A stretch of DNA of 64,000 nt from Coptis chinensis (lineage: Eukaryota; Streptophyta; Magnoliopsida; Ranunculales; Ranunculaceae), in NCBI GenBank assembly GCA_015680905.1, contig CM027377.1, positions 8,270,501 through 8,334,500 of the forward strand, given 5' to 3'. The position numbers were made by a program, and so were the translations under genes. Below are positions 1 to 64,000 of this stretch, piece by piece. Each line of letters starts with the position of its first letter. The first letter of the stretch is position 1. A model generated the notes under the pieces. The model was not told the DNA's origin. It saw only the letters and a list, made by a program, of their open reading frames with translations, and did not search any database.

Positions 1-190
1 TCGGGTCGATGTGGAGGAGTAACCAAAAGTTAAAGCTTATTGCCGATGGTTGCATTGTTGTGAGAGAGAGAGTGGTTAGATACGTTGCCGGTGGGAGATG
101 GGAAGTTGGCGGTGGTTCAAGGGAAAGTTAAAGAAAGAGAAAGTCTTTTAGGGCTTTCACATTTTAGATTTTAGTTCGAGCGCTAACGTA
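1..190. other. Left-edge sequence, possible end or start of a gene outside the window
   Basis: No product is recognised. On the plus strand a frame stays open from base 3 to about 125. On the minus strand an ATG at base 55 opens a frame that leaves the window, preceded by a CT-rich stretch that could be a leader. The two readings conflict and neither shows a domain, so this is only a flag that a gene may lie just beyond the left edge. Confidence 0.2.
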
Positions 191-299
191 AAAAATAGGC
201 CCGCCCATCAGTTCCAATTCCAAAAATAATAAGACCCGCCTAAAGAAGCCCATTAGCAACACCAATCTCAGCTCATCGCAACAAAGGCTATACTAAATA

Positions 300-613
300 A
301 TATAAATCATTCGTAAAACATTTGTTACAACGCAAGTGACGTCGCAAAAGGTCAAATTCACTTTACCCTCGCCAATAGCATTGTAAATGATAAAGCCTCT
401 CCGGTAATTACATTTTCTTTTTTTTTTCAAAATATATTTACATCCATTTGCCACAAAAAGAGGCTAATAGAATAGATAAATTCATGCACAACCTATACAA
501 TAGCACACCAAACTTTTAGCAGCCCCATACGGCGTTGCAATTGGTGACCTTTTAGCAACAATTTTTTGGTGTTGCAAAAGGGTGTGTTGCTGAAAACCCC
601 TTCTATTGTAGTG
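300..613. mobile_element. CACTA-type transposon end (non-autonomous, partial)
   Basis: The stretch ends in TTCTATTGTAGTG (to 613), the reverse of the CACTACAA start typical of plant CACTA elements. It is preceded by short GTTGCAA / TTGCTG motifs like the subterminal repeats of such elements. No matching CACTAC start is visible to the left, so the other end is lost or outside the window. The left limit is a guess. Confidence 0.45.
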
Positions 614-719
614 GTTTTTTAAATTTGGTATGTGACCAATTCCCTAGTTTCTATGTGAACTATTGTGAAATGAGGGTGGGGATCTCCTACGAATCAACTA
701 GTGTAGCAGTTGCAGGTCA

Positions 720-967
720 TTTGGCCTGCACACATTTTTTTTTAAAATGCTTTTTCTGAAATACGACGGTTTTGTTTGTCTTTGACCTTGTGACGACCTT
801 GCGACGGATACATTAGTCGTTTTCTAATTCCATTTACGACGGTCTTTACCTGTCGCAAATATTAACGATAGGGCGATTAGCGACGGGACCTGGGACACTA
901 AAAACCATTGCAAATTGGAAAAAACGACGGACTTTGACCGTTGCAAATCACAAATTCTGGTGTAGTG
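720..967. mobile_element. Second CACTA-type end, different family
   Basis: The stretch ends in TTCTGGTGTAGTG at 967, the reverse complement of a CACTACACCAGAA start. Upstream are repeated CGACGG and GTCGCAA / GTTGCAAA motifs (roughly 760-950) resembling subterminal repeats. The opposite end was not found, so the left limit is approximate. No transposase is present. Confidence 0.4.
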
Positions 968-1233
968 CGAGTTGTGTGGTGTGGTGTATCCTTTGTACAG
1001 GTAAATAATATTCTTCTCTTATCTGTTGTAAGTTTGCCGTGATTGTATTCGCGTATCTGCGTTCTCTTATTACCTTAGAGTTCCAAATGTTCTCGGATCG
1101 TGATTCACAGATTCCGCTTTCTTATTACCTTAGAGTACCAGCTCTTACCGAGCAAAAAAGAAAAATAGAGTTCCAGCTAATAGCTTAGGAAGTAAACAAG
1201 TGTTAATGGGGAAAGGCAAAGGCCCTTAGTCTT
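968..1233. other. Intergenic, nothing recognised
   Basis: AT-rich sequence between a CACTA-type end and the first Copia LTR. A short internal direct repeat (TTATTACCTTAGAGT, near 1068 and 1121) is the only structure seen. No gene or RNA gene is visible. Confidence 0.4.
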
Positions 1234-1664
1234 TGTTGTAAATAGTACAATGCGGAAATAACGTTACCCACAACAAATAGATCAATCCTGCACAAAGATC
1301 GATCATTCTCACTAGATAAGACATCAACACCCTCCAAAGTAATCCCAACACTTCTCAATATCAAATAAACAAGTATCTAAAGTAAAACAATTAATGTAAA
1401 GGAAGAACAAACCACAAGACGAGATATATAGGTTTCGCAATTTCGTGACGCCCACACCAGTGAGTTCCAATCTTTACTAGATGTCCGGAGTAACAAATTA
1501 CAAGTCTCTCAATTCACTCACAAAGAATGAATACTCAACTCACATAGAATTGCTCTCTTATAGTCTCTCTCTTCTTCTTGGTTTTGATTAGGTTGGGTTT
1601 CTACAGAAAAAACCTATATTTATACTGTTTCAGAAAAAACTTCCGAAATAGTCTTTTCATGTTG
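1234..1664 (-). repeat. 3' LTR of Copia element 1
   Basis: Begins TGTTGTAAATAGTACAATG and is closely similar to 5331-5765 over about 430 bases. The right limit is where similarity to the partner LTR stops and is approximate. Confidence 0.75.
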
Positions 1665-4600
1665 AAATACGGTGGAGTGCGACCCGCGCCCTTGTCCAGG
1701 CAAAAGGGAGCGCAGGGTGCCACATCCAAGGTACCCTTCAAGTACCTTAGTACCCATTTCATTGCCTCCCAATGCTACTTCTCAGGATTTGCCATATACC
1801 TGCTTACAACACTAACTGCCTGTGAAATGTCTGGGCGTGCGCCCACCATAGCATACATCAAACTGTCCACGGCACTTGCATAAGGAACATTAGCCATATG
1901 TTTTTGTTCCTCCACCGAACTAGGAGAGAACTTAGCTGAAAGCCTAAAATGCCCAGCCAAAGGTGTAGAAACTGACTTTGCATTCTCCATACTAAAACGA
2001 GAAATTACTTTATGAATGTATTTCTTCTAAGATACAACTATCCGTCGTTTCTTCCTATCTCTGTCAATCTCCATGCCCAGTATCTTCTTGGCTCCACCTA
2101 AGTCTTTCATCTCAAACTCAGAGCTAAGTTGAGATTTCAACTTGTCTATCTCCACCATGCTTTTGGAAGCAATAAGCATATCATCCACATAAAGCAAGAG
2201 ATAGATGAAGTCATTACCACGAAGTCTACGAAAGTAAACACAACAGTCATACTTACTTCGGGTTTACTCATATTGCATCATGAATGTGTCAAAGCGCTTG
2301 TACCATTGCCTGGGCGATTGCTTTAACCCATACAGTGACCGATTCAATTTACATACATGATCTTCTTTCTCAGCAACAACAAACCCTTCAGGTTGTCTCA
2401 TATAGATCTCTTCCTCCAAGTCCCCATGCAAGAAAACAGTTTTAACATCATGTTGCTCTAACTCCAAGTCGAAGTGAGGAACTAAACTCAATAACACACG
2501 AATGGAAGTATGTTAGACCACCGGGGAAAATAACTCATTGTAGTCGACTCCTTCCTTTTGTGAAAAACCATTTGCTACTACTCTTGCCTTGTACCCAGTA
2601 CTGTCGAACTCAGGAAGGACCTCTGTCTTTCTGAACACCCATTTACTGCCGATAGTCCTTTTGCCCTTTGGCAATAAAACTAGGTCCCATGTGTGATTTT
2701 TATCAAGAGACTCCATCTCTTCTTGTATAACAACCAACCAATCTCTATAATGAACATCTCTAACAGCTTCTTTGAAGCTATCTGGCTCATCATCTTCGAT
2801 ATTCAGTGCATATGCCACTAAATCCACCTGACCATAGTGTTTCACCGGCTTCCCGTGCCCATACTTGTGCACTTCTTTAACTTGTCTCTTTACTACAAGT
2901 TGCGGATGTTCATGCTCTTTTTCCTATTGCTGTGTGGTTCCATGATTTGGTACCTCATCATGAACCAACCAATCATCTGCTGTATCAGACAACTCAAGCT
3001 CAATGGCTTGAACTTCTATAGACTTACCATTTCTCCTCCTTCCGAAACTTCCGCCATCGAAAGATAACACGAAAGTCTCATCAAAGGTAACATCTCTGCT
3101 GACCAGGAACTTGTGGTCTTCTAGACACCACAATCTATATCCCTTTACCCCATTTGTGAAGCCTAAGAATATGGCTTTCTTAGCTCTACGATCTAGCTTG
3201 CTCTCCCTCACATGGTAGTAAGCAGTCGATCCAAATACTCGCAAAATACTATAATCAGCTGGGTTACCTGACCACACCTCATAAGGTGTCTTGCAATCTA
3301 TAGCTGGAACGGGTGACCTATTATACAGGTAACACGCCATGGACACTGCATCTGCCCAATACTTTTTTCCTAGACTGGCATTAGACAACAAACATCTCGC
3401 TCTTTCAAGCAAGGTTCTATTTATCCTCTCTGCCATTCCATTCTGTTGAGGCGTGCCCCTAACTATCCAGTGTTTGGCAATTCCCTGTTGCACACAAAAC
3501 TCTTGGAAAGGCCCATAGGTATACTCAATACCATTGTCAGACCGTAGTGTCTTTACCTTCCTATATGTGCGATTCTCAACCCTTGCCTTCTTCCACTTCT
3601 TAAATATCTCAAACACTTCATCTTTTGTTTTCATCATATACACCCACACATAGCGGGTATGATCATCAATAATGAGACATAATAGCGGTTACCTCCCTTT
3701 GAAGCTACTCTGGAGGGTCCCCAAACATCCGTATGCACATAGTCAAGGATGCATGTTGTCGTGTGCTTGCTTAACTTAAACTTGACTCTGCACTTCTTCC
3801 CATAGATGCAATGCTCACAGAACCCCATACTTGGCTACTTCAAGTCCTTTAAGAACCCTCACTTGCACAACTCAGACAAACCCTTTTCACTCATATGCCC
3901 TAGTCGCTTATGCCATATCTTAGTGCACTTAGAATCATCACTAAATGCAACCATTGCTACATCGCCTATCACCATACTACCCATCAAAGTATACAAGGTT
4001 CCATGTCTTTAACCCTTCATAATAGTTAAAGAGCCACTGACAATCTTTTGGACTCCACCTTCGCCCACAAACTTGTGGCCTTTGGAATCCAAGGTACCAA
4101 GAGAAATAAGGTTTTTCTTTAGCTCAGGAACATGTCTCACATCAGTTAAAGTCCTCACTATACCATCATGCATCTTGACCCGTATAGTTCCAATTCCTAC
4201 CGTCTTACAAGCAACGTCATTACCCATCAAAACGGAACCACCATTAATACTCTCATAAGAAGTAAACCACTTTCTATTCGGGCACATATGATAGAAACAT
4301 CCGGAATTAAGAATCCACCTTTCGGCCATATATTCTTGTGTGGACACACAGAGACTCAACTCGTCCCCTTCAGAGCCTGAAGCATAACTTGCCTCAATTT
4401 TTGCCTTACCATTCTTCTTACCATCTCTCTTGTTCTTTTTCTTCGGGTGAGGACAATTACTTACGTAATGTCTCTTTTCATCGCAATTGTAGCACTTCAC
4501 ATGTGTCAAAGGCTTCTTTGACTTGGACCTAGACTTCTCATTGCTTGTAGAAGCCTTTTCATACGACCTTACTCTTGCCACTAGCCCCTGACCTGCATCA

Positions 4601-5317
4601 ATGCTATTCTCTACACGTGTCTTCTTCATCAACTCATAAGAAAGAAGTGCACTTTGAACTTTGTCAAGATCAACATCTTCTCTGTTCATAAATGTAGTCA
4701 TTAGATGCTCATAGCTTTCTGGCAAGGAGAATATTAAACATGCCGCTTGATCCTCATCATCCATCTTCATGCCAACATTCAAATAATCCGCTAGACATCG
4801 ATGGAACTCACTAACGTGCTTTTGCATCGTTGAACCATCGACCATCATGTACCGATAAAGACGCTTCTTAAGGTACATTTTGTTCGCCATGCTCTTGGTT
4901 ATATACATAGACTCTAGCTTGAGCCAAATACCGGCAGCGATATTTTCTCCCATCACACTATACATGACCTCATTAGCAAGACACAACCGGATTGATGAAC
5001 AAGCCTGAAAATCAAACTTTTCCCAATCATCATTACTCATACTCGCAGCCTTTGAGTTAATCCCCTTTAAAGCCTTATGCAAACCTTGTTGGATGAGGAT
5101 GTCCCTAACTTGGATCCTCCAAATCCCAAAATTATTCTTCCCATTAAACTTCTCTACTTCAAACTTAGCATTTGACATCTTGGGAGCCATCTTTCAAGTT
5201 ACACACAATAACCCAAAAATAATTTCACTTCGGAATTTTAACGAACACCTTGTCTACACAAATTTCGAGCACTATAGTTCTTCACAAAAGCTCAAAATCC
5301 TAAGTCGTAAATCTACA

Positions 5318-5328
5318 CTCTGATACCA
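5318..5328 (-). promoter_or_regulatory. Primer-binding site of Copia element 1 (initiator tRNA-Met type)
   Basis: On the minus strand this reads TGGTATCAGAG, the standard plant Copia primer-binding site complementary to initiator methionine tRNA. It lies two bases from the LTR. Confidence 0.8.
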
Positions 5329-5330
5329 AT

Positions 5331-5765
5331 TGTTGTGAATAGTACAATGCGGAAACAATATTACACACAACAAATAGATCAATCCTACACAAAGATCAAT
5401 CTTTCTCACTAGACAAGACTTCAACACCCTCCAAAATAATCCCAATACTTCTCAATATCAAATAAACAAGTATCTAAAGTAAAACAATTAATGTAAATGA
5501 AGACCAAACCACAAGACGAGATATATCGTGGTTCGGCAATTTGTCTACGTCCACACTGCGAGTTCCAAGCTTTACTAGATGTCTGGAGTAACAGATTACA
5601 AGTCTCTCAATTCACTCACAAAGAATGAACACTCAACTCACACAGAATTGCTCTCTTATAATCTCTCTCTTTCTTGGTTTTGGTTAGGTTGGGTTTCTAC
5701 AGAAAAAACCTATATTTATATTGTTTCAGAAAAAATCTTCTAAAACAGTCTTTTCATGCTGAAAT
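5331..5765 (-). repeat. 5' LTR of Copia element 1
   Basis: Begins TGTTGTGAATAGTACAATG and pairs with 1234-1664. It directly follows the primer-binding site, which marks it as the 5' LTR of a minus-strand element. The outer limit is uncertain. Confidence 0.75.
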
Positions 5766-6118
5766 GCTGAAAAACCTATATCTATATTGCTCTTTGTTTT
5801 TTTATCAGAAACACAGGCTTAGTAACATAACAACTTCTTCCCTCTGAGTACTCAAGAATTACAATAGACTTTTATTTGGTAATAGGTTTACAGGAGGGCG
5901 TTCTCCTTTCAATACCACTGTCTTCGTTGCACTCATCATTGCACCATACCACCATGCCATCTTTCCTTATTATGCTGCTTTTATGCCCTGCAAAAAAATT
6001 CGTTATTCATTATACAAATACCACCAGATAGCAATCATTTAACTTTCTATTCATTATTTTAAGAGAAAACATATATGACGAAAACACGAAACAATCCTGT
6101 ACCAATGAAATACTAAAC
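5766..6118. other. Spacer between Copia element 1 and the YTH fragment
   Basis: AT-rich. Around 5880-5990 the minus strand is open for a short stretch and could be a remnant of the last exon of the neighbouring YTH-domain gene fragment, but I cannot confirm this. Nothing else is recognised. Confidence 0.3.
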
Positions 6119-7140
6119 TTACAAACTACGTAAAATCACAACGAAATATATAGTAAAACAAATTAAAGTGCAAACCTGAAGAGGAGCCAAATGTGGTGTA
6201 GGTGCCCTAATCCGTTTGTCTTGCATTACCTTCTGACGGCTCTCATAGAAAGTAAGGTCATCCAATATTGATGTTTTCAATAGATGATTCTTGAATACAT
6301 TCAACATGTTCATGCCTTGAGGAAATCTTATCTGTAAAAAAGGACAAGTGGAACTTTTAGGAAAAAATATATAACAAGAATTAGTTATCACTATTGACAG
6401 TAACATTAGTTGCACAAACCTCCTGTGTATCTCTGCTGTTGGTCACATGTTTGTTGTCATTGTTTTCAAGTATTATATGGCGAACATGTGGATTTGGTAC
6501 ATCCTTTACAAAGTGCCACTTAACAGGGAAAACCCCATTCCATTTGTCCTGTTGCCAAAAGTCCATGTTCTTATTGAAATCTACTCACCCAATCATCTTA
6601 GCTACACCACAGAATTGGCCACTTGCATTTACCTTAAGAAGAGAAAACCAAAGGAATATAATATCACTCACTCAGTTATAAAAGAGAAAACACCGCATGT
6701 TAAAGAAAACACTTCCACCAAAGAAAATCAATCACAAAAGCATACCAAGAAAAAAGGAACACCGGACACTTGTGCCTTTCGTCTCATTTTCTCTCATGCA
6801 TCTTGATACGCGACCGCCAAGCCTTCTATTTCCATTTGGAGTACTTGCCCATACATTATACTTGATACTCTTATGAATGTCATATTCACTGTAGGATTTG
6901 ATAACAAAGAACAATGCATGATCATACTTGGTAGGAAAATCAGGAAGATTGTAGTCATCCCGCCTTATTACAATTGTTGAGCTGTTATTCTTATCATCGC
7001 CGGATATCAAAGATACAAATTGGACCCGGTTTGATGCGAAAATATTCTTAACACTATTTGTTCTGGGACCACGGTTTTGTTCATTTAGAATGTCAAAATC
7101 ACTAACTCCATTACCCACACAATGACATTGACAGAAAAAA
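6119..7140 (-). pseudogene. YTH-domain (ECT-type m6A reader) gene fragment
   Basis: Three minus-strand blocks match the YTH domain of plant ECT proteins, which bind N6-methyladenosine in mRNA. About 7110-6780 encodes FFVIKSYSEYDIHKSIKYNV and WASTPNGN. About 6635-6400 encodes [23 protein letters not shown] and [16 protein letters not shown]. About 6335-6190 encodes SILDDLTFYESRQKVMQDK. The blocks are separated by intron-like gaps, so it came from genomic DNA rather than from mRNA. It is decayed: a frame slip follows WASTPNGNRRL, a TGA falls in the next in-frame stretch of that block, and another TGA lies between the VNASGQ and WQQDKW motifs. The N-terminal part of the gene is absent. It lies directly upstream of a Helitron Rep region and in the opposite direction, so capture by the Helitron is possible but unproven. 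Confidence 0.8.
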
Positions 7141-7789
7141 TTTCTCATGGCATTGACAGGTATCATGGTTTCACCAAGTACAAAAAGAAAAAGATTAACA
7201 TTGTCGAAAACAATACCTACTGTCAGTAAAGAACAAGCTACAGTAAATAGATTTGGAAGAAGGACAATTTTGAATGAGATTAAAGACTACAATCAACAAA
7301 AGAAGCATCTGAATCAACAAAAGAAACTTCTGGATCAGTTCAGAACTTGCAACCTCTATAATCAGTACTACACAAACTTAGTAGCTGCAAACATCATCTA
7401 CAAAGAACTAGGTATCGTCTATAACGATATTATAAGTGTATTCTATTTGTTTATTATGCTATTAATTTATTAACTTTTACGTAACCTGCGAACAGTTATT
7501 AGAGATTCCAAACACAAGAAAGAACCTATATTAGATGTATCTAAACGCATGAGAAAGGCGACTGAGGACAATGATTACCAGTCCCAGATGAGTGGGGAAG
7601 ATTCTTATAGTGAATCGATTAATGGACAGTTCAATGAATCATCAATTACTGATCAAGTCGATGATTCCCATCCAAGTAAGATCTACTACTTATATTTTTG
7701 TGTTATATTTTATTCAACATATATTAACAATGATATTGTGTTATATGTACGACGAGTAGAAAAGCCATGCATGGAATTTTGGAGGTCCA

Positions 7790-9735
7790 ACATGTGTGTG
7801 TTCTTTTTGTGGAGCCATGGTCTGGTACGAGGAAAGGGTAGACAAAACGAGAAGAACATCAAATTCAAAGTTTTCAATATGTTGTCAAAAAGGTAAAGTT
7901 CAACTACCACTTTTGAAAGAGCCGCCTAATTTCCTGCGTCGTCTTTTGGATTCTAAGGGTGGTCCGAGATCCTCGAACTTTGCAAAAACATCAGGGCTTA
8001 CAACTCCATTTTCGCATTCACATCAATGGGTGGTGTAGTTGATCACTCCGTGACGATGGCAAGGGTCCATATGTGTTCAAGATAAGTGGTCAAAATTACC
8101 ACAGGATCGGAACTCTTCTACCATCTGAAGGGCAACAACCAAAATTTTCACAATTGTACATGTATGACTCGGCAAATGAAGTTTCAAATAGAATAAAGGC
8201 ACTTGATAAAAAAATTCCATATAAAGAAAATGAGGAGGATGATGAAAGATTAGATCCAGATGTGGTTGAAGGACTAATGAAAATGCTTAATGATGAAAAT
8301 AACCTCACAAAGGTTTACAGATTGGCAAGGGATAGGTTTAAAGAGTCTGAGTTGGCCAATGTTAGTATTAAACTTATTGGAACAAGACAGACTAATGGAA
8401 GACAGTATAACTTGCCTTCTACATCAGAGATTGCTAAACTTATTCCTGGGAATGGAGAAGTATTTGCGGAACCCTGGGATGTTGTTGTAGACGTAATGGG
8501 CCACGGTCTTAAGAGAATAAACGAATTGTTTCCAAGTTTCATGGCGATACAGTATCCTTTACTTTTTCCGTATGTAGAAGATGGATACATATTGGGCATC
8601 CCTTATAGAAAGGGTTCAAATGTGAAGAAAAGGAAACACGGGAGCATGAGAGAGTACTATACTTATAGGATACAACAGAGGGCAAATGAAAGACACACTA
8701 TTGTTTGTGGAAGAAGACTGATGCTACAATACTTGGTTGATGGTTATGCAGCTACTGAATAGAACAGATTGAATTGGGTGAGACAAAATTAAGACAAAAT
8801 AAGATCTGACATGTACAAAGGATTGGTTGACAATGTAGTTGCGGGTGATACAAATGCGGCTTCGACTGGTAAATGGTTAGTCCTACCGCCGTCTTTCACA
8901 GGAAGACCCCGATACATGGTCCAAAACTACCAGGATGCGATAGCTATATGTAGATAGGCAGACCCTCCCGACTTTTTTATCACCTTCACTTGCAATCCGA
9001 AATGGCCATAAATTCAGTCAGCTCTAGACAAGATAGATAAAGGACTACGCCTAGAAGACAGACCTGATATTGAAGCAAGGGTGTTTAAGATTAAACTGGA
9101 TGAGCTAATGACAAACTTGCAGCGGAAAAAACATTTCGGAAAAGCTTTTGCCGGGCAGGTAATGAATCTCTATGTTGTTATTTTATTTACAATTATTCAA
9201 TTACATAACTGACATGTAAATATCATATTTGCAGCTATCTACACGATAAAGTTCCAAAAGAGAGGGCTACCCCATGCTCATATTTTGTTATTCGTAGACA
9301 TAACTAATAAGCCAAAAACTCCTTTTGGTATCGACAAGCTCATCTCAGTTGAGTTGCCTAACCCAATGAGTGATGAAGTGGGATACAAGGCGGTTGTAGA
9401 CTTCATGATACACAGACCGTGTGGAATAGATAACCTGTCTTGCCCGTGTATGGTTAAAAATAAATGCTCATGACATTATCCGAAAAAATATTGCAGTGAA
9501 ACAGTCATTGACCAAAATGAGTACACAGTCTATAGAATGAGAAACAATGGCAGGAAATTAATTGTGGGGGAAGCAGAATTAGACAACAGATGGGTAGTTC
9601 CACACAACAGAGACTTGGTTGTCAAGTACCAAGCCTATATCAATGTGGAACATTGCAACAAAACACGGTCAATTAAATATCTCTTCAAATACATCAATAA
9701 AGGAAAAGATCGAGCAACATTTCTCATCATTTAAA
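7790..9735 (+). pseudogene. Helitron Rep (HUH nuclease) region, decayed
   Basis: Rep nicks and joins DNA during Helitron rolling-circle transposition. The Helitron-like N-terminal domain is at 8073-8762 (NYHRIGTLLPSEG, RQTNGRQYNLPSTSEIA, YPLLFPYVEDGY). The HUH motif LPHAHIL is at about 9267-9287, with the two metal-binding histidines at 9273-9275 and 9279-9281. The region with the paired catalytic tyrosines, KYLFKYINKG, has them at 9678-9680 and 9690-9692. A GT-AG gap at 9159-9234 looks like an intron. Breaks: a TAG at 8760, two further stops near 8956 and 9010, another near 9471, and frame changes before 8073. No helicase motifs follow. It is not functional. Confidence 0.85.
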
Positions 9736-9822
9736 ATAATTTGTTAGAAAATTAAAATGGAATAGCGACTAAAACGGTAGTCCCAACTTTTAAAAAAAAA
9801 TCTAAATATTTTCAAAAGAGCT

Positions 9823-9850
9823 GGTGCGTATGCACGGGCCTACAAACTAG
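9823..9850 (+). repeat. Helitron 1 3' terminus (hairpin plus CTAG)
   Basis: The short inverted repeat GTGCGTATGCAC is followed about ten bases on by ACTAG|T. The same pattern with a perfect palindrome (GTGCATATGCAC) recurs at 10172-10199. Both fit the known Helitron 3' rule of a hairpin then CTRR before a host T. Confidence 0.7.
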
Positions 9851-10199
9851 TCTTAATATTAAAGCTAGTCTTAATTAAAACGGGAATCTTTCTCCTATTA
9901 TAATGGAAATTCTTACCCTATAGGGAAAAAAAAAAAAAAAAAACCCTAACACTTCTAATTAAAACGGGAATCATTCTCCTATTAAAAACGGGAATCACAC
10001 TTTTAAATTAAAACGGAATCCCTCCTCCAATTAAAAAATGGGTTTTTAAAACTTAATTAAACCAATATATTAGGAAATTAAAACGGGTTAGCGACAAAAA
10101 CAGAAATCATAATTTGTTGTAAAATTTATATATGTATAGTTATGATTGTTGAGCAAACTTTTAAAAGAGCCGGTGCATATGCATGGGTCTACTTTCTAG
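9851..10199 (+). mobile_element. Helitron 2, short non-autonomous copy joined to Helitron 1
   Basis: Starts TCTTAATATTAAAGC immediately after the CTAG end of Helitron 1 and ends with the palindrome GTGCATATGCAC and CTAG (10196-10199) before T. Its last 130 bases resemble the end of Helitron 1 (shared AAAAGAGC, GGTGC.TATGCA.GGG, TTAGCGAC-like words), so the two belong to one family. Non-coding, about 349 bp. Confidence 0.65.
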
Positions 10200-10500
10200 T
10201 TAGTTTTTATTTCTCTCTATTTTCGTTTTGTCTCCTATGCCCCATTAATCGTTTTTTATATTTTGTTTCCTTTCTTTGTCCGGCCACAGTAATTTAGATA
10301 ACACACTTTTTTCCATCCTCATCTACAGTTCCGCAATAGTGAAAAATTATTTTGTTTTGTATCTCTAAATCTCTCAGTCGCTTTTTTAGGACATTTTTGT
10401 TCCTATTTAAATTATTCAATTTCGGTAGCTACTTTTGTGTCATAATATATATCATATTGTTTTGTAAGAGTTCTCCTTGTAAATTTCATAAACAAGGAGA
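10200..10500. other. Intergenic between opposed Helitrons
   Basis: T-rich sequence without a recognisable gene. It separates the plus-strand Helitron 2 from the minus-strand Helitron 3. Confidence 0.4.
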
Positions 10501-11863
10501 CTAGCTCACTAGCACACCCGCACGAGTGGGCCCCGGTCCAAACTATTCCATGTCCAAACCTCTAGGGTTTATGTTCTAATTATTCTTGAGCCATTGGACT
10601 TGCAAAATAAGCCCGTCTACTCGGACTCCTTTAGTAACTCACTTGGGACTCATGCCATTCATGTGGAATGTGTCCTTCCTATTTTATTTTTTTTTCAAAA
10701 CTCACAAGACAACAAAAGTATAAAAAATATCTTACCCAATTAAACAACTATAATAATAATAATAATAAATAATAACTACAAAATTTATAACAAAAAATAC
10801 AACGTAAGTAATTATTTGTCTATGTTAAAGAGATCAGTCGAACCTAAAGTAATTCTTTATTTGTTCAAATCAATAGATAGAGAATCATGTGATTTTTTTT
10901 GTTCCTCTTTGATTTGTTTGTGCAAAAAATATAGAATATCTCTTGTTTTGTTGCCATATAAGTGGTGAATATATATAGGTATTTTTATACATATTTATAT
11001 TTATATTTTTTAATGTAGTTATTTAATTGTTTATTTTCTTCTTCTTATTTTTGTTTTATTATTTTTTTTTAAATCGCTCTCTCCTGAATACCCATATTAC
11101 AAAATTTGTAATAAGATTATTCTCATAAATCAAATTTGTTCATACCCATGTAATAAAATACTTGTTAAAACAAAATTGAAACGCCCATGGCTTCAAATAA
11201 TTTTGGGTGTGTAACTTTCAATGCTCCTTGTACCTAGTATTTTTTATTTGTCTGTTTTTGTTTTTGTTTTTTCAATAATTTTATTTTTAGTTGGTTTTTG
11301 AATTTTCGATTCCATCATCAAATGGGAAATTGTGAAATCTATCTTGTTTTAGTTCATGTCATGAGTATGAAAATTCAACATGATAACTGGGAATAAAAAA
11401 ACCAAACAAAATTAGTTTGATTTCGAGTTATTTGAGTGTTTTCTTTCTTTATCTTCCCCATTTTCATATATGTATTTTTTAATTTCTAGTATACATACCC
11501 CAATTAGTTTGGGAGATGATTATTAGATTGCGGTAGTACACTATCATTTCTTTGGGTTTGGGTGTGGCCAAGATCACTCATTAGAAACAGTGTTAGAAAA
11601 ATTTGACAGAAGTTCCTAAATTGCAAAAAGCAAACAATTTGGTCCCCAAACTGTCAAGAAAAAAAGTTTGGTCCCCAAACTGTCAAAAGGGGTAAAGTTT
11701 GATACCCTTTTTAGTCAGTTTTCATAAAAGGAAAGGAGATTCCCGTTTGAAGTTGGATTCTAAAAGGGAAAGAGTTTCCCGTTTTAAGTTAACTATTAAG
11801 TTGATGATGTGGAATTTTGTTGGAGCTTGAAAAATACCCCTTGTGGGAGCTTTAATATTAAGA
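10501..11863 (-). mobile_element. Helitron 3, non-autonomous candidate on the minus strand
   Basis: Read on the minus strand it starts at 11863 with TCTTAATATTAAAGC, identical to the start of Helitron 2, and shares the following AAAACGGGAA motif. A candidate 3' end is at 10501: an imperfect hairpin CCCACTCGTGCGGG, then CTAG before T. Another CTAG at 10509-10512 is an alternative end. The interior is AT-rich and non-coding, with a duplicated phrase about 11640-11690 (TTGGTCCCCAAACTGTCAA twice). The start is better supported than the end. Confidence 0.5.
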
Positions 11864-11894
11864 CTAGCCATGCAACCCAACCTGTAGTCGGGCC
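11864..11894 (-). repeat. 3' terminus of a further minus-strand Helitron (Helitron 4)
   Basis: On the minus strand this reads GGCCCGACTACAGG, TTGGGTTGCATGG, then CTAG before T. The CCC.AC / GT.GGG hairpin followed by CTAG is a Helitron-type end. It abuts the start of Helitron 3 exactly. The body of this element would extend to higher coordinates, towards or across the RAP-like fragment. Its 5' end was not found. Confidence 0.5.
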
Positions 11895-14190
11895 TACTAT
11901 TTTAAAACTTAATATGTCTGGGCCTGTTAATTTTCAGGCTAAAGTATTTTAGTTGATGTACTTACTGCAAAAGTGCATTTGTATAATGAACAAGCGGTAA
12001 AAATTTACCGTCAGTTGTTTGACACTTCGAGTTATTCAGAATTTCAAACAAAAAGTGGGGCCAAATTTCATTAGAAGAGGGCCACTTTTTATGTGCTTAA
12101 TGCATTAACCCATTTTTGTATGATGAACAGGTGGTAACATTTTCTATTTTATTATGTTGGATCATGTTATAAACCTACCAAGATAAAATCTGACGCAATT
12201 GAATTACAAAATGAAGCAAGACATCTAATATTTCACAAAATCAAAATTACAAAACTTGCACTGAAACATAGTTGAGAGAACAACCATATTTGCTTGTCAA
12301 CCACAGCGAACAAACGTTAGCAAATGAGATGCCTTGTTTTCTTGTTGACCCTATAACAAATATCAACTTCCTCAAAACCACCCGTTAGCAATTTACACTC
12401 TCTTAATAAGTTTCCATAACCAATTCTCCTTACTGGTAATTAACATGTGTCACCTCAAGCGTATGACCCATATCTCTGTTATGGAATTAGTAAGATTGCG
12501 AAAGTTTTGCCTACGCCCTGCACTTTCCAATGCATCTCTCATCCCAATATTGATACCTACACAATTAGATGTAGCAACAACCATTAGTGATAGTTTTTAC
12601 TTTTTACCGTATCATGTGGTGGGAAAATTCATTTTTTATATATATTGTTTCCTCGTTTCGGCAGGGCAGTTAGGTTTGTCCACTGTTTGACAAAACTACT
12701 CCTTAGCTAGGCTTAACAATTACCCAATGGCAAACATTATTTGAATGACTTGAACAACATACTTAACACATACCATTTACAAATATTTTGTAGAGAACCC
12801 AAAACATTTTCATGACATTTATTTAAACTTATTGGAATAGTATCAATAACAAAAGCACATAATTTAGTAAACATCATAATGTGGTTCTATCAGTTAAGTT
12901 TACCATTCATGATCAGATGATCTATATCCCTAGAACATATAATAAATACAAAACTGAAGACAGTGAAGCAATCTACATAAATTTCTGCATACAACGGAAA
13001 ATAATTGACTGCATAAAAAAAAAAAAATTATGAATGAAAAGACTCTGAAGAGAAAAATGTGTGTATTGAATGCATGTCTAGTTAACTTGTGGTCGTGTTG
13101 GTGAGTTGTGAATTACTTTAAGAAAACCTATTTAGTAGTTAGAGCTTACGTCCGTGGAAGGCATCAACACTGTAACTCATTGAATAAAAGCTAACAAAAT
13201 ATTTATAAATTTTGATATGAGTAAGATACAATATTCATGGTTACAATGAAAACAAAATTCCACTAATCCACAACGCTTGGCTACATGCTGAAGATGGAAT
13301 CCTGATATGAAGAGAATTATTTGAACCCAACCAAAGATATGTGCAATGTTGGATACGCTAGTTAGAGAGTTTGGTTTAGTGAAAAGAATATGATCATGTA
13401 ACAATAAGTACTTGGAAATCTTAAATGCAACTGCTAACAGTGAAATAGCCAAAGCAGTTTGAAAAACAGGGTATACAACAACAATCAATACATCTATTCA
13501 TCTATGAAATAATTTAGAAGTTTGTAAGATATTCACTTCTCAAATTTGAGTTTAGCTATAGACATACCTGGATATCTGCGACAATTCGATCTCCAACCCT
13601 TGCCCAATGCAATGAATTTTAAAGTATGTTGTGTCTTCCATGAAAATATACATGGAAAAGTTAGTGATAGTGCTACACTAATTACTTAAGCAAATATTCA
13701 AAGTACCCATGATCTTATGTTAGTGATTATAAAGAAACCGGAAGTAGCCCAATTTTTGTCCTTCTCATAATAATGATAAAAAAGAAAAAGAATGCCACCA
13801 AATGATTATAAAAAGCATGCAAGCAACGTAACAAAGTTAAGAATGACATCTTTTGTTGGAAGAAAAGCCGAGTCATTGCGTTCGGACAGTCATAAACATC
13901 AGCCGTATTTAGGTTTACGGGTGCTATCTACAAATATTAAATAACCTAATCCCTCCCACTAGTAGGGGGAAAAAATTGATTTCAATTTCTATGTTTGCCT
14001 ATGTCAAGCAACCACCCCACATGCACCTTGAGAAATCAAGTACTACATCTGTTTATTTGAGTTCAAACAACAATAAGACGAGCCCTAAACCCTAAAACCC
14101 AAGAAGATGGGCTACGACCCTTTGGAATGAAGAAGTTGTTTTCTGATTAAACCTTTTTGCTCTCCCTGCCTTTGAAATTTTCTCTTCTAG
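11895..14190. other. AT-rich stretch without a recognised gene
   Basis: Several short open frames exist, including a hydrophobic one at 13177-13488 on the minus strand, but none has a motif or splice context that I trust. The stretch may be the interior of Helitron 4. No RNA gene is seen. Confidence 0.35.
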
Positions 14191-14195
14191 GTTAG

Positions 14196-14346
14196 TCCCC
14201 AGAGATAATTGAAGGTGTGGGTACTCAAGCTTCAAACACTGGTTTGCAAGATGAATCTGTTAGGCAAACATTATATCCTCCCTATATTGGTCTGAAATCC
14301 TTTGCTCCTCAAAGTGGCTCAGACTCTTCCATATGTGAGAGAAGAA
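14196..14346 (+). other. Candidate coding exon, unknown product
   Basis: An uninterrupted frame of about 50 codons, containing GLQDESVRQTLYPPYIGLKS and FAPQSGSDSSICERRK, runs from after a TTAG acceptor-like site to an AAG|GTGAGT donor at 14346/14347. The low-complexity background elsewhere makes this stand out, but no family is recognised. The better pyrimidine-rich acceptor (TCTCTTCTAG, ending 14190) puts an in-frame TAG at its start, which weakens the call. It could be a captured exon. Confidence 0.25.
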
Positions 14347-14487
14347 AGGTGAGTCAATTTTGCCAAGAACAGCGCGCATAAGACCAAGCTACATTCGCAA
14401 TCTGATCCCTGTTGAAATTAAGGGCGAAAGCAGGCCTATTTTCTTCTGATTTCATTTATTCTCCAGGGATGGATGTTTCTTTTTCTT

Positions 14488-15146
14488 TCAAGCAGCATCT
14501 GAGATTTCCAGCTTCCTTAAATGCATTGTCAAGGGAATGAAACAAAAGGTCAGCAGGCTCGTAAAGTGAAGCAAAAGCCCACAACAGTACACCTGAGCAA
14601 GCTCTTGCTCGCTGAAAGAGTGAATTATATCTGACGCTCTTTTTGACAATTCAGAGAAGAGGTCTGGAGCCGAGTGCTGCATTAGAGTGAATGCACCGGC
14701 CACATTGGCAACGTTCTGTGAATTGAACTCTCCTACTTTTGCAACAGCCACCTCTGCAACTCTATCCATCTTAGACAAATAAAGTAGCTCCCCTCTTATC
14801 TTAGACAGCGCCCAAGCTATATTCGAAATCCCCTGGGGAGAGCATTCTGGAACACCGACAAGAATAGACATGTCTCTTTGTCGAGCAAATGCCAACATAT
14901 GAGATCTCATCATGGACGTTTTCTCCATGTTCTTAGCAATCCAGTGTAGTGCGGTGGCAATGTTTAAAGGTGTGAGAGGTGAAGGGTCAAACCTTTGGTA
15001 ACAGCAGATATAGTCTCAGAAGTCGCTTCCAGTGCCTCTTTTGCAGTGCAGGAATCTACGATGGCTTTGTTCTCAATATCAGTATGAATAGAGACACTGC
15101 TCACTATCAAGGTGGGTTTTGAGAAAGAGAGTTTTTGAGAGGCCAA
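14488..15146 (-). pseudogene. RAP-like (octotricopeptide/RAP-domain family) gene fragment
   Basis: Minus-strand blocks match the middle of the plant chloroplast RAP protein, an RNA-binding protein involved in 16S rRNA maturation in Arabidopsis. Recognisable stretches are LHWIAKNMEKTSMMRSHMLA, QGISNIAWALSKIRGELLYL, FNSQNVANVAGAFTLMQHSA and DLFSELSKRASDIIHSFSEQ. The upstream block (about 15060-14965) contains KEALEATSETISAVTKGL and is joined by a frame change. The C-terminal RAP domain is missing: after SFSEQELAQVY the frame runs into unrelated sequence. It is a decayed partial copy, possibly carried by the minus-strand Helitron that ends at 11864. Confidence 0.7.
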
Positions 15147-16178
15147 AAAGCTTCGGTTTATGTTTACGTTTCTTTTCTTTTTTGTTTTTATACTTAATTA
15201 CCCCCAACGTACTATTCAAATATAGGCGTGTATTTGGTTTTTTATTTCCTAAATATGTGCAAAGACTAGCTAAACACACTGATAATGAGGCTAACTTGGT
15301 AAAGCACATAGTAATTATTTTTTAAGTGGAGACTTTTTTAAATTTTTTGCTGACGTGGCTCACTATGCATAGTATCCTGAAAAAAAAAACCGATATTAAT
15401 GTAGGTAGGATATAGATATAGATATAGATATAAAAATTATTTCATTATTTTCATAGACTAAACAAGCGGTATATAATTTGAGCACAAACGAGTGGAGAAC
15501 CATAGACAACGTTTCTCACCATTTTGATCGGCGTGATAATTATAATCCGGGATCAAATGTTTTGCTGATAATTAACGACATTTAGAGATTATGAAGAGTG
15601 AGATGATAACGAACAGGAATACAAGATTAATAGCAACAAATGCACAGTGCCACTTTACTGCTAACATATAAAACGCTGTACGTCTTCCGAGCAAGTGGGA
15701 AAGAATGTTACAAGAGAATTTGGGAGGAATAAGTACATCTCCCATTCCGACCAACATATATACAAGAACAAATGAGTTCCAAAACAGGACCATATGTTGG
15801 CATTCCAACCTAGAGACAAATGCTAGCTATAGCTATTTTTAGTCCAAATGCAACGCTCTCCTCGGACCTGCCATTATATTAGATCATCACAGCTTTCAGT
15901 TTCTAAATCTGCTAATATCTGGAACTGGTTACCTGAAGTTTTACTTCGGTCATTCCTCTTTTTGTTTGATCTAGTTCCTTTGCTAGAGCTAATCTTTTTC
16001 GTAAGGCTCGAGTGCTCGACCCCTTGCGGTCAGGTTTCTTGAAATTCGATTTCAACTCCTAATATTATCGACTCTGAGAAAGAACTCGGGGAAACAAGGC
16101 TTGGCACAAAAAAAAATTTGGACCTCGTTTGGGAGCCCAATTACCTTGAGAATGTGACCCTCCTTTTTGGATTATAAC
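15147..16178. other. Intergenic, no gene recognised
   Basis: AT-rich, with a short ATAGAT microsatellite around 15408-15432. Short frames on both strands show no motif. Confidence 0.4.
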
Positions 16179-16723
16179 CATAGCTAGTAAATTCGTGGAC
16201 GGCAAAAGTTCGATACGGCAATTATTCGCCTAAGATTCGAAATTTTCAACAATAATACTTTTAAATATTCGGTCCAATAAAACGCTAACGGTAAAAATAC
16301 GATATACGTGTTTTAAACGGGTATAATACGAATGCATTCTTTTAAAATTCGGCTTTATATTTTACATTTAAAATTTTGATATATAAGTATATAACGTTTT
16401 TATTTTTATTTTTACAATTTTATTCATGAAAAAATAATACAAATGTCAAATTTTTTGTTCTACTTACTATTACTAACACATTTATTTTTGGTTCCAACTA
16501 AGGCCCGGTTCAACCAATTCGCAAATTAAACCGTATCATTCAAAAATTTGCCAAATTATTCATTTTATTTGCCAAACCTTATAATTCGCGAATAATTCGG
16601 TTATTATAAGCCTGAACCAACCAATTCGCGAATTAAACCGTATCATTCAAAAATTCGCCGAATTATTCGTTTTATTCGCCAAACCTTATAATACGCGAAT
16701 AATTCGGCGAATTACTAGCTATG
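16179..16723. mobile_element. hAT-superfamily MITE with perfect 8-bp duplication
   Basis: The ends are CATAGCTAGTAAATTCG (16179-16195) and CGAATTACTAGCTATG (16708-16723), inverted repeats that differ by one base insertion. Both sides carry ATTATAAC (16171-16178 and 16724-16731), an exact 8-bp target duplication typical of hAT elements. The interior is non-coding and full of AATTCGCGAATAATTCGG-like words. About 545 bp. Confidence 0.85.
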
Positions 16724-16731
16724 ATTATAAC

Positions 16732-17797
16732 TAGTGAGATGACAACAAGTCTCGTTATCTGGCCATGAATTATAGCCTCTTGAAATTAATTCTAGTCCTT
16801 CAAGTAAGAAACTGCCATCACCTAACGTGCCCAACGCTTTGCAGCCCATTCTTTGTACCTGTAGAAACTTGATAGACAAAAAGTGGTTTTATTTCTCAAC
16901 TCCTGAATGCCTTCTTGGTTCAAAGATAGTCGGATAGTACACCAAAAACCCTAAGATTTGAATCCCTTCCTAAAAATTGGATTCTCTTACTGAATTAAAG
17001 CATCGTCAAGCAGTCTCTCCGACCAATTACGGTGGTACCAATTTTGTCTAAACTTTTGGTGTTCCACTGTTCCATCAACTTGACCCATTGTCATGGTCCG
17101 AAATATCGGAAAGTATTGGCCAATCAGTCAACCGATATGTTGAAATATTGTCGATATATAGTTGCAGTGAATTGGTTTGTTGCCAAATACCGTCCTGTAT
17201 CAATTGGTTCAAGAACAAGACGGCCTAGTTGGTAGTAACACTCATTTGTCAAGTCGTACTGGTTTTTACTGACGTTCTTATACAGCAGTAGATCCCAACT
17301 GTTTCAGTCGAGCATTTCCAGAGGCAGAACAATTGCCCTGTAAGTCTGTAACAAGATATAGTACCAGGAAGAACCATAATCTCAAACCAACCATGCTGAT
17401 CCATATAACAATAACTTGAGCCAGAGCACTGCATTTTTCATATAGAATTCGCTTCACATTGTAAGCTATAAAAGCAGCACACAAGGATCAAGGTTTTGCC
17501 CATACAATTTGTGAGACAGGGAATTTGTAAATGTACTGTTTGTTGATGCACCTTAATTATTAAGCTATTGGAGAGAACATATATGAAAGGGAGCAAGTAT
17601 GATAACAATGTAGTATTTCTATGGTTTTAATTAAACGTGAAGATAAAATTTTCAATTTTAGACGAGGGGAACTACAAAAACTAGAAAGTAAATTGTCTCA
17701 TTTATAAGAAGTCAAATATATCAAAGGTACTCAGAAACCAATCCGCAGACCGAATGATTGAAGAGGTGCAAAAAATCATCTAATATCATGTCACAAC
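16732..17797. other. Intergenic, 3' flank of the PsbP-domain gene
   Basis: No gene recognised. The part nearest 17797 is presumably the 3' untranslated region of the minus-strand PsbP-domain gene. No poly-A tract marks the end of the homology. Confidence 0.4.
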
Positions 17798-18535
17798 TTA
17801 ATTAGAGTCAATCGTCCTAAATGACTCGTGAATATGCTTGATCATTTCTTGGTCTCGGTTCCACTCTGGTGTAGGCGCATTAACAAAATGAGCATAGAGT
17901 TTGTTGTTTGCACAAGTTACCGAGATTAAGCTACGTGCACTCACTCCATCAATCTCATAAACATAATAGACTTGCCCTTTATCATCTTTTCTTTCTTCTG
18001 ATCGAACATCATCTGCACTAGAAATGAGATCTTGCAAATTAACATCTGATAATGCCAAGTTGTTTAGTACAGCATCCTTTGGTGCAAGTTGTCTAAACCC
18101 AGAGAGGTAGGTCAGGTACTCCTTTTCAGTTCTCTTCTTTGGGTTGTAAAACTCACTATCAGTTCCGTTAGTACCTTTCTCGACTTTTGACACTAGACGC
18201 TCTTTCCATCCATCAGGGACATCGTAGACATACTCGGCAGAGTCCTTTTTACTTGAATTTCCACCGTAGCCACCATAATTAGCTGCACTGGCAGCTGTGC
18301 CATAGTATATATTGTATGATGTTGTTGGGTCTGCAAAGGATGGAGCACTAGTTGATAGAATGACTGTTGCTGCAGCGGTGGCAAAGGCAACAGATAAAAC
18401 ATTTAAGGATGATTCAGTGTTGGTCAAACGGTTTGCGGCAACGGATTGAGTTTTAGTGAAAGGTGGACATAGATTTGACTTTGGAGGAGCTGAAGAAGAG
18501 GAAGAGAAGATAGCAGAAGAGAAAATGGATGCCAT
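17798..18535 (-). CDS. PsbP domain-containing thylakoid lumen protein (PPD4-like)
   Basis: Predicted protein of 245 residues from the ATG at 18535. The frame is also open upstream to an ATG at 18682, but MASIFSSAIFSSSS is a far better plastid transit peptide start. Residues 1-40 are Ser-rich. Residues about 43-68 form a hydrophobic thylakoid-transfer segment (VLSVAFATAAATVIL) ending in the cleavage-type APSFA, so the mature protein starts near residue 69. The rest matches the PsbP fold: EYVYDVPDGWKERLVSKVEK, FYNPKKRTEKEYLTYL, YYVYEIDGVS and the C-terminal LYAHFVNAPTPEWNRD. This resembles the Arabidopsis lumenal protein I recall as PPD4 (At1g77090), though the exact family member is not certain. 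PsbP-like proteins assist photosystem assembly or function; this member's role is unknown to me. The coding region has no intron. Confidence 0.85.
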   Translation of the reverse strand: MASIFSSAIFSSSSSAPPKSNLCPPFTKTQSVAANRLTNTESSLNVLSVAFATAAATVILSTSAPSFADPTTSYNIYYGTAASAANYGGYGGNSSKKDSAEYVYDVPDGWKERLVSKVEKGTNGTDSEFYNPKKRTEKEYLTYLSGFRQLAPKDAVLNNLALSDVNLQDLISSADDVRSEERKDDKGQVYYVYEIDGVSARSLISVTCANNKLYAHFVNAPTPEWNRDQEMIKHIHESFRTIDSN

Positions 18536-19592
18536 GGGACTATTGGTATCAAAAGTGGTGGTCATTCTTGCTTCTTTGTGTTTCTTTGTTTCAGGGATAA
18601 GATGGGCCCCTGTATTCTTCTTATCCATCTGACCATTTCCATTCAAAACTGAAGAATCTGCCACTAACGCTTTACTTTTCACCTTATATCACTCCTAGCA
18701 TTTAGCACTGGGCACTGAGATTAAAATTCCTAGTTCTATAGATATCTAAAACACACTGAAGTAATGACAACCTGTGGATTTACACTGATAAAACGGGAAG
18801 ACTTCCAATAAATTGCACTTTTTCAAGCTTACTGATTACATGATATATATCAGTCAGAGAACTCCCCTTTTTCAAGTTTTTATCTGTAGGATATGAAACT
18901 CCTAATCCTAACTCCCCTTCTTTGAGAACTCAGAAACTCTTTACCAGTTAGTAAGGCGCAAAACAATCATTAACGCTCACTACGAATATAAACCCAAAAA
19001 GATTTGGGCAAGATATTCAGATTTTTAGAAAGTCCGCAGGAAAACATGAAGTCATGAACATATTTATACACAATTTTTGATAGTTGTGAATTTGACAAGT
19101 TATGATAAATTGAACGCAATACTAAGTTTTCACCATGTCGAGCTATTGCTAGACTTCACTATTATCGGTTTCAGTTCCTAGCAGTTGTCGTCTTTCATAT
19201 AGAAGATACATTCTTCTGCCTGTGCACCAGATATACAATCACCAGCATTAGACAGAGCAGCTGTTTGTCTTTACTTTATCTAGTCATCGACACACTCAGG
19301 GAAATATTTGTGCATTGTACATCCAAGTATTACAAAGCGATCACTAGAACAACAAACCAACACCGTAACAGGAAAATCAGGCCCAATTGTGACAGACACA
19401 TTTAACATGCAAAGGCAAGGCGAGCTTCCAAAATATGGGCTAAACAGAAATCAAAGCTCTGTGCCACAGATAATATAATGTAAAATATGAGCCACAAGTA
19501 AAAGCATATGACAGCAACTGCTCGAAAATTACGATGAGCAACATTCGTATAGAAATAAAAATTTCATAGCTCAAATGCTGAAGGAATGTAAT
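18536..19592. other. Upstream region of the PsbP-domain gene and 3' flank of F-box gene 1
   Basis: Contains the in-frame upstream extension of the PsbP-domain gene (18536-18682), then AT-rich sequence without a gene. The part just left of 19593 should hold the 3' untranslated region of F-box gene 1. Confidence 0.4.
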
Positions 19593-20950
19593 CTACTTTG
19601 CTTTACTCTGACTTTTCTGCTCTCCATTACCAAAAGCACTGGGTGAGACGAGGCATGGGACAAACATGTTTGCATTGAAAGTTTTTGGAGACCCGGACAC
19701 CATAACAGTCTGGTATTTGCCCTTTTCTGGCAAATAAAGTGATAGATGATCTTTTCTATCAATCCCCAGTCCTAAGTTACCGAGTTTCACCTGAAACAAA
19801 TGATCAACACAATAACATACCCAATAGTACTTCACAGATTAGTAAGTATATATGGATCTAAAAACAAGTTCACTTACATGAAACAGGAAGTTGTTATCAA
19901 TCAGCACATCCTGCAGACCTACGTTATCGATGAAAGTATTATATGGCATTGTCATCGAATGGGAAGATTTGTAAAACTTGTAGTCCTTCTTGGTGTTGGC
20001 ATGTACTATTCTCCATACACAAAAATGCTCGCAGGAATTATGTTCAACTAAGGACAGGGAGCCCCCCAAATTAAGTAGGAACACTTTAGCAGGATATCTG
20101 ATGGCATCAATAATGGAGGAAGGGGGCTTTATAGTTTGGAAGTTCTCATCACAGAGGTCAAGGACAAGGATTTTGTCACACCCAGAATGATCTTCACTCT
20201 CAATCATCCAGTGAAGGGCTCCATCAAGAAATACTGACTTTGCAACACGGTCACATAATACCATGCCAGACAGATCTAACTCCCTCCATGAGCCTTCACC
20301 CAAAGTAATTATCTCACCTTTCATACATTGATCATTGCCAATGCGAAACTTGAAGAATTGAACGACTTTATACTTCTTGCTGGTGGAATCAAAACCGAAA
20401 CCAACCGAGAGATATGCAGCCTTCAAATCAAAACCTGTTTCAGGAAGCTCCAAGGATTCTCTAGTAATAGGGTTATATATGACAAGTGAAGCTGATTTGG
20501 AACATAAAGTGCTACACGCGAAAACACACAGTAAACCATGACAAGAACATAAAGTGATGCCGTAGTCCCCAGGCACATTGTCAACTGGAATCTCTTTACC
20601 TTTCCACTCATCTGACTGTATCAGAAATAAGCTGGTTACGGGCTCCATAGATTTAGGATTTAGAGGATCAATACATTGAGGTTGAAGGAGGATGCGACGG
20701 GGTAAACATAGTGATCTATTTAAGTGTTTTCCAATGAAGACAGGGTCCTTCGTCAAGGCGTACCAGCCCTTAGATAGTTAGATACACTCTTAAATCGCAC
20801 AATATCCTCTATGGTAAGCCTAGACAGGATATCAGAGATAAGCTCGGGTAGAAGACTCACTACTTCCTGTGTAGCATTACTTTGAACAGCAGCAACGCAA
20901 ACGCTTGCACCAGATTTTCTTCCCAGAGACAGTTCTTTCACTTTCTCCAT
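19593..20950 (-). pseudogene. F-box gene 1 (F-box plus F-box-associated domain), frameshifted
   Basis: F-box proteins bring substrates to SCF ubiquitin ligases by binding SKP1 through the F-box. The start ATG is at 20950. The F-box (LLPELISDILSRLTIEDIVR) is followed by an F-box-associated domain with YNPITRESLELPE, VGFGFDSTSKKYKVVQFFKF and GEIITLGEGSWREL. A GT-AG intron at 19791-19877 (phase 0, after FLFH) leads to a last exon (19790-19593) starting VKLGNLGLG and containing VPCLVSPSAFGN. The frame is lost inside the F-box: near 20764-20785 the minus strand reads TATCTAACTATCTAAG, a tandem 8-bp duplication where F-box gene 2 has none. Without it the frame would run into KGWYALTKDP. Otherwise the gene is open. 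It may be a recent pseudogene or an assembly error. Confidence 0.85.
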
Positions 20951-20976
20951 TCGAGAAAACGTTCCTAACCGGTCTA

Positions 20977-21480
20977 CTGCATAAACAGAAACATGCATAC
21001 ACAATTACACACCACTTATCTAACCTTCTGAGGACTATATTCATAATACATTAATACCACAGGTATGAAAATGCACAAATTGGAATCCTTATAATAAAAA
21101 AGTTTCAATAACTAAATGTAATACACGTTAACAAAGTATATTAATTATCCCAAGTATCAGAAAAATAAAGTTTTTTCTATTAAAAAAAGTTGCAAAAACA
21201 TAAAAGAAGTGTTGAAATGTTGAAATGTTGAACTGCCCCCACCCCCACCCAAATCCAGCTACAAAACCCCTCTTTATGAAACACCATAAACCAACAAAAT
21301 GAACAAACATTAAGCAAAACTAAATGATTACACATTAATATACAAAAGAAATAAGTATAGACGATGGAAGCATACCTTGCTTTCAAACGTTGTATAGAGG
21401 TTGGTGTTCTTCTTTCTTCTCCCAAAGGCCAAAATCCTCAGTTTGTTTCACAGTCTCTACTTTATAGCCCAAAGCTTATC
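20977..21480 (-). promoter_or_regulatory. 5' untranslated exon and leader intron of F-box gene 1
   Basis: On the minus strand an exon ending AAAGCAAG|GTATGC (donor at about 21376) and an acceptor TTTATGCAG|TAGACC (about 20977) frame a leader intron of about 400 bp. F-box genes 2 and 3 show a similar untranslated exon ending in AAG|GTAT, so the arrangement is shared. The transcription start was not identified. An open frame in the intron (21128-21425) is not considered a gene. Confidence 0.5.
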
Positions 21481-22160
21481 GAGAGAAAAAACAATTTTTA
21501 TATAATAAGAGACAAAATGAGAAAACAGAGGAAATGATCGAACGAGTGTAGTTGTTTTGAGCGGAAAACTTTTTGACTTTGACTCAAGTCCATCCCTGAG
21601 TCCTAGGTCCATTGCATCACTCGACCTTGGGGTCTGGTTTCGGTTTCGGTTGCGGTTCAATCGTACAAGTGTGGATAAACATTTCGGCTAAATTCTTGAA
21701 ATTTTTAGGATGTCGAAAGGAGAGATATGAATATTATCATGGCAAAATATCACACGAGTTAAAATGTACAAAGTGAAATCTTCGAATCAAAACGCCACGA
21801 AGACTGTAAGTTAATCAACACGGGTTTGTGTAATTGACTAATTGTATTGGACTGTTAGACTAGTCCGATTTCCACCATTTTTGGTTCCATTGATATTCTA
21901 GGACTTCGAGCAAGTAGCAAAAACTCAACATCACCATCCAAGGCGGCAGGACGGAGGAGAAACAACTCAACAAGAGCAAATGAAGCACCGGCCTCCTGAT
22001 CCATCTACAGGTTTGATCAAGAATTATGACAACATTACATCACCCACATTGGGGCTGGTATGGGTAAAATTTACAAAATGATAAACAATATCATCGAGAT
22101 CGAACGACCTTGATTATCAAGTTTAAGATACAAGCAACTTGAAATTTCATGCAGTTCCAA
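21481..22160. other. Promoter side of F-box gene 1, no gene seen
   Basis: Contains the presumed promoter of F-box gene 1 near 21481-21700. The rest holds no recognisable gene or repeat. Confidence 0.35.
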
Positions 22161-22169
22161 TAAATAATA

Positions 22170-22387
22170 GGGTTAACTAGTATTACCCCCCACTAGATGA
22201 GCCAATTAGGATTCCCCCCACTAGATGGAAAATTAGGGTTTCCCCCCTAAATACACACAAAAAAAAAGTCAAAATGGGTTGACCGAATTTTTTTTGTGTG
22301 TATTTAGGAGGGAGACCCTAATTTCCCATCTAGTGGGGGAGAAATCCTAATTGACTCATCTAGTAGGGGGGTAATACTAGTTCACCC
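22170..22387. mobile_element. Mutator-type fold-back MITE
   Basis: A 218-bp near-perfect inverted repeat. The left arm starts GGGTTAACTAGTATTACC and the right arm is its reverse complement with a few changes, leaving only a short loop around 22280. It is flanked by TAAATAATA on both sides (22161-22169 and 22388-22396), an exact 9-bp duplication typical of Mutator-like elements. It carries repeated CCCCACTAGATG motifs and no coding sequence. A transcript would form a long hairpin. Confidence 0.85.
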
Positions 22388-22595
22388 TAAATAATAAACA
22401 GGCTTAGTATGGAGAAAATATACTCGTGGGGTACTAAAAGACCATATCACTTGGTTGAATAGTGCAATAAAATTTGTATAGGTGTAGTTGGGGTGGTAAC
22501 CGACTTGAGGCAGATATACAACAAATAGCGCTCTAGTAGCCAGCATACGAGCAACAACATTGCTGTTAAAATTTACACAATCTAAATGACAAAAG

Positions 22596-23062
22596 TTAGA
22601 ATAGAGTCAATAGACTCAAGTAGATATGGCCAGGCTTATCAACGAGAGAGGTTTCGTTCTCTTCTCTTCCAAAACGTCTGCTGCCCCCAAATCCCAATGT
22701 TGATTTGTCAATATCCTTGTCAGAATCCAAATTGCACTGCCATTCATTTTCCTCATATCTTGCAAAATAGTTTTTGATGCTTGATGAGAGGAACTTTCCT
22801 TGTGGATCTCGAGCAATAAAACCTATTTGAATGTAAACCATGTTACAGGTGAATTAAAATGATATACACATTTATAGGTGTGTTCTTTCAAGGTATACAA
22901 AAGGGTCAAACCTAAATCTTTGAGGAGGCGCTGTGCTCTTAGAGGAAGTTTATGTATGTCTTCCATTGACTGTCTACTAGTGCTATACATAATGGACTGT
23001 TTTGAAAAAACGCTACGAGCATTCTGAAAAGACCGTGTGAGGAAAGTCCAGAACTTTGCCAT
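22596..23062 (-). CDS. Small two-exon gene, unknown protein (about 125 aa)
   Basis: Exon 1 runs from the ATG at 23062 to 22912 (starting MAKFWTFLTRSFQNARS). The donor is TTAG|GTTTGA and the acceptor CAAATAG|GTTTTATT, giving an intron at 22823-22911. Exon 2 is 22822-22596. The join is in phase 1 and yields 125 residues: an N-terminal half rich in basic and hydroxylated residues that could target mitochondria, DLGFIARDPQGKFLSSSIKN across the join, and an acidic then basic C-terminal half. I do not recognise the family. The intact splice sites and open frame across two exons support a real gene. It sits between two F-box genes on the same strand and has no obvious link with them. Confidence 0.6.
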
Positions 23063-23670
23063 TCTGTAAATACTAAAACAAGGTCGCAAAAAAAAAGCTA
23101 TACTAAAATCAATTCATGCACGGAAGCAATGGCGCGAAGTTCTAATCGCTTTACTATATGAATCCAGATTACCTAAAAGTTTCAGACAGTAAAATATTGG
23201 CTAAACTCAAATTAATATTCAATAGCACGGAGTCTGGAAATAACAGATACATGCTTAGTATCATCAAAAGGTTTTATCATGGCAATCATGGCATAACTAC
23301 ATCCTCTCAACAAAATTGTAAGCCCAGACACGACCCTTGATAAGCAAGTTGAGATATGGAAGACTGAAAATTCCAGTCATAAAAGGGTAACATATGGAAA
23401 CATGCTTACTAAAGACCTGAATAAATATACTTAAGAAAGTCTGGAAAAGGGAAAACAACATATCATGGTAAAAATGTGTCCAAATACGGAATTCAGGAAA
23501 CGTCCAATTCTGAAACCAAGAATACAAGAATCACACTAGGAGGGAGGCATAGAGCAACTATATCAAAATAAAATGAAGTGCAACCATTTGACTACAACTC
23601 AGAGAACTATGATAACATCATCATATACGAGTAACAATGTTTATAGTACTACCTTTAATAGAAGGCCTAC
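23063..23670. other. Intergenic, no gene recognised
   Basis: Holds the presumed promoter of the small two-exon gene near 23063 and the 3' flank of F-box gene 2 near 23670. Short frames only. Confidence 0.35.
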
Positions 23671-24965
23671 TTAATTGAAGTTGTTCTCTTGAGCTCCGTC
23701 ATTGTGTGCAGAACAAGGTGAAACAAGGCATGGGACAAAAAGGGTTGGTTCAAAAAATTCTGGAATCCTTAGCACCTCAACAATCTGAAACTCATCCTTC
23801 TCTGGAAAATAGAGTGATAGATGATCTTTCATATCTATCTTACTTCTGAAAAGGGCACCTTTTAACTGCGATGATGTTAGCATAAGTAATATACCTAACA
23901 ATATATCATAGAATCATCAGAATAGTAAGTTGGCCATATCAATTCACTTACATGAAACAGGAAGGTGTTATCAATCCATCTCTCCATCACTTTCATGCTC
24001 CAGCCAACAACGTCATATGTTACAGTCATAGAATGAAACGACTCATAGAACTTGTATCCTTTCTTGGTATTGCTACGCACAATTCTCCAGACACGAAAAC
24101 AGTGCCGATAACCATGTTCTACTAAGAACAGAGTCTCCCCCAAATTAAGTAGAAATAGCTTATCAGGGATATTGATGGAACGAATTAGGGAGGAAGGAAA
24201 CTTGACAGTTCGAAATTTCTCAGTAGAGAGGTCAAAGGCTAGGAGTCCGTCACCGCCAAGGAAGCTATTTTTTTCAGTAATCCAATAAAGGGTCTCATCT
24301 AAGAATACTGGCTTTCTCCTAGTGCCGCATATAACTGTTTCAGGCACTTCAAGCCCTCTCCATGACCCTTCACCCAGTGTAATAATCTCACCTTTCATAT
24401 GGGTTTGCAGATCATCATCATATAATTTAAAGAAACGAACAACTTTATACTTCTTTCCAATAGAATCAAAACCAAAACCGAGACTCACGGACAGCTTATC
24501 AGGTTCAGCTTCAATATCTGTTTCAGGCAGTTCCACATATTCTCTTGTAATTGGATTATAGATGAACAACGGACCCATTTTACAAAACGAAGAAGCACCA
24601 CAAATTAAGCCATGACAATAAGCCAAAGTGTACAAATAGTTCCCTTGTGCGCAACTAACCGGAAGCTCTCTACCTCTCCACATGCCATCCGTAGTCTCAA
24701 TTAGATATAAACTCGTTATGGGAACTTCACCCCTCGGCTCAACAATAATGCGACGCGGTAAGCATAGTGCTCTACTCAAATGCAAGTTAATAAAGTGTGG
24801 ATCCTTTGTTAAAGCATACCAGTCTTTACATACAGTCTTGGATCGCATAATATCCTCTATCGGAAGCCTAGACAAGATATCAGAAACAATCTCCGGTAAA
24901 AGACTTGGTATTACCTCATTTGAGCTCACACCAATAGTTTCCCTTGTTTCTCCATCAAATAACAT
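23671..24965 (-). CDS. F-box protein with F-box-associated domain (F-box gene 2), intact
   Basis: Probable substrate receptor of an SCF ubiquitin ligase. The start is the ATG at 24965 (MLFDGETRETIG). The open frame begins earlier, but the region upstream looks like a leader intron. Exon 24965-23952 and exon 23865-23671 join in phase 0 across an 86-bp GT-AG intron (GTAAGT; CATCGCAG), giving about 402 residues. The F-box is at residues about 20-60 (LLPEIVSDILSRLPIEDIMR, then VCKDWYAL). The F-box-associated domain follows: LFIYNPITREYVELPE, LGFGFDSIGKKYKVVRFFKL, GEIITLGEGSWRGLEV, FLLNLGETLFLVEHG. The last exon ends near VPCLVSPCSAHNDGAQ. It is closely related to F-box genes 1 and 3 in exon layout and sequence, and is the only intact one of the three. 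The substrate is unknown. Confidence 0.9.
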
Positions 24966-25886
24966 TGTGCCCACTTCGAATTGAAGTTTAAAAGTTGAAA
25001 AAAAAATTAACAACTTAGAAATGAAGCTAAAACGAGGTAAGCTACAAAACTAATATATCACCCAATTTCTGAAACCCAATTAAAAGAAAAAAGGCAAAAA
25101 AATTAAAGAGTATATATACCTTCTTCTTTGGGCGGGAGAATGAAGTCGAAGTGGATTCGTTAATCCCAACCGTCCATCGAACCAAAATGTTTTATTCGAG
25201 GCAGGTTTTTTTAGCTAATTGGTGTTAACATTTCTTTTGGTTGTTCTAGGCCTTCTAGAAGAATCTATTTGGGAGGAAGGAGGAGTCAACTCACTTGTGA
25301 ATTTGCATGTATGCAACTTACTAGTAGAGTTGCCTTCGTGCAATCGTGCAGGACGTAGTTTTATATAACAGTCACCAAACAGTCTCCATATTCAGGTCAC
25401 GATTAATCATAATATCTATCCCTGATTAAAAAATCTTGGCGGGTTTTATATAACATTTTATTGGAAATGATAAAATGATGATGAAATTTTATTGGCAATT
25501 CTATGAATAACACGCACTGTTCCAGGGAAGACAAAGCTATATACTTGTGTCGCAAAAAGATTATATATCATGAACCACACAAGGTATTTAGACAAATGTT
25601 CACTGAGAATTAGAAACATTAAAAACAATTAACTCTGAAGTCAAAACAATACCCCAGATGTACACCCATTTACAGCTCATCAAAACCATGATAGCATATC
25701 ACATAAGAACATAAAATCTGTAGATTTGTTTTGAAGCCTTTCCGCCGGATTAGATTTTTTTTTTATACTAATTTGGGGCGGTCCACTTCTCGTTTATATA
25801 AGGAAACTTGGAGTCTTCAGTCTTGGAGAACTACATGTTCAGGGCGAATTCCAAACCCAAGTCCAACTCTCTTAAAATTATTACTA
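24966..25886 (-). promoter_or_regulatory. Leader, leader intron and promoter side of F-box gene 2
   Basis: An untranslated exon ending AAGAAGAAG|GTATAT (near 25121) and an acceptor-like TTCGAAG just before the start codon suggest a leader intron of about 150 bp, as in the two sister genes. Beyond about 25200 the sequence is AT-rich with no recognised gene. Confidence 0.4.
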
Positions 25887-26319
25887 GAGTGTTTTTGGCA
25901 ACTGAGACTGGAAACTAATTAGGAATAGAATGGAGTAGGAAACCATTGGAATGGAATCTATTATAATAGAATTTGATTCCAACTTACAAAATGTGTATTT
26001 GGCAAACGTTTAGAAATCATCGGAATTCAATTCCTACTTCAATTAATGTGTTTGGTTGCCGTATAAAATCCTCTAACAGACTCCAATTTTTAGTTTATTT
26101 CTCCATTTTCGGATTAGAAATAAAAAACCGATTCCCATAGTCTAGGATTCTTTTGGATTAACAGGGGTCTGTCAAAGACTTAATAAAAGGAATTGGAGTC
26201 CGTTTAGAATCCAATTCTATTGGATTCTATGTCTCCAAATAGGCCAAAAGTGAGTGGTCCACCAAGGATTCCAGTTAATTCCACTCCTCAAGTCCGATTC
26301 CTGGTAAACAAACGCACCC
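25887..26319. mobile_element. Candidate MITE (hAT-like ends, no clear duplication)
   Basis: The left end GAGTGTTTTTGGCAACTGA and the right end (reverse complement GGGTGCGTTTGTTTACCAG) are imperfect inverted repeats. The interior is built of GGAATTGGA / TTGGAATCC words in both directions, as in many plant MITEs. No convincing target duplication was found, so the class is uncertain. Confidence 0.45.
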
Positions 26320-26335
26320 TGTAGTTATACTCAAC

Positions 26336-26497
26336 TCAGTTCCCAAATACAGGTGAGAGGAGGCAAGGAACTAACATGTTTGGCTTGAAATATTGTGGAA
26401 TCCCACACGCCTCGACATCTTAAACTCGTCTTTTTCTTGATTAAGAGAGCTAAATGTCCTTTCTCTCTTCCTTATATTTGAAAATTATATCTTCCAG
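26336..26497 (-). pseudogene. F-box gene 3, last exon (decayed)
   Basis: The minus strand after an acceptor (ATAATTTCAG|CTGGAAG) aligns with the last exons of F-box genes 1 and 2. It ends ...NMLVPCLLSPVFGN and a TGA, in the same frame and at the same distance as VPCLVSP in the sister genes. In-frame stops occur upstream in the exon (for example where the sisters read DHLSLY). The preceding exon now lies at 50552, so the former short intron has grown to about 24 kb through transposon insertion. Confidence 0.75.
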
Positions 26498-26560
26498 CTG
26501 AAATTATAACTCAAAAGGAAAAAGTTAAAAGAAAAAAGACTAAATTTCATTAAAATAGGC

Positions 26561-26769
26561 TATTAACATATCTAACCACTTCATCTCACTCCAACAAATC
26601 AGGAAACTACTTCATAAGAGTTGGACTCTATCATTTCTGTTCAACTATGTACTATTTTATTTAGTTAGATAGGTAGAGAGAATCTCTCAACTCAGTTGTA
26701 ATCTCCTATTTAAATATCTCTAAATCAATAAAGAAAAACATCTTTGAACTTAATCTACGTGTTTTCACA
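26561..26769 (+). repeat. 5' LTR of Copia element 2
   Basis: A 209-bp LTR ending GTGTTTTCACA, followed directly by a primer-binding site. It matches 31157-31236 and 50353-50500. Confidence 0.8.
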
Positions 26770-26782
26770 TGGTATCGGAGCA
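26770..26782 (+). promoter_or_regulatory. Primer-binding site of Copia element 2
   Basis: TGGTATCGGAGCA, one base from the usual plant Copia site complementary to initiator methionine tRNA, directly adjoining the LTR. Confidence 0.75.
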
Positions 26783-29700
26783 ACACTTTTATTCAAGTTA
26801 AAACACTTTTTTTTCTATCTTCCTCTCTATTTACTTTGTTCAATGGTTGTACCACCGATCCCTAGAACACTAGAGTCTAGGTTTCCCCAAATGGACCTTT
26901 CTTTGTTCATCACTCACAATCCATCCACTATGTTGGTTGCTCCTTCTTTATCAGGTGACAATTACAACACATGGATTCGTGCCATGACTATGGCCTTACG
27001 AGCAAAGAACAAATTTGGTTTTGTTAATGGTATGATTGACAAACCAACTAATGCTGATGAAATTCTTCAATAGCAAAGATGTAATGACCTTGTTTCCTGC
27101 TGGATACTCAATTCTGTGAATCCTGAAATTTGTGGAAGCATTGCATACTCCAAATTTGCAAGAGAAATTTGGAAGGACGTTGCGAAACGCTACTCTCAAT
27201 CAAATGCTCCATTAGTCTTTCAACTCAAGGAATATATTAAAGACACAAAGCAAGACAACCTATCTATCTCTGCTTATTTTACCAAGCTCAAGTCCTTGTG
27301 GAATGAACTTGATTCTCTCACTATAACTCAGCCATGTACTTGTGGATATGGCAAGCTTCTTGCAGTTCAAATCCTTGACGATCGAGCAATGAAATTTCTT
27401 CAAGGTCTCCATGATAGGTACAAACCACTTCGCAGCCAAATACTTCTCATGGAGCCCTTTCCTACCATTACCAAGATTTACTCTTTTGTTCGTCAAGAAG
27501 AAAAACAGCAAGAGATACATTCTTTTTCATCTCCTATTCCCGAAGTCGCTGCACTTGCTGCAAAGCCCGCATATCATGGAAACCATTTCAATCGTGGCAA
27601 TCAAAAACCATGTTTTCATTGCGATCATTGAGGAAGAGATAACCACACTATAGATCGTTGTTTCAAGCTCCATGGCTATCCTCCAAAGAAATCTGATGTA
27701 CCCCAGAATGCAACAAAAAACAAAGAACCTAAAATTGTGACACCTCCTAGCATCACTAAGGAACATTATAACAAATTACTTGCCATGCTTTCTTCAGATA
27801 GTGCAGATTTCAATGCAAATCTAGCAGGTATTGCCCTTACCGTTCCCACCAATTTAGTGTGGATTATTGATACAAGAGCATCTAATCACATGTCTTATAG
27901 TTTATCACTTTTTTTTTCCTACAAACCATGTCCACATCCTTTTTCCATCGGTCTTCTTGTTGGCTCAAATGCTTTTGTAAGTCATGTTGGTACAATACAA
28001 TTGTCCCAATACATTAAACTTGAAAATGTTTTATTTATTTCATCTTTCAAGTTTAACCTTTTATCATCAGTCAGCCAACTTACCAAATCAAATGATTGTG
28101 CATTAACATTTTTTTCTCATGAATGTGTTTTTCATGACCAATCAACAAAGAGGACGATTGGGAAGGGTAACATTCATGAAGGGTTGTATTATTTTCGAGT
28201 GGTTTCAGCAATGGCCGTCATCAAACCACCTACCATTGATTTATGGCATTGGCACCTTGGCCATGTTTCTTATCGCACTCTACATCATCTAGTTAAAAAG
28301 GTTCCATTTATTTCTTGTTCTGAAAATAAAACTTGTAATATTTGCCCTCAAGCAAAACAAGCTCGTTTATCTTTTCCTTTGAGTTCAATTAATACTACTA
28401 GACATTTTGCTTTGATTCATTGTTATATATGGGCCCCTTCTCTCAACTTTCATTAAATGGTTCTCGTTATTTTTTAACCATTGTAGATGATTTTAGTCGT
28501 TGCACTTGGCTCTATCTCATGCATTTTAAATCTGACACAAAACAAGTTTTGCAGTTTTTTTTTGCCATGGTTCACACTCAATTTCAGCATCACATACATC
28601 GTATTTTTTCTAACAACGGTGTTGAAAATTTTCCAACAATACAAGGTGTACGTTCTGATAATGGAACTGAATTTTTATCTAAAGATATGCAAAAAAATTT
28701 CTTAGACAATGGTGTCATTCACCAACGAAGTTGCGTTGGAACTCCCCAACAAAATGGAGTTGTAGAGCGGAAACACCGTCATCTTCTTAAAGTAGCTAGA
28801 GCTCTTCGATTTCAGGCACATTTACTTTTAAAATTCTGGGGTGAATGCGTTCTCACAGCAATATACCTCATTAACAAACTACCAACTCCTCTTTTATCAC
28901 ACAAATCCCCACAAGAAATTTTGTTTGGTTCAAAACCTGATTATTCTCGCTTACGAGTTTTTGGCAGCTTATGTTTTATGCACAACAATAACATTCAACA
29001 TAAATTTGATCAGAGGGCTAAACCTGGGGTGTTTCTTGGCTATCCACATGCACAAAAAGGTTATCGCATTTTTGATATTGCAACTAATACTATATCTACT
29101 TCTCATCATGTTATATTTTATGAAGGTATTTTCCCCTTTCGTGACATACCCATATCATTAATACAATCCTCTCATGTTTTACCATTATCCTTAGATGACA
29201 ATCCTTCATATGATAGTTCAAAAGATATTCCACGTTCCCTCCCAAGTAATTATGGAATCACAATTCCTTTACTCAATGAATCCTGTCCCACACCTCCTTC
29301 ACCAAATACACCTGTCATTGAAACTTCCAATACTAGTTCATCCTTGGCTGCTCAACCAACAACTATATACCATCTAATTCCACACAAACTTCTACATCTA
29401 CCAGTCCACCCCCTGATAAGACAGAATGAATTCGGCGTCCTCCTCCTTATTTGGTTAAGCACTAAATATGCTCTACAACTAGTCATGAATGTTCCCCTTC
29501 TTCATCTAACTCCAAGTCGAAAGGTACACCATATCCTCTTAACCAATATACTTCTAATGTTAATTTTTTTTGTTGCACACAAGTCGTTTCTTTCCACTAT
29601 TTGTTCTACAGATGAACCAAAATCATATTCCCAAGCTGTTAAAATACCTCAATGGAAGGATGCTATGACGAAGGAAATTGAAGCCCTGGAAAAGAACAGC

Positions 29701-31156
29701 ACCTAGACACTTACATATCTCCCTCCCAACAAATAGGCAATCCCTTGCAAATGGGTATTCAAAACAAGTATCGATTTGACGGTACTCTTGAGCGTCCTAA
29801 AGCACGGTTAGTTGCCAAAGGCTTTACTCAGATTCACGGGCTAGATTACCACGATACTTTCGCACTAGTTGCCAAATTGGTCACCGTTCGTGTTTTACTA
29901 TCTATTGCAGATGTTAAACGTTGGTCTCTATACCAACTTGATGTTAACAATGCTTTTTTTCAAGGTGATCTTCATGAAGATGTTTATATGACCCTTCCAC
30001 CCGGTTTTGTTCGAAAGGGGGACACTCGTGTTTGTAAGCTCAACAAATCAATTTATGGTTTGAAACAGGCTTTTTGCCAATGGTTTGCAAAGTTCTCTTC
30101 TACACTACTTGCTACAGGCTTTTCTCAATCCAAGTCTGATTATTCTCTTTTTATTTATCATAAAGGCAGTTCTTTGATTTTTCTTCTCGTCTATGTGGAC
30201 GATATTATTATCACCGGCAATGATGAATATGCTATTAAACAATTCAAACAATTTCTTGAAGCAAAGTTTTACATCAAAGACTTGGGGAAATTGAAATATT
30301 TCCTTGGCATTGAGGTAGCTCACTCACAAAAGGGCCTTTTCATCTCTCAAAGGAAATATATTTTAGACATTCTCAAAGATACTGGTTTTCTTGGTGGACG
30401 GGTTGCTGATTTTCCTATGGAGCAGAAACTCAGATTATCTAAAAAGAGTGGTACATTGCTTCCTGACCCGACTACATAACATTGCTTAGTGGGCCACCTT
30501 ATTTATCTAATGGTGACACGACCATATATTAATTATTCAGTTAACATTCTAAGCCAGTTTACGCAATCACCTCGCACTACGCATCTTGATGCAGCTCACC
30601 GAGTGATTCACTATTTGAAAGGCTCTCTTGATAAAAGGGATATTTTTATCCTCTTCTAGCAAACTTTAGTTACGTGGTTACTATGACTTTGATTGGGCAG
30701 GATGTCCAGATACTCGACGATCAACCACTGGTTATTGTACTTTTTTGGGATCTAATATTGTTTCATGGAAAACTAAGAAACAAGTCACAATATCCCGTTC
30801 TTCTGCCGAAGCTGAGTATAGGGCTATGCCAACTCTCACTTGTGAATTACAGTGGTTATAATACTTGTTACGTGATTTTGGAATTTCTCATCCATCTCCC
30901 ATCAGTATGTTCTGTGATAACAAAGCTGTGCTGCATATCGCCAACAACCCTGTTTTTCACGAGCGCACTAAACACATAGAACTTGATTGTCACTTCATTA
31001 CAGAAAAGATTCAGTCCAAGCTTTTAGCTCCTCAATTTATATCTTCTAGTGCTCAACTCGCAGACGTTTTTACCAAACCATTGGGCATAGATCAATTTGA
31101 CAATTTGATTGGCAAGCTGTGCGTTCAGTCCTTGAACGCTCCACCTTGAGGGGGAC

Positions 31157-31236
31157 TATTAACATATCTATACACGTGGTTAACCACTTCATCTCACTCC
31201 AACAAATCAGGAAACTACTTGATAAGAGTTGGACTC
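31157..31236 (+). repeat. 3' LTR of Copia element 2, left part
   Basis: Follows a purine-rich tract (TTGAGGGGGACT) and matches the first part of the 5' LTR. It stops at the Gypsy insertion, where GACTC (31232-31236) forms the left copy of the duplication. Confidence 0.75.
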
Positions 31237-31758
31237 TATATGTACGACTACATTCTTACCCCTACAAACGGTCGTCGTTGGGTACCAAAGGTTGTACACT
31301 AGCACCGCCTATGAATGCGACCGACTCCCATTGCCCACAAAGCAGGCCTATTTTTATTGCCAACCAAGCTAGCCAACTAAACTGGCCTACTTTTATTGCC
31401 AACCAAGCTGGCCAACTAAACTGGCCTATTGTTATGGCCAACTAAGATGGCCGACTTTTTACTGCCCTCCTGTATGGCTAACATAATCAGCCCACTCATC
31501 CTAATATGGTAGATTTTAGCATATATACAAACAAGGCAATATATCTTTCTATAAAAATATATGAATAAGATTTTAAGGAGATAAGCCACCTATAAATATC
31601 TCATTTTCATTCCCAAAAGAACTACGTTCATTTGAGAGACTTCATTCCAGATAACAATTTAGATACGTAGGCATCCATTGAACGTACAGTCTCAAAAATT
31701 CTACAACAATCTCCCTAACAAGATTTTTAGTGTGTTCGGGTGAGTTCTTACCCAAACA
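31237..31758 (+). repeat. 5' LTR of the Tat-clade element
   Basis: Same length as 49826-50347. Contains a tandem pair of about 40 bp (TTTTATTGCCAACCAAGCT, twice). Ends ACCCAAACA. Confidence 0.85.
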
Positions 31759-31762
31759 AAAT

Positions 31763-31777
31763 TGGCGCCGCCTGTGG
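31763..31777 (+). promoter_or_regulatory. Primer-binding site of the Tat-clade element
   Basis: TGGCGCCGCCTGTGG, four bases after the LTR end, is a Gypsy-type primer-binding site beginning with the usual TGGCGCC. Confidence 0.65.
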
Positions 31778-33776
31778 TTCTTACTAACTGACTTTCTTCC
31801 ACAATTTGGTAATGGCGAAAACAACAAGATCTCAAGTGAGCAAAAATGCAAGATTACAACAAGAAGAAGAAAACAACTTACCTAATCTCGAAGTTCTGAT
31901 TAATGAGGCCGTGATGGATCAACCAACTGCCCCAGATCTACACGCTCCACCTTCAAAATTCCAAGTGCCACGGCAGCGCAGATCTAGATGTACGCGACTT
32001 CAGGCTCCAACAACTCATTCTCAAGATCTAGATGCCATAAATGCAAGCAAAGCGGATTCAGAGAATATGGAGATAGGAGATGAAGACGTGCCTTTAGAAG
32101 TGCTGTGTTAGAGATTCAGAAGAGAGAAAGAACATATCAACTACTTGCAGAAGCAACTAGACAAAGGGAAGCAAGTACTAAGGGATGACGCTGATGCTGC
32201 ATCTTCCACACCGGCAAGAGCCCCTAGATCTGGTGAAAACCGGAGTGTATTCAACCGACTACAATTTAATTACAGTAGATCCTATCCATTGGAGCCTATC
32301 CCTGAACATCATCAAAATCACTCAAGGTCAAGCAGACATTCATCCCATTCAAGAAGGCGATCCAAATCTTGAAATACCAACAACACTAAGCGTAGTAGTG
32401 GTCATAACACTAGGCAGAAAGAACAACAATACACGTCGTCAGGTAATCATCACACCTCTCATAACATGACAAGATCATTGAATGTTGATCATAGCGCATC
32501 AGAAAGGTGGACAACATCCACCATAAGACACAATGCTGGACGCCAAGATCAGGACCTCAGAGACGAATTGCAACATGACCTTAGACATGGCTTGAATGCA
32601 ACAAACCGATACAGAAAGGTTAACGAAGGTCAGTCCAGAATACGGCCACACTAAAGAAACGGCTCCCCAGTTCGACAGCCTAGCCCATTTTATCGGCACA
32701 AGTCTCGCAGCCCAAGGAACCAGCCAAATATAGAAGTAAGCAACGATTGGGGGCGACAACGCCGTGAGTTGCAACGTAGTGAAGTTACTCCTCAAGTCAA
32801 AAATCTAGAAGCTATAGGAGCACCATTCACGGAACAACAAATCAAAGACATTATCAAGAAAACAATGACCAATATGGGTGTCGCTGAAACACGATGGAAA
32901 GACCTTGCAGTGAACGAAGATGTCATCGAGAGATTTTCCCTAAAGATACAAAATGTAGAGCATCAGGAAGGATTCAAACAACCAGACCTTCCGACGTTCA
33001 ATGAAACAGGAGGCGACCTGAATGATCATGTTATGGAGTTTAAAAGCAGGCTAATTCTCTGGCGCACAGAGATGACCCTCTCTTATGCAAACTTTTTCCG
33101 TCTACACTAAAAGGAGAAGCTCTACGTTGGTTTTCCAGCTTGCCAGCTCGATCTATCGCGTCATTCCAGGAATTAGCAAGTTTACATCGGTTTAAGTATA
33201 ATTGGACATGTCCTAAGGATGTCAACATCTTGCTAAACACCAAGCAACAAAAGGATGAAGCACTGGCAAAGTTCGTAATTCGTTTCTGCCAGGTGCAAGC
33301 AGAGGTCGCCGATATCCCTGACGTAATGATTATTCATGCATTCAAAGAAGGAATCCATTTCAATGAAAACAGAATTTACAACTCCCTTGTACAGGACCCC
33401 CCATAATCAAAGTCCGATTTGTTTGCACGAACACATCAGTTCATTAACGTGGAGGAAGATGTTAGATCAAAAGCTTCCAGAGACAAAAACTTTCGGAGTT
33501 AAGACTCAAACGAAAGTAAAGGCAAACAGAAGAAAAACATATCGGAAGGGCAACAACATAAATCAGAATACATAAAGGTAAACACAGTTCGTGAGGAAAT
33601 GAAGCTTATCACTCCATTAAATGCCAAGTATGATGCGATATATGAGAAGATCAAGGGACGAAACTTACTTTTTCCTCCGCTGCCCTTACCTGAAAACACT
33701 AAGTCTAAATGTGACAAAAATCTTTGGTGTCACTTTCACAATGATTTCGGCCATGAAACAGAAGAGTGCAGATCCC

Positions 33777-35280
33777 TGATAAATGTAAAAATGATAGTTT
33801 ACCTACGAAATGAACGATAAAACTCAAAACGTAAGTAAAACTAAACGAAATTACGTGCCTAGTTTATCAAAGATTGTTCTACTCTCTATCTATTGAACAG
33901 ATATAGTGGAGTAGGAAGTTCGTTCCACTCCTAGTTCTTTCACATAGTAATGTTCTCTAAGTATAAATAATTTTAACTAAAGTCTAATAAGAGATTTACG
34001 AATTATAAACTACGATGCAACTACCCACAAGATACAACTAATTAACTACAGAATGCTGTGTTGATTCTATGATAAGGAATTAGGGGGGATTGATTCCACC
34101 TTAACTCAACTTAACTTATTAACGACGAATAGTCGTAATCTGAATTGAACTGCTATGCAAAACAATTGGTTCTTCCTAATACCTAATTACACATGACACT
34201 TCTACCAATTCATAACTAGCATGTGAACGATTAAACCCATTCTCATGGTGAATTAATCATTTCTAGAGTGGAATAGAAATTACGATGACTCTACGATAAT
34301 CGGAATCAAGCTTTCATCAAGACTTCTCAACCCCCTCTAATGGAGGTTTAGCCGAGAATCATTCCGCAACATTTCCATAAGAATCTAAACTAAACATAAT
34401 ATCAAGATTCTAAGTTTACTAATTTAACAAACAATAATTGAAATCTAATTAATAATTAAAAAATGATATCAACAAGAAATTAAACTAGATCTATAAATGT
34501 AATGACAGAAAACGAATTGAATAATAATAAACTATTTTATTAATCTAATCAAATGAATAACAATATTTTAAAGGTTTAATCTAAAACAAGGAATGAAAAT
34601 GAAACTAAACTTAATTAAAAACCATTAAAACTAGATCTAGAAGCTATTCTAATCTAACCTTAGCTACTATTACAAGGAACTAGTTTTCTAAATATCACTA
34701 GATGCCTTAAGAACTAAGCTTTTCTTTGTTTTTTATATGTTTCAGATCCAAAATCGTGCATGGGCTTGGAGCCATGTTTTGGGCCAGAGAATCAGGCCCA
34801 AAACCTAATTCTTTCAGTCTAAAAAGGCCTCTTCAGCTGGAGTTAGCTTTGACAAACTTTTCGTCCAATTCTACTCCTCTGATTGGGTCAAGGCTTAGAC
34901 CATTGGAAAGCTCTTTCCGAGCCGGTCGTTTTGAAGTAAGGTAGGCCCAATTCCGAGGTCTGAGTCCAAAGATATGGTCTTTGGAAGTTCTCACGACTTT
35001 TGTAATCGTTTTACCCGCGTGGACTTTGACTTTTCATCTTTTGACCGGGCTTTACTTTACTGAGGGCTTTGTCCTCTTGAAAATTGGCCTTTAATCACGA
35101 ACTCCTTAGCAACCGACCTTTGCTCCTTTATCTCGCTAAAGTGGCATATTTCGCACATAATGGACTTTGAAGCCCGAAATGCATAAAACACGAATCGATT
35201 AACTCTTACTTATTATTCACATAATTGGTCTAAAAGTACGATTGTTAAGGGGTTAAAACTACAGTTTTGGGCTCTTATCA
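33777..35280. mobile_element. Solo LTR inserted in the Tat-clade element
   Basis: The 1504-bp insertion begins TGATAA and ends TTATCA. It is flanked on both sides by ATCCC (33772-33776 and 35281-35285), an exact 5-bp duplication. It has no coding sequence of its own, so it is best read as a solo LTR of an unidentified LTR family. It interrupts the gag-protease region. Confidence 0.75.
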
Positions 35281-38200
35281 ATCCCTCAGGGGAAAAATAC
35301 AAAGGCTAGTCGATAAGGGACATTTAGACGCATTTTTGCTGTCAAAAACTGTGAAGCAAAATTTAGCAATGACTAGCCACAATGTCATACTAGCTGGTCA
35401 TGCCAAAATCAATGACATTTCACGAACAAGGCAAAAGTGTGAACAACAAGCCAAGTTTGGTTTCTTGCGTGAATTTTATCACGTCAATAACATTAATTTT
35501 GTTGAAGGAATTCGTTCAGAAACTACAGAGCCTAGTCCCCTATGTTTTAATGACAGAGATCTAATTGGCGTCCATCATCCTCAGCTAATTATGATGCTGT
35601 CGTCATCTTAGCTTTCATTGGATTATGGCAAGTTCAGCGCATCATGATAGATACTGGAAATTCTGTCAACGTCATTTTTGAAAGTTGCTACAAGAACATG
35701 CAGCTGTCAGAAAATTTAATTATTGCAGAAAATAATCTAATCATCGGGTTTGACGGAACAACAACAACCCCAGTAGGAAAAGTCTCTTTACCAGTCACGC
35801 TCATGGACAAGTCAATTGACATTGAATTCCTTATGATGAATTGCAAATCCCCTTACAATGCAATCCTTGGAAGGGACTGGCTCCACAGCATGGGCGCAGT
35901 AGTCTCTACCTTTCACCAGGCAGTAAAGTTCCCATCTCTTGACAAAATTTGTAAGGTGCGCGGCGACCAGATGGCTTCCCATAGCTGTCACGAAAAGGTC
36001 TTGGAGGATTATCGTCAATCTGATATGCGGGGAAATACAATTCTCAGTAATTCGCAAGAAGTGTCTAAATCAGAATCAGTCCCACACAGTATTTGCACTG
36101 CTAGTTCACGAAATGAAGGACTGCCGACTATAGACCGCCTTTTAGAAGTTCATATTGGGAATTTAGGTGGAGAAACAACTTTTATATCGGCAGAATTGAC
36201 GGAAAATGAACAAAAGGAAATGGTAGCACTCCTCAGAAAGAACAAAAAGATCTTTGCTTGGTCAGTCGAGCAAATGCCAGGAATTAGCCCATAAGTTGCA
36301 TGCCACACATTTGACATTGATCCTACCATCAAGCCAGTTCGACAGAAACCTAGGCGCATGGCCCCGAATAGAAAACTCAAAGTCAGAGAGGAAATTGATC
36401 GTTTACTTTCAACTAATTAAGTTTATACAACCAGTTTCATATCCACAGTGGTTGTCTAACGTGGTTGCAGTACCCAAGAAAGATGGGAAAATGAGAGTGT
36501 GCATTGATTTCACTAACCTTAACAAAGCTTGCCCGATTCATCCCTACCCTCTTCCACAAATATTGGAATTGGTGGATGCCATGTCTGGCTACCCACGATT
36601 ATCATTTATGGATGCATATTCGGGATACCACCAGATCCCACTAGCTGTTAAGGACCAAGAAGCAATTGCGTTCATAACTGACCAAGGGACTTTTTGTTAC
36701 CAAGTTATGCCTTTCGGTTTAAAAAACGCAGGGGCAAGCTACTTACCAGAGGATGATAGACACCAAATTCGGAGATATGTTGGGCAAGACAATGGAGGCT
36801 TATATTGATGACATGGTTGTAAAATCCAAGCACAGTGGAGATCACATCTTTGACTTGCAATTAGTTTTTGACAGAATTGATGAATTCAACATGCGGCTAA
36901 ATCCTTTGAAATGTGCTTTCGGACTAGTATCAGGAAAATTTCTAGGGTATCTGATGACTTGTCAAGGCATCGAAGCTAACCCAGAACAGATCTGATCCAT
37001 TCAAGTCATGCCCTCTCCAAAAATAAAAAAGGAGATTTAACAGCTCACAAGGCGCTTAGCAACACTAAATTGTTTCATCTCTAAGTACTCGGACTGATGC
37101 CGTCCTTTCTTTCAGACGTTAAAAGACTCAGCAAGGTGGAATGATGATTGTGAAAATGCCTTTCAATCAATCAAGAACTACCTGGTCTCACCACCAATCT
37201 TGGCTAGCCCAGTTATAGGGCAACCTATTGGAGCTTACTTGGCCGCTACAGATACTACAGTAAGTGCAATCCTGCTCATCGATGGAGAAGACGGTTGTCC
37301 GATCTTCTTCATTAGTAAGACACTAACGGGGGCGGAAACTAGATATTTGAGAATTGAAACAATCGCTCTAGCACTGGTTCATGCTGCCAGACGCCTCAAG
37401 CCGTATTTCCATGGAAGACTGGTCAAAGTATACATGGAATATCTTCTTCACAAAGTTTTCCGAAGTGCCCAAGAATCAAGTAGACTCGCGGAATGGGACA
37501 TCTACTTGAGTGCTTATAGCATCAATTTTGAACCTTGCGTTTTAGAAAAGGGTCATGCACTTGCATCCCTAATGACAGATTTCCTTATCGATGATTTCGT
37601 CCCCGAAATCAACCAAGACAACAATATATCTCTAGTGAAACGGCTACAGTTGGGGGCGAGGAAGCGCCGCCAAAGCATACTGACCCTTCATCCGATTCAT
37701 GGATCGTTTACACAGAAGGCTCACATAACAAATCCAGCTCTGGATTATGATGTGTTTTTATCAAGCCAGATAAATCAACCATTGAGTGCTCAATTCATTT
37801 CGGGTTCAAGGCCTCCAATAATGTAGTAGAATATGAAGCTGTCCTATATGCCATGCACACAGCTTTAAACTTAGGAGTTCAAAAATTACAAATTTTCACT
37901 GACTCACGGTTGGTGGCAGGGCAATTCTCTAGCTCTTTTGAAGCCCGAGACGATAAAATGGCAGCATACCTAGATCAAATTCACATACTTGCTCACCAGT
38001 TTGAAGCAATCCAGATTATACAGAGGCCTCAGAATGATGTTCAATATGCAGACGCCTTAGCATATCTATCTGCAGCAGTAGACATTGATGGACCAAGACA
38101 AGTTAATGTTGATTTCTAGCAAGACCCGAGCATTGACTTGTCCGTAGAACAACTCGCAGACATCTACATCAATCCATGTTGCTTTTTCAGTGTTGATATG

Positions 38201-39029
38201 GAACATCTACCATGCATCAAGCATTAATGTTGTCAATACGAGGAAAAGGAAGTACGATATTCCCCTACAAGACAAGCCCAACGAAGAAGCTTCCCAGAAA
38301 GATAGAAACATGATTCTTCAAAAAAATGATGCAGACTTCTTCCCTATACCTCCCAATAACGATCAAAGTGACGACGAAATTGTAGAAGAGCCCGACAGCT
38401 TCACTTACCCAAATGTCGTGGCAGATATCGATGATTGGCGCACACCATTTATTGCATTTCTACGCAATGGCATAGTCCTTTCAGAGCCCAAGATCGCAGA
38501 TAGCGTCAAAAGTGATGCATGGAAGTTTATACTCGTATCTTCATCCTTAGGAACTCTGTAATTGTACAGGAAAGGTAATTCATTGTCTCCTATACTGAGG
38601 TGTCTCACAACACAGGAAGGATTAGTTGTGCTACAAGAAATCCATGCAGGGATATGCGGTAATCACTTGGGTGGTCGAAGTTTGGCTCATAAGGCAATGA
38701 CGCAAGGATATTGGTGGCCTCATATGCAATTGGATGAGAAACACATTTCCCAGACATGTATCCCTTGTCAGAAACATTACCATATGGGTACTCTTCCAGC
38801 AACTGAGCTGCACTCGATTTTCTCACCATGGCCATTTGCAAAACGGGGTTTAGACATCATTGGCCCCTACCTAGAGCTCTAGGGAATGTTTGTTTTTTGC
38901 TCATAGCTACAGATTACTTTGCCAAGTGGGCAGAAGTACAACCCTTGGTGCACATATAAGCTTCGGATGTCAAACGGTTCCTATAGAAGGATATAATTTG
39001 CCGATTCGGTATCCCCGCTGAGTTAATAT

Positions 39030-39200
39030 CACTACACCATAATAGGATATTTGCAACACGCACCTTTTTTGATTTGCAACGGTTATTTACCGTTAGTAAA
39101 TTGCCAACGCTAAATAAGCGTTGGCAATGTTGTAAAGCGTTGCTTTATTTGAGTGAATTTCCGGAATTAATTGCTAACGCTTAAAAAGCGTTGGAGAAGT
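39030..39200. repeat. Left end and subterminal repeats of the CACTA element
   Basis: Terminal inverted repeat followed by several GCAACGG / CCAACGCTAAATAAGCGTTGG motifs. These subterminal motifs are where CACTA transposases usually bind. Confidence 0.75.
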
Positions 39201-40312
39201 GTTACAAACTTAAAAATTTCGAAAAAAAATCGAAATATAAAACATAACTTTTTTTTCTCTCTCTCTCTCTCTCTCACCGCCCCATTATTTTCGCACTCCT
39301 CAAAACCTAATTTTCAGATTCAGATTCAATCAAAGAAAGAAGAAGAAGAAGAAGAAAAAAAAACAAGGTAATAATCTTTCATTTTCTTTCTAGTTTTTTT
39401 CATTCCTTTCTTGATTTAACCACCGTTTCATTTTCTGTGTACTAGTTTACGTTTTTTTTTTACTATTAATAGAAACTCTCATGAAATCATCTCTTCGAGT
39501 TCCAGTACTAGTCTTCTTGTGTTTATAAACAGTACTAGTTTGTGATGATGAGTTGTTTTTGGGTTGGGTTTTTCTTTCTACTTTGATTTGCAAATGTAAA
39601 AAGGAATTTAATCATTCTGAGGAAGGGTTTATTCAAATTTGAAGAGGGTTCTTATAATTTTAATTGTCTAAAAGTTAGAGGATTTTTCCCTACTGAATCT
39701 TGTGTGAACTATGAAGTCGTTGCTGAAGTTCATCTCTGCTTAGCTATTTTCTCTTCCTCCCTTTTTTCTTTGTCTTTGCCTTTGCTTTTGTTATTTTTTT
39801 TTTTTTTCAAAAGGAAACATATTGTACCTGCTTTCCAGTTTGAAATCCACGTGGCTGTGCTGTATTTGCGTGTTACACTCAGAGTGTAACACGTTACTGT
39901 AGAACAACTCTTAAGTTTAATCATACAACACGACGGTTTGGAGGGAAATCTTGTTGTAAATAAAGGCCATAGTCATAAGGTAGAGGATATATAATGTAAG
40001 GAGGGCCTGAACAAAGCAAATTTTCCAGATGTCTCAGTGCAAATTAATTACAAGGAAAAAAGTTATTTATGGTTTTGCATTAGCACAGCATTTGTCTTCA
40101 TGCTTGTTTCCTATCTCTGTAACTAAGTAAGAAGACACAGCGTAAAATAAAACTCTATCACCATATTATGTCTTGTTGATATCTTAAAAATAGTAATGCA
40201 CTTTAAGTTTCACAAAAAAGGTTACAAAGAGTTTCTTTCAGGCACTTAATATCTGCATACATTTCCATCACATTCTCTTCACTCCATACATATACCCAAT
40301 CCAAATCTGAAA
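39201..40312 (+). other. 5' region carried with the heat shock protein fragment
   Basis: Holds a CT microsatellite (about 39254-39276), AG-rich tracts and AT-rich sequence. The last part probably is the original leader and promoter of the captured heat shock gene. No perfect heat shock element (alternating GAA and TTC blocks) was seen. Confidence 0.35.
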
Positions 40313-40675
40313 ATGTCGATCATTCCAAGCATCTTTGGTGGCCGACGAAGCAACATCTTCGACCCAATCTCTCTAGACATATGGGATCCATTCCAAGACT
40401 TCCTACTTTCTCCATTCCGCTCTGAGTTCTCAAATGAAACAACCCAATTCGCGAACACTCGTATTGACTGGAAGGAAACACCAGAAGGTCATGTGTTCAA
40501 AGCTGATCTTCCAGGACTGAAAAAGGAAGAAGTGAAAGTGGAAGTTGAAGAAGGGAGGGTTCTTCAGATTAGTGGAGAAAGAAGCAAAGAGAAGGAAGAA
40601 AAGAATGACAAATGGCATCGCGTGGAACGTAGCAGTGGACAGTTTTTAAGGCGATTTAGTAAAAAGAAAAATGTA
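40313..40675 (+). pseudogene. Class I small heat shock protein gene, 5' part, captured
   Basis: The ATG at 40313 starts [18 protein letters not shown], the standard N-terminus of plant cytosolic class I small heat shock proteins (about 17-18 kDa chaperones that hold unfolding proteins). [10 protein letters not shown], the start of the alpha-crystallin domain ([20 protein letters not shown], then [20 protein letters not shown]) and [16 protein letters not shown] follow. The match stops there. The second half of the alpha-crystallin domain and the C-terminal tail are missing, and the frame runs on into unrelated sequence to 40750. About 120 of the usual 150-160 residues remain, uninterrupted. 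It lies inside the CACTA element. Confidence 0.85.
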
Positions 40676-43487
40676 CCGTGTTCGGTTCTCTTTGATTTGC
40701 TTGTTTGTTTCTCATGTACTATTGTTACTTTTCCATGTTTTCAAATGTAAAAGATGGTTCTCTTGTAGCTCTGAAATGAACGACTGTTTTACCCACTTGC
40801 AAAACTTGATTTACTGCCATGGATCTGTTTTTAATAATATGTATGTTCTGTTTATGTAATATTATCTGTAAATCATGTGTGTGAAGTGTGTTGTTGTTCA
40901 TACTTGTAACATGGCTGTTATATGTTTGATTTTGTGACCTTTACTGTAAATTGATGGCTGTCTCGTAGCTCTGCTTTGTATGAACTTGAGTTGTTACCCA
41001 TTACCATCATTCATATATATACTGTTGGCCTGTTTATCAATAATCATTTGGGAATGTTCTGTTTGTTCACTTTTGAAATTTGTCTAGTACATTGAGAATG
41101 TGGAATGTGGTTTGCATAGTGTCCTCTCACCACAATATTTTCGACCAGAAGGTCATCAGTGATTGTGCAAAAGCTGCTTAGATATTGAGCGACTCTTGTT
41201 GGTAAAAGCAGTAAACAATGCAGATAATAGCAAACCCCTAAGTAAGACGTGATCATCTATAAGGGGCAGGGGGGGCATAAATGGTGTGCTAGTGGTTGTT
41301 TTAGTTAGTTTAGTTAGTGTCTTAGAAATGGATGTTTAGCTAGTGGTTGTTTTAGTTAGTGTCCACAGCCCATATTTTGTATCAAGTTGCAGCTTTACTT
41401 GGTATCTAATTCCTCTTCTTTGATCCGGTGGTTGGTGTAAAATTGAACATGGTGGTTTGCTACTAGTTGTGGCCTTCTGGTTTTGATATGATAATTTCTC
41501 TCATGGTGCTCGAATATGTAGATTAGGTTTGATTTGTTGGCATTTATTCTAGTATGTTATTTAGAATACTAGCAGGAAATCTGTATATGCCTTTGACTTG
41601 CTAGGCTTCTCTCCTGATGACTGTCTCTCTTAACAGTTTCTGCTCACTTTTCTAGAATCTGCCAAGAAGAAAGGATTTGATCAGGTCAGTGTTGGCATTA
41701 CATTGCTTTATTTGAATTACAATGTGGTCTGCTCACTTAAATGAATATTATACTGATATTTCACTCTATATAAGACCCGAGCAAGTATCACACTTGAACC
41801 ACAGCGATAAGGCTTTTGCGCACACAATTGAGGGCTGTACTGAGAGTAAAAATAACTGAAAAAAAACATGAATTAATTAGAGAGCATGCGACACATTTAA
41901 TTGGCAATAATTTATGTTGCGTGCAACTCCATCTAGAATGTGGCATGATGCTCATACCAAACAGTTCTGTGATGAGTATTTTATTATTCTTGGTATCTTT
42001 CTAGTAATTGTTCCTAGTGGATCTCTGAGGTAATTTATGTGTGCACAGAGGGTTGTATATGAGCTTATATGAGCTTTGTTCTTGATTTTTGGTTTGCAAG
42101 TCAGTTAAGGTATTATCCACAGTTGCACTTTCAGTTTGCTGAATATTGTGTCATATCAGTTCAACCATTTATAGAGGTCACTTGTGAGATTGTAAGAAAT
42201 CCTCCCAGCTAAATATGTCCGGCTAAGCACAGTACGAGTGTATGATTAGAATTCCTAGTTGTGGAATCACACAGCTCTTTGGGACCCAGCTTGTCCTTCA
42301 AGATTGCCATTTGAATCTTCCGTTTTATACTGTGTCTGTATAGATTTTAATTCCACTCCCTTATCGTTGGTATTAGCAGATCCCAGTCTCTCACTGTCTT
42401 CATATTCTCTCAAACTTCTCTTCAAACTGGGATGCACGATCTAGAGTCTGGCAAATGAATTGGTAACTGAGCCACACTCACACTCACACACGGAGAAGAA
42501 GGAAATAACCAGACCAGAACCTTAGTGGTTGTAAAAACTTAGGCTGATCATTGTTGATGGTAATAGCAGCTCCCACAGTCTCTCACCGTCTTGATATTCT
42601 CTCAAAGTTCTCTTCAATCTGGGATGTGCAATCTGGATTCTGGCAAATAAATTGGTAACTGAGACATAGATGCCTGCACACACACTCAAAGGAGGAAAAA
42701 ATAAACCAGAACCTTAGTGGTTGTAAAAACTTACGATGATTTGATCTATCGGTGTTATTTTTTATTTTATTTTATTTTTTTGGCATAAGTTATCCTGTGG
42801 TCAGAGAAAATAGAAAACCAAAATGAAGCAAGACTTTCTGGTAGTTTAATATCACTTTTACTTTTTAAGATTGAAACTAGATTTGAAGCCTGCGGCCATA
42901 AATCAACCTGTACAATCCTCTCTCTCTCTGTAGCACTGATCCTCTGTGAAACTGTCGTATCTATAGTTTTTTGGTGACGTGGCAGCTCACTGAAACTGCA
43001 AGCAACCCAAAATGCCAAATACTCAGTTGGTGGGCTTCTATGAGTTTGAAGTTTGAACTATCTTTATAACAGAAGTTAAACCAGGAGTATTTAGCACTGT
43101 CTTCTGATTTTCAAATGGGTTCTCTGTAGGAAGATGATAAGACATCTACAAATATGTTACTTTTTCTTTTTAAAATGGACTTGCTCAGATATCAAAATAT
43201 CGTAAACTGCTTAAAATTGATAGAAAAAAAATATGATTAAGAGAAATGCTTAAGTTGCGAAGATGGATCTATATCATCTATTCATGATTGTTATTTATGT
43301 GTGTTATAGTTTCTTGTCTACTCGATAGTCTTGTATGCTGTATTGTATGCCATTATCTAGTTCTGAGAATACCGTATTCCTACTCCTATTAGGAAAGTCT
43401 TTTCTAGTACTCTAGTAGTAATGCTTGCGATGGTTTGCTCTTATATATTGTCATTATAATGCTTTAGTGTCATACTCGTGATTGCAG
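40676..43487. other. CACTA interior between the two captured genes
   Basis: AT-rich intron-like or intergenic DNA with no sure gene. A possible 30-bp exon (TTTCTAG before 41663; AATCTGCCAAGAAGAAAGG; donor CAG|GTCAGTG) is too short to identify. A tandem duplication is listed separately. Confidence 0.35.
42374..42740. repeat. Tandem duplication of about 190 bp inside the CACTA element
   Basis: Two imperfect copies with period about 190 bp. TAGCAGATCCCAGTCTCTCA at 42374 recurs as TAGCAGCTCCCACAGTCTC at 42564, and both copies end near CCTTAGTGGTTGTAAAAAC. Confidence 0.7.
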
Positions 43488-44944
43488 TGATGCATCTTTT
43501 GGTTATCCTGGGGGTCCATAATTGTTGACGAATTTGAACTTTGGTATAGACCTTGACAGCCGCATAGCAAATAAGGATATTACCCCAATTATCTTGTACT
43601 CCATTTTCTTCGTTATCATTGTGAAATAAAATCTGGCATTTGGAGTTGTTACCTTTTTTCGTTTAACTGATATCCAACTTATTTTCTTTCCCTTTTGTCT
43701 AAGTTATAGTAATGAATTTGGCTTACACTTTACAATGGTTGGTCCTAATGGCATTGGCAAGTCAACCATTATCAAACTGATTTCTGGGGAACTTCAACCT
43801 AGTTCTGTAACACTTTTCCGTTTTCGCGATGGTGCGCGTTTGTTTCCTCTGTCCTGGCTATTGTTTTTTGACCTTTCGGCATGAATACCATTAATTTTAG
43901 ATTTCTAGGATAATTTGAAATTTTCTCGATTAATGCAGGCCAGGCTCTATTTAAAGATACAAATGCCTTTAATTTATTTTTTGTTACCGATAACAGAAAA
44001 AGTTTTGCAATTTAAGTTAAATTCTCTTTGGTTGGACTGGACTGGACACATGAGGTTTCGATGCCATAGAGGTGAGATAGCCTACATAGAGCTTAATTGG
44101 GTAACCTGTGGGGTTTGGGGCTTTTGGATTGTATACTGCTATTTAACAAAAGCTATCTCGCAATCTTTCTCAAGATAATGAAAATATAAAACCTTGATAA
44201 TGATACCATGAGAATCTTGTTCTAGGAGCAACGTTTTAGAAAACCATAGTCTTGTTTTCTCAACAACCTTGTTGAATAGATCAATCATAAAGTTATGTAT
44301 CATGCATTAGTGCATTACTAATAGCACTGAGTAGTACAATTCAGGGCCCTCTTTGTGGATTTTGTAATTTTGGTAGATAACTCCGGTGAGAGCTAGAACA
44401 TACTTTTTCCAATAAATTCAATGGGGGATATGAAAGCATCCTATCAATTTGAAAAATTAAAGAATAAGAAGTCTAGGGTGTCTAATATAAGTGACCAGGA
44501 AGAAAATAAAGAGAACTGAGTATGGATGTTCCCTTAAATGTTTAGTGGGTCTACTAATAAAGTGGGTGCTAGGTTTTGGTTTTGTATTGGTGGGGATTAT
44601 TAGTAAAGTCTTGTTAGAAATAAGGTAGGTGTCAGTATCACTACCCTAAATGAAATCATGGGTTCAACTTAACATTTGGAAAGGTGTATTTCTGGTTTTA
44701 TTGCTCTGAAGTTCGAATTTTGAAGTTAGAATCTGCTAGGTTGAATTGAGTTTATCCTGTTTTCTGATTAGCTGATACATTCATGATAAACAACTGCTCG
44801 AATGTTCTGTTGAACCTATATTATATGTACTGAGTTCTTGCTTTGATTTATACTCCAGGTGGTCAGAAAAGTAGAGTTGCATTTGCAGAGATAGCATTCT
44901 AAAAACCCCACATCATTCTGCTTGATGAGCCCTCAATCCATCTT
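43488..44944 (+). pseudogene. ABCF-type (GCN20-like) ATPase gene fragment, captured
   Basis: ABCF proteins are soluble double-ATPase proteins that act on ribosomes. Three exon pieces of one ATPase domain are present in order: 43488-43569 (SDASFGYPGGP, then LNFGIDLDSRIA), about 43710-43831 with the Walker A motif GPNGIGKST (43741-43767) and LISGELQPSS, and 44859-44944 with GGQKSRVAFAEIAF, the Walker B IILLDEPS, and a donor CTT|GTAAGT. The SGGQ signature region and the order match the second ATPase half of plant ABCF1-like proteins. Stops occur in the first exon (after GYPGGP) and the last (after AEIAF), the D-loop asparagine of SNHL is isoleucine, and exons between Walker A and the signature are missing. 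Introns are retained, so the copy came through DNA, not mRNA. Confidence 0.85.
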
Positions 44945-46102
44945 GTAAGTCTATCCTGAACTTGAGATATAGTATACTTGCTTATCCATATTTATGTGCC
45001 ATTCATATCATATTTTTTTTAACTGATAAAGAATAATAATAAAATGAGAAGCTCTATAATGCTTAAACTCTGTGACTCAACCTAATGACAAATTGCCTTG
45101 GATGTCTTGAATTTTATGGCTTTTAAGTTTGTCAGTCCTTTTTAATTTGTTTGTTTCTTTTATGGCTTAAAATTTGTCACTCTTATTCTTATTTTAATTT
45201 TAATCCTTTGTAAAACTGAAAATATCGGTGGTAAATCAACATCCTTTCCATTATGAAGAACCTCTTATTTTCAAATAAACTGTGTAGAAGGCTCACATTA
45301 CTGACAATGGACTGCTCTGGAGTCTGGACATGTTACCGATTAAGTAGTAGGAAGGGCTCAGTCCTGGTAGCAGTTGGAATTCTTGAATTTTGTAGTTTCT
45401 TAGTCTCATGATTTAGATAATATTTCTTCATGGTGCCACTCACTGTCAGCATGAGATCTTTCCGTGCTCATTTGTTATCTCCGTGAAACTTTTTATTTGT
45501 CTTATTTTTTTGGTACATTCAGTGGCGGAGCTAGGGGGGCCCAAGGTACACCCTGGCGTACCCTCAACTCGACCAACCCTGGCGTACCCTCAACTCGACC
45601 AAAATAAAAATAAATAGTTATGAGTTAATTACAAAAGGGCGCAAGTGAAGAAACAAAAAAACTAGAGTCCATCATGCAGCTGTTTGTGGAACGCTGGGAA
45701 GAAACAAAAAAACTAGAGTCCCTTTCCCGTGCAATACTTGAATTTTTCAGCTTAAATTTTCCAATAAATTTTTCAGACTTCTCTTCAGTGTTAATAATAG
45801 TGTACTGTATAATTTTTCTGCTGTCTGTTTCCTATTAACACCCAAAAAAGGAGTAGGGGCATGGTGGAGAGAAATATGTATGCGAGAAATATGTATGCTG
45901 TTCTTACATTGGTTCTGGGGTCATGTGCAGGTCGCAGAGGTGCACAGAGGTGGACTGCATGATGTAATAACACCGAGATATCACCATCCATTATTTGCCA
46001 AAACAAAAGTTTCCGCCGGGATGGACTGAGCCCCACTTCACCTTCACAAAATGGTATTCTGCTAGTATTGTTCTTTGTGCCTAACACAAGATTGTATACC
46101 TG

Positions 46103-46134
<32 letters not shown>

Positions 46135-47535
46135 CGTTTTAGGGATTCTGGAGAGTTCCGAGCTAGAGCAACCTCAAACCAAAACAACGATGACGGCATG
46201 ATGAGGTTTTCTACACTGAACTATACCTGTTGTTTCATCTATAATGTGATGTGGAAATATATATATATATATACATAGAATGTAATATTATTATTGTTTC
46301 TTTTGTTTCAAGATCTGTACTTTAAGTGTTGAATATGATCCATCATTTTTTTTGTTACCTTGGTACTTATGTTCTAGTATATATATATTGTTTTTTTCAG
46401 GTTAACATGTTACTATAAATGCTTGGTACAATCGACTAGTAAACTGGAAGGGTCATTGGTTGAGCTGATGTACTTTGATACAGGATTCAGATAGATTACT
46501 GGAATCTTAATGTCCAGTTTCAAGTGGAGAAGTTATTCACTAAACTAGGGACACAATGATTGGGAAACCACTATTGTTAACGTATTTGTACTTACTAGTC
46601 TACATATTGCTTTCATCGGGAGTTATTTTGTACAATAAGGTAAACCATCTTTATTGTTTTCATTGTTGGGCTTCTTGTTGTGATTGTTTATGTATTGCTG
46701 CGTTTTGATTAATTAATGAAATGTAGTTCAATAGAATGCAAATTGGTTGATATTCTTTTCAATCCTTGAATGAACACGAAAACCATCACCAATTATATAT
46801 CAAACTTCGACGTGAATTCCATATGTTTATTTAAGTGTATTCCTTTTCAGCAAATAATTTATTGGATTAGTCGTTTAGTCAGTATCTCAGTTCTATACCT
46901 ATTATGTTTGTCTTTCCTTATATTTGTTTCTCAAATTTTGGATTCATCTTTTTTTTCCAATTACAAATTTGGCTTCATTAGATAGTTTACGGTTTGGCTT
47001 AATATTTTCTTTTAGCCTTGTCATATTTGTGCAATGTAAGATTATAACCATCTAGTTACCAAATTTGCGATTGGGGAAGGATGCATTTGTCTTTGTGTAG
47101 GGTGTTTAGGAAAAGTGACCGGGGCGAAGAATGGGGAGCATTATGGTGCGCTTTTGATTGAGGAAGAGTGGGATGATAATAATGTTGTGTTTCGAAAAGT
47201 GAATTTGATCATGATTGCACTTTGGATGGATTTGATGAATATGTTCAAGCCACAAGCGTTTGGATTTTGTTTATTTTTGAATGTGTTTTGTTTTCTACAT
47301 TTTGTTGTCAAGTGGTATGTCTGTATGAGATCTTATTATTTGGGGTTATTTGGTGGTTCAGGGTATATAGCTTTGTGTATACAGTTGTAGTGATGATGTT
47401 GTGATGAATTTGATTTGAACTGTAAGTGGAAATAGGTGTTGTGATAGCAGTTTGATCACAAAACTTTATTACTCCTAGGGAATTGATATTAATGTGTTAT
47501 ACCACCAAATTGGTTTAGCTGGTCTCGCTACAAAA
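44945..47535. other. CACTA interior, right part
   Basis: No gene is recognised. It includes a CT repeat (46102-46129), a TATATA run (about 46258-46274), and a 91-codon frame at 47115-47390 (starting MTGAKNGEHYGALLIEEEW, with a hydrophobic second half) that shows no family and probably is chance. A hAT-like end motif at about 45520 lacks a partner. Confidence 0.35.
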
Positions 47536-48012
47536 ATGAGATTTTTTTTTTTTTATTAGCAACCCATCAGCAACGGTTCATAACCGTTACAAACGAATTT
47601 TAAATTATTTTTTTTAAATTAACTAACAAATTTGCAACGCTTTATAACCGTTACAAACGAATTTTAAATTATTTTTTTAAAATTAACTAACAACTTTGCA
47701 ACGGTTAAAAACCGTTGGTAAAAATTTTAACAAATTACCAACGCTTAAAAAGCGTTTGTGAAATTTCTGTTTGCAACGCTTTGAATTTCTGTTTGCAACG
47801 CTTTTTAAGCGTTGGAAATTTTTGTTTGCAACGCTTTGAATTTCTGTTTGCAACGCTTTTTAAGCGTTGGAAATTTTTATTTGCAACGCTTTTTAAGCGT
47901 TGCAAATATTTCCAACACTTTATCGACGCCATATTTGCAACGCTTAAAAAGCGTTGCAAAAATTATTAGCAACGCTTTTTTGCCGTTGCAAATAGCCTGT
48001 TATGGTGTAGTG
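47536..48012. repeat. Right subterminal repeats and end of the CACTA element
   Basis: Dense array of TTGCAACGCTTTTTAAGCGTTG and related motifs in both orientations, ending in the terminal inverted repeat. The many inverted pairs could fold into hairpins. Confidence 0.85.
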
Positions 48013-48904
48013 TATCAAACAATGGAAAGCAATTTGATGCATAAGAAATACACAGGCTTTGTGCTAGTCTCCATATTCGACACAATTTTCTGCACCCTAT
48101 CACCCCTAGGCAAATGGGAAAACCGAAGCGACAAATAAATCTATCTTAGCAATCCTCAAACGTCGACTCGAACAGGCTAAAAGCAAATGAACAAGAGAGT
48201 TACCAGCCGTTCTATGGGCGTATAGAACAACTCCAAAGCGCTCGACAGGAATGTCACCATTTAACCTGGCTTATGGAGCAGAAGCAGTATTACCCACGGA
48301 AATTTTTGCTGGGACGACCCGCACCGTCCGCAGCCTTAAACTATGGCCATAATGATGAATTACTAGCTCATTCAAAAGCCAATCTAGATGAAGTGCGTGA
48401 GGAAAGTATTGCTCGTCTCCTCCATTACCAAGTCGCGATGAATAAGTAATATGACCAGAAGCTTCGTTTGAAAGTTTTTCATCCGGGCGACTGGGTCTTG
48501 TGTAGACAATCAAAGATCATTAATGTAGGAAAACTAGGCGAAAATTGGGAAGGACCTCTTATCATTGACCATGCTGCTTCTAAGGGATCATATTTTCTTC
48601 GCACAATTTCAGGAACCCCTCTCCCGAAACCATGGAATGCTCTCCATCTTAGGCGTTTTTATCGCTAACCCTGCTTCCCATTAGCAAAAATTAGTAGTGT
48701 GGGACGACAATTCCTTGGAACGGATTCTTGACGTAATCTTGTTTTGTTTTTCAAATTGTCAATCATCAATAAAATGCATTATTTCATATTTCGTTATTTT
48801 CATTCAATTAGTTAGTAAAAAATAATATATATCAATTACTCAATTACCATTCTTAAAGACAAGCAATTGATATGAATGATAAACTATACAAAACATATAC
48901 AAAT

Positions 48905-49605
48905 TCAAAAGTCATGGAGTTTGCGTTTGCAACACCTCTCTCCATGCACCAAAAAGTCATGGAGTTTGCGTTTTCAATATTTCTCTCAATGCAACAAAAA
49001 ACCGTGGAGTTTGCGTTTTCAACACCTCTCTCCATGCATAAAAAAAGTCGTAGAGTTTGCATTTTCAATACCTCTCTCCATGCACCAAAAAGTTATAGAG
49101 TTTGCATTTTCAACACCTCTCTCCATGCACCAAAAAGTCATAGAGTTTGCGTTTTCAACACCTCTCTCCATGCACCAAAAAGCCATGGAGTTTGCGTTTT
49201 CAACACCTCTCCATGCACCAAAAAAGTCGTGGAGTTTGCGTTTTTAACACCTCTCTCCACGCACCAAAAAGTCATAGAGTTTGCATTTTCAACACCTCTC
49301 TCCATTCACCAAAAAGTAGTGGAGTTTGCGTTTTCAACACCTCTCTCCATGCACCAAAAAGTTGTGGAGTTTGCGTTTTCAACACCTCTTTCCATGCACT
49401 AAAAAGTCGTGGAGTTTGTATTTTCAATACCTCTCTCCATGCACAAAAAATAAAATAAAATCGTGGAGTTTGCATTTTCAACACCTCTCCATACACCAAA
49501 AAGTCACAGAATTTACGTTCGCCATACCTTACTCTGCGCATCACCAAGTAATGGAGTTTGCGTTTGCAACACCTCTCTCCGGGCACCTAAAAATTCGGTA
49601 GTTTG
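48905..49605 (+). repeat. Minisatellite in the 3' region of the Tat-clade element
   Basis: About 16 imperfect tandem units of roughly 45 bp, each with GTGGAGTTTGCGTTTTCAAC, then ACCTCTCTCCATGCACC and a short A run. It lies between the integrase part and the polypurine tract. Long open frames here arise because the unit length is a multiple of three; they are not genes. Confidence 0.9.
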
Positions 49606-49804
49606 CGTTGGCAAAACCTCACAAACAAACAAAAAAATAAAAATAATAATAATAAAAAAAATAAAAATAAAAAATAAAAAAATAAAAATCAATCGGTGCC
49701 GTCAATTTCTAGTGTTAGTTTATTTTTGCGCGTCTTTTCGAGTACCTCAATAGTATGTCACTTCCTTTTTATTCTTTGCCGTAAGAAATCAATTTCATCC
49801 AACA

Positions 49805-49825
49805 AAGAGGGGGCGGTGGGGGTGG
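49805..49825 (+). promoter_or_regulatory. Polypurine tract of the Tat-clade element
   Basis: A G-rich purine tract (AAGAGGGGGCGGTGGGGG) directly before the right LTR start at 49826, where plus-strand DNA synthesis is primed in LTR elements. Confidence 0.6.
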
Positions 49826-50347
49826 TGTATGTACGACTACATTCTTACCCCTACAAACGGGTGTCATTGGGTCCCAAAGATTGCACATTGCCACCGCCTA
49901 CGAATGCGACCGACTCGCATTGCCCACTAAGCAGGCCTATTTTTATTGCCAATCGAGCTAGCCAACTAAACTGGCCTACTTTTATTGCCAACCAAGCTGG
50001 CTAACTAAACTGGCCTATTGTTATGGCCAACTAAGCTGGTCGACTTTTTACTGCCCTTTTGTATGGCTAATATAATCGGCCCACTCATCCTGATATGGTA
50101 GATTTTGGCATATATACAAACAACGCAAGATATCTTTCTATAAAAAGATCTAAATAAGATTTTAAAGAGATAAACCACCTATAAATATCTCATTTTCATT
50201 CCCAAAAGAACTACGATCATTTGAGAGCCTTGATTCCAGATAACAATTTGGATACATAGGTAGCCATTGAAGGTACAGTCTCAACAATTCTACAACAATC
50301 TCCCTAACAAGATTGTTAGTGTGTTCGGGTGAGTTCTTACCCAAACA
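49826..50347 (+). repeat. 3' LTR of the Tat-clade element
   Basis: Starts TGTATGTACGACTACATTC and ends ACCCAAACA. It pairs with 31237-31758 with roughly 6-7% difference by eye. Confidence 0.85.
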
Positions 50348-50352
50348 AACTC

Positions 50353-50500
50353 TATCCTTTCTATTCAACTATGTACTCTTCCATTTAGTTAGATAGATAG
50401 GTAGAGAGAATCTCTCAACTTAGTTGTAATATCCTATTTAAATACCTCTAAATCAATAAAGAAAAACATCTTTGAGGAACTTAATCTATGTGTTTTCACA
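50353..50500 (+). repeat. 3' LTR of Copia element 2, right part
   Basis: Continues the LTR match after the Gypsy element and ends TGTTTTCACA, as the 5' LTR does. AACTC (50348-50352) is the right copy of the insertion duplication. Confidence 0.75.
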
Positions 50501-50551
50501 TAGATAGTAACATAATCCAAATAAACTGATTGGGCACATAAGTTAACTTAC

Positions 50552-51259
50552 ATGAAACAAGAAGTTGTCACCACTGACTCACTGAGCCTCCCCACAATCT
50601 TAAGACGAAGAAAGCGAAAGTTATATCTCAAAGTCATACGGTATGAGGATCCATAGACCTTGTAGCCTTTCTTGGTGTTACTACATGCTATTCTCCATAC
50701 CTAAAATCGATCAGGCCTATAATGTTCAACCAAAGATAGAGAAGCCCCCAAGTTTATTAGATATAATTGATTGGGAAACATGATAAATGAATGAGGGAGG
50801 AAGGAAACTTGATAGTACGAAACTTCTCAGTATAGAGGGTAAATGTAAATAGTCCTTCAGAGCTGGGGTGACTTTCTGCATCAATGAGCCAATGAAGTAA
50901 CCCATCAAGAAACACTGGCTTTTTATTAGAGCAGCATATAAAACAACACTTCTAGCTCTCTCCATGGCGCTTCACCTAATGTAATAATCTTACCTTTCAT
51001 ATATGTTTGGGAATTATCATCAAAGGAGAGCTTAAAAAGTCAAACAACTTTATACTTCTCAGCTATATGATCGAAACCAAAACCAATAGTGGTTCCTCTT
51101 TTTCCAGCTTCAAATAGTTCAATCTCTGCTTTAGGCAGTTCCAGGCTTTCTTTCGTCAATAGATTATAGATGAAGAGTGTTTCCACTTTAGAACTCGAAG
51201 AAGAAACACATTGCAAGCAATTACAAGAAGACTTCTTATGTTGGGGATCCACTTCAATT
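50552..51259 (-). pseudogene. F-box gene 3, middle part (decayed)
   Basis: Minus-strand remnants of the F-box-associated domain: IYNLLTKESLELPKAE, IGFGFDHIAEKYKVV, MKGKIITLGEAPWRELEV, LINLGASLSLVEHYR and SNTKKGYKVYGSS. The exon ends TGTTTCAT|GTAAGTT at 50552/50551, exactly where F-box genes 1 and 2 have their intron donor. Several stops and frame changes have accumulated. On the other side it is cut at 51259 by Copia element 3. It aligns with both sister genes over its full length. Confidence 0.8.
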
Positions 51260-51964
51260 TGTTGGAGTTATCCCTCACATGAGGAGAGGAGAGAAATCAG
51301 TTCAGCTTGTGTGGAAAAGCAAGAGCGTGCTTCATACCCTCCACAAGCTATTCTGAAGTGTGCCCCGCGCTAAAGTACCTCGACATCGTCCAAGGCAAGA
51401 GCGCGCCCCGCACCCTCCACAGGCAAATCTGAAGTGCGCCATGCGCTCAAGCGCCTGGACATTGTCCAAGGCAAGAGCGCGCCCCACGCCCATGCCTAAT
51501 TTTGGCAGGATTCTATTTTGGTGGAACCGCGAGTTTTGCATTATATGTTGGGGTTTTTGACAAAACCTAACACACATGAGACAACACAGAAGTCAGAGAA
51601 AACCCAATCTTGAAAGCTATCAAGATTGAGAGATAACCTTTACAGAGATATAACCTTGTAAAGAGAGAGGAGTGATCTAGTAAGGTGAGAGACTGCAAGG
51701 AGTGATTGTAATCTTCCTTCCCACTTTATAAAAGGATTAGTTCTTGTGGAAGTAGGCACCATTGGCCGAACCACGACATATCTTTGTGTTGTGGTTTGCT
51801 TTTACTGCTTTACATTATTATCTGTTGTTAATAATTGTTTAGCGAGTTGGGCATGTTAGTTTGGTTGTAGGAAATATTTAGATTGTTGATTGGAGTGGTT
51901 ATTGTTCAAATATAAGTAATCTGTGTAGTGGGGAATCGATTGGTATCGGTGTTTAACCCAAACA
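51260..51964 (+). repeat. 5' LTR of Copia element 3
   Basis: Starts TGTTGGAGTTATCCCTC and ends AACCCAAACA. The first part carries GC-rich near-repeats (AAGAGCGCGCCCCGC). Confidence 0.8.
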
Positions 51965-51966
51965 AG

Positions 51967-51979
51967 TGGTATCGGAGCC
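51967..51979 (+). promoter_or_regulatory. Primer-binding site of Copia element 3
   Basis: TGGTATCGGAGCC, two bases after the LTR, a near match to the initiator tRNA-Met site used by plant Copia elements. Confidence 0.75.
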
Positions 51980-54900
51980 AAGTTAGATTTGCCTAGGGTG
52001 TTATCCAAATCTTGGTCGGAAGGTGTTTGACAAAACTCCTGAGAGAAGATTTAAGTTTAAATAATTTGTAGAGATGGACAATTCCGTGAACACTCGCATG
52101 ACGAGTATGAATAGGAAGAACTACACCAATTGGAAAGCCAAGATGGAAGACTTGCTTTATTGCAAGGACTTGACACAACCCATTAAGAATGGATGAGAAA
52201 GACCGAAAACGGTTGCTGCGGCTGAGTGTAGCAAGCTTGACAGAAAAGCAATTGGGTACATTCGACAGTAGATTGACGACAGTGTCTTTCACCATGTCTC
52301 CCAAGAGACTACAACTTTTGGCTTGTGGAAGAAACTTGAAGACCTCTATGAGAGGAAGTCGGGTGGAAACAAAGTACTGGTCGTTAAGAAGTTTGCCAAC
52401 ACGAAGTATCAAGAAGGTTCTTCAATGTCTGAGGATCTTAACAAAGTACAGAATACCATCAATCAGATACATTTGATGAAGATTAATTTGGGAGATGAAG
52501 TTGAGGCTTTGTTTCTATTAGGCTCTCTACCCAAAAGTTGAGAGACGTTAGCAGTCTCTCTATACGAAGCAGCCAAGGATGGAATCGTTACCATGGAGAT
52601 GGCTACCGCGTCTTTGTTGAATAAGGAGATTAGAAAGAGTTCAAAAGGCAGCTCCTCTCACTCAGAGATCCTTGTCACAGAGAAACGGGGAAGAGGTAGA
52701 AACAGGAAACCGTCTCATTCTAGAGGTGATGACATAAGTAAATCTAGGGGTGAAGCTAGAACTCCTAAGGCAGAGAGACAATATTACTATTGTGCCACCA
52801 AGGGTCACTTCAGATATGACTGCAGAACACTGAAGAGGGATGAGAAGAATAACTGTGTACATGAAGATATGGTGCAGAGGAATAGAAACACAGGCATAGA
52901 TACTACCGCACTAGTTGACGACTTAGTGGGAATTGTATCAGATTGTGGTGTGTGCTATCTTAGTACCTCATGCCAGGATACAGAGTGGGTGATAGATATA
53001 GGAGCATCCTATCAAGTCACACCGCACATGGAATTCTTCACTACCTACAGCTGTGGTGAATATGGTGAAGTGAAGATGGGTAACAGTGGTGTCTCGAAGA
53101 TTATAGGCATTGGAGATGTTCATGTAGAAGCCAATGTCGGCTACACCTTGACACTCAAGGATGTAAGACATGTCCCTGACATTCGGCTAAGCCTAATTTC
53201 GGCTAGGAAGTTAGATGACGATGGCTTTGTAAACTCGTTTAGTAACATGGCATAGAAACTGAGCAGAGGTTCCATTGTAGCAGCCAGAGGGAAGAAAACT
53301 TGCTCTCTTTACAAAACACAAGCTAGTTTGTGTAAAGCATAAGTGAATGTGGTAGAGGAAGAAGCTTCCTCCGAACTGTGGCACAAGAGACTGTGTCATA
53401 TGGGCGTAAAAGGGATGGAAGTTCTTGCTAAGCAAAAGGCCTTGCCAGACATCAAAAGTACACATTTAAATACATGTACTCACTGTTTGGTAGGAAAACA
53501 ACACAGGGTGTCTTTCCAAAGATTCCCGTTTCACAGCAAGGACAATGTCCTTGAATTAGTGCACACAGACTTATGTGGTCTTATAAAAGTTAAGTCCCAC
53601 GGGGGAGCTTTATACTTTGTGACCTTTATTGATGATGCATCAAGAAAGGTATGGGTATATAGTCTGAAGACCACGGATGAAGTACTTGGCATGTTTGAGA
53701 AATTCCATAACATGGTGGAAAGAGAGACAGGAAAGTTGTTGAAGTGTATTCGCTTAGATAATGGGGGTGAGTATATTGGGCCGTTTGAAGAGTATTACCA
53801 GAGTCATGAGATTCGTCATGAGCAGACCGTTCCCAAGACACCGTAACATAATGGAATAGCAGAGAGAATGAACCGTACCATTGTAGAGAGGATGAGATGC
53901 ATGCTGTCTCACTCTAAGCTACCTAGAACCTACTGGGTAGAAGCAATGCGTACAGCCGTGCATGTGATCAACCTATCGCTGTCAAAGCCTCTGAATAGTG
54001 ATTATCCATAAAGAGTATGGTCAGGTAGAGATGTTGATTATGGATACTTAATGGTATTTGGGTGCAGGGCATTTGTGCATATTCCAAAGGATGAGAGATC
54101 CAAGCTTGATGGCAAAGCCAATCAGTGCATTTTTCTGGGTTATGGAGATGAAAAGTTTGGTTACAAACTCTATGATTCGATTAACAAGAAGGTAATCCGA
54201 AGTCGAGATGTTGTGTTCTTGGAAGACCAAACCATAGCAGACTTTGAGGAGGGTGAGAAGCTACAGGCTTTCACTAATGATCTTGTTGATTTAGAACCAG
54301 AAGTTCCTACTGTGAAACGTACAGAAGGCATTGAGAATGCAGAGAACCATGAGTTTGAAGCTCATGATGAGAATCATATTGCTCATGATGGGATAGAACC
54401 TATTGGTATAGAGGATGCAGATGAAGTGTATGAACCACCACCAGAGCAAACAAAAGTGCATCCTCCTGAGGCACCAGCAGATAGGGCAAGGAGGTCAGAC
54501 AGAGAGAGACTAGCTTCAACCAGGTATCCACCACATACGTATGTTTTACTATCTGATGGTGGAGAACCTATGTACTATCAAGAAGCACTTGAAGGTACAG
54601 GCAAAAAGAAGTGGTTGAAGGGCATGCATGATGAGATGGATTCTTTGCATAAGAATCACACTTATGAGTTAGTTGAGAAACCGCAAGGACAAAAAATTCT
54701 CAAAAATAAGTGGATCTACAAGGTTAAGCATGAGGAGAACAATCCACACCCAAGGCACAAAGCTCGCCTTGTTGTGAAGGGATTTGGTCAAAGTAAAGGT
54801 ATTGACTTTGATGAGATTTTCTCTCCTGTAGTGAAGATGACTTCTATCCGGGTGGTATTGGGTATGACCGCAAGTATGAACCTAGAGGTTGAGCAGCTAG

Positions 54901-55489
54901 ATGTTAAGACATCTTTTCTTCATGGAGACCTTGAAGAAGATGTCTATATAGACCAGCCAGAGGGGTTTGAGGTCAAAGGCAAGGAGCACCTAATATGCAA
55001 GCTGATAAAGAGCTTGTATGGGTTGAAAGCTAACCGAGGCGTGGGTACATAAAGTTTGATTCCTTTATGGCGAAGCAAGGATACAAGAAGTTTGCTTCCG
55101 ATCATTGTGTGTTTGTTCAGAGATTTCCAGATGGAAATTTCATAATGCTTTTGTTGTATGTGGATGATATGTTGATAGTTTGCCTAAACATTAACAAGAT
55201 ATCCAAACTGAAGAAAGACTTGAGTACGTAAGTCCTTTGAGATGAAGGATTTGGGTCAAGCAAAGCAGATACTTGGGATGCGGATCACTTGTGACAGAAA
55301 GAGTAGGAAGTTGTGGCTTTCTTAAGAAAGCTACATTGAGAAGGTGTTGAAGAGATTCAACATGAATTAAGCGAAGCTAGTCAGTTGTCCGCTTGGTGGC
55401 CAGTTCCGCATGACCAAAGAGATGTGTCCAAAGGGTGAGCATGAGTAGAGTCAGATGGAAAAGATTCCTTATACATCCGCAGTGGGTAG

Positions 55490-56148
55490 TGTGTGTACCC
55501 TATATCATATTTTTGGTCCAGAACGTACTCGGACCATGGACCAGGAGTGGGACCAGTGGTGGATTAGTCGGGTGGCGGTCAAATAAACACTTTTGGATCA
55601 TCCGGCCCTCTAATCCGTCAGAGTTCACAACAGGTCCAGGGCCCATCCGGGTGGCCCAAGTTCATGGATCAAATCCGTCCGGATGATTCTGATCGAGTAA
55701 CCCGATCCGCGGAGGCGAAGAATCCTAGCGCAATCTGATAAGATCTTGCACAAAGATAGAACATCCGTACGGATAATTATGATCAAGTAACTCGATCCGG
55801 GGAGGCGATAAATCCTATTGCAATCTGATAAGATCTTGCACAAGGATAGAATGAAATCTTGGGGAATGATCCTATTTTAGATAGGATCGTACTAGGATTC
55901 ATGAGGAAAGGTAATCTCCGAGAATCATTTTCTTGGCCGCCAAGGCAGAAGATTGCTATATATACGGAGGCTTCTGCAGCTTCCAAAACTACGTTTTAAA
56001 AGACTTGATCCCGGATTCCTTACTAGGTACGTAGGCAACCAGAAAGTTGGTGCAGTCTCTCTTCTTCCAAAATACCTAATCCCATCTCTTTCAAGCTTTC
56101 GGAAGCACCATTACATCGGGAACGTCGGGTTAACTTTTTGCCCCGACA
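55490..56148. mobile_element. Solo LTR inserted in Copia element 3
   Basis: The 659-bp insertion starts TGTGTGTACCC and ends GCCCCGACA. It is flanked by GGTAG (55485-55489) and GGCAG (56149-56153), a 5-bp duplication with one difference. It has a TATATATA box near 55956 and an internal pair of similar segments (ATCCGTCCGGATGATTCTGA and ATCCGTACGGATAATTATGA). No coding sequence, so a solo LTR. Confidence 0.75.
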
Positions 56149-56849
56149 GGCAGCTTGATGTATGCAATGGTGTGTACAAGACCGGATATTGCTTTCACCG
56201 TTGGCGTTGTAAGCCGTTTTCTGTCAAATCCGGGGAAGGAGCATTAGGAAGGTGTTAAGTGGATATTGAGATATCTCAAGGGCACTTCCAAATCATGTCT
56301 GTGTTTTGGTGGAAGTAAGCCCTTACTTGAATGCTACAATGATGCAGACATGGCAGGTGATGTTGACTCGATGAAGTCCACCTCCGGTTATCTGGTTACT
56401 TTTGCTGGGGAGCAGTTTTTTGGCAATCTAAGTTGCAAAAGTGTGTTGTCATCTTCATTACAGAAGCCGAGTATATTGCAACCACTGAGTGTTGCAAAGA
56501 GATGTTATAGATGAAAAGGTTCTTCGACAAACTAGGGCTAAAGCAGAAATAGTTTGTAGTTCTATGTGACAGTCAGAGCGCCGTCTATTTGAGCAAGAAT
56601 CCGAGTTTCCATTTTAGATCCAAGCACATACATGTGCGTTATAATTGGATTAGAGAAGTACTCGAAGACAAGCATTTGTGTATCGAGAAGATCCATACCG
56701 ACAAAAGCGGATTGGATATGATTACCAAAGTCTTATCGAAAGGTAAGTTTGATATTTGATGTGCTACTGCCGGAATGGTAGCAGACTCCTCCTATTGATT
56801 TGGAAATTGCATAGAGGTATTCCCCCTCACTGTTCAGGAGGGGGAGATT

Positions 56850-57594
56850 GTTGGAGTTATCCCTCACATGAGGAGAGGAGAGAAATCAGTTCAACTTGTG
56901 TGGAAAAGCAAGAGCGCGTTATGCGCCTTCCACAAGCTATTCTGAAGCGCGCCCCGCGCTAAAGTGCCTAGACATCGTCCAAGGCAAGAGCGCGTCCCAC
57001 GCCCTCCACAGGCAAATTTGAAGCACGCCACGCGTGCTCAAGCGCTTGGACATCGTCCAAGGCAACAGCGCACCCCAAGCCCCGCGCCCGTTGTAGCACA
57101 ATTCAGAGCGCGCCCCGCGTCTATGCCTAATTTTGGCAGGATTCTATTTTTGCGGAACCACGAGTTTGCATTATATGTTGGGATTTTTGGCAAAACCTAA
57201 CACACGTGAGACAACACAGAAGTTAGAGAAAACCCAATCTTGAAATGTATCAAGATTGAGAGATAACCTTTACAGAGATATAACTCTGTAAAGAGAGAGG
57301 AGTGATATAGTAAGGTGAGAGACTGCAAGGAGTGATTGTAATCTTCCTTCCCACTTTATAAAAAGATTAGCTCTTGTAGAAGTAGGCACCATTGGCCGAA
57401 CCACGGTATATCTTTGTGTTGTGGTTTGCTTTTACTGCTTTACATTATTATCTGTTGTTAATAATTGTTTAGCGAGTTGGGCATATTAGTTTGGTTGTAG
57501 AGAATATTTAGATTGTTGATTGGAGTGGTTATTGTTCAAATACAAATTATCTGTGTAGTGGGAAATCGATTGGTATCGGTGTTTAACCCCAACA
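56850..57594 (+). repeat. 3' LTR of Copia element 3
   Basis: Follows a purine tract (CAGGAGGGGGAGAT) and pairs with 51260-51964. It is about 40 bp longer, mainly in the GC-rich part. Confidence 0.8.
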
Positions 57595-58015
57595 CAGCTT
57601 TCGAAAAAATTCCACAAATTAAGCCGTGACAAGAAGATAAAGTGCAGATATAGTTCCCGTGGACATTAGCAACTGGAATCTCTTTAGCTCTTCACATACC
57701 ATCTTTTGTATCTACCAGATAAAAGCTGGTTAAGGGTCGCTGATGCTTAGGCTCAAGGATAATGCGAACTGGTAAACACAATGCTCTACTCAAGTGCAAA
57801 TGAACGAAGTGATGTATCTCTGTCAAAGCATACCAGCCCTTACAAATGCACCTGGATCGCATAACATCCTCTATGGGAAGCCTAGACAAGATATCAGACA
57901 CAATTTCAGGTAGGAGACGCGATACTGCCTGACCACGGTTACCGATACCCAAGTTAGTTACATCAATTTCAGGCTGAATCCCTTCACTCAGTTTATCAAT
58001 AGAGAGATTTTTCAT
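57595..58015 (-). pseudogene. F-box gene 3, 5' part with F-box (decayed)
   Basis: From the ATG at 58015 the minus strand encodes MKNLSIDKLSEG and a full F-box (LLPEIVSDILSRLPIEDVMR, then CICKGWYALTE), followed by LHLSRALCLPVRIILEP and LTSFYLVDTKDGM, then a TGA where the sisters read W. The following SCHGLICGIFSKA is still in frame up to Copia element 3. The F-box itself is intact, but the gene cannot make a whole protein because Copia element 3 splits this exon and other stops lie downstream. It is closer in sequence to F-box gene 2 than to gene 1. Confidence 0.85.
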
Positions 58016-58600
58016 TCTTTCTACATTCAAAGCCAATGTTTCCACCTTGTTTTGTGGCACTGAAGATATAAATTCACACACCAAGAATCACTTCTGCCTC
58101 AAGAAATATTTGCTTAAAGAAGTAAACTGCTAAAAAAAATAAAGTCCATACAGAAATGAACTAATATCACAAACTCTTTACTCCACAAGGCATTAATCAA
58201 AAGTTATGTATTCACATTGATAGTCGAAATTGAATTTTTCTAAATGTTAACGAAATTATATCTCAGCAAAACCCCGACTGGCTGAAGATGAAAACTAGCT
58301 TACAAACCCAAACCCAGAAAACCACAATTGGTTTAAGAACATATTGCAATACCAAAATGAAGAACAGCCATAACAGTAAATGAAGTCGCACATTCACAAC
58401 AAAACTAAGTTATCTAATTCCATTTTATGAAACCCCGTTAGACTACAAACCCATTTTCTGTAACCCCCATTAAAACTACGTTATCAGATACAGTAAACTA
58501 AACTGGGAAAGTAAGAGCATACCTTCTCAAAGCTTCAGCGATGGACAGAGCACTTAAAATGGAGAGAGTAAAAATGGAGTTGCTTCCCTCCCACTTTGCC
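58016..58600 (-). promoter_or_regulatory. Leader exon and leader intron of F-box gene 3
   Basis: Acceptor TATATCTTCAG|TGCCAC near 58059 and a donor TTGAGAAG|GTATGC near 58526 on the minus strand frame a leader intron of about 470 bp, as in F-box genes 1 and 2. The untranslated exon would lie at about 58527-58600. Confidence 0.45.
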
Positions 58601-59095
58601 AAATGTGAAGAAAACTTGGGCCTCTACCCAACACGGCCACATCATTTCTTGTTTTGTAATAAGTTGTAACTTGTAACCCAATTTTGTTTTAATTTAGAAT
58701 TTTAGAGTTGATGACGCTTAATATACTAGCAACAGACCAACAGTAGCGCAATGAGCAATTGGGAGAGTTGATGGGGAAAAAAATGGTGTACTAAACAAAA
58801 GTAGGACCAAATGCTTGAAACGATCCATTCAGAGAGACTAGAACAAATGCAAATGCCAATATTATTATCATTAGTTCATTGCAAGTTTACTGCTTACAAT
58901 ATCTCATAAGCAGAATCAGATGCAGATCTTCTATTAGAGTAGTTAGACCCAAAGACTTACTAGTGGCAAAGAACTTGTTTAATTCTTACAAAACACCATG
59001 GAAAATGAACATAGTCCCCTACAATTACAAACTTTTTTTTTTAGGTTTCAATTACTTTTAGTAATCCCCAACAATCTCAACCGAAGTTTTTGGGC
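58601..59095. other. Intergenic, no gene recognised
   Basis: Promoter side of F-box gene 3 and AT-rich spacer with no recognised gene or element. Confidence 0.4.
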
Positions 59096-59255
59096 AGCAT
59101 GGTCCTGTTACAGGGATTGGACATGAATGTTTTCAACTTTCCACCCAAAGACATTAACCAGGTAACTGTTGAACCAGCATGGTCCTGTTACAGGAATTGG
59201 GCATGAATGTTTCCAACTTTCCACCCAAAGACATTAACCAGTTAACTGTTGAACC
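59096..59255. repeat. Two tandem copies of an 80-bp unit
   Basis: AGCATGGTCCTGTTACAGG at 59096 recurs at 59176, and the two copies differ at only a few bases. A third copy begins at 59256 but is lost after a few bases. It lies in the 3' flank of the PPR gene. Confidence 0.85.
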
Positions 59256-59533
59256 AGCTTGGACTCCGTTTTGGGCTCTATTTGTGGTGAGAGCTGAGCA
59301 GGCACCATAAGCAAAAACTGCACTATTACATTTGAGATTCTACGCTGATAATAAAAGATCTTGATAATAAATGAAAATTGATAATCTATCCAAAATTGAC
59401 ACCGCAAAGCATCTTTCATTCCTAAGGGAAATAAACTACAAAAACTTCACATTCAACTACATATAAAAAATCAACAGCCTTGGCTCGAAACCACCTATAA
59501 ACTTTAGGTGTATTAAGCATCTATGCTTCAGTG

Positions 59534-61153
59534 CTAAGCACATCCTCTTCTTCCCATCTTTATTTTTTTGGCTTGCTCTTTTTCCCATCTTTTGATTCTT
59601 CTCATCTCTTTTCTTTTTGCTCGCACTTCTTCCCATCTTTTGATTGTTTTTATAAGATGTTGATTCATCGCACTGAGATACAACCCCTTCTCTTCCATAT
59701 TTTCAAACAGCTTGTCAGCTGTTCTCCAGTCTAAACCCTTGGGGGTACACAGAGATTGAATCATCTTATTATACTCTTCAGCATTTGGATAAACACCATA
59801 GTCCTGCATCTCAATCAATAACTCGACAGCCTTATCGAATTCCTCGAGCTTGCAATACCCTCGAGCAAGTATATGGAATGTAACGGGGCAAAGCTTTGCA
59901 TGCTTCTTCTTTGCTTCGGATAAAAAGCTACGCGCTTCACCCATTTGACCTCCTTTCACAAAATCACTCATGAGTACACTATAAGTAGACACATTTGGTC
60001 TCAGACCTCTGCTCTCCATCACCTTCAACAATCCCATCGCCTCATCCAAGTCTCCAGCCTTCAAAAGCCCATTAATGATCGAATTGAATACTGCACTGCC
60101 TGGTGATGGGCCTTCGTCGATCATCTTAGATAACACCTTCTTTGCTTCTTCAATGTCTTTAATTCTACAAAGACCACCAATAACACAAGAGAAGGGCTTC
60201 ATTGCATACTTGCGCACATTTCCTGAGAAATCATTCAGCAATTCCAAAGCTAACTTCACAGTATCATCCTCTTTACACAGAGAACAGATTAAAAAATTAA
60301 CAACCGTTTGAGGAGGGCATTTGTTCTTCTCTTTCGCCATCAAATAAACCAAATGCGCATCCTTTGCCTTGTTTCCTATACAGAAACTACTGATAGTACT
60401 GCCAATCTTACTATCAGGTAAGTCTCGTGCATTGAGCATCCTCTCACAAAAAGGCAACGCTCGATCATAAATGGAACGGCGACACAATGCTTCAATCGTC
60501 AAATAATAAGAATCCACATTCGGTTCACAAATGAAATCCTCAAACTTGTTAAGCACTTCTAAAGCAGCCTCCCCTTGACCCAACTTCCAAAACAAAGACA
60601 TCACTTCATTCAGAATCCTAGTACTCAATACACCAACATCATTCTCACCAATCTCATTAACCAAATCCCACAATGCATAAACATCTTTCTTCCTAATACA
60701 AGTTCGAAAAGCTCGAACGAGGCTACCCACGACACGAGTACTTGTCTTCAACTTATATTTCTTCAAACCCCATTTATAAAATCTAATCAAACTATCACCT
60801 GGAACAAGTGGTGTCTCTATTACTCTAACCATAAATTCTTCATTTATAGTTACACCCAATTTATTCAAAATAGCCACAAGTGGCCTATCTAAACTACTCT
60901 GAAGAACAGATAACACCCTCTCAACTTCATCAACTACTTGTTCATCTCTTTCAACACTTTCTTCTATATTAAAACCCTTTCGTTCACGATTTGAGACATC
61001 CAAAATTTGATTTTGATCATTAGAGAAAAACCTAGGGCTTTGAGAGTGAAAAATTGAGAAATGAAGTAATGATGGGGGTTTTGGTTGTACCTGATTTCGA
61101 ATCAAATGAGCTACTTGTTTTGAGTATTTGATTAGGTAATTCGATCTCCACAT
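59534..61153 (-). CDS. P-class pentatricopeptide repeat (PPR) protein
   Basis: Predicted 539-residue protein from the ATG at 61153, without introns. An upstream in-frame GTG at 61186 is not needed. The N-terminus (MWRSNYLIKYSKQVAHLIRN, Ser- and Arg-rich, few acids) is a likely mitochondrial presequence. From about residue 190 there are consecutive 34-36-residue PPR motifs without E or DYW domains. Clear ones start with VDSYYLTIEALCRRS, KPFSCVIGGLCRIKD, AVFNSIINGLLKAGD, STYSVLMSDFVKGGQ, VTFHILARGYCKLEE and EEYNKMIQSLCTPKG. It ends in a strongly basic tail (KRWEEVRAKRKEMRRIKRWE). P-class PPR proteins bind specific RNAs in mitochondria or chloroplasts to stabilise, process or help translate them. 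The target cannot be read from this sequence. Length and intact frame suggest a working gene. Confidence 0.9.
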   Translation of the reverse strand: MWRSNYLIKYSKQVAHLIRNQVQPKPPSLLHFSIFHSQSPRFFSNDQNQILDVSNRERKGFNIEESVERDEQVVDEVERVLSVLQSSLDRPLVAILNKLGVTINEEFMVRVIETPLVPGDSLIRFYKWGLKKYKLKTSTRVVGSLVRAFRTCIRKKDVYALWDLVNEIGENDVGVLSTRILNEVMSLFWKLGQGEAALEVLNKFEDFICEPNVDSYYLTIEALCRRSIYDRALPFCERMLNARDLPDSKIGSTISSFCIGNKAKDAHLVYLMAKEKNKCPPQTVVNFLICSLCKEDDTVKLALELLNDFSGNVRKYAMKPFSCVIGGLCRIKDIEEAKKVLSKMIDEGPSPGSAVFNSIINGLLKAGDLDEAMGLLKVMESRGLRPNVSTYSVLMSDFVKGGQMGEARSFLSEAKKKHAKLCPVTFHILARGYCKLEEFDKAVELLIEMQDYGVYPNAEEYNKMIQSLCTPKGLDWRTADKLFENMEEKGLYLSAMNQHLIKTIKRWEEVRAKRKEMRRIKRWEKEQAKKIKMGRRGCA

Positions 61154-61278
61154 TTTTTTTTTCAATCTCTCTCTTGACTTGTTCACGATTTGAGACAGTG
61201 TAATTCCTTTGGGCTTTTGTTTGGGCTATACGTTTTTGGGTTTTTAAAAGCCCAAGTTCCCGAATCTTCTGTTACAGC
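61154..61278 (-). promoter_or_regulatory. Short upstream region of the PPR gene
   Basis: Only about 125 bp separate the PPR start codon from a hAT element, so core promoter sequence must lie here or inside the element. No clear TATA box was seen. Confidence 0.35.
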
Positions 61279-62220
61279 TAGGGGTGACTTCGGAACGGAT
61301 CGGATCGGATTAACCTCCTTCGGAATTTTTCCAAAAAAAATTCGAACATAATATGCTAGCCAAATCCGATCTAATTTTTTTTCGGATTCAAAATATATTT
61401 CCAATTTCGGAACTTTCGGAATAAATAACGGAAAATTTCGAATCTTGGTAAATTTTCAAAGATCTCTTTACTTTCAATTATTTTTGGAATACCATACGCC
61501 AATGTTCATTGTAGGGAGAGAAAACCATGTCCACAACACCAATGTACCAACAACAATACGCATTTGTTTATTGAGAAAACCATTTTCATTCAAACAAGTG
61601 ATCCAAGAAAAAACGAGAAAAAGAACCTGCAGCCACCAATAGCAAGCATTGCATTCTGTTGAGGTCTGGGTATTTGTAATGTTTCAATCTTTTTTCGTGT
61701 ATGAAAATTGAAGCGTAAAGTGTCTGCATAAATAATGGATTATGGTATTGGACTCAAAGTAGCTTTACATAATATTCTATCTATTGGAATTTGGCTTTTA
61801 GATTGGTCTGGAAGTCATTGTATGACTCAATAACATTTTTTTTTACATCATTGTTGTTATGGCGGGCGCTGTTATAATGGCAAAGATAGAGTGGTCCAAT
61901 TCAAGTGGGGAAGTAGCGGCTAGGTTATGTTTTTGTTTTGTTTTTGGAAGTAAAAAACTAGAAAATGAATGAACGGTCGAGATCTAATCAAGTGGATAGT
62001 GAGAGAAGTATATATTTTCGGAATAAATTGGCAATAATATCGGAAATTTCGGAATTTTCGGATCGGATTGGATTTTAGAATTATATCCAAATCCGATCCA
62101 ATTTTTTCTCGGAATTTTCAGAAATCGGAAAAATCGCCCATGAAAACTACACCCAGAGCGAGACCAATTTCGGGTCGGATTTCGGAAAAATCGGAAATTC
62201 GGCAAAAAGAGACACCCCTA
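61279..62220. mobile_element. Non-autonomous hAT element upstream of the PPR gene
   Basis: The ends are TAGGGGTG (61279) and CACCCCTA (62220). Both sides carry GTTACAGC (61271-61278 and 62221-62228), an exact 8-bp duplication. The interior has many CGGATCGGATT / AATCCGATCC motifs in both directions near the ends and no transposase. 942 bp. Confidence 0.85.
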
Positions 62221-62224
62221 GTTA

Positions 62225-62600
62225 CAGCATTCCCAATGCAAATGAATATCAGGTTATAATATTCACCTCCAAATAGTCAAAAACTTTTGCCCAATGCAAA
62301 TGTGAATATCAAGGTGACTATTTTCCCAAGTCAAAACATAAATGAAATCTTCAACTGAGATAGTAGCTAAGTTGGGAACTTCGGACGGAATGTTTTATTC
62401 CGTCTCGTGGGATGTTTAATTCCATCCGCGCGCATTTTTTGGATTTTTTCATTCAGACGGAATCAAACATCCCGTCCGAGAATAATAGTCACCTTTGCAT
62501 TGGGCAGCCTCACCTTGCTTTATTTTCACCAAAACGGTGAAAATAGGGGAAATAGAAATGACGTGGAGGTGAATAAGAGTGGCTTACATTGGGAATGCTC
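62225..62600. mobile_element. Tourist-like (PIF/Harbinger) MITE candidate
   Basis: The ends are CAGCATTCCCAATG (62225) and CATTGGGAATGCTC (62600), inverted repeats with one mismatch at the tip. TTA lies on both sides (62222-62224 and 62601-62603), the 3-bp duplication used by PIF/Harbinger elements. 376 bp, non-coding, with inner inverted repeats around 62384-62480 (GGACGGAATG, CATCCCGTCCG). Its left end overlaps the target duplication of the hAT element. Confidence 0.55.
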
Positions 62601-62603
62601 TTA

Positions 62604-63576
62604 TCAATTCAGTGAGGAAGTCTTTATATATATATTATAGCTATAACCTCTTGACTCTATTTTTCAAGGCTTCACAGAGTCTCTAATTTTTTGTAAACTC
62701 TAATACTAATTATGAAAAAAAATGAATTCAAAATCCTTAGATATATCTATTATCTTTATATATATATTATAGCTCTACCATCTTCAATTGAGGAAGGATT
62801 TCTAGAATGTCCACGTGTCATGACTAATTAAGAAAAAAATATGAGATAAAATAGGAAACAAATGTTTATCTTTATTCTTAGATATCTCTACTAGTAGCAT
62901 ATCCTATAATGATCGTGGCCTCTTAAATTCATTCAGGTTTTTTTCTTACGCATAATGCCCCTGAATAAATAATTAAATCAAAACACCTAAATACCATTTA
63001 CAAGGATAACTTGGTCTTTTTCTGCTTTTGTTAATATATGGTACTCATATTGTCCTTAAATGAAACTACTGGTTAGTACTTTAATTAAGAGTAATCGGTC
63101 ATTTTATGTGTTGGTAAATTAAAAAACCAAATCCACACCATCAAATCAAATTGTACGCCACCATAAATACAATTAATTATACAATTAATTAGCAATTTGA
63201 TTAGGTTATTAAATAAGGAAATTAATGAGACTTTTAGAAAATGAAAAGACGAGAGAGAGAGAGAGTGCAAAGTAAGTAAACCATCTATTATTTTCTTCTC
63301 GCTAACCCAAAATCTATCCAATCTTCCAACTCCCTAATCTCTCCGTTGCCGATTATTGAAAAAAAAAACTTGATATTGATCTTTTTGTTAATTCCCATTT
63401 TGATGATCCATGAGATTGTTGTGAAAGTTGATCTCGCTCTTTTTCTTTCTAACTTATTAATGGAAGCAATTTGAAAACAAACAATCAAGCTCAGATAACA
63501 CATCCCCATGGAGCGCTGGAATTTCATTTATCTCTCTTTCGGTCCATCACATTTGGTTGTATATTATTTGTTTTAG
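62604..63576. other. AT-rich upstream region of the KH-domain exons
   Basis: Contains two similar TATATATATTATAGCT stretches (near 62625 and 62757) and a GA repeat near 63252. No coding exon is identified, though earlier exons of the KH-domain gene may be here. Confidence 0.35.
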
Positions 63577-63854
63577 GTAGGTTTGATTATTGGCAAGGGA
63601 GGAGAGACCATCAAAATTTTGCAGACGAGATCAGGGGCACGCATCCAGGTAGTTGATATCGTAAGGTAGATGGATTTTGCATATTTGTGTGGTTGAACTT
63701 CACAGATGCTAGATGCTGACTTTCTTTTTCTGTTTAGCTTATACCCCAACATCTTCCTGATGCTGATCGTTCCCTGGAAAGAACTGTTAGAGTTACTGGC
63801 GATAGAAGGTAGATTGATGCCGCAAGAGAGATGATTAAGGAAGTTATAAATCAG
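63577..63854 (+). pseudogene. KH-domain RNA-binding protein gene, two exons with an in-frame stop
   Basis: Exon 63577-63648, after an acceptor TTGTTTTAG, encodes VGLIIGKGGETIKILQTRSG and ARIQ, the GxxG core of a KH domain, which binds single-stranded RNA or DNA. A GT-AG intron (63649-63737) leads to exon 63738-63854, encoding LIPQHLPDADRSLERTVRVT, then GDRR, a TAG at 63810-63812, and IDAAREMIKEVINQ. The residue at the stop is usually glutamine (CAG) in such domains, so a single C-to-T change would explain it. The layout resembles FUBP-like KH proteins. The gene continues beyond the right edge. The stop points to a pseudogene, but sequencing error or a wrong exon boundary is possible. Confidence 0.75.
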
Positions 63855-64000
63855 GTTGGTTTATAAACTCTCAGTTCAAATGGTTTATTTATTGCGAGTC
63901 CCATTATCTTTTGCCTGATGGTGTATAATATACATGTATTTAGCTGAAGTACTCTGATTGGTACCAATGTGATGTGCCATACTGGAGAGTACTCAGAAGC
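63855..64000 (+). other. Intron-like right edge of the window
   Basis: Follows a donor-like CAG|GTTGGT after the KH exon. AT-rich, no further exon visible before the window ends. Confidence 0.4.

Follow-up and report, generated by a model that had tools for sequence, protein, structure and literature searches.

A probable Pack-CACTA element with pieces of small heat shock protein and ABCF genes, nested in retrotransposons of Coptis chinensis

Introduction

The CACTA (En/Spm) superfamily is characterised by terminal inverted repeats (TIRs) that begin with CACTA, a 3-bp target site duplication (TSD) and subterminal repeats, both direct and inverted, that extend over a few hundred base pairs; autonomous members have a transposase gene of their own, and Pack-CACTA elements lack a transposase and enclose coding DNA of the host between their CACTA ends. 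In soybean, the CACTA element Tgm-Express1 is reported to lie in an F3H intron and to pack fragments of five genes into 5.7 kb; chimeric transcripts were shown, in which splicing adds these fragments to the host gene as further exons (PMC1947982). Among the Pack-TYPE elements of maize, many contain two or more loci, Pack-CACTA elements the most, while in rice multi-locus elements are reported to be significant solely for Pack-Mariners; the frequency of multi-locus elements thus differs by species (PMC8903248). In Chenopodium, CACTA elements are reported with host gene fragments towards their 5′ side, upstream of an element coding domain (PMC8978399).

The stretch of Coptis chinensis DNA analysed here (the window, 64,000 nucleotides) contains PPR, PsbP and F-box genes together with LTR retrotransposons and is thus nuclear plant DNA. 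It includes what is very probably a non-autonomous, gene-carrying CACTA element of the Pack-CACTA type, with pieces of two unrelated gene families, namely a class I small heat shock protein (sHSP) gene and an ABCF ATPase gene. Like Tgm-Express1, it combines CACTA ends with exon and intron pieces of unrelated host genes; unlike Tgm-Express1 with its five fragments in an F3H intron, it carries two families in 9.0 kb within a decayed gypsy element and is known from sequence alone (PMC1947982). It resembles Pack-CACTA elements, which in maize are frequently multi-locus, in its CACTA ends, its TSD, its host coding DNA and its lack of a transposase, and it differs from the Arabidopsis Pack-CACTA elements, for which CACTACAA is reported, in a TIR that starts with CACTACACCA (PMC8903248). 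The likeness to the Chenopodium elements lies in host gene fragments in the 5′ region; there a coding domain of the element is reported to follow, and here no transposase domain was detected (PMC8978399). The initial annotation had considered two gene families in one CACTA element uncommon, a judgement that gives way before the published pattern of five fragments in soybean and frequent multi-locus elements in maize, a frequency that is reported to vary by species. That a single CACTA element may contain several unrelated genes is established, and the element described here is one more clear example.

The element, its ends and its site

The element spans 39030-48012 (8,983 bp), the extent that the initial annotation had assigned to it; its features are collected in Table 1. 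An inverted-repeat comparison bore out the matched CACTA ends of about 28 bp with two mismatches, and the TAT on both sides, that had been described: the TIRs are 28 bp long, are complementary at 26 of 28 positions (93%) and both start with CACTACACCA. In 60 shuffles of the two 100-nt termini by single bases, even the closest inverted match of 28 bp had 10 or more mismatches every time, against the two observed.

Table 1. Features of the CACTA element and of its host retrotransposon (positions in the window; a point marks features given without strand).
Feature	Position	Strand	Basis
Ty3/gypsy retrotransposon hosting the CACTA element in its integrase	31239..50349	+	
Target site duplication TAT, left copy	39027..39029	.	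sequence
5′ terminal inverted repeat CACTACACCATAATAGGATATTTGCAAC	39030..39057	+	inverted-repeat comparison
5′ subterminal repeats, CAACG[CG] palindromic units	39058..39200	.	repeat and motif searches
TATA-like box immediately inward of the 5′ subterminal repeats, candidate promoter	39236..39242	+	motif; function inferred
CT-rich leader-exon-like stretch without ATG, start assumed	39268..39367	+	inferred
Putative leader before the sHSP start codon, after AG acceptor, no upstream ATG	40242..40312	+	inferred
First 116 codons of class I small heat shock protein gene, open frame	40313..40660	+	Pfam, PDB
29 further codons without clear sHSP likeness, then stop	40661..40750	+	frame, PDB alignments
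ABCF3-like exon, first part, SDASFGYPGGP*LLTNLNFGIDLDSRIA, one in-frame stop; AG acceptor 43486-43487	43488..43569	+	
165-nt interruption within the first ABCF3-like exon	43570..43734	+	sequence, probe gap
ABCF3-like exon, second part with P-loop (MVGPNGIGKSTIIKLISGELQPSS)	43735..43821	+	Pfam, PDB, probe
ABCF3-like exon, presumed ABC signature and Walker B region, one in-frame stop	44859..44944	+	probe
3′ subterminal repeats	47536..47984	.	repeat and motif searches
3′ terminal inverted repeat CACTACACCATAACAGGCTATTTGCAAC	47985..48012	-	inverted-repeat comparison
Target site duplication TAT, right copy	48013..48015	.	sequence

The empty site, built from 120 nt of each flank with one TAT kept, restores an integrase-like frame, KDIICRFGIPAELISNNGKQFDA, that is open for 23 codons over the junction, between two stops, and that we take, from its motif, to belong to a Ty3/gypsy integrase core; the stops further out on both sides are put down to the decay of the gypsy element. 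The TAT on both sides and this frame across the empty site assign both ends to one element, and the objection raised beforehand, that the ends might derive from different elements, is contradicted by the TIR and subterminal motif that they have in common as well as by the TSD and the integrase frame.

The side nearer the sHSP piece is named 5′ here on the grounds that the gene pieces appear to read away from it. Dense subterminal repeats had been claimed and are present, direct as well as inverted, over a few hundred base pairs: on either strand, CAACG[CG] occurs 5 times in 39030-39229 and 17 times in 47536-48012 (TIR included), that is, 22 times in the ends, against none in the 8,306 nt between them (39230-47535); the remaining 55 kb of the window hold 20. 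With up to 3 mismatches, the palindrome GCAACGCTTWWWAAGCGTTG has 20 matches in the window, against an expectation of 0.03, and all of them lie within the two ends of the element. The TIR pattern had 0 matches in viral_contigs, and a full-text literature search with CACTACACCA gave no transposon paper, by title, among the matches listed.

A second CACTA end lies in the region 1-967 of the window and runs on the minus strand from 967 (CACTACACCAGAATTTGTGATTTGCAACGGTC...), with CACTACACCA at 951-967; its first 10 bp are common to both ends of the element studied here, and at the same offset it has ATTTGCAACGG in common with the 3′ end and ATTTGCAAC with the 5′ end. Five of the eight CGACGG motifs of the window fall in this region. 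Since CACTAC is absent from the plus strand of 1-960, the other end of this second element may lie outside the window.

The gypsy element into which the CACTA element is inserted has LTRs at 31239-31760 and 49828-50349 that are 92.3% identical over 522 nt; in Pfam, the left flank of the CACTA element matches Integrase_H2C2 (E 8.3e-8), with RVT_1 and RNase H further upstream. It is in turn inserted into a copia element, within the 3′ LTR, as 26560-26770 matches 31168-31239 plus 50349-50501, and CTCTA is found at both of its borders. The region 26560-50501 is thus nested threefold, and the order of insertion was copia, then gypsy, then CACTA, given that the CACTA element lies within the gypsy element and the latter within the copia LTR. 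The gypsy insertion is about 3.1 or 5.8 million years old, for substitution rates per site per year of 1.3e-8 or 7e-9, respectively; this age is an upper bound for the CACTA insertion at this site and not for the capture of the genes.

Several other structures were seen in the window. A tandem array of units of about 45 bp, partly readable as an open frame, lies at 48847-49617 between the integrase and the 3′ LTR of the gypsy element. Within 50540-57931, a copy of an F-box gene is apparently split, with 50540-51230 and 57612-57931 matching the F-box genes located near 20 and 24 kb; the halves are separated by a copia-like element (LTR-like ends 51259-51964 and 56848-57594, 87.6% alike). A further copia-like element, on the minus strand, occupies 1233-5765, with LTR-like ends at 1233-1668 and 5330-5765 that are 90.4% alike.

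Contents of the element

All 73 stop-to-stop frames of at least 45 aa in the element were compared with Pfam; 20 families were matched at E <=0.09, none of them a transposase, and no transposase is among the 25 families listed of the 37 matched at E <=0.5. The strong families were HSP20 (E 8.5e-15) and ABC_tran (E 1.7e-6); the others are P-loop families or matches at chance level (E >=0.0024). With no transposase gene of its own in frames of at least 45 aa, the element is classed as non-autonomous and, with HSP20 and ABC_tran coding DNA between CACTA ends, falls among the Pack-CACTA elements.

Alignment with Pfam HSP20 (E 8.5e-15, profile positions 1-62 of 102) and with PDB entries bears out the earlier description of the first part of a class I sHSP gene, open and with its start codon: codons 1-116 contain no stop, within a frame that runs over 40313-40750. 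The closest structures are HSP16.9B (1gme_A, E 6.1e-44) and an 18.1 kDa class I protein (5ds2, E 4.6e-35), against merely E 1.3e-13 for a 17.1 kDa class II protein (5ds1). With the full frame as query, alignments to plant class I and II proteins reach codons 117-123, and one weak match extends to codon 128. As the Pfam match ends at position 62 of 102, the piece is without the C-terminus and the last part of the alpha-crystallin domain, and for this reason its truncated product would not be expected to be a working chaperone. In viral_contigs and genome_contigs, 10 and 69 stretches matched a pattern from this piece, with 0 relatives by tblastn; no report of an sHSP piece within a CACTA element was found in the literature among the matches listed, as judged by titles and the starts of abstracts, which says little.

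The ABCF gene had been described as present with several exons and with introns that keep usable splice sites. ABCF exons are indeed there, but just two are recognisable, with two in-frame stops in all (one per exon) and with the first exon broken by the 165-nt interruption. Between the two exons, some 55 codons (564-619 of an ABCF3 probe) are missing. AG precedes 43488 and 44859, and GTAAGT follows 44944; no splice donor was established after the first exon (43821). The intron-like sequence, the AG before both exons and the GTAAGT after the second support, as far as such signals can be read, capture at the level of DNA.

The piece (43690-43881) matches Pfam ABC_tran at E 9.5e-7 and, in PDB, YbiT (3.8e-10) and ARB1 (2.5e-9) best, both presumably ABCF proteins, followed by RNase L inhibitor proteins (1.1e-8). 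As the last are so close behind, the subfamily label rests on an Arabidopsis ABCF3 probe, which matches 43486-43821 (E 7.3e-12, with the gap) and 44846-44944 (E 3.5e-9). Further ABCF3 probes were each compared with 60 shuffled probes. The middle probe scored at best 37 in 43800-44860, on the wrong strand (95% point of the shuffles 34, maximum 42), and 37 over the whole element, against a 95% point of 43, and is not taken as found; the upstream and downstream probes, for the neighbouring exons, scored below the median of the shuffles and are likewise not taken as found. Such a piece is unable to encode a working ATPase domain.

A third captured gene was considered for the frames 45880-46026, 45971-46081 and 47091-47387 and was rejected, as none of them matched any Pfam family. 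In PDB, frame 45880-46026 had 12 weak matches, mostly to designed ankyrin repeat proteins (best E 0.79), and frame 47091-47387 had none. The last of these is part of an open frame of 116 codons, 47040-47387, near the 3′ end of the element, which could represent either an exon specific to the element or another captured piece, the third. Also seen in the element were a 29-nt exon-like stretch between AG and GT (41656-41684), one frame of which reads ESAKKKGFDQ, and a duplicated block at 42368-42740 whose copies of about 180-190 nt are 81% alike.

Candidate promoter and leader

The weak signals of the 5′ end, a TATA-like box and a leader-exon-like stretch, might drive the sHSP piece. The box is one of three TATA-like sites in 39030-40320; the CT-rich stretch ends at a GT donor (39368) that ties for the best of 65 GT sites, and the AG acceptor at 40241, 71 nt before the sHSP ATG, comes seventh among 50 when scored crudely. 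Stretches of 171 nt without ATG make up 19% in the leader region and 8.6% across the element. A transcript would start at the promoter in the 5′ end of the element itself, splicing of 39367 to 40242 would join the leader, and translation would then begin at the sHSP ATG.

A heat-responsive fused transcript had been thought conceivable, and this idea is weakened: no two-unit heat shock element (GAAnnTTC or TTCnnGAA, perfect elements) occurs in 39230-40400, so that heat control of the sHSP piece was rejected and heat induction would not be expected, the heat-responsive promoter having probably not been taken along. The site of the element, a decayed gypsy element rather than a gene, does not offer the setting of Tgm-Express1; since fragments of the latter are spliced into transcripts of a host gene, some chimeric RNA from the present element would, by analogy, be possible in principle. 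That the element's own promoter and a spliced leader yield a heat-independent truncated sHSP, kept open by selection and acting on full-length sHSPs or aiding escape from silencing, is barely credible.

Origin of the element

In the favoured course of events, sHSP DNA comprising the leader and the start of the coding region would have been enclosed between CACTA ends at an earlier site, and ABCF3 DNA, exons together with introns, would have been enclosed likewise, possibly as a separate event; the transposase of an autonomous relative would then have acted on the ends and moved the unit to its present site after the gypsy element had landed. As only a single copy is at hand, we infer capture and mobility rather than report them as observed. 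In a published model of capture, summarised in PMC13317346 and PMC8903248, neighbouring Pack-CACTA copies fuse with terminal deletions. Leftover internal CACTA ends, as such a tandem fusion might leave, are not visible as CAACG[CG] motifs in 39230-47535, and a recent fusion is therefore not supported.

There is a slim chance that the gene pieces entered the CACTA element later, by way of other nested transposons or as filler DNA. The interruption of the ABCF exon and the duplicated block are foreign-looking parts inside the element; a CAGTGGCGGAGCTAGG stretch at 45520, which we take to resemble the end of small plant transposons, points the same way, as do some inverted pairs, among them one that brackets the sHSP piece (39904-39927 and 42239-42262) and another that brackets both gene pieces (39389-39413 and 45642-45666). 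These pairs come from a repeat comparison in which the matches listed comprised 20 direct families of 24 and 25 inverted pairs of 43. With a length of 24-25 nt and an imperfect match of 79-80%, however, they are short and may well be due to chance. In the window, no partner of the CAGTGGCGG stretch was found at up to 3 mismatches, and the single orientation of the gene pieces argues against later nested insertion.

Two further scenarios are compatible with the Pack-CACTA reading and concern how the element came by its contents. It is possible, if doubtful, that an autonomous CACTA element was internally deleted and its coding part mostly replaced, 39240-40241 and 46100-47500 being remnants of its own genes; the leader-exon-like stretch and the open frame 47091-47387, which has no Pfam family, could then be element-specific exons, but a transposase is missing from the families matched by the 73 frames. 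It is unlikely that a pseudogene cluster of the host had brought the two pieces together beforehand and that they were taken up as one block. Both lie in plus orientation about 2.8 kb apart, as such an uptake would have it, and no data separate one capture from two; their decay differs, however, the ABCF piece having 2 stops in about 85 codons, an interruption and missing codons against 0 stops in the 116 sHSP codons, a difference that by stops alone is not significant (probability 0.18).

Significance

The picture of how gene-carrying CACTA elements work is unchanged by this element, which, read as a Pack-CACTA element, adds to it a clean case of the shuffling of gene pieces by CACTA elements in which the order of insertion (copia, gypsy, CACTA) is clear. 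If it is transcribed, it would provide a natural case in which to test if a CACTA promoter is able to take over the start of a host gene.
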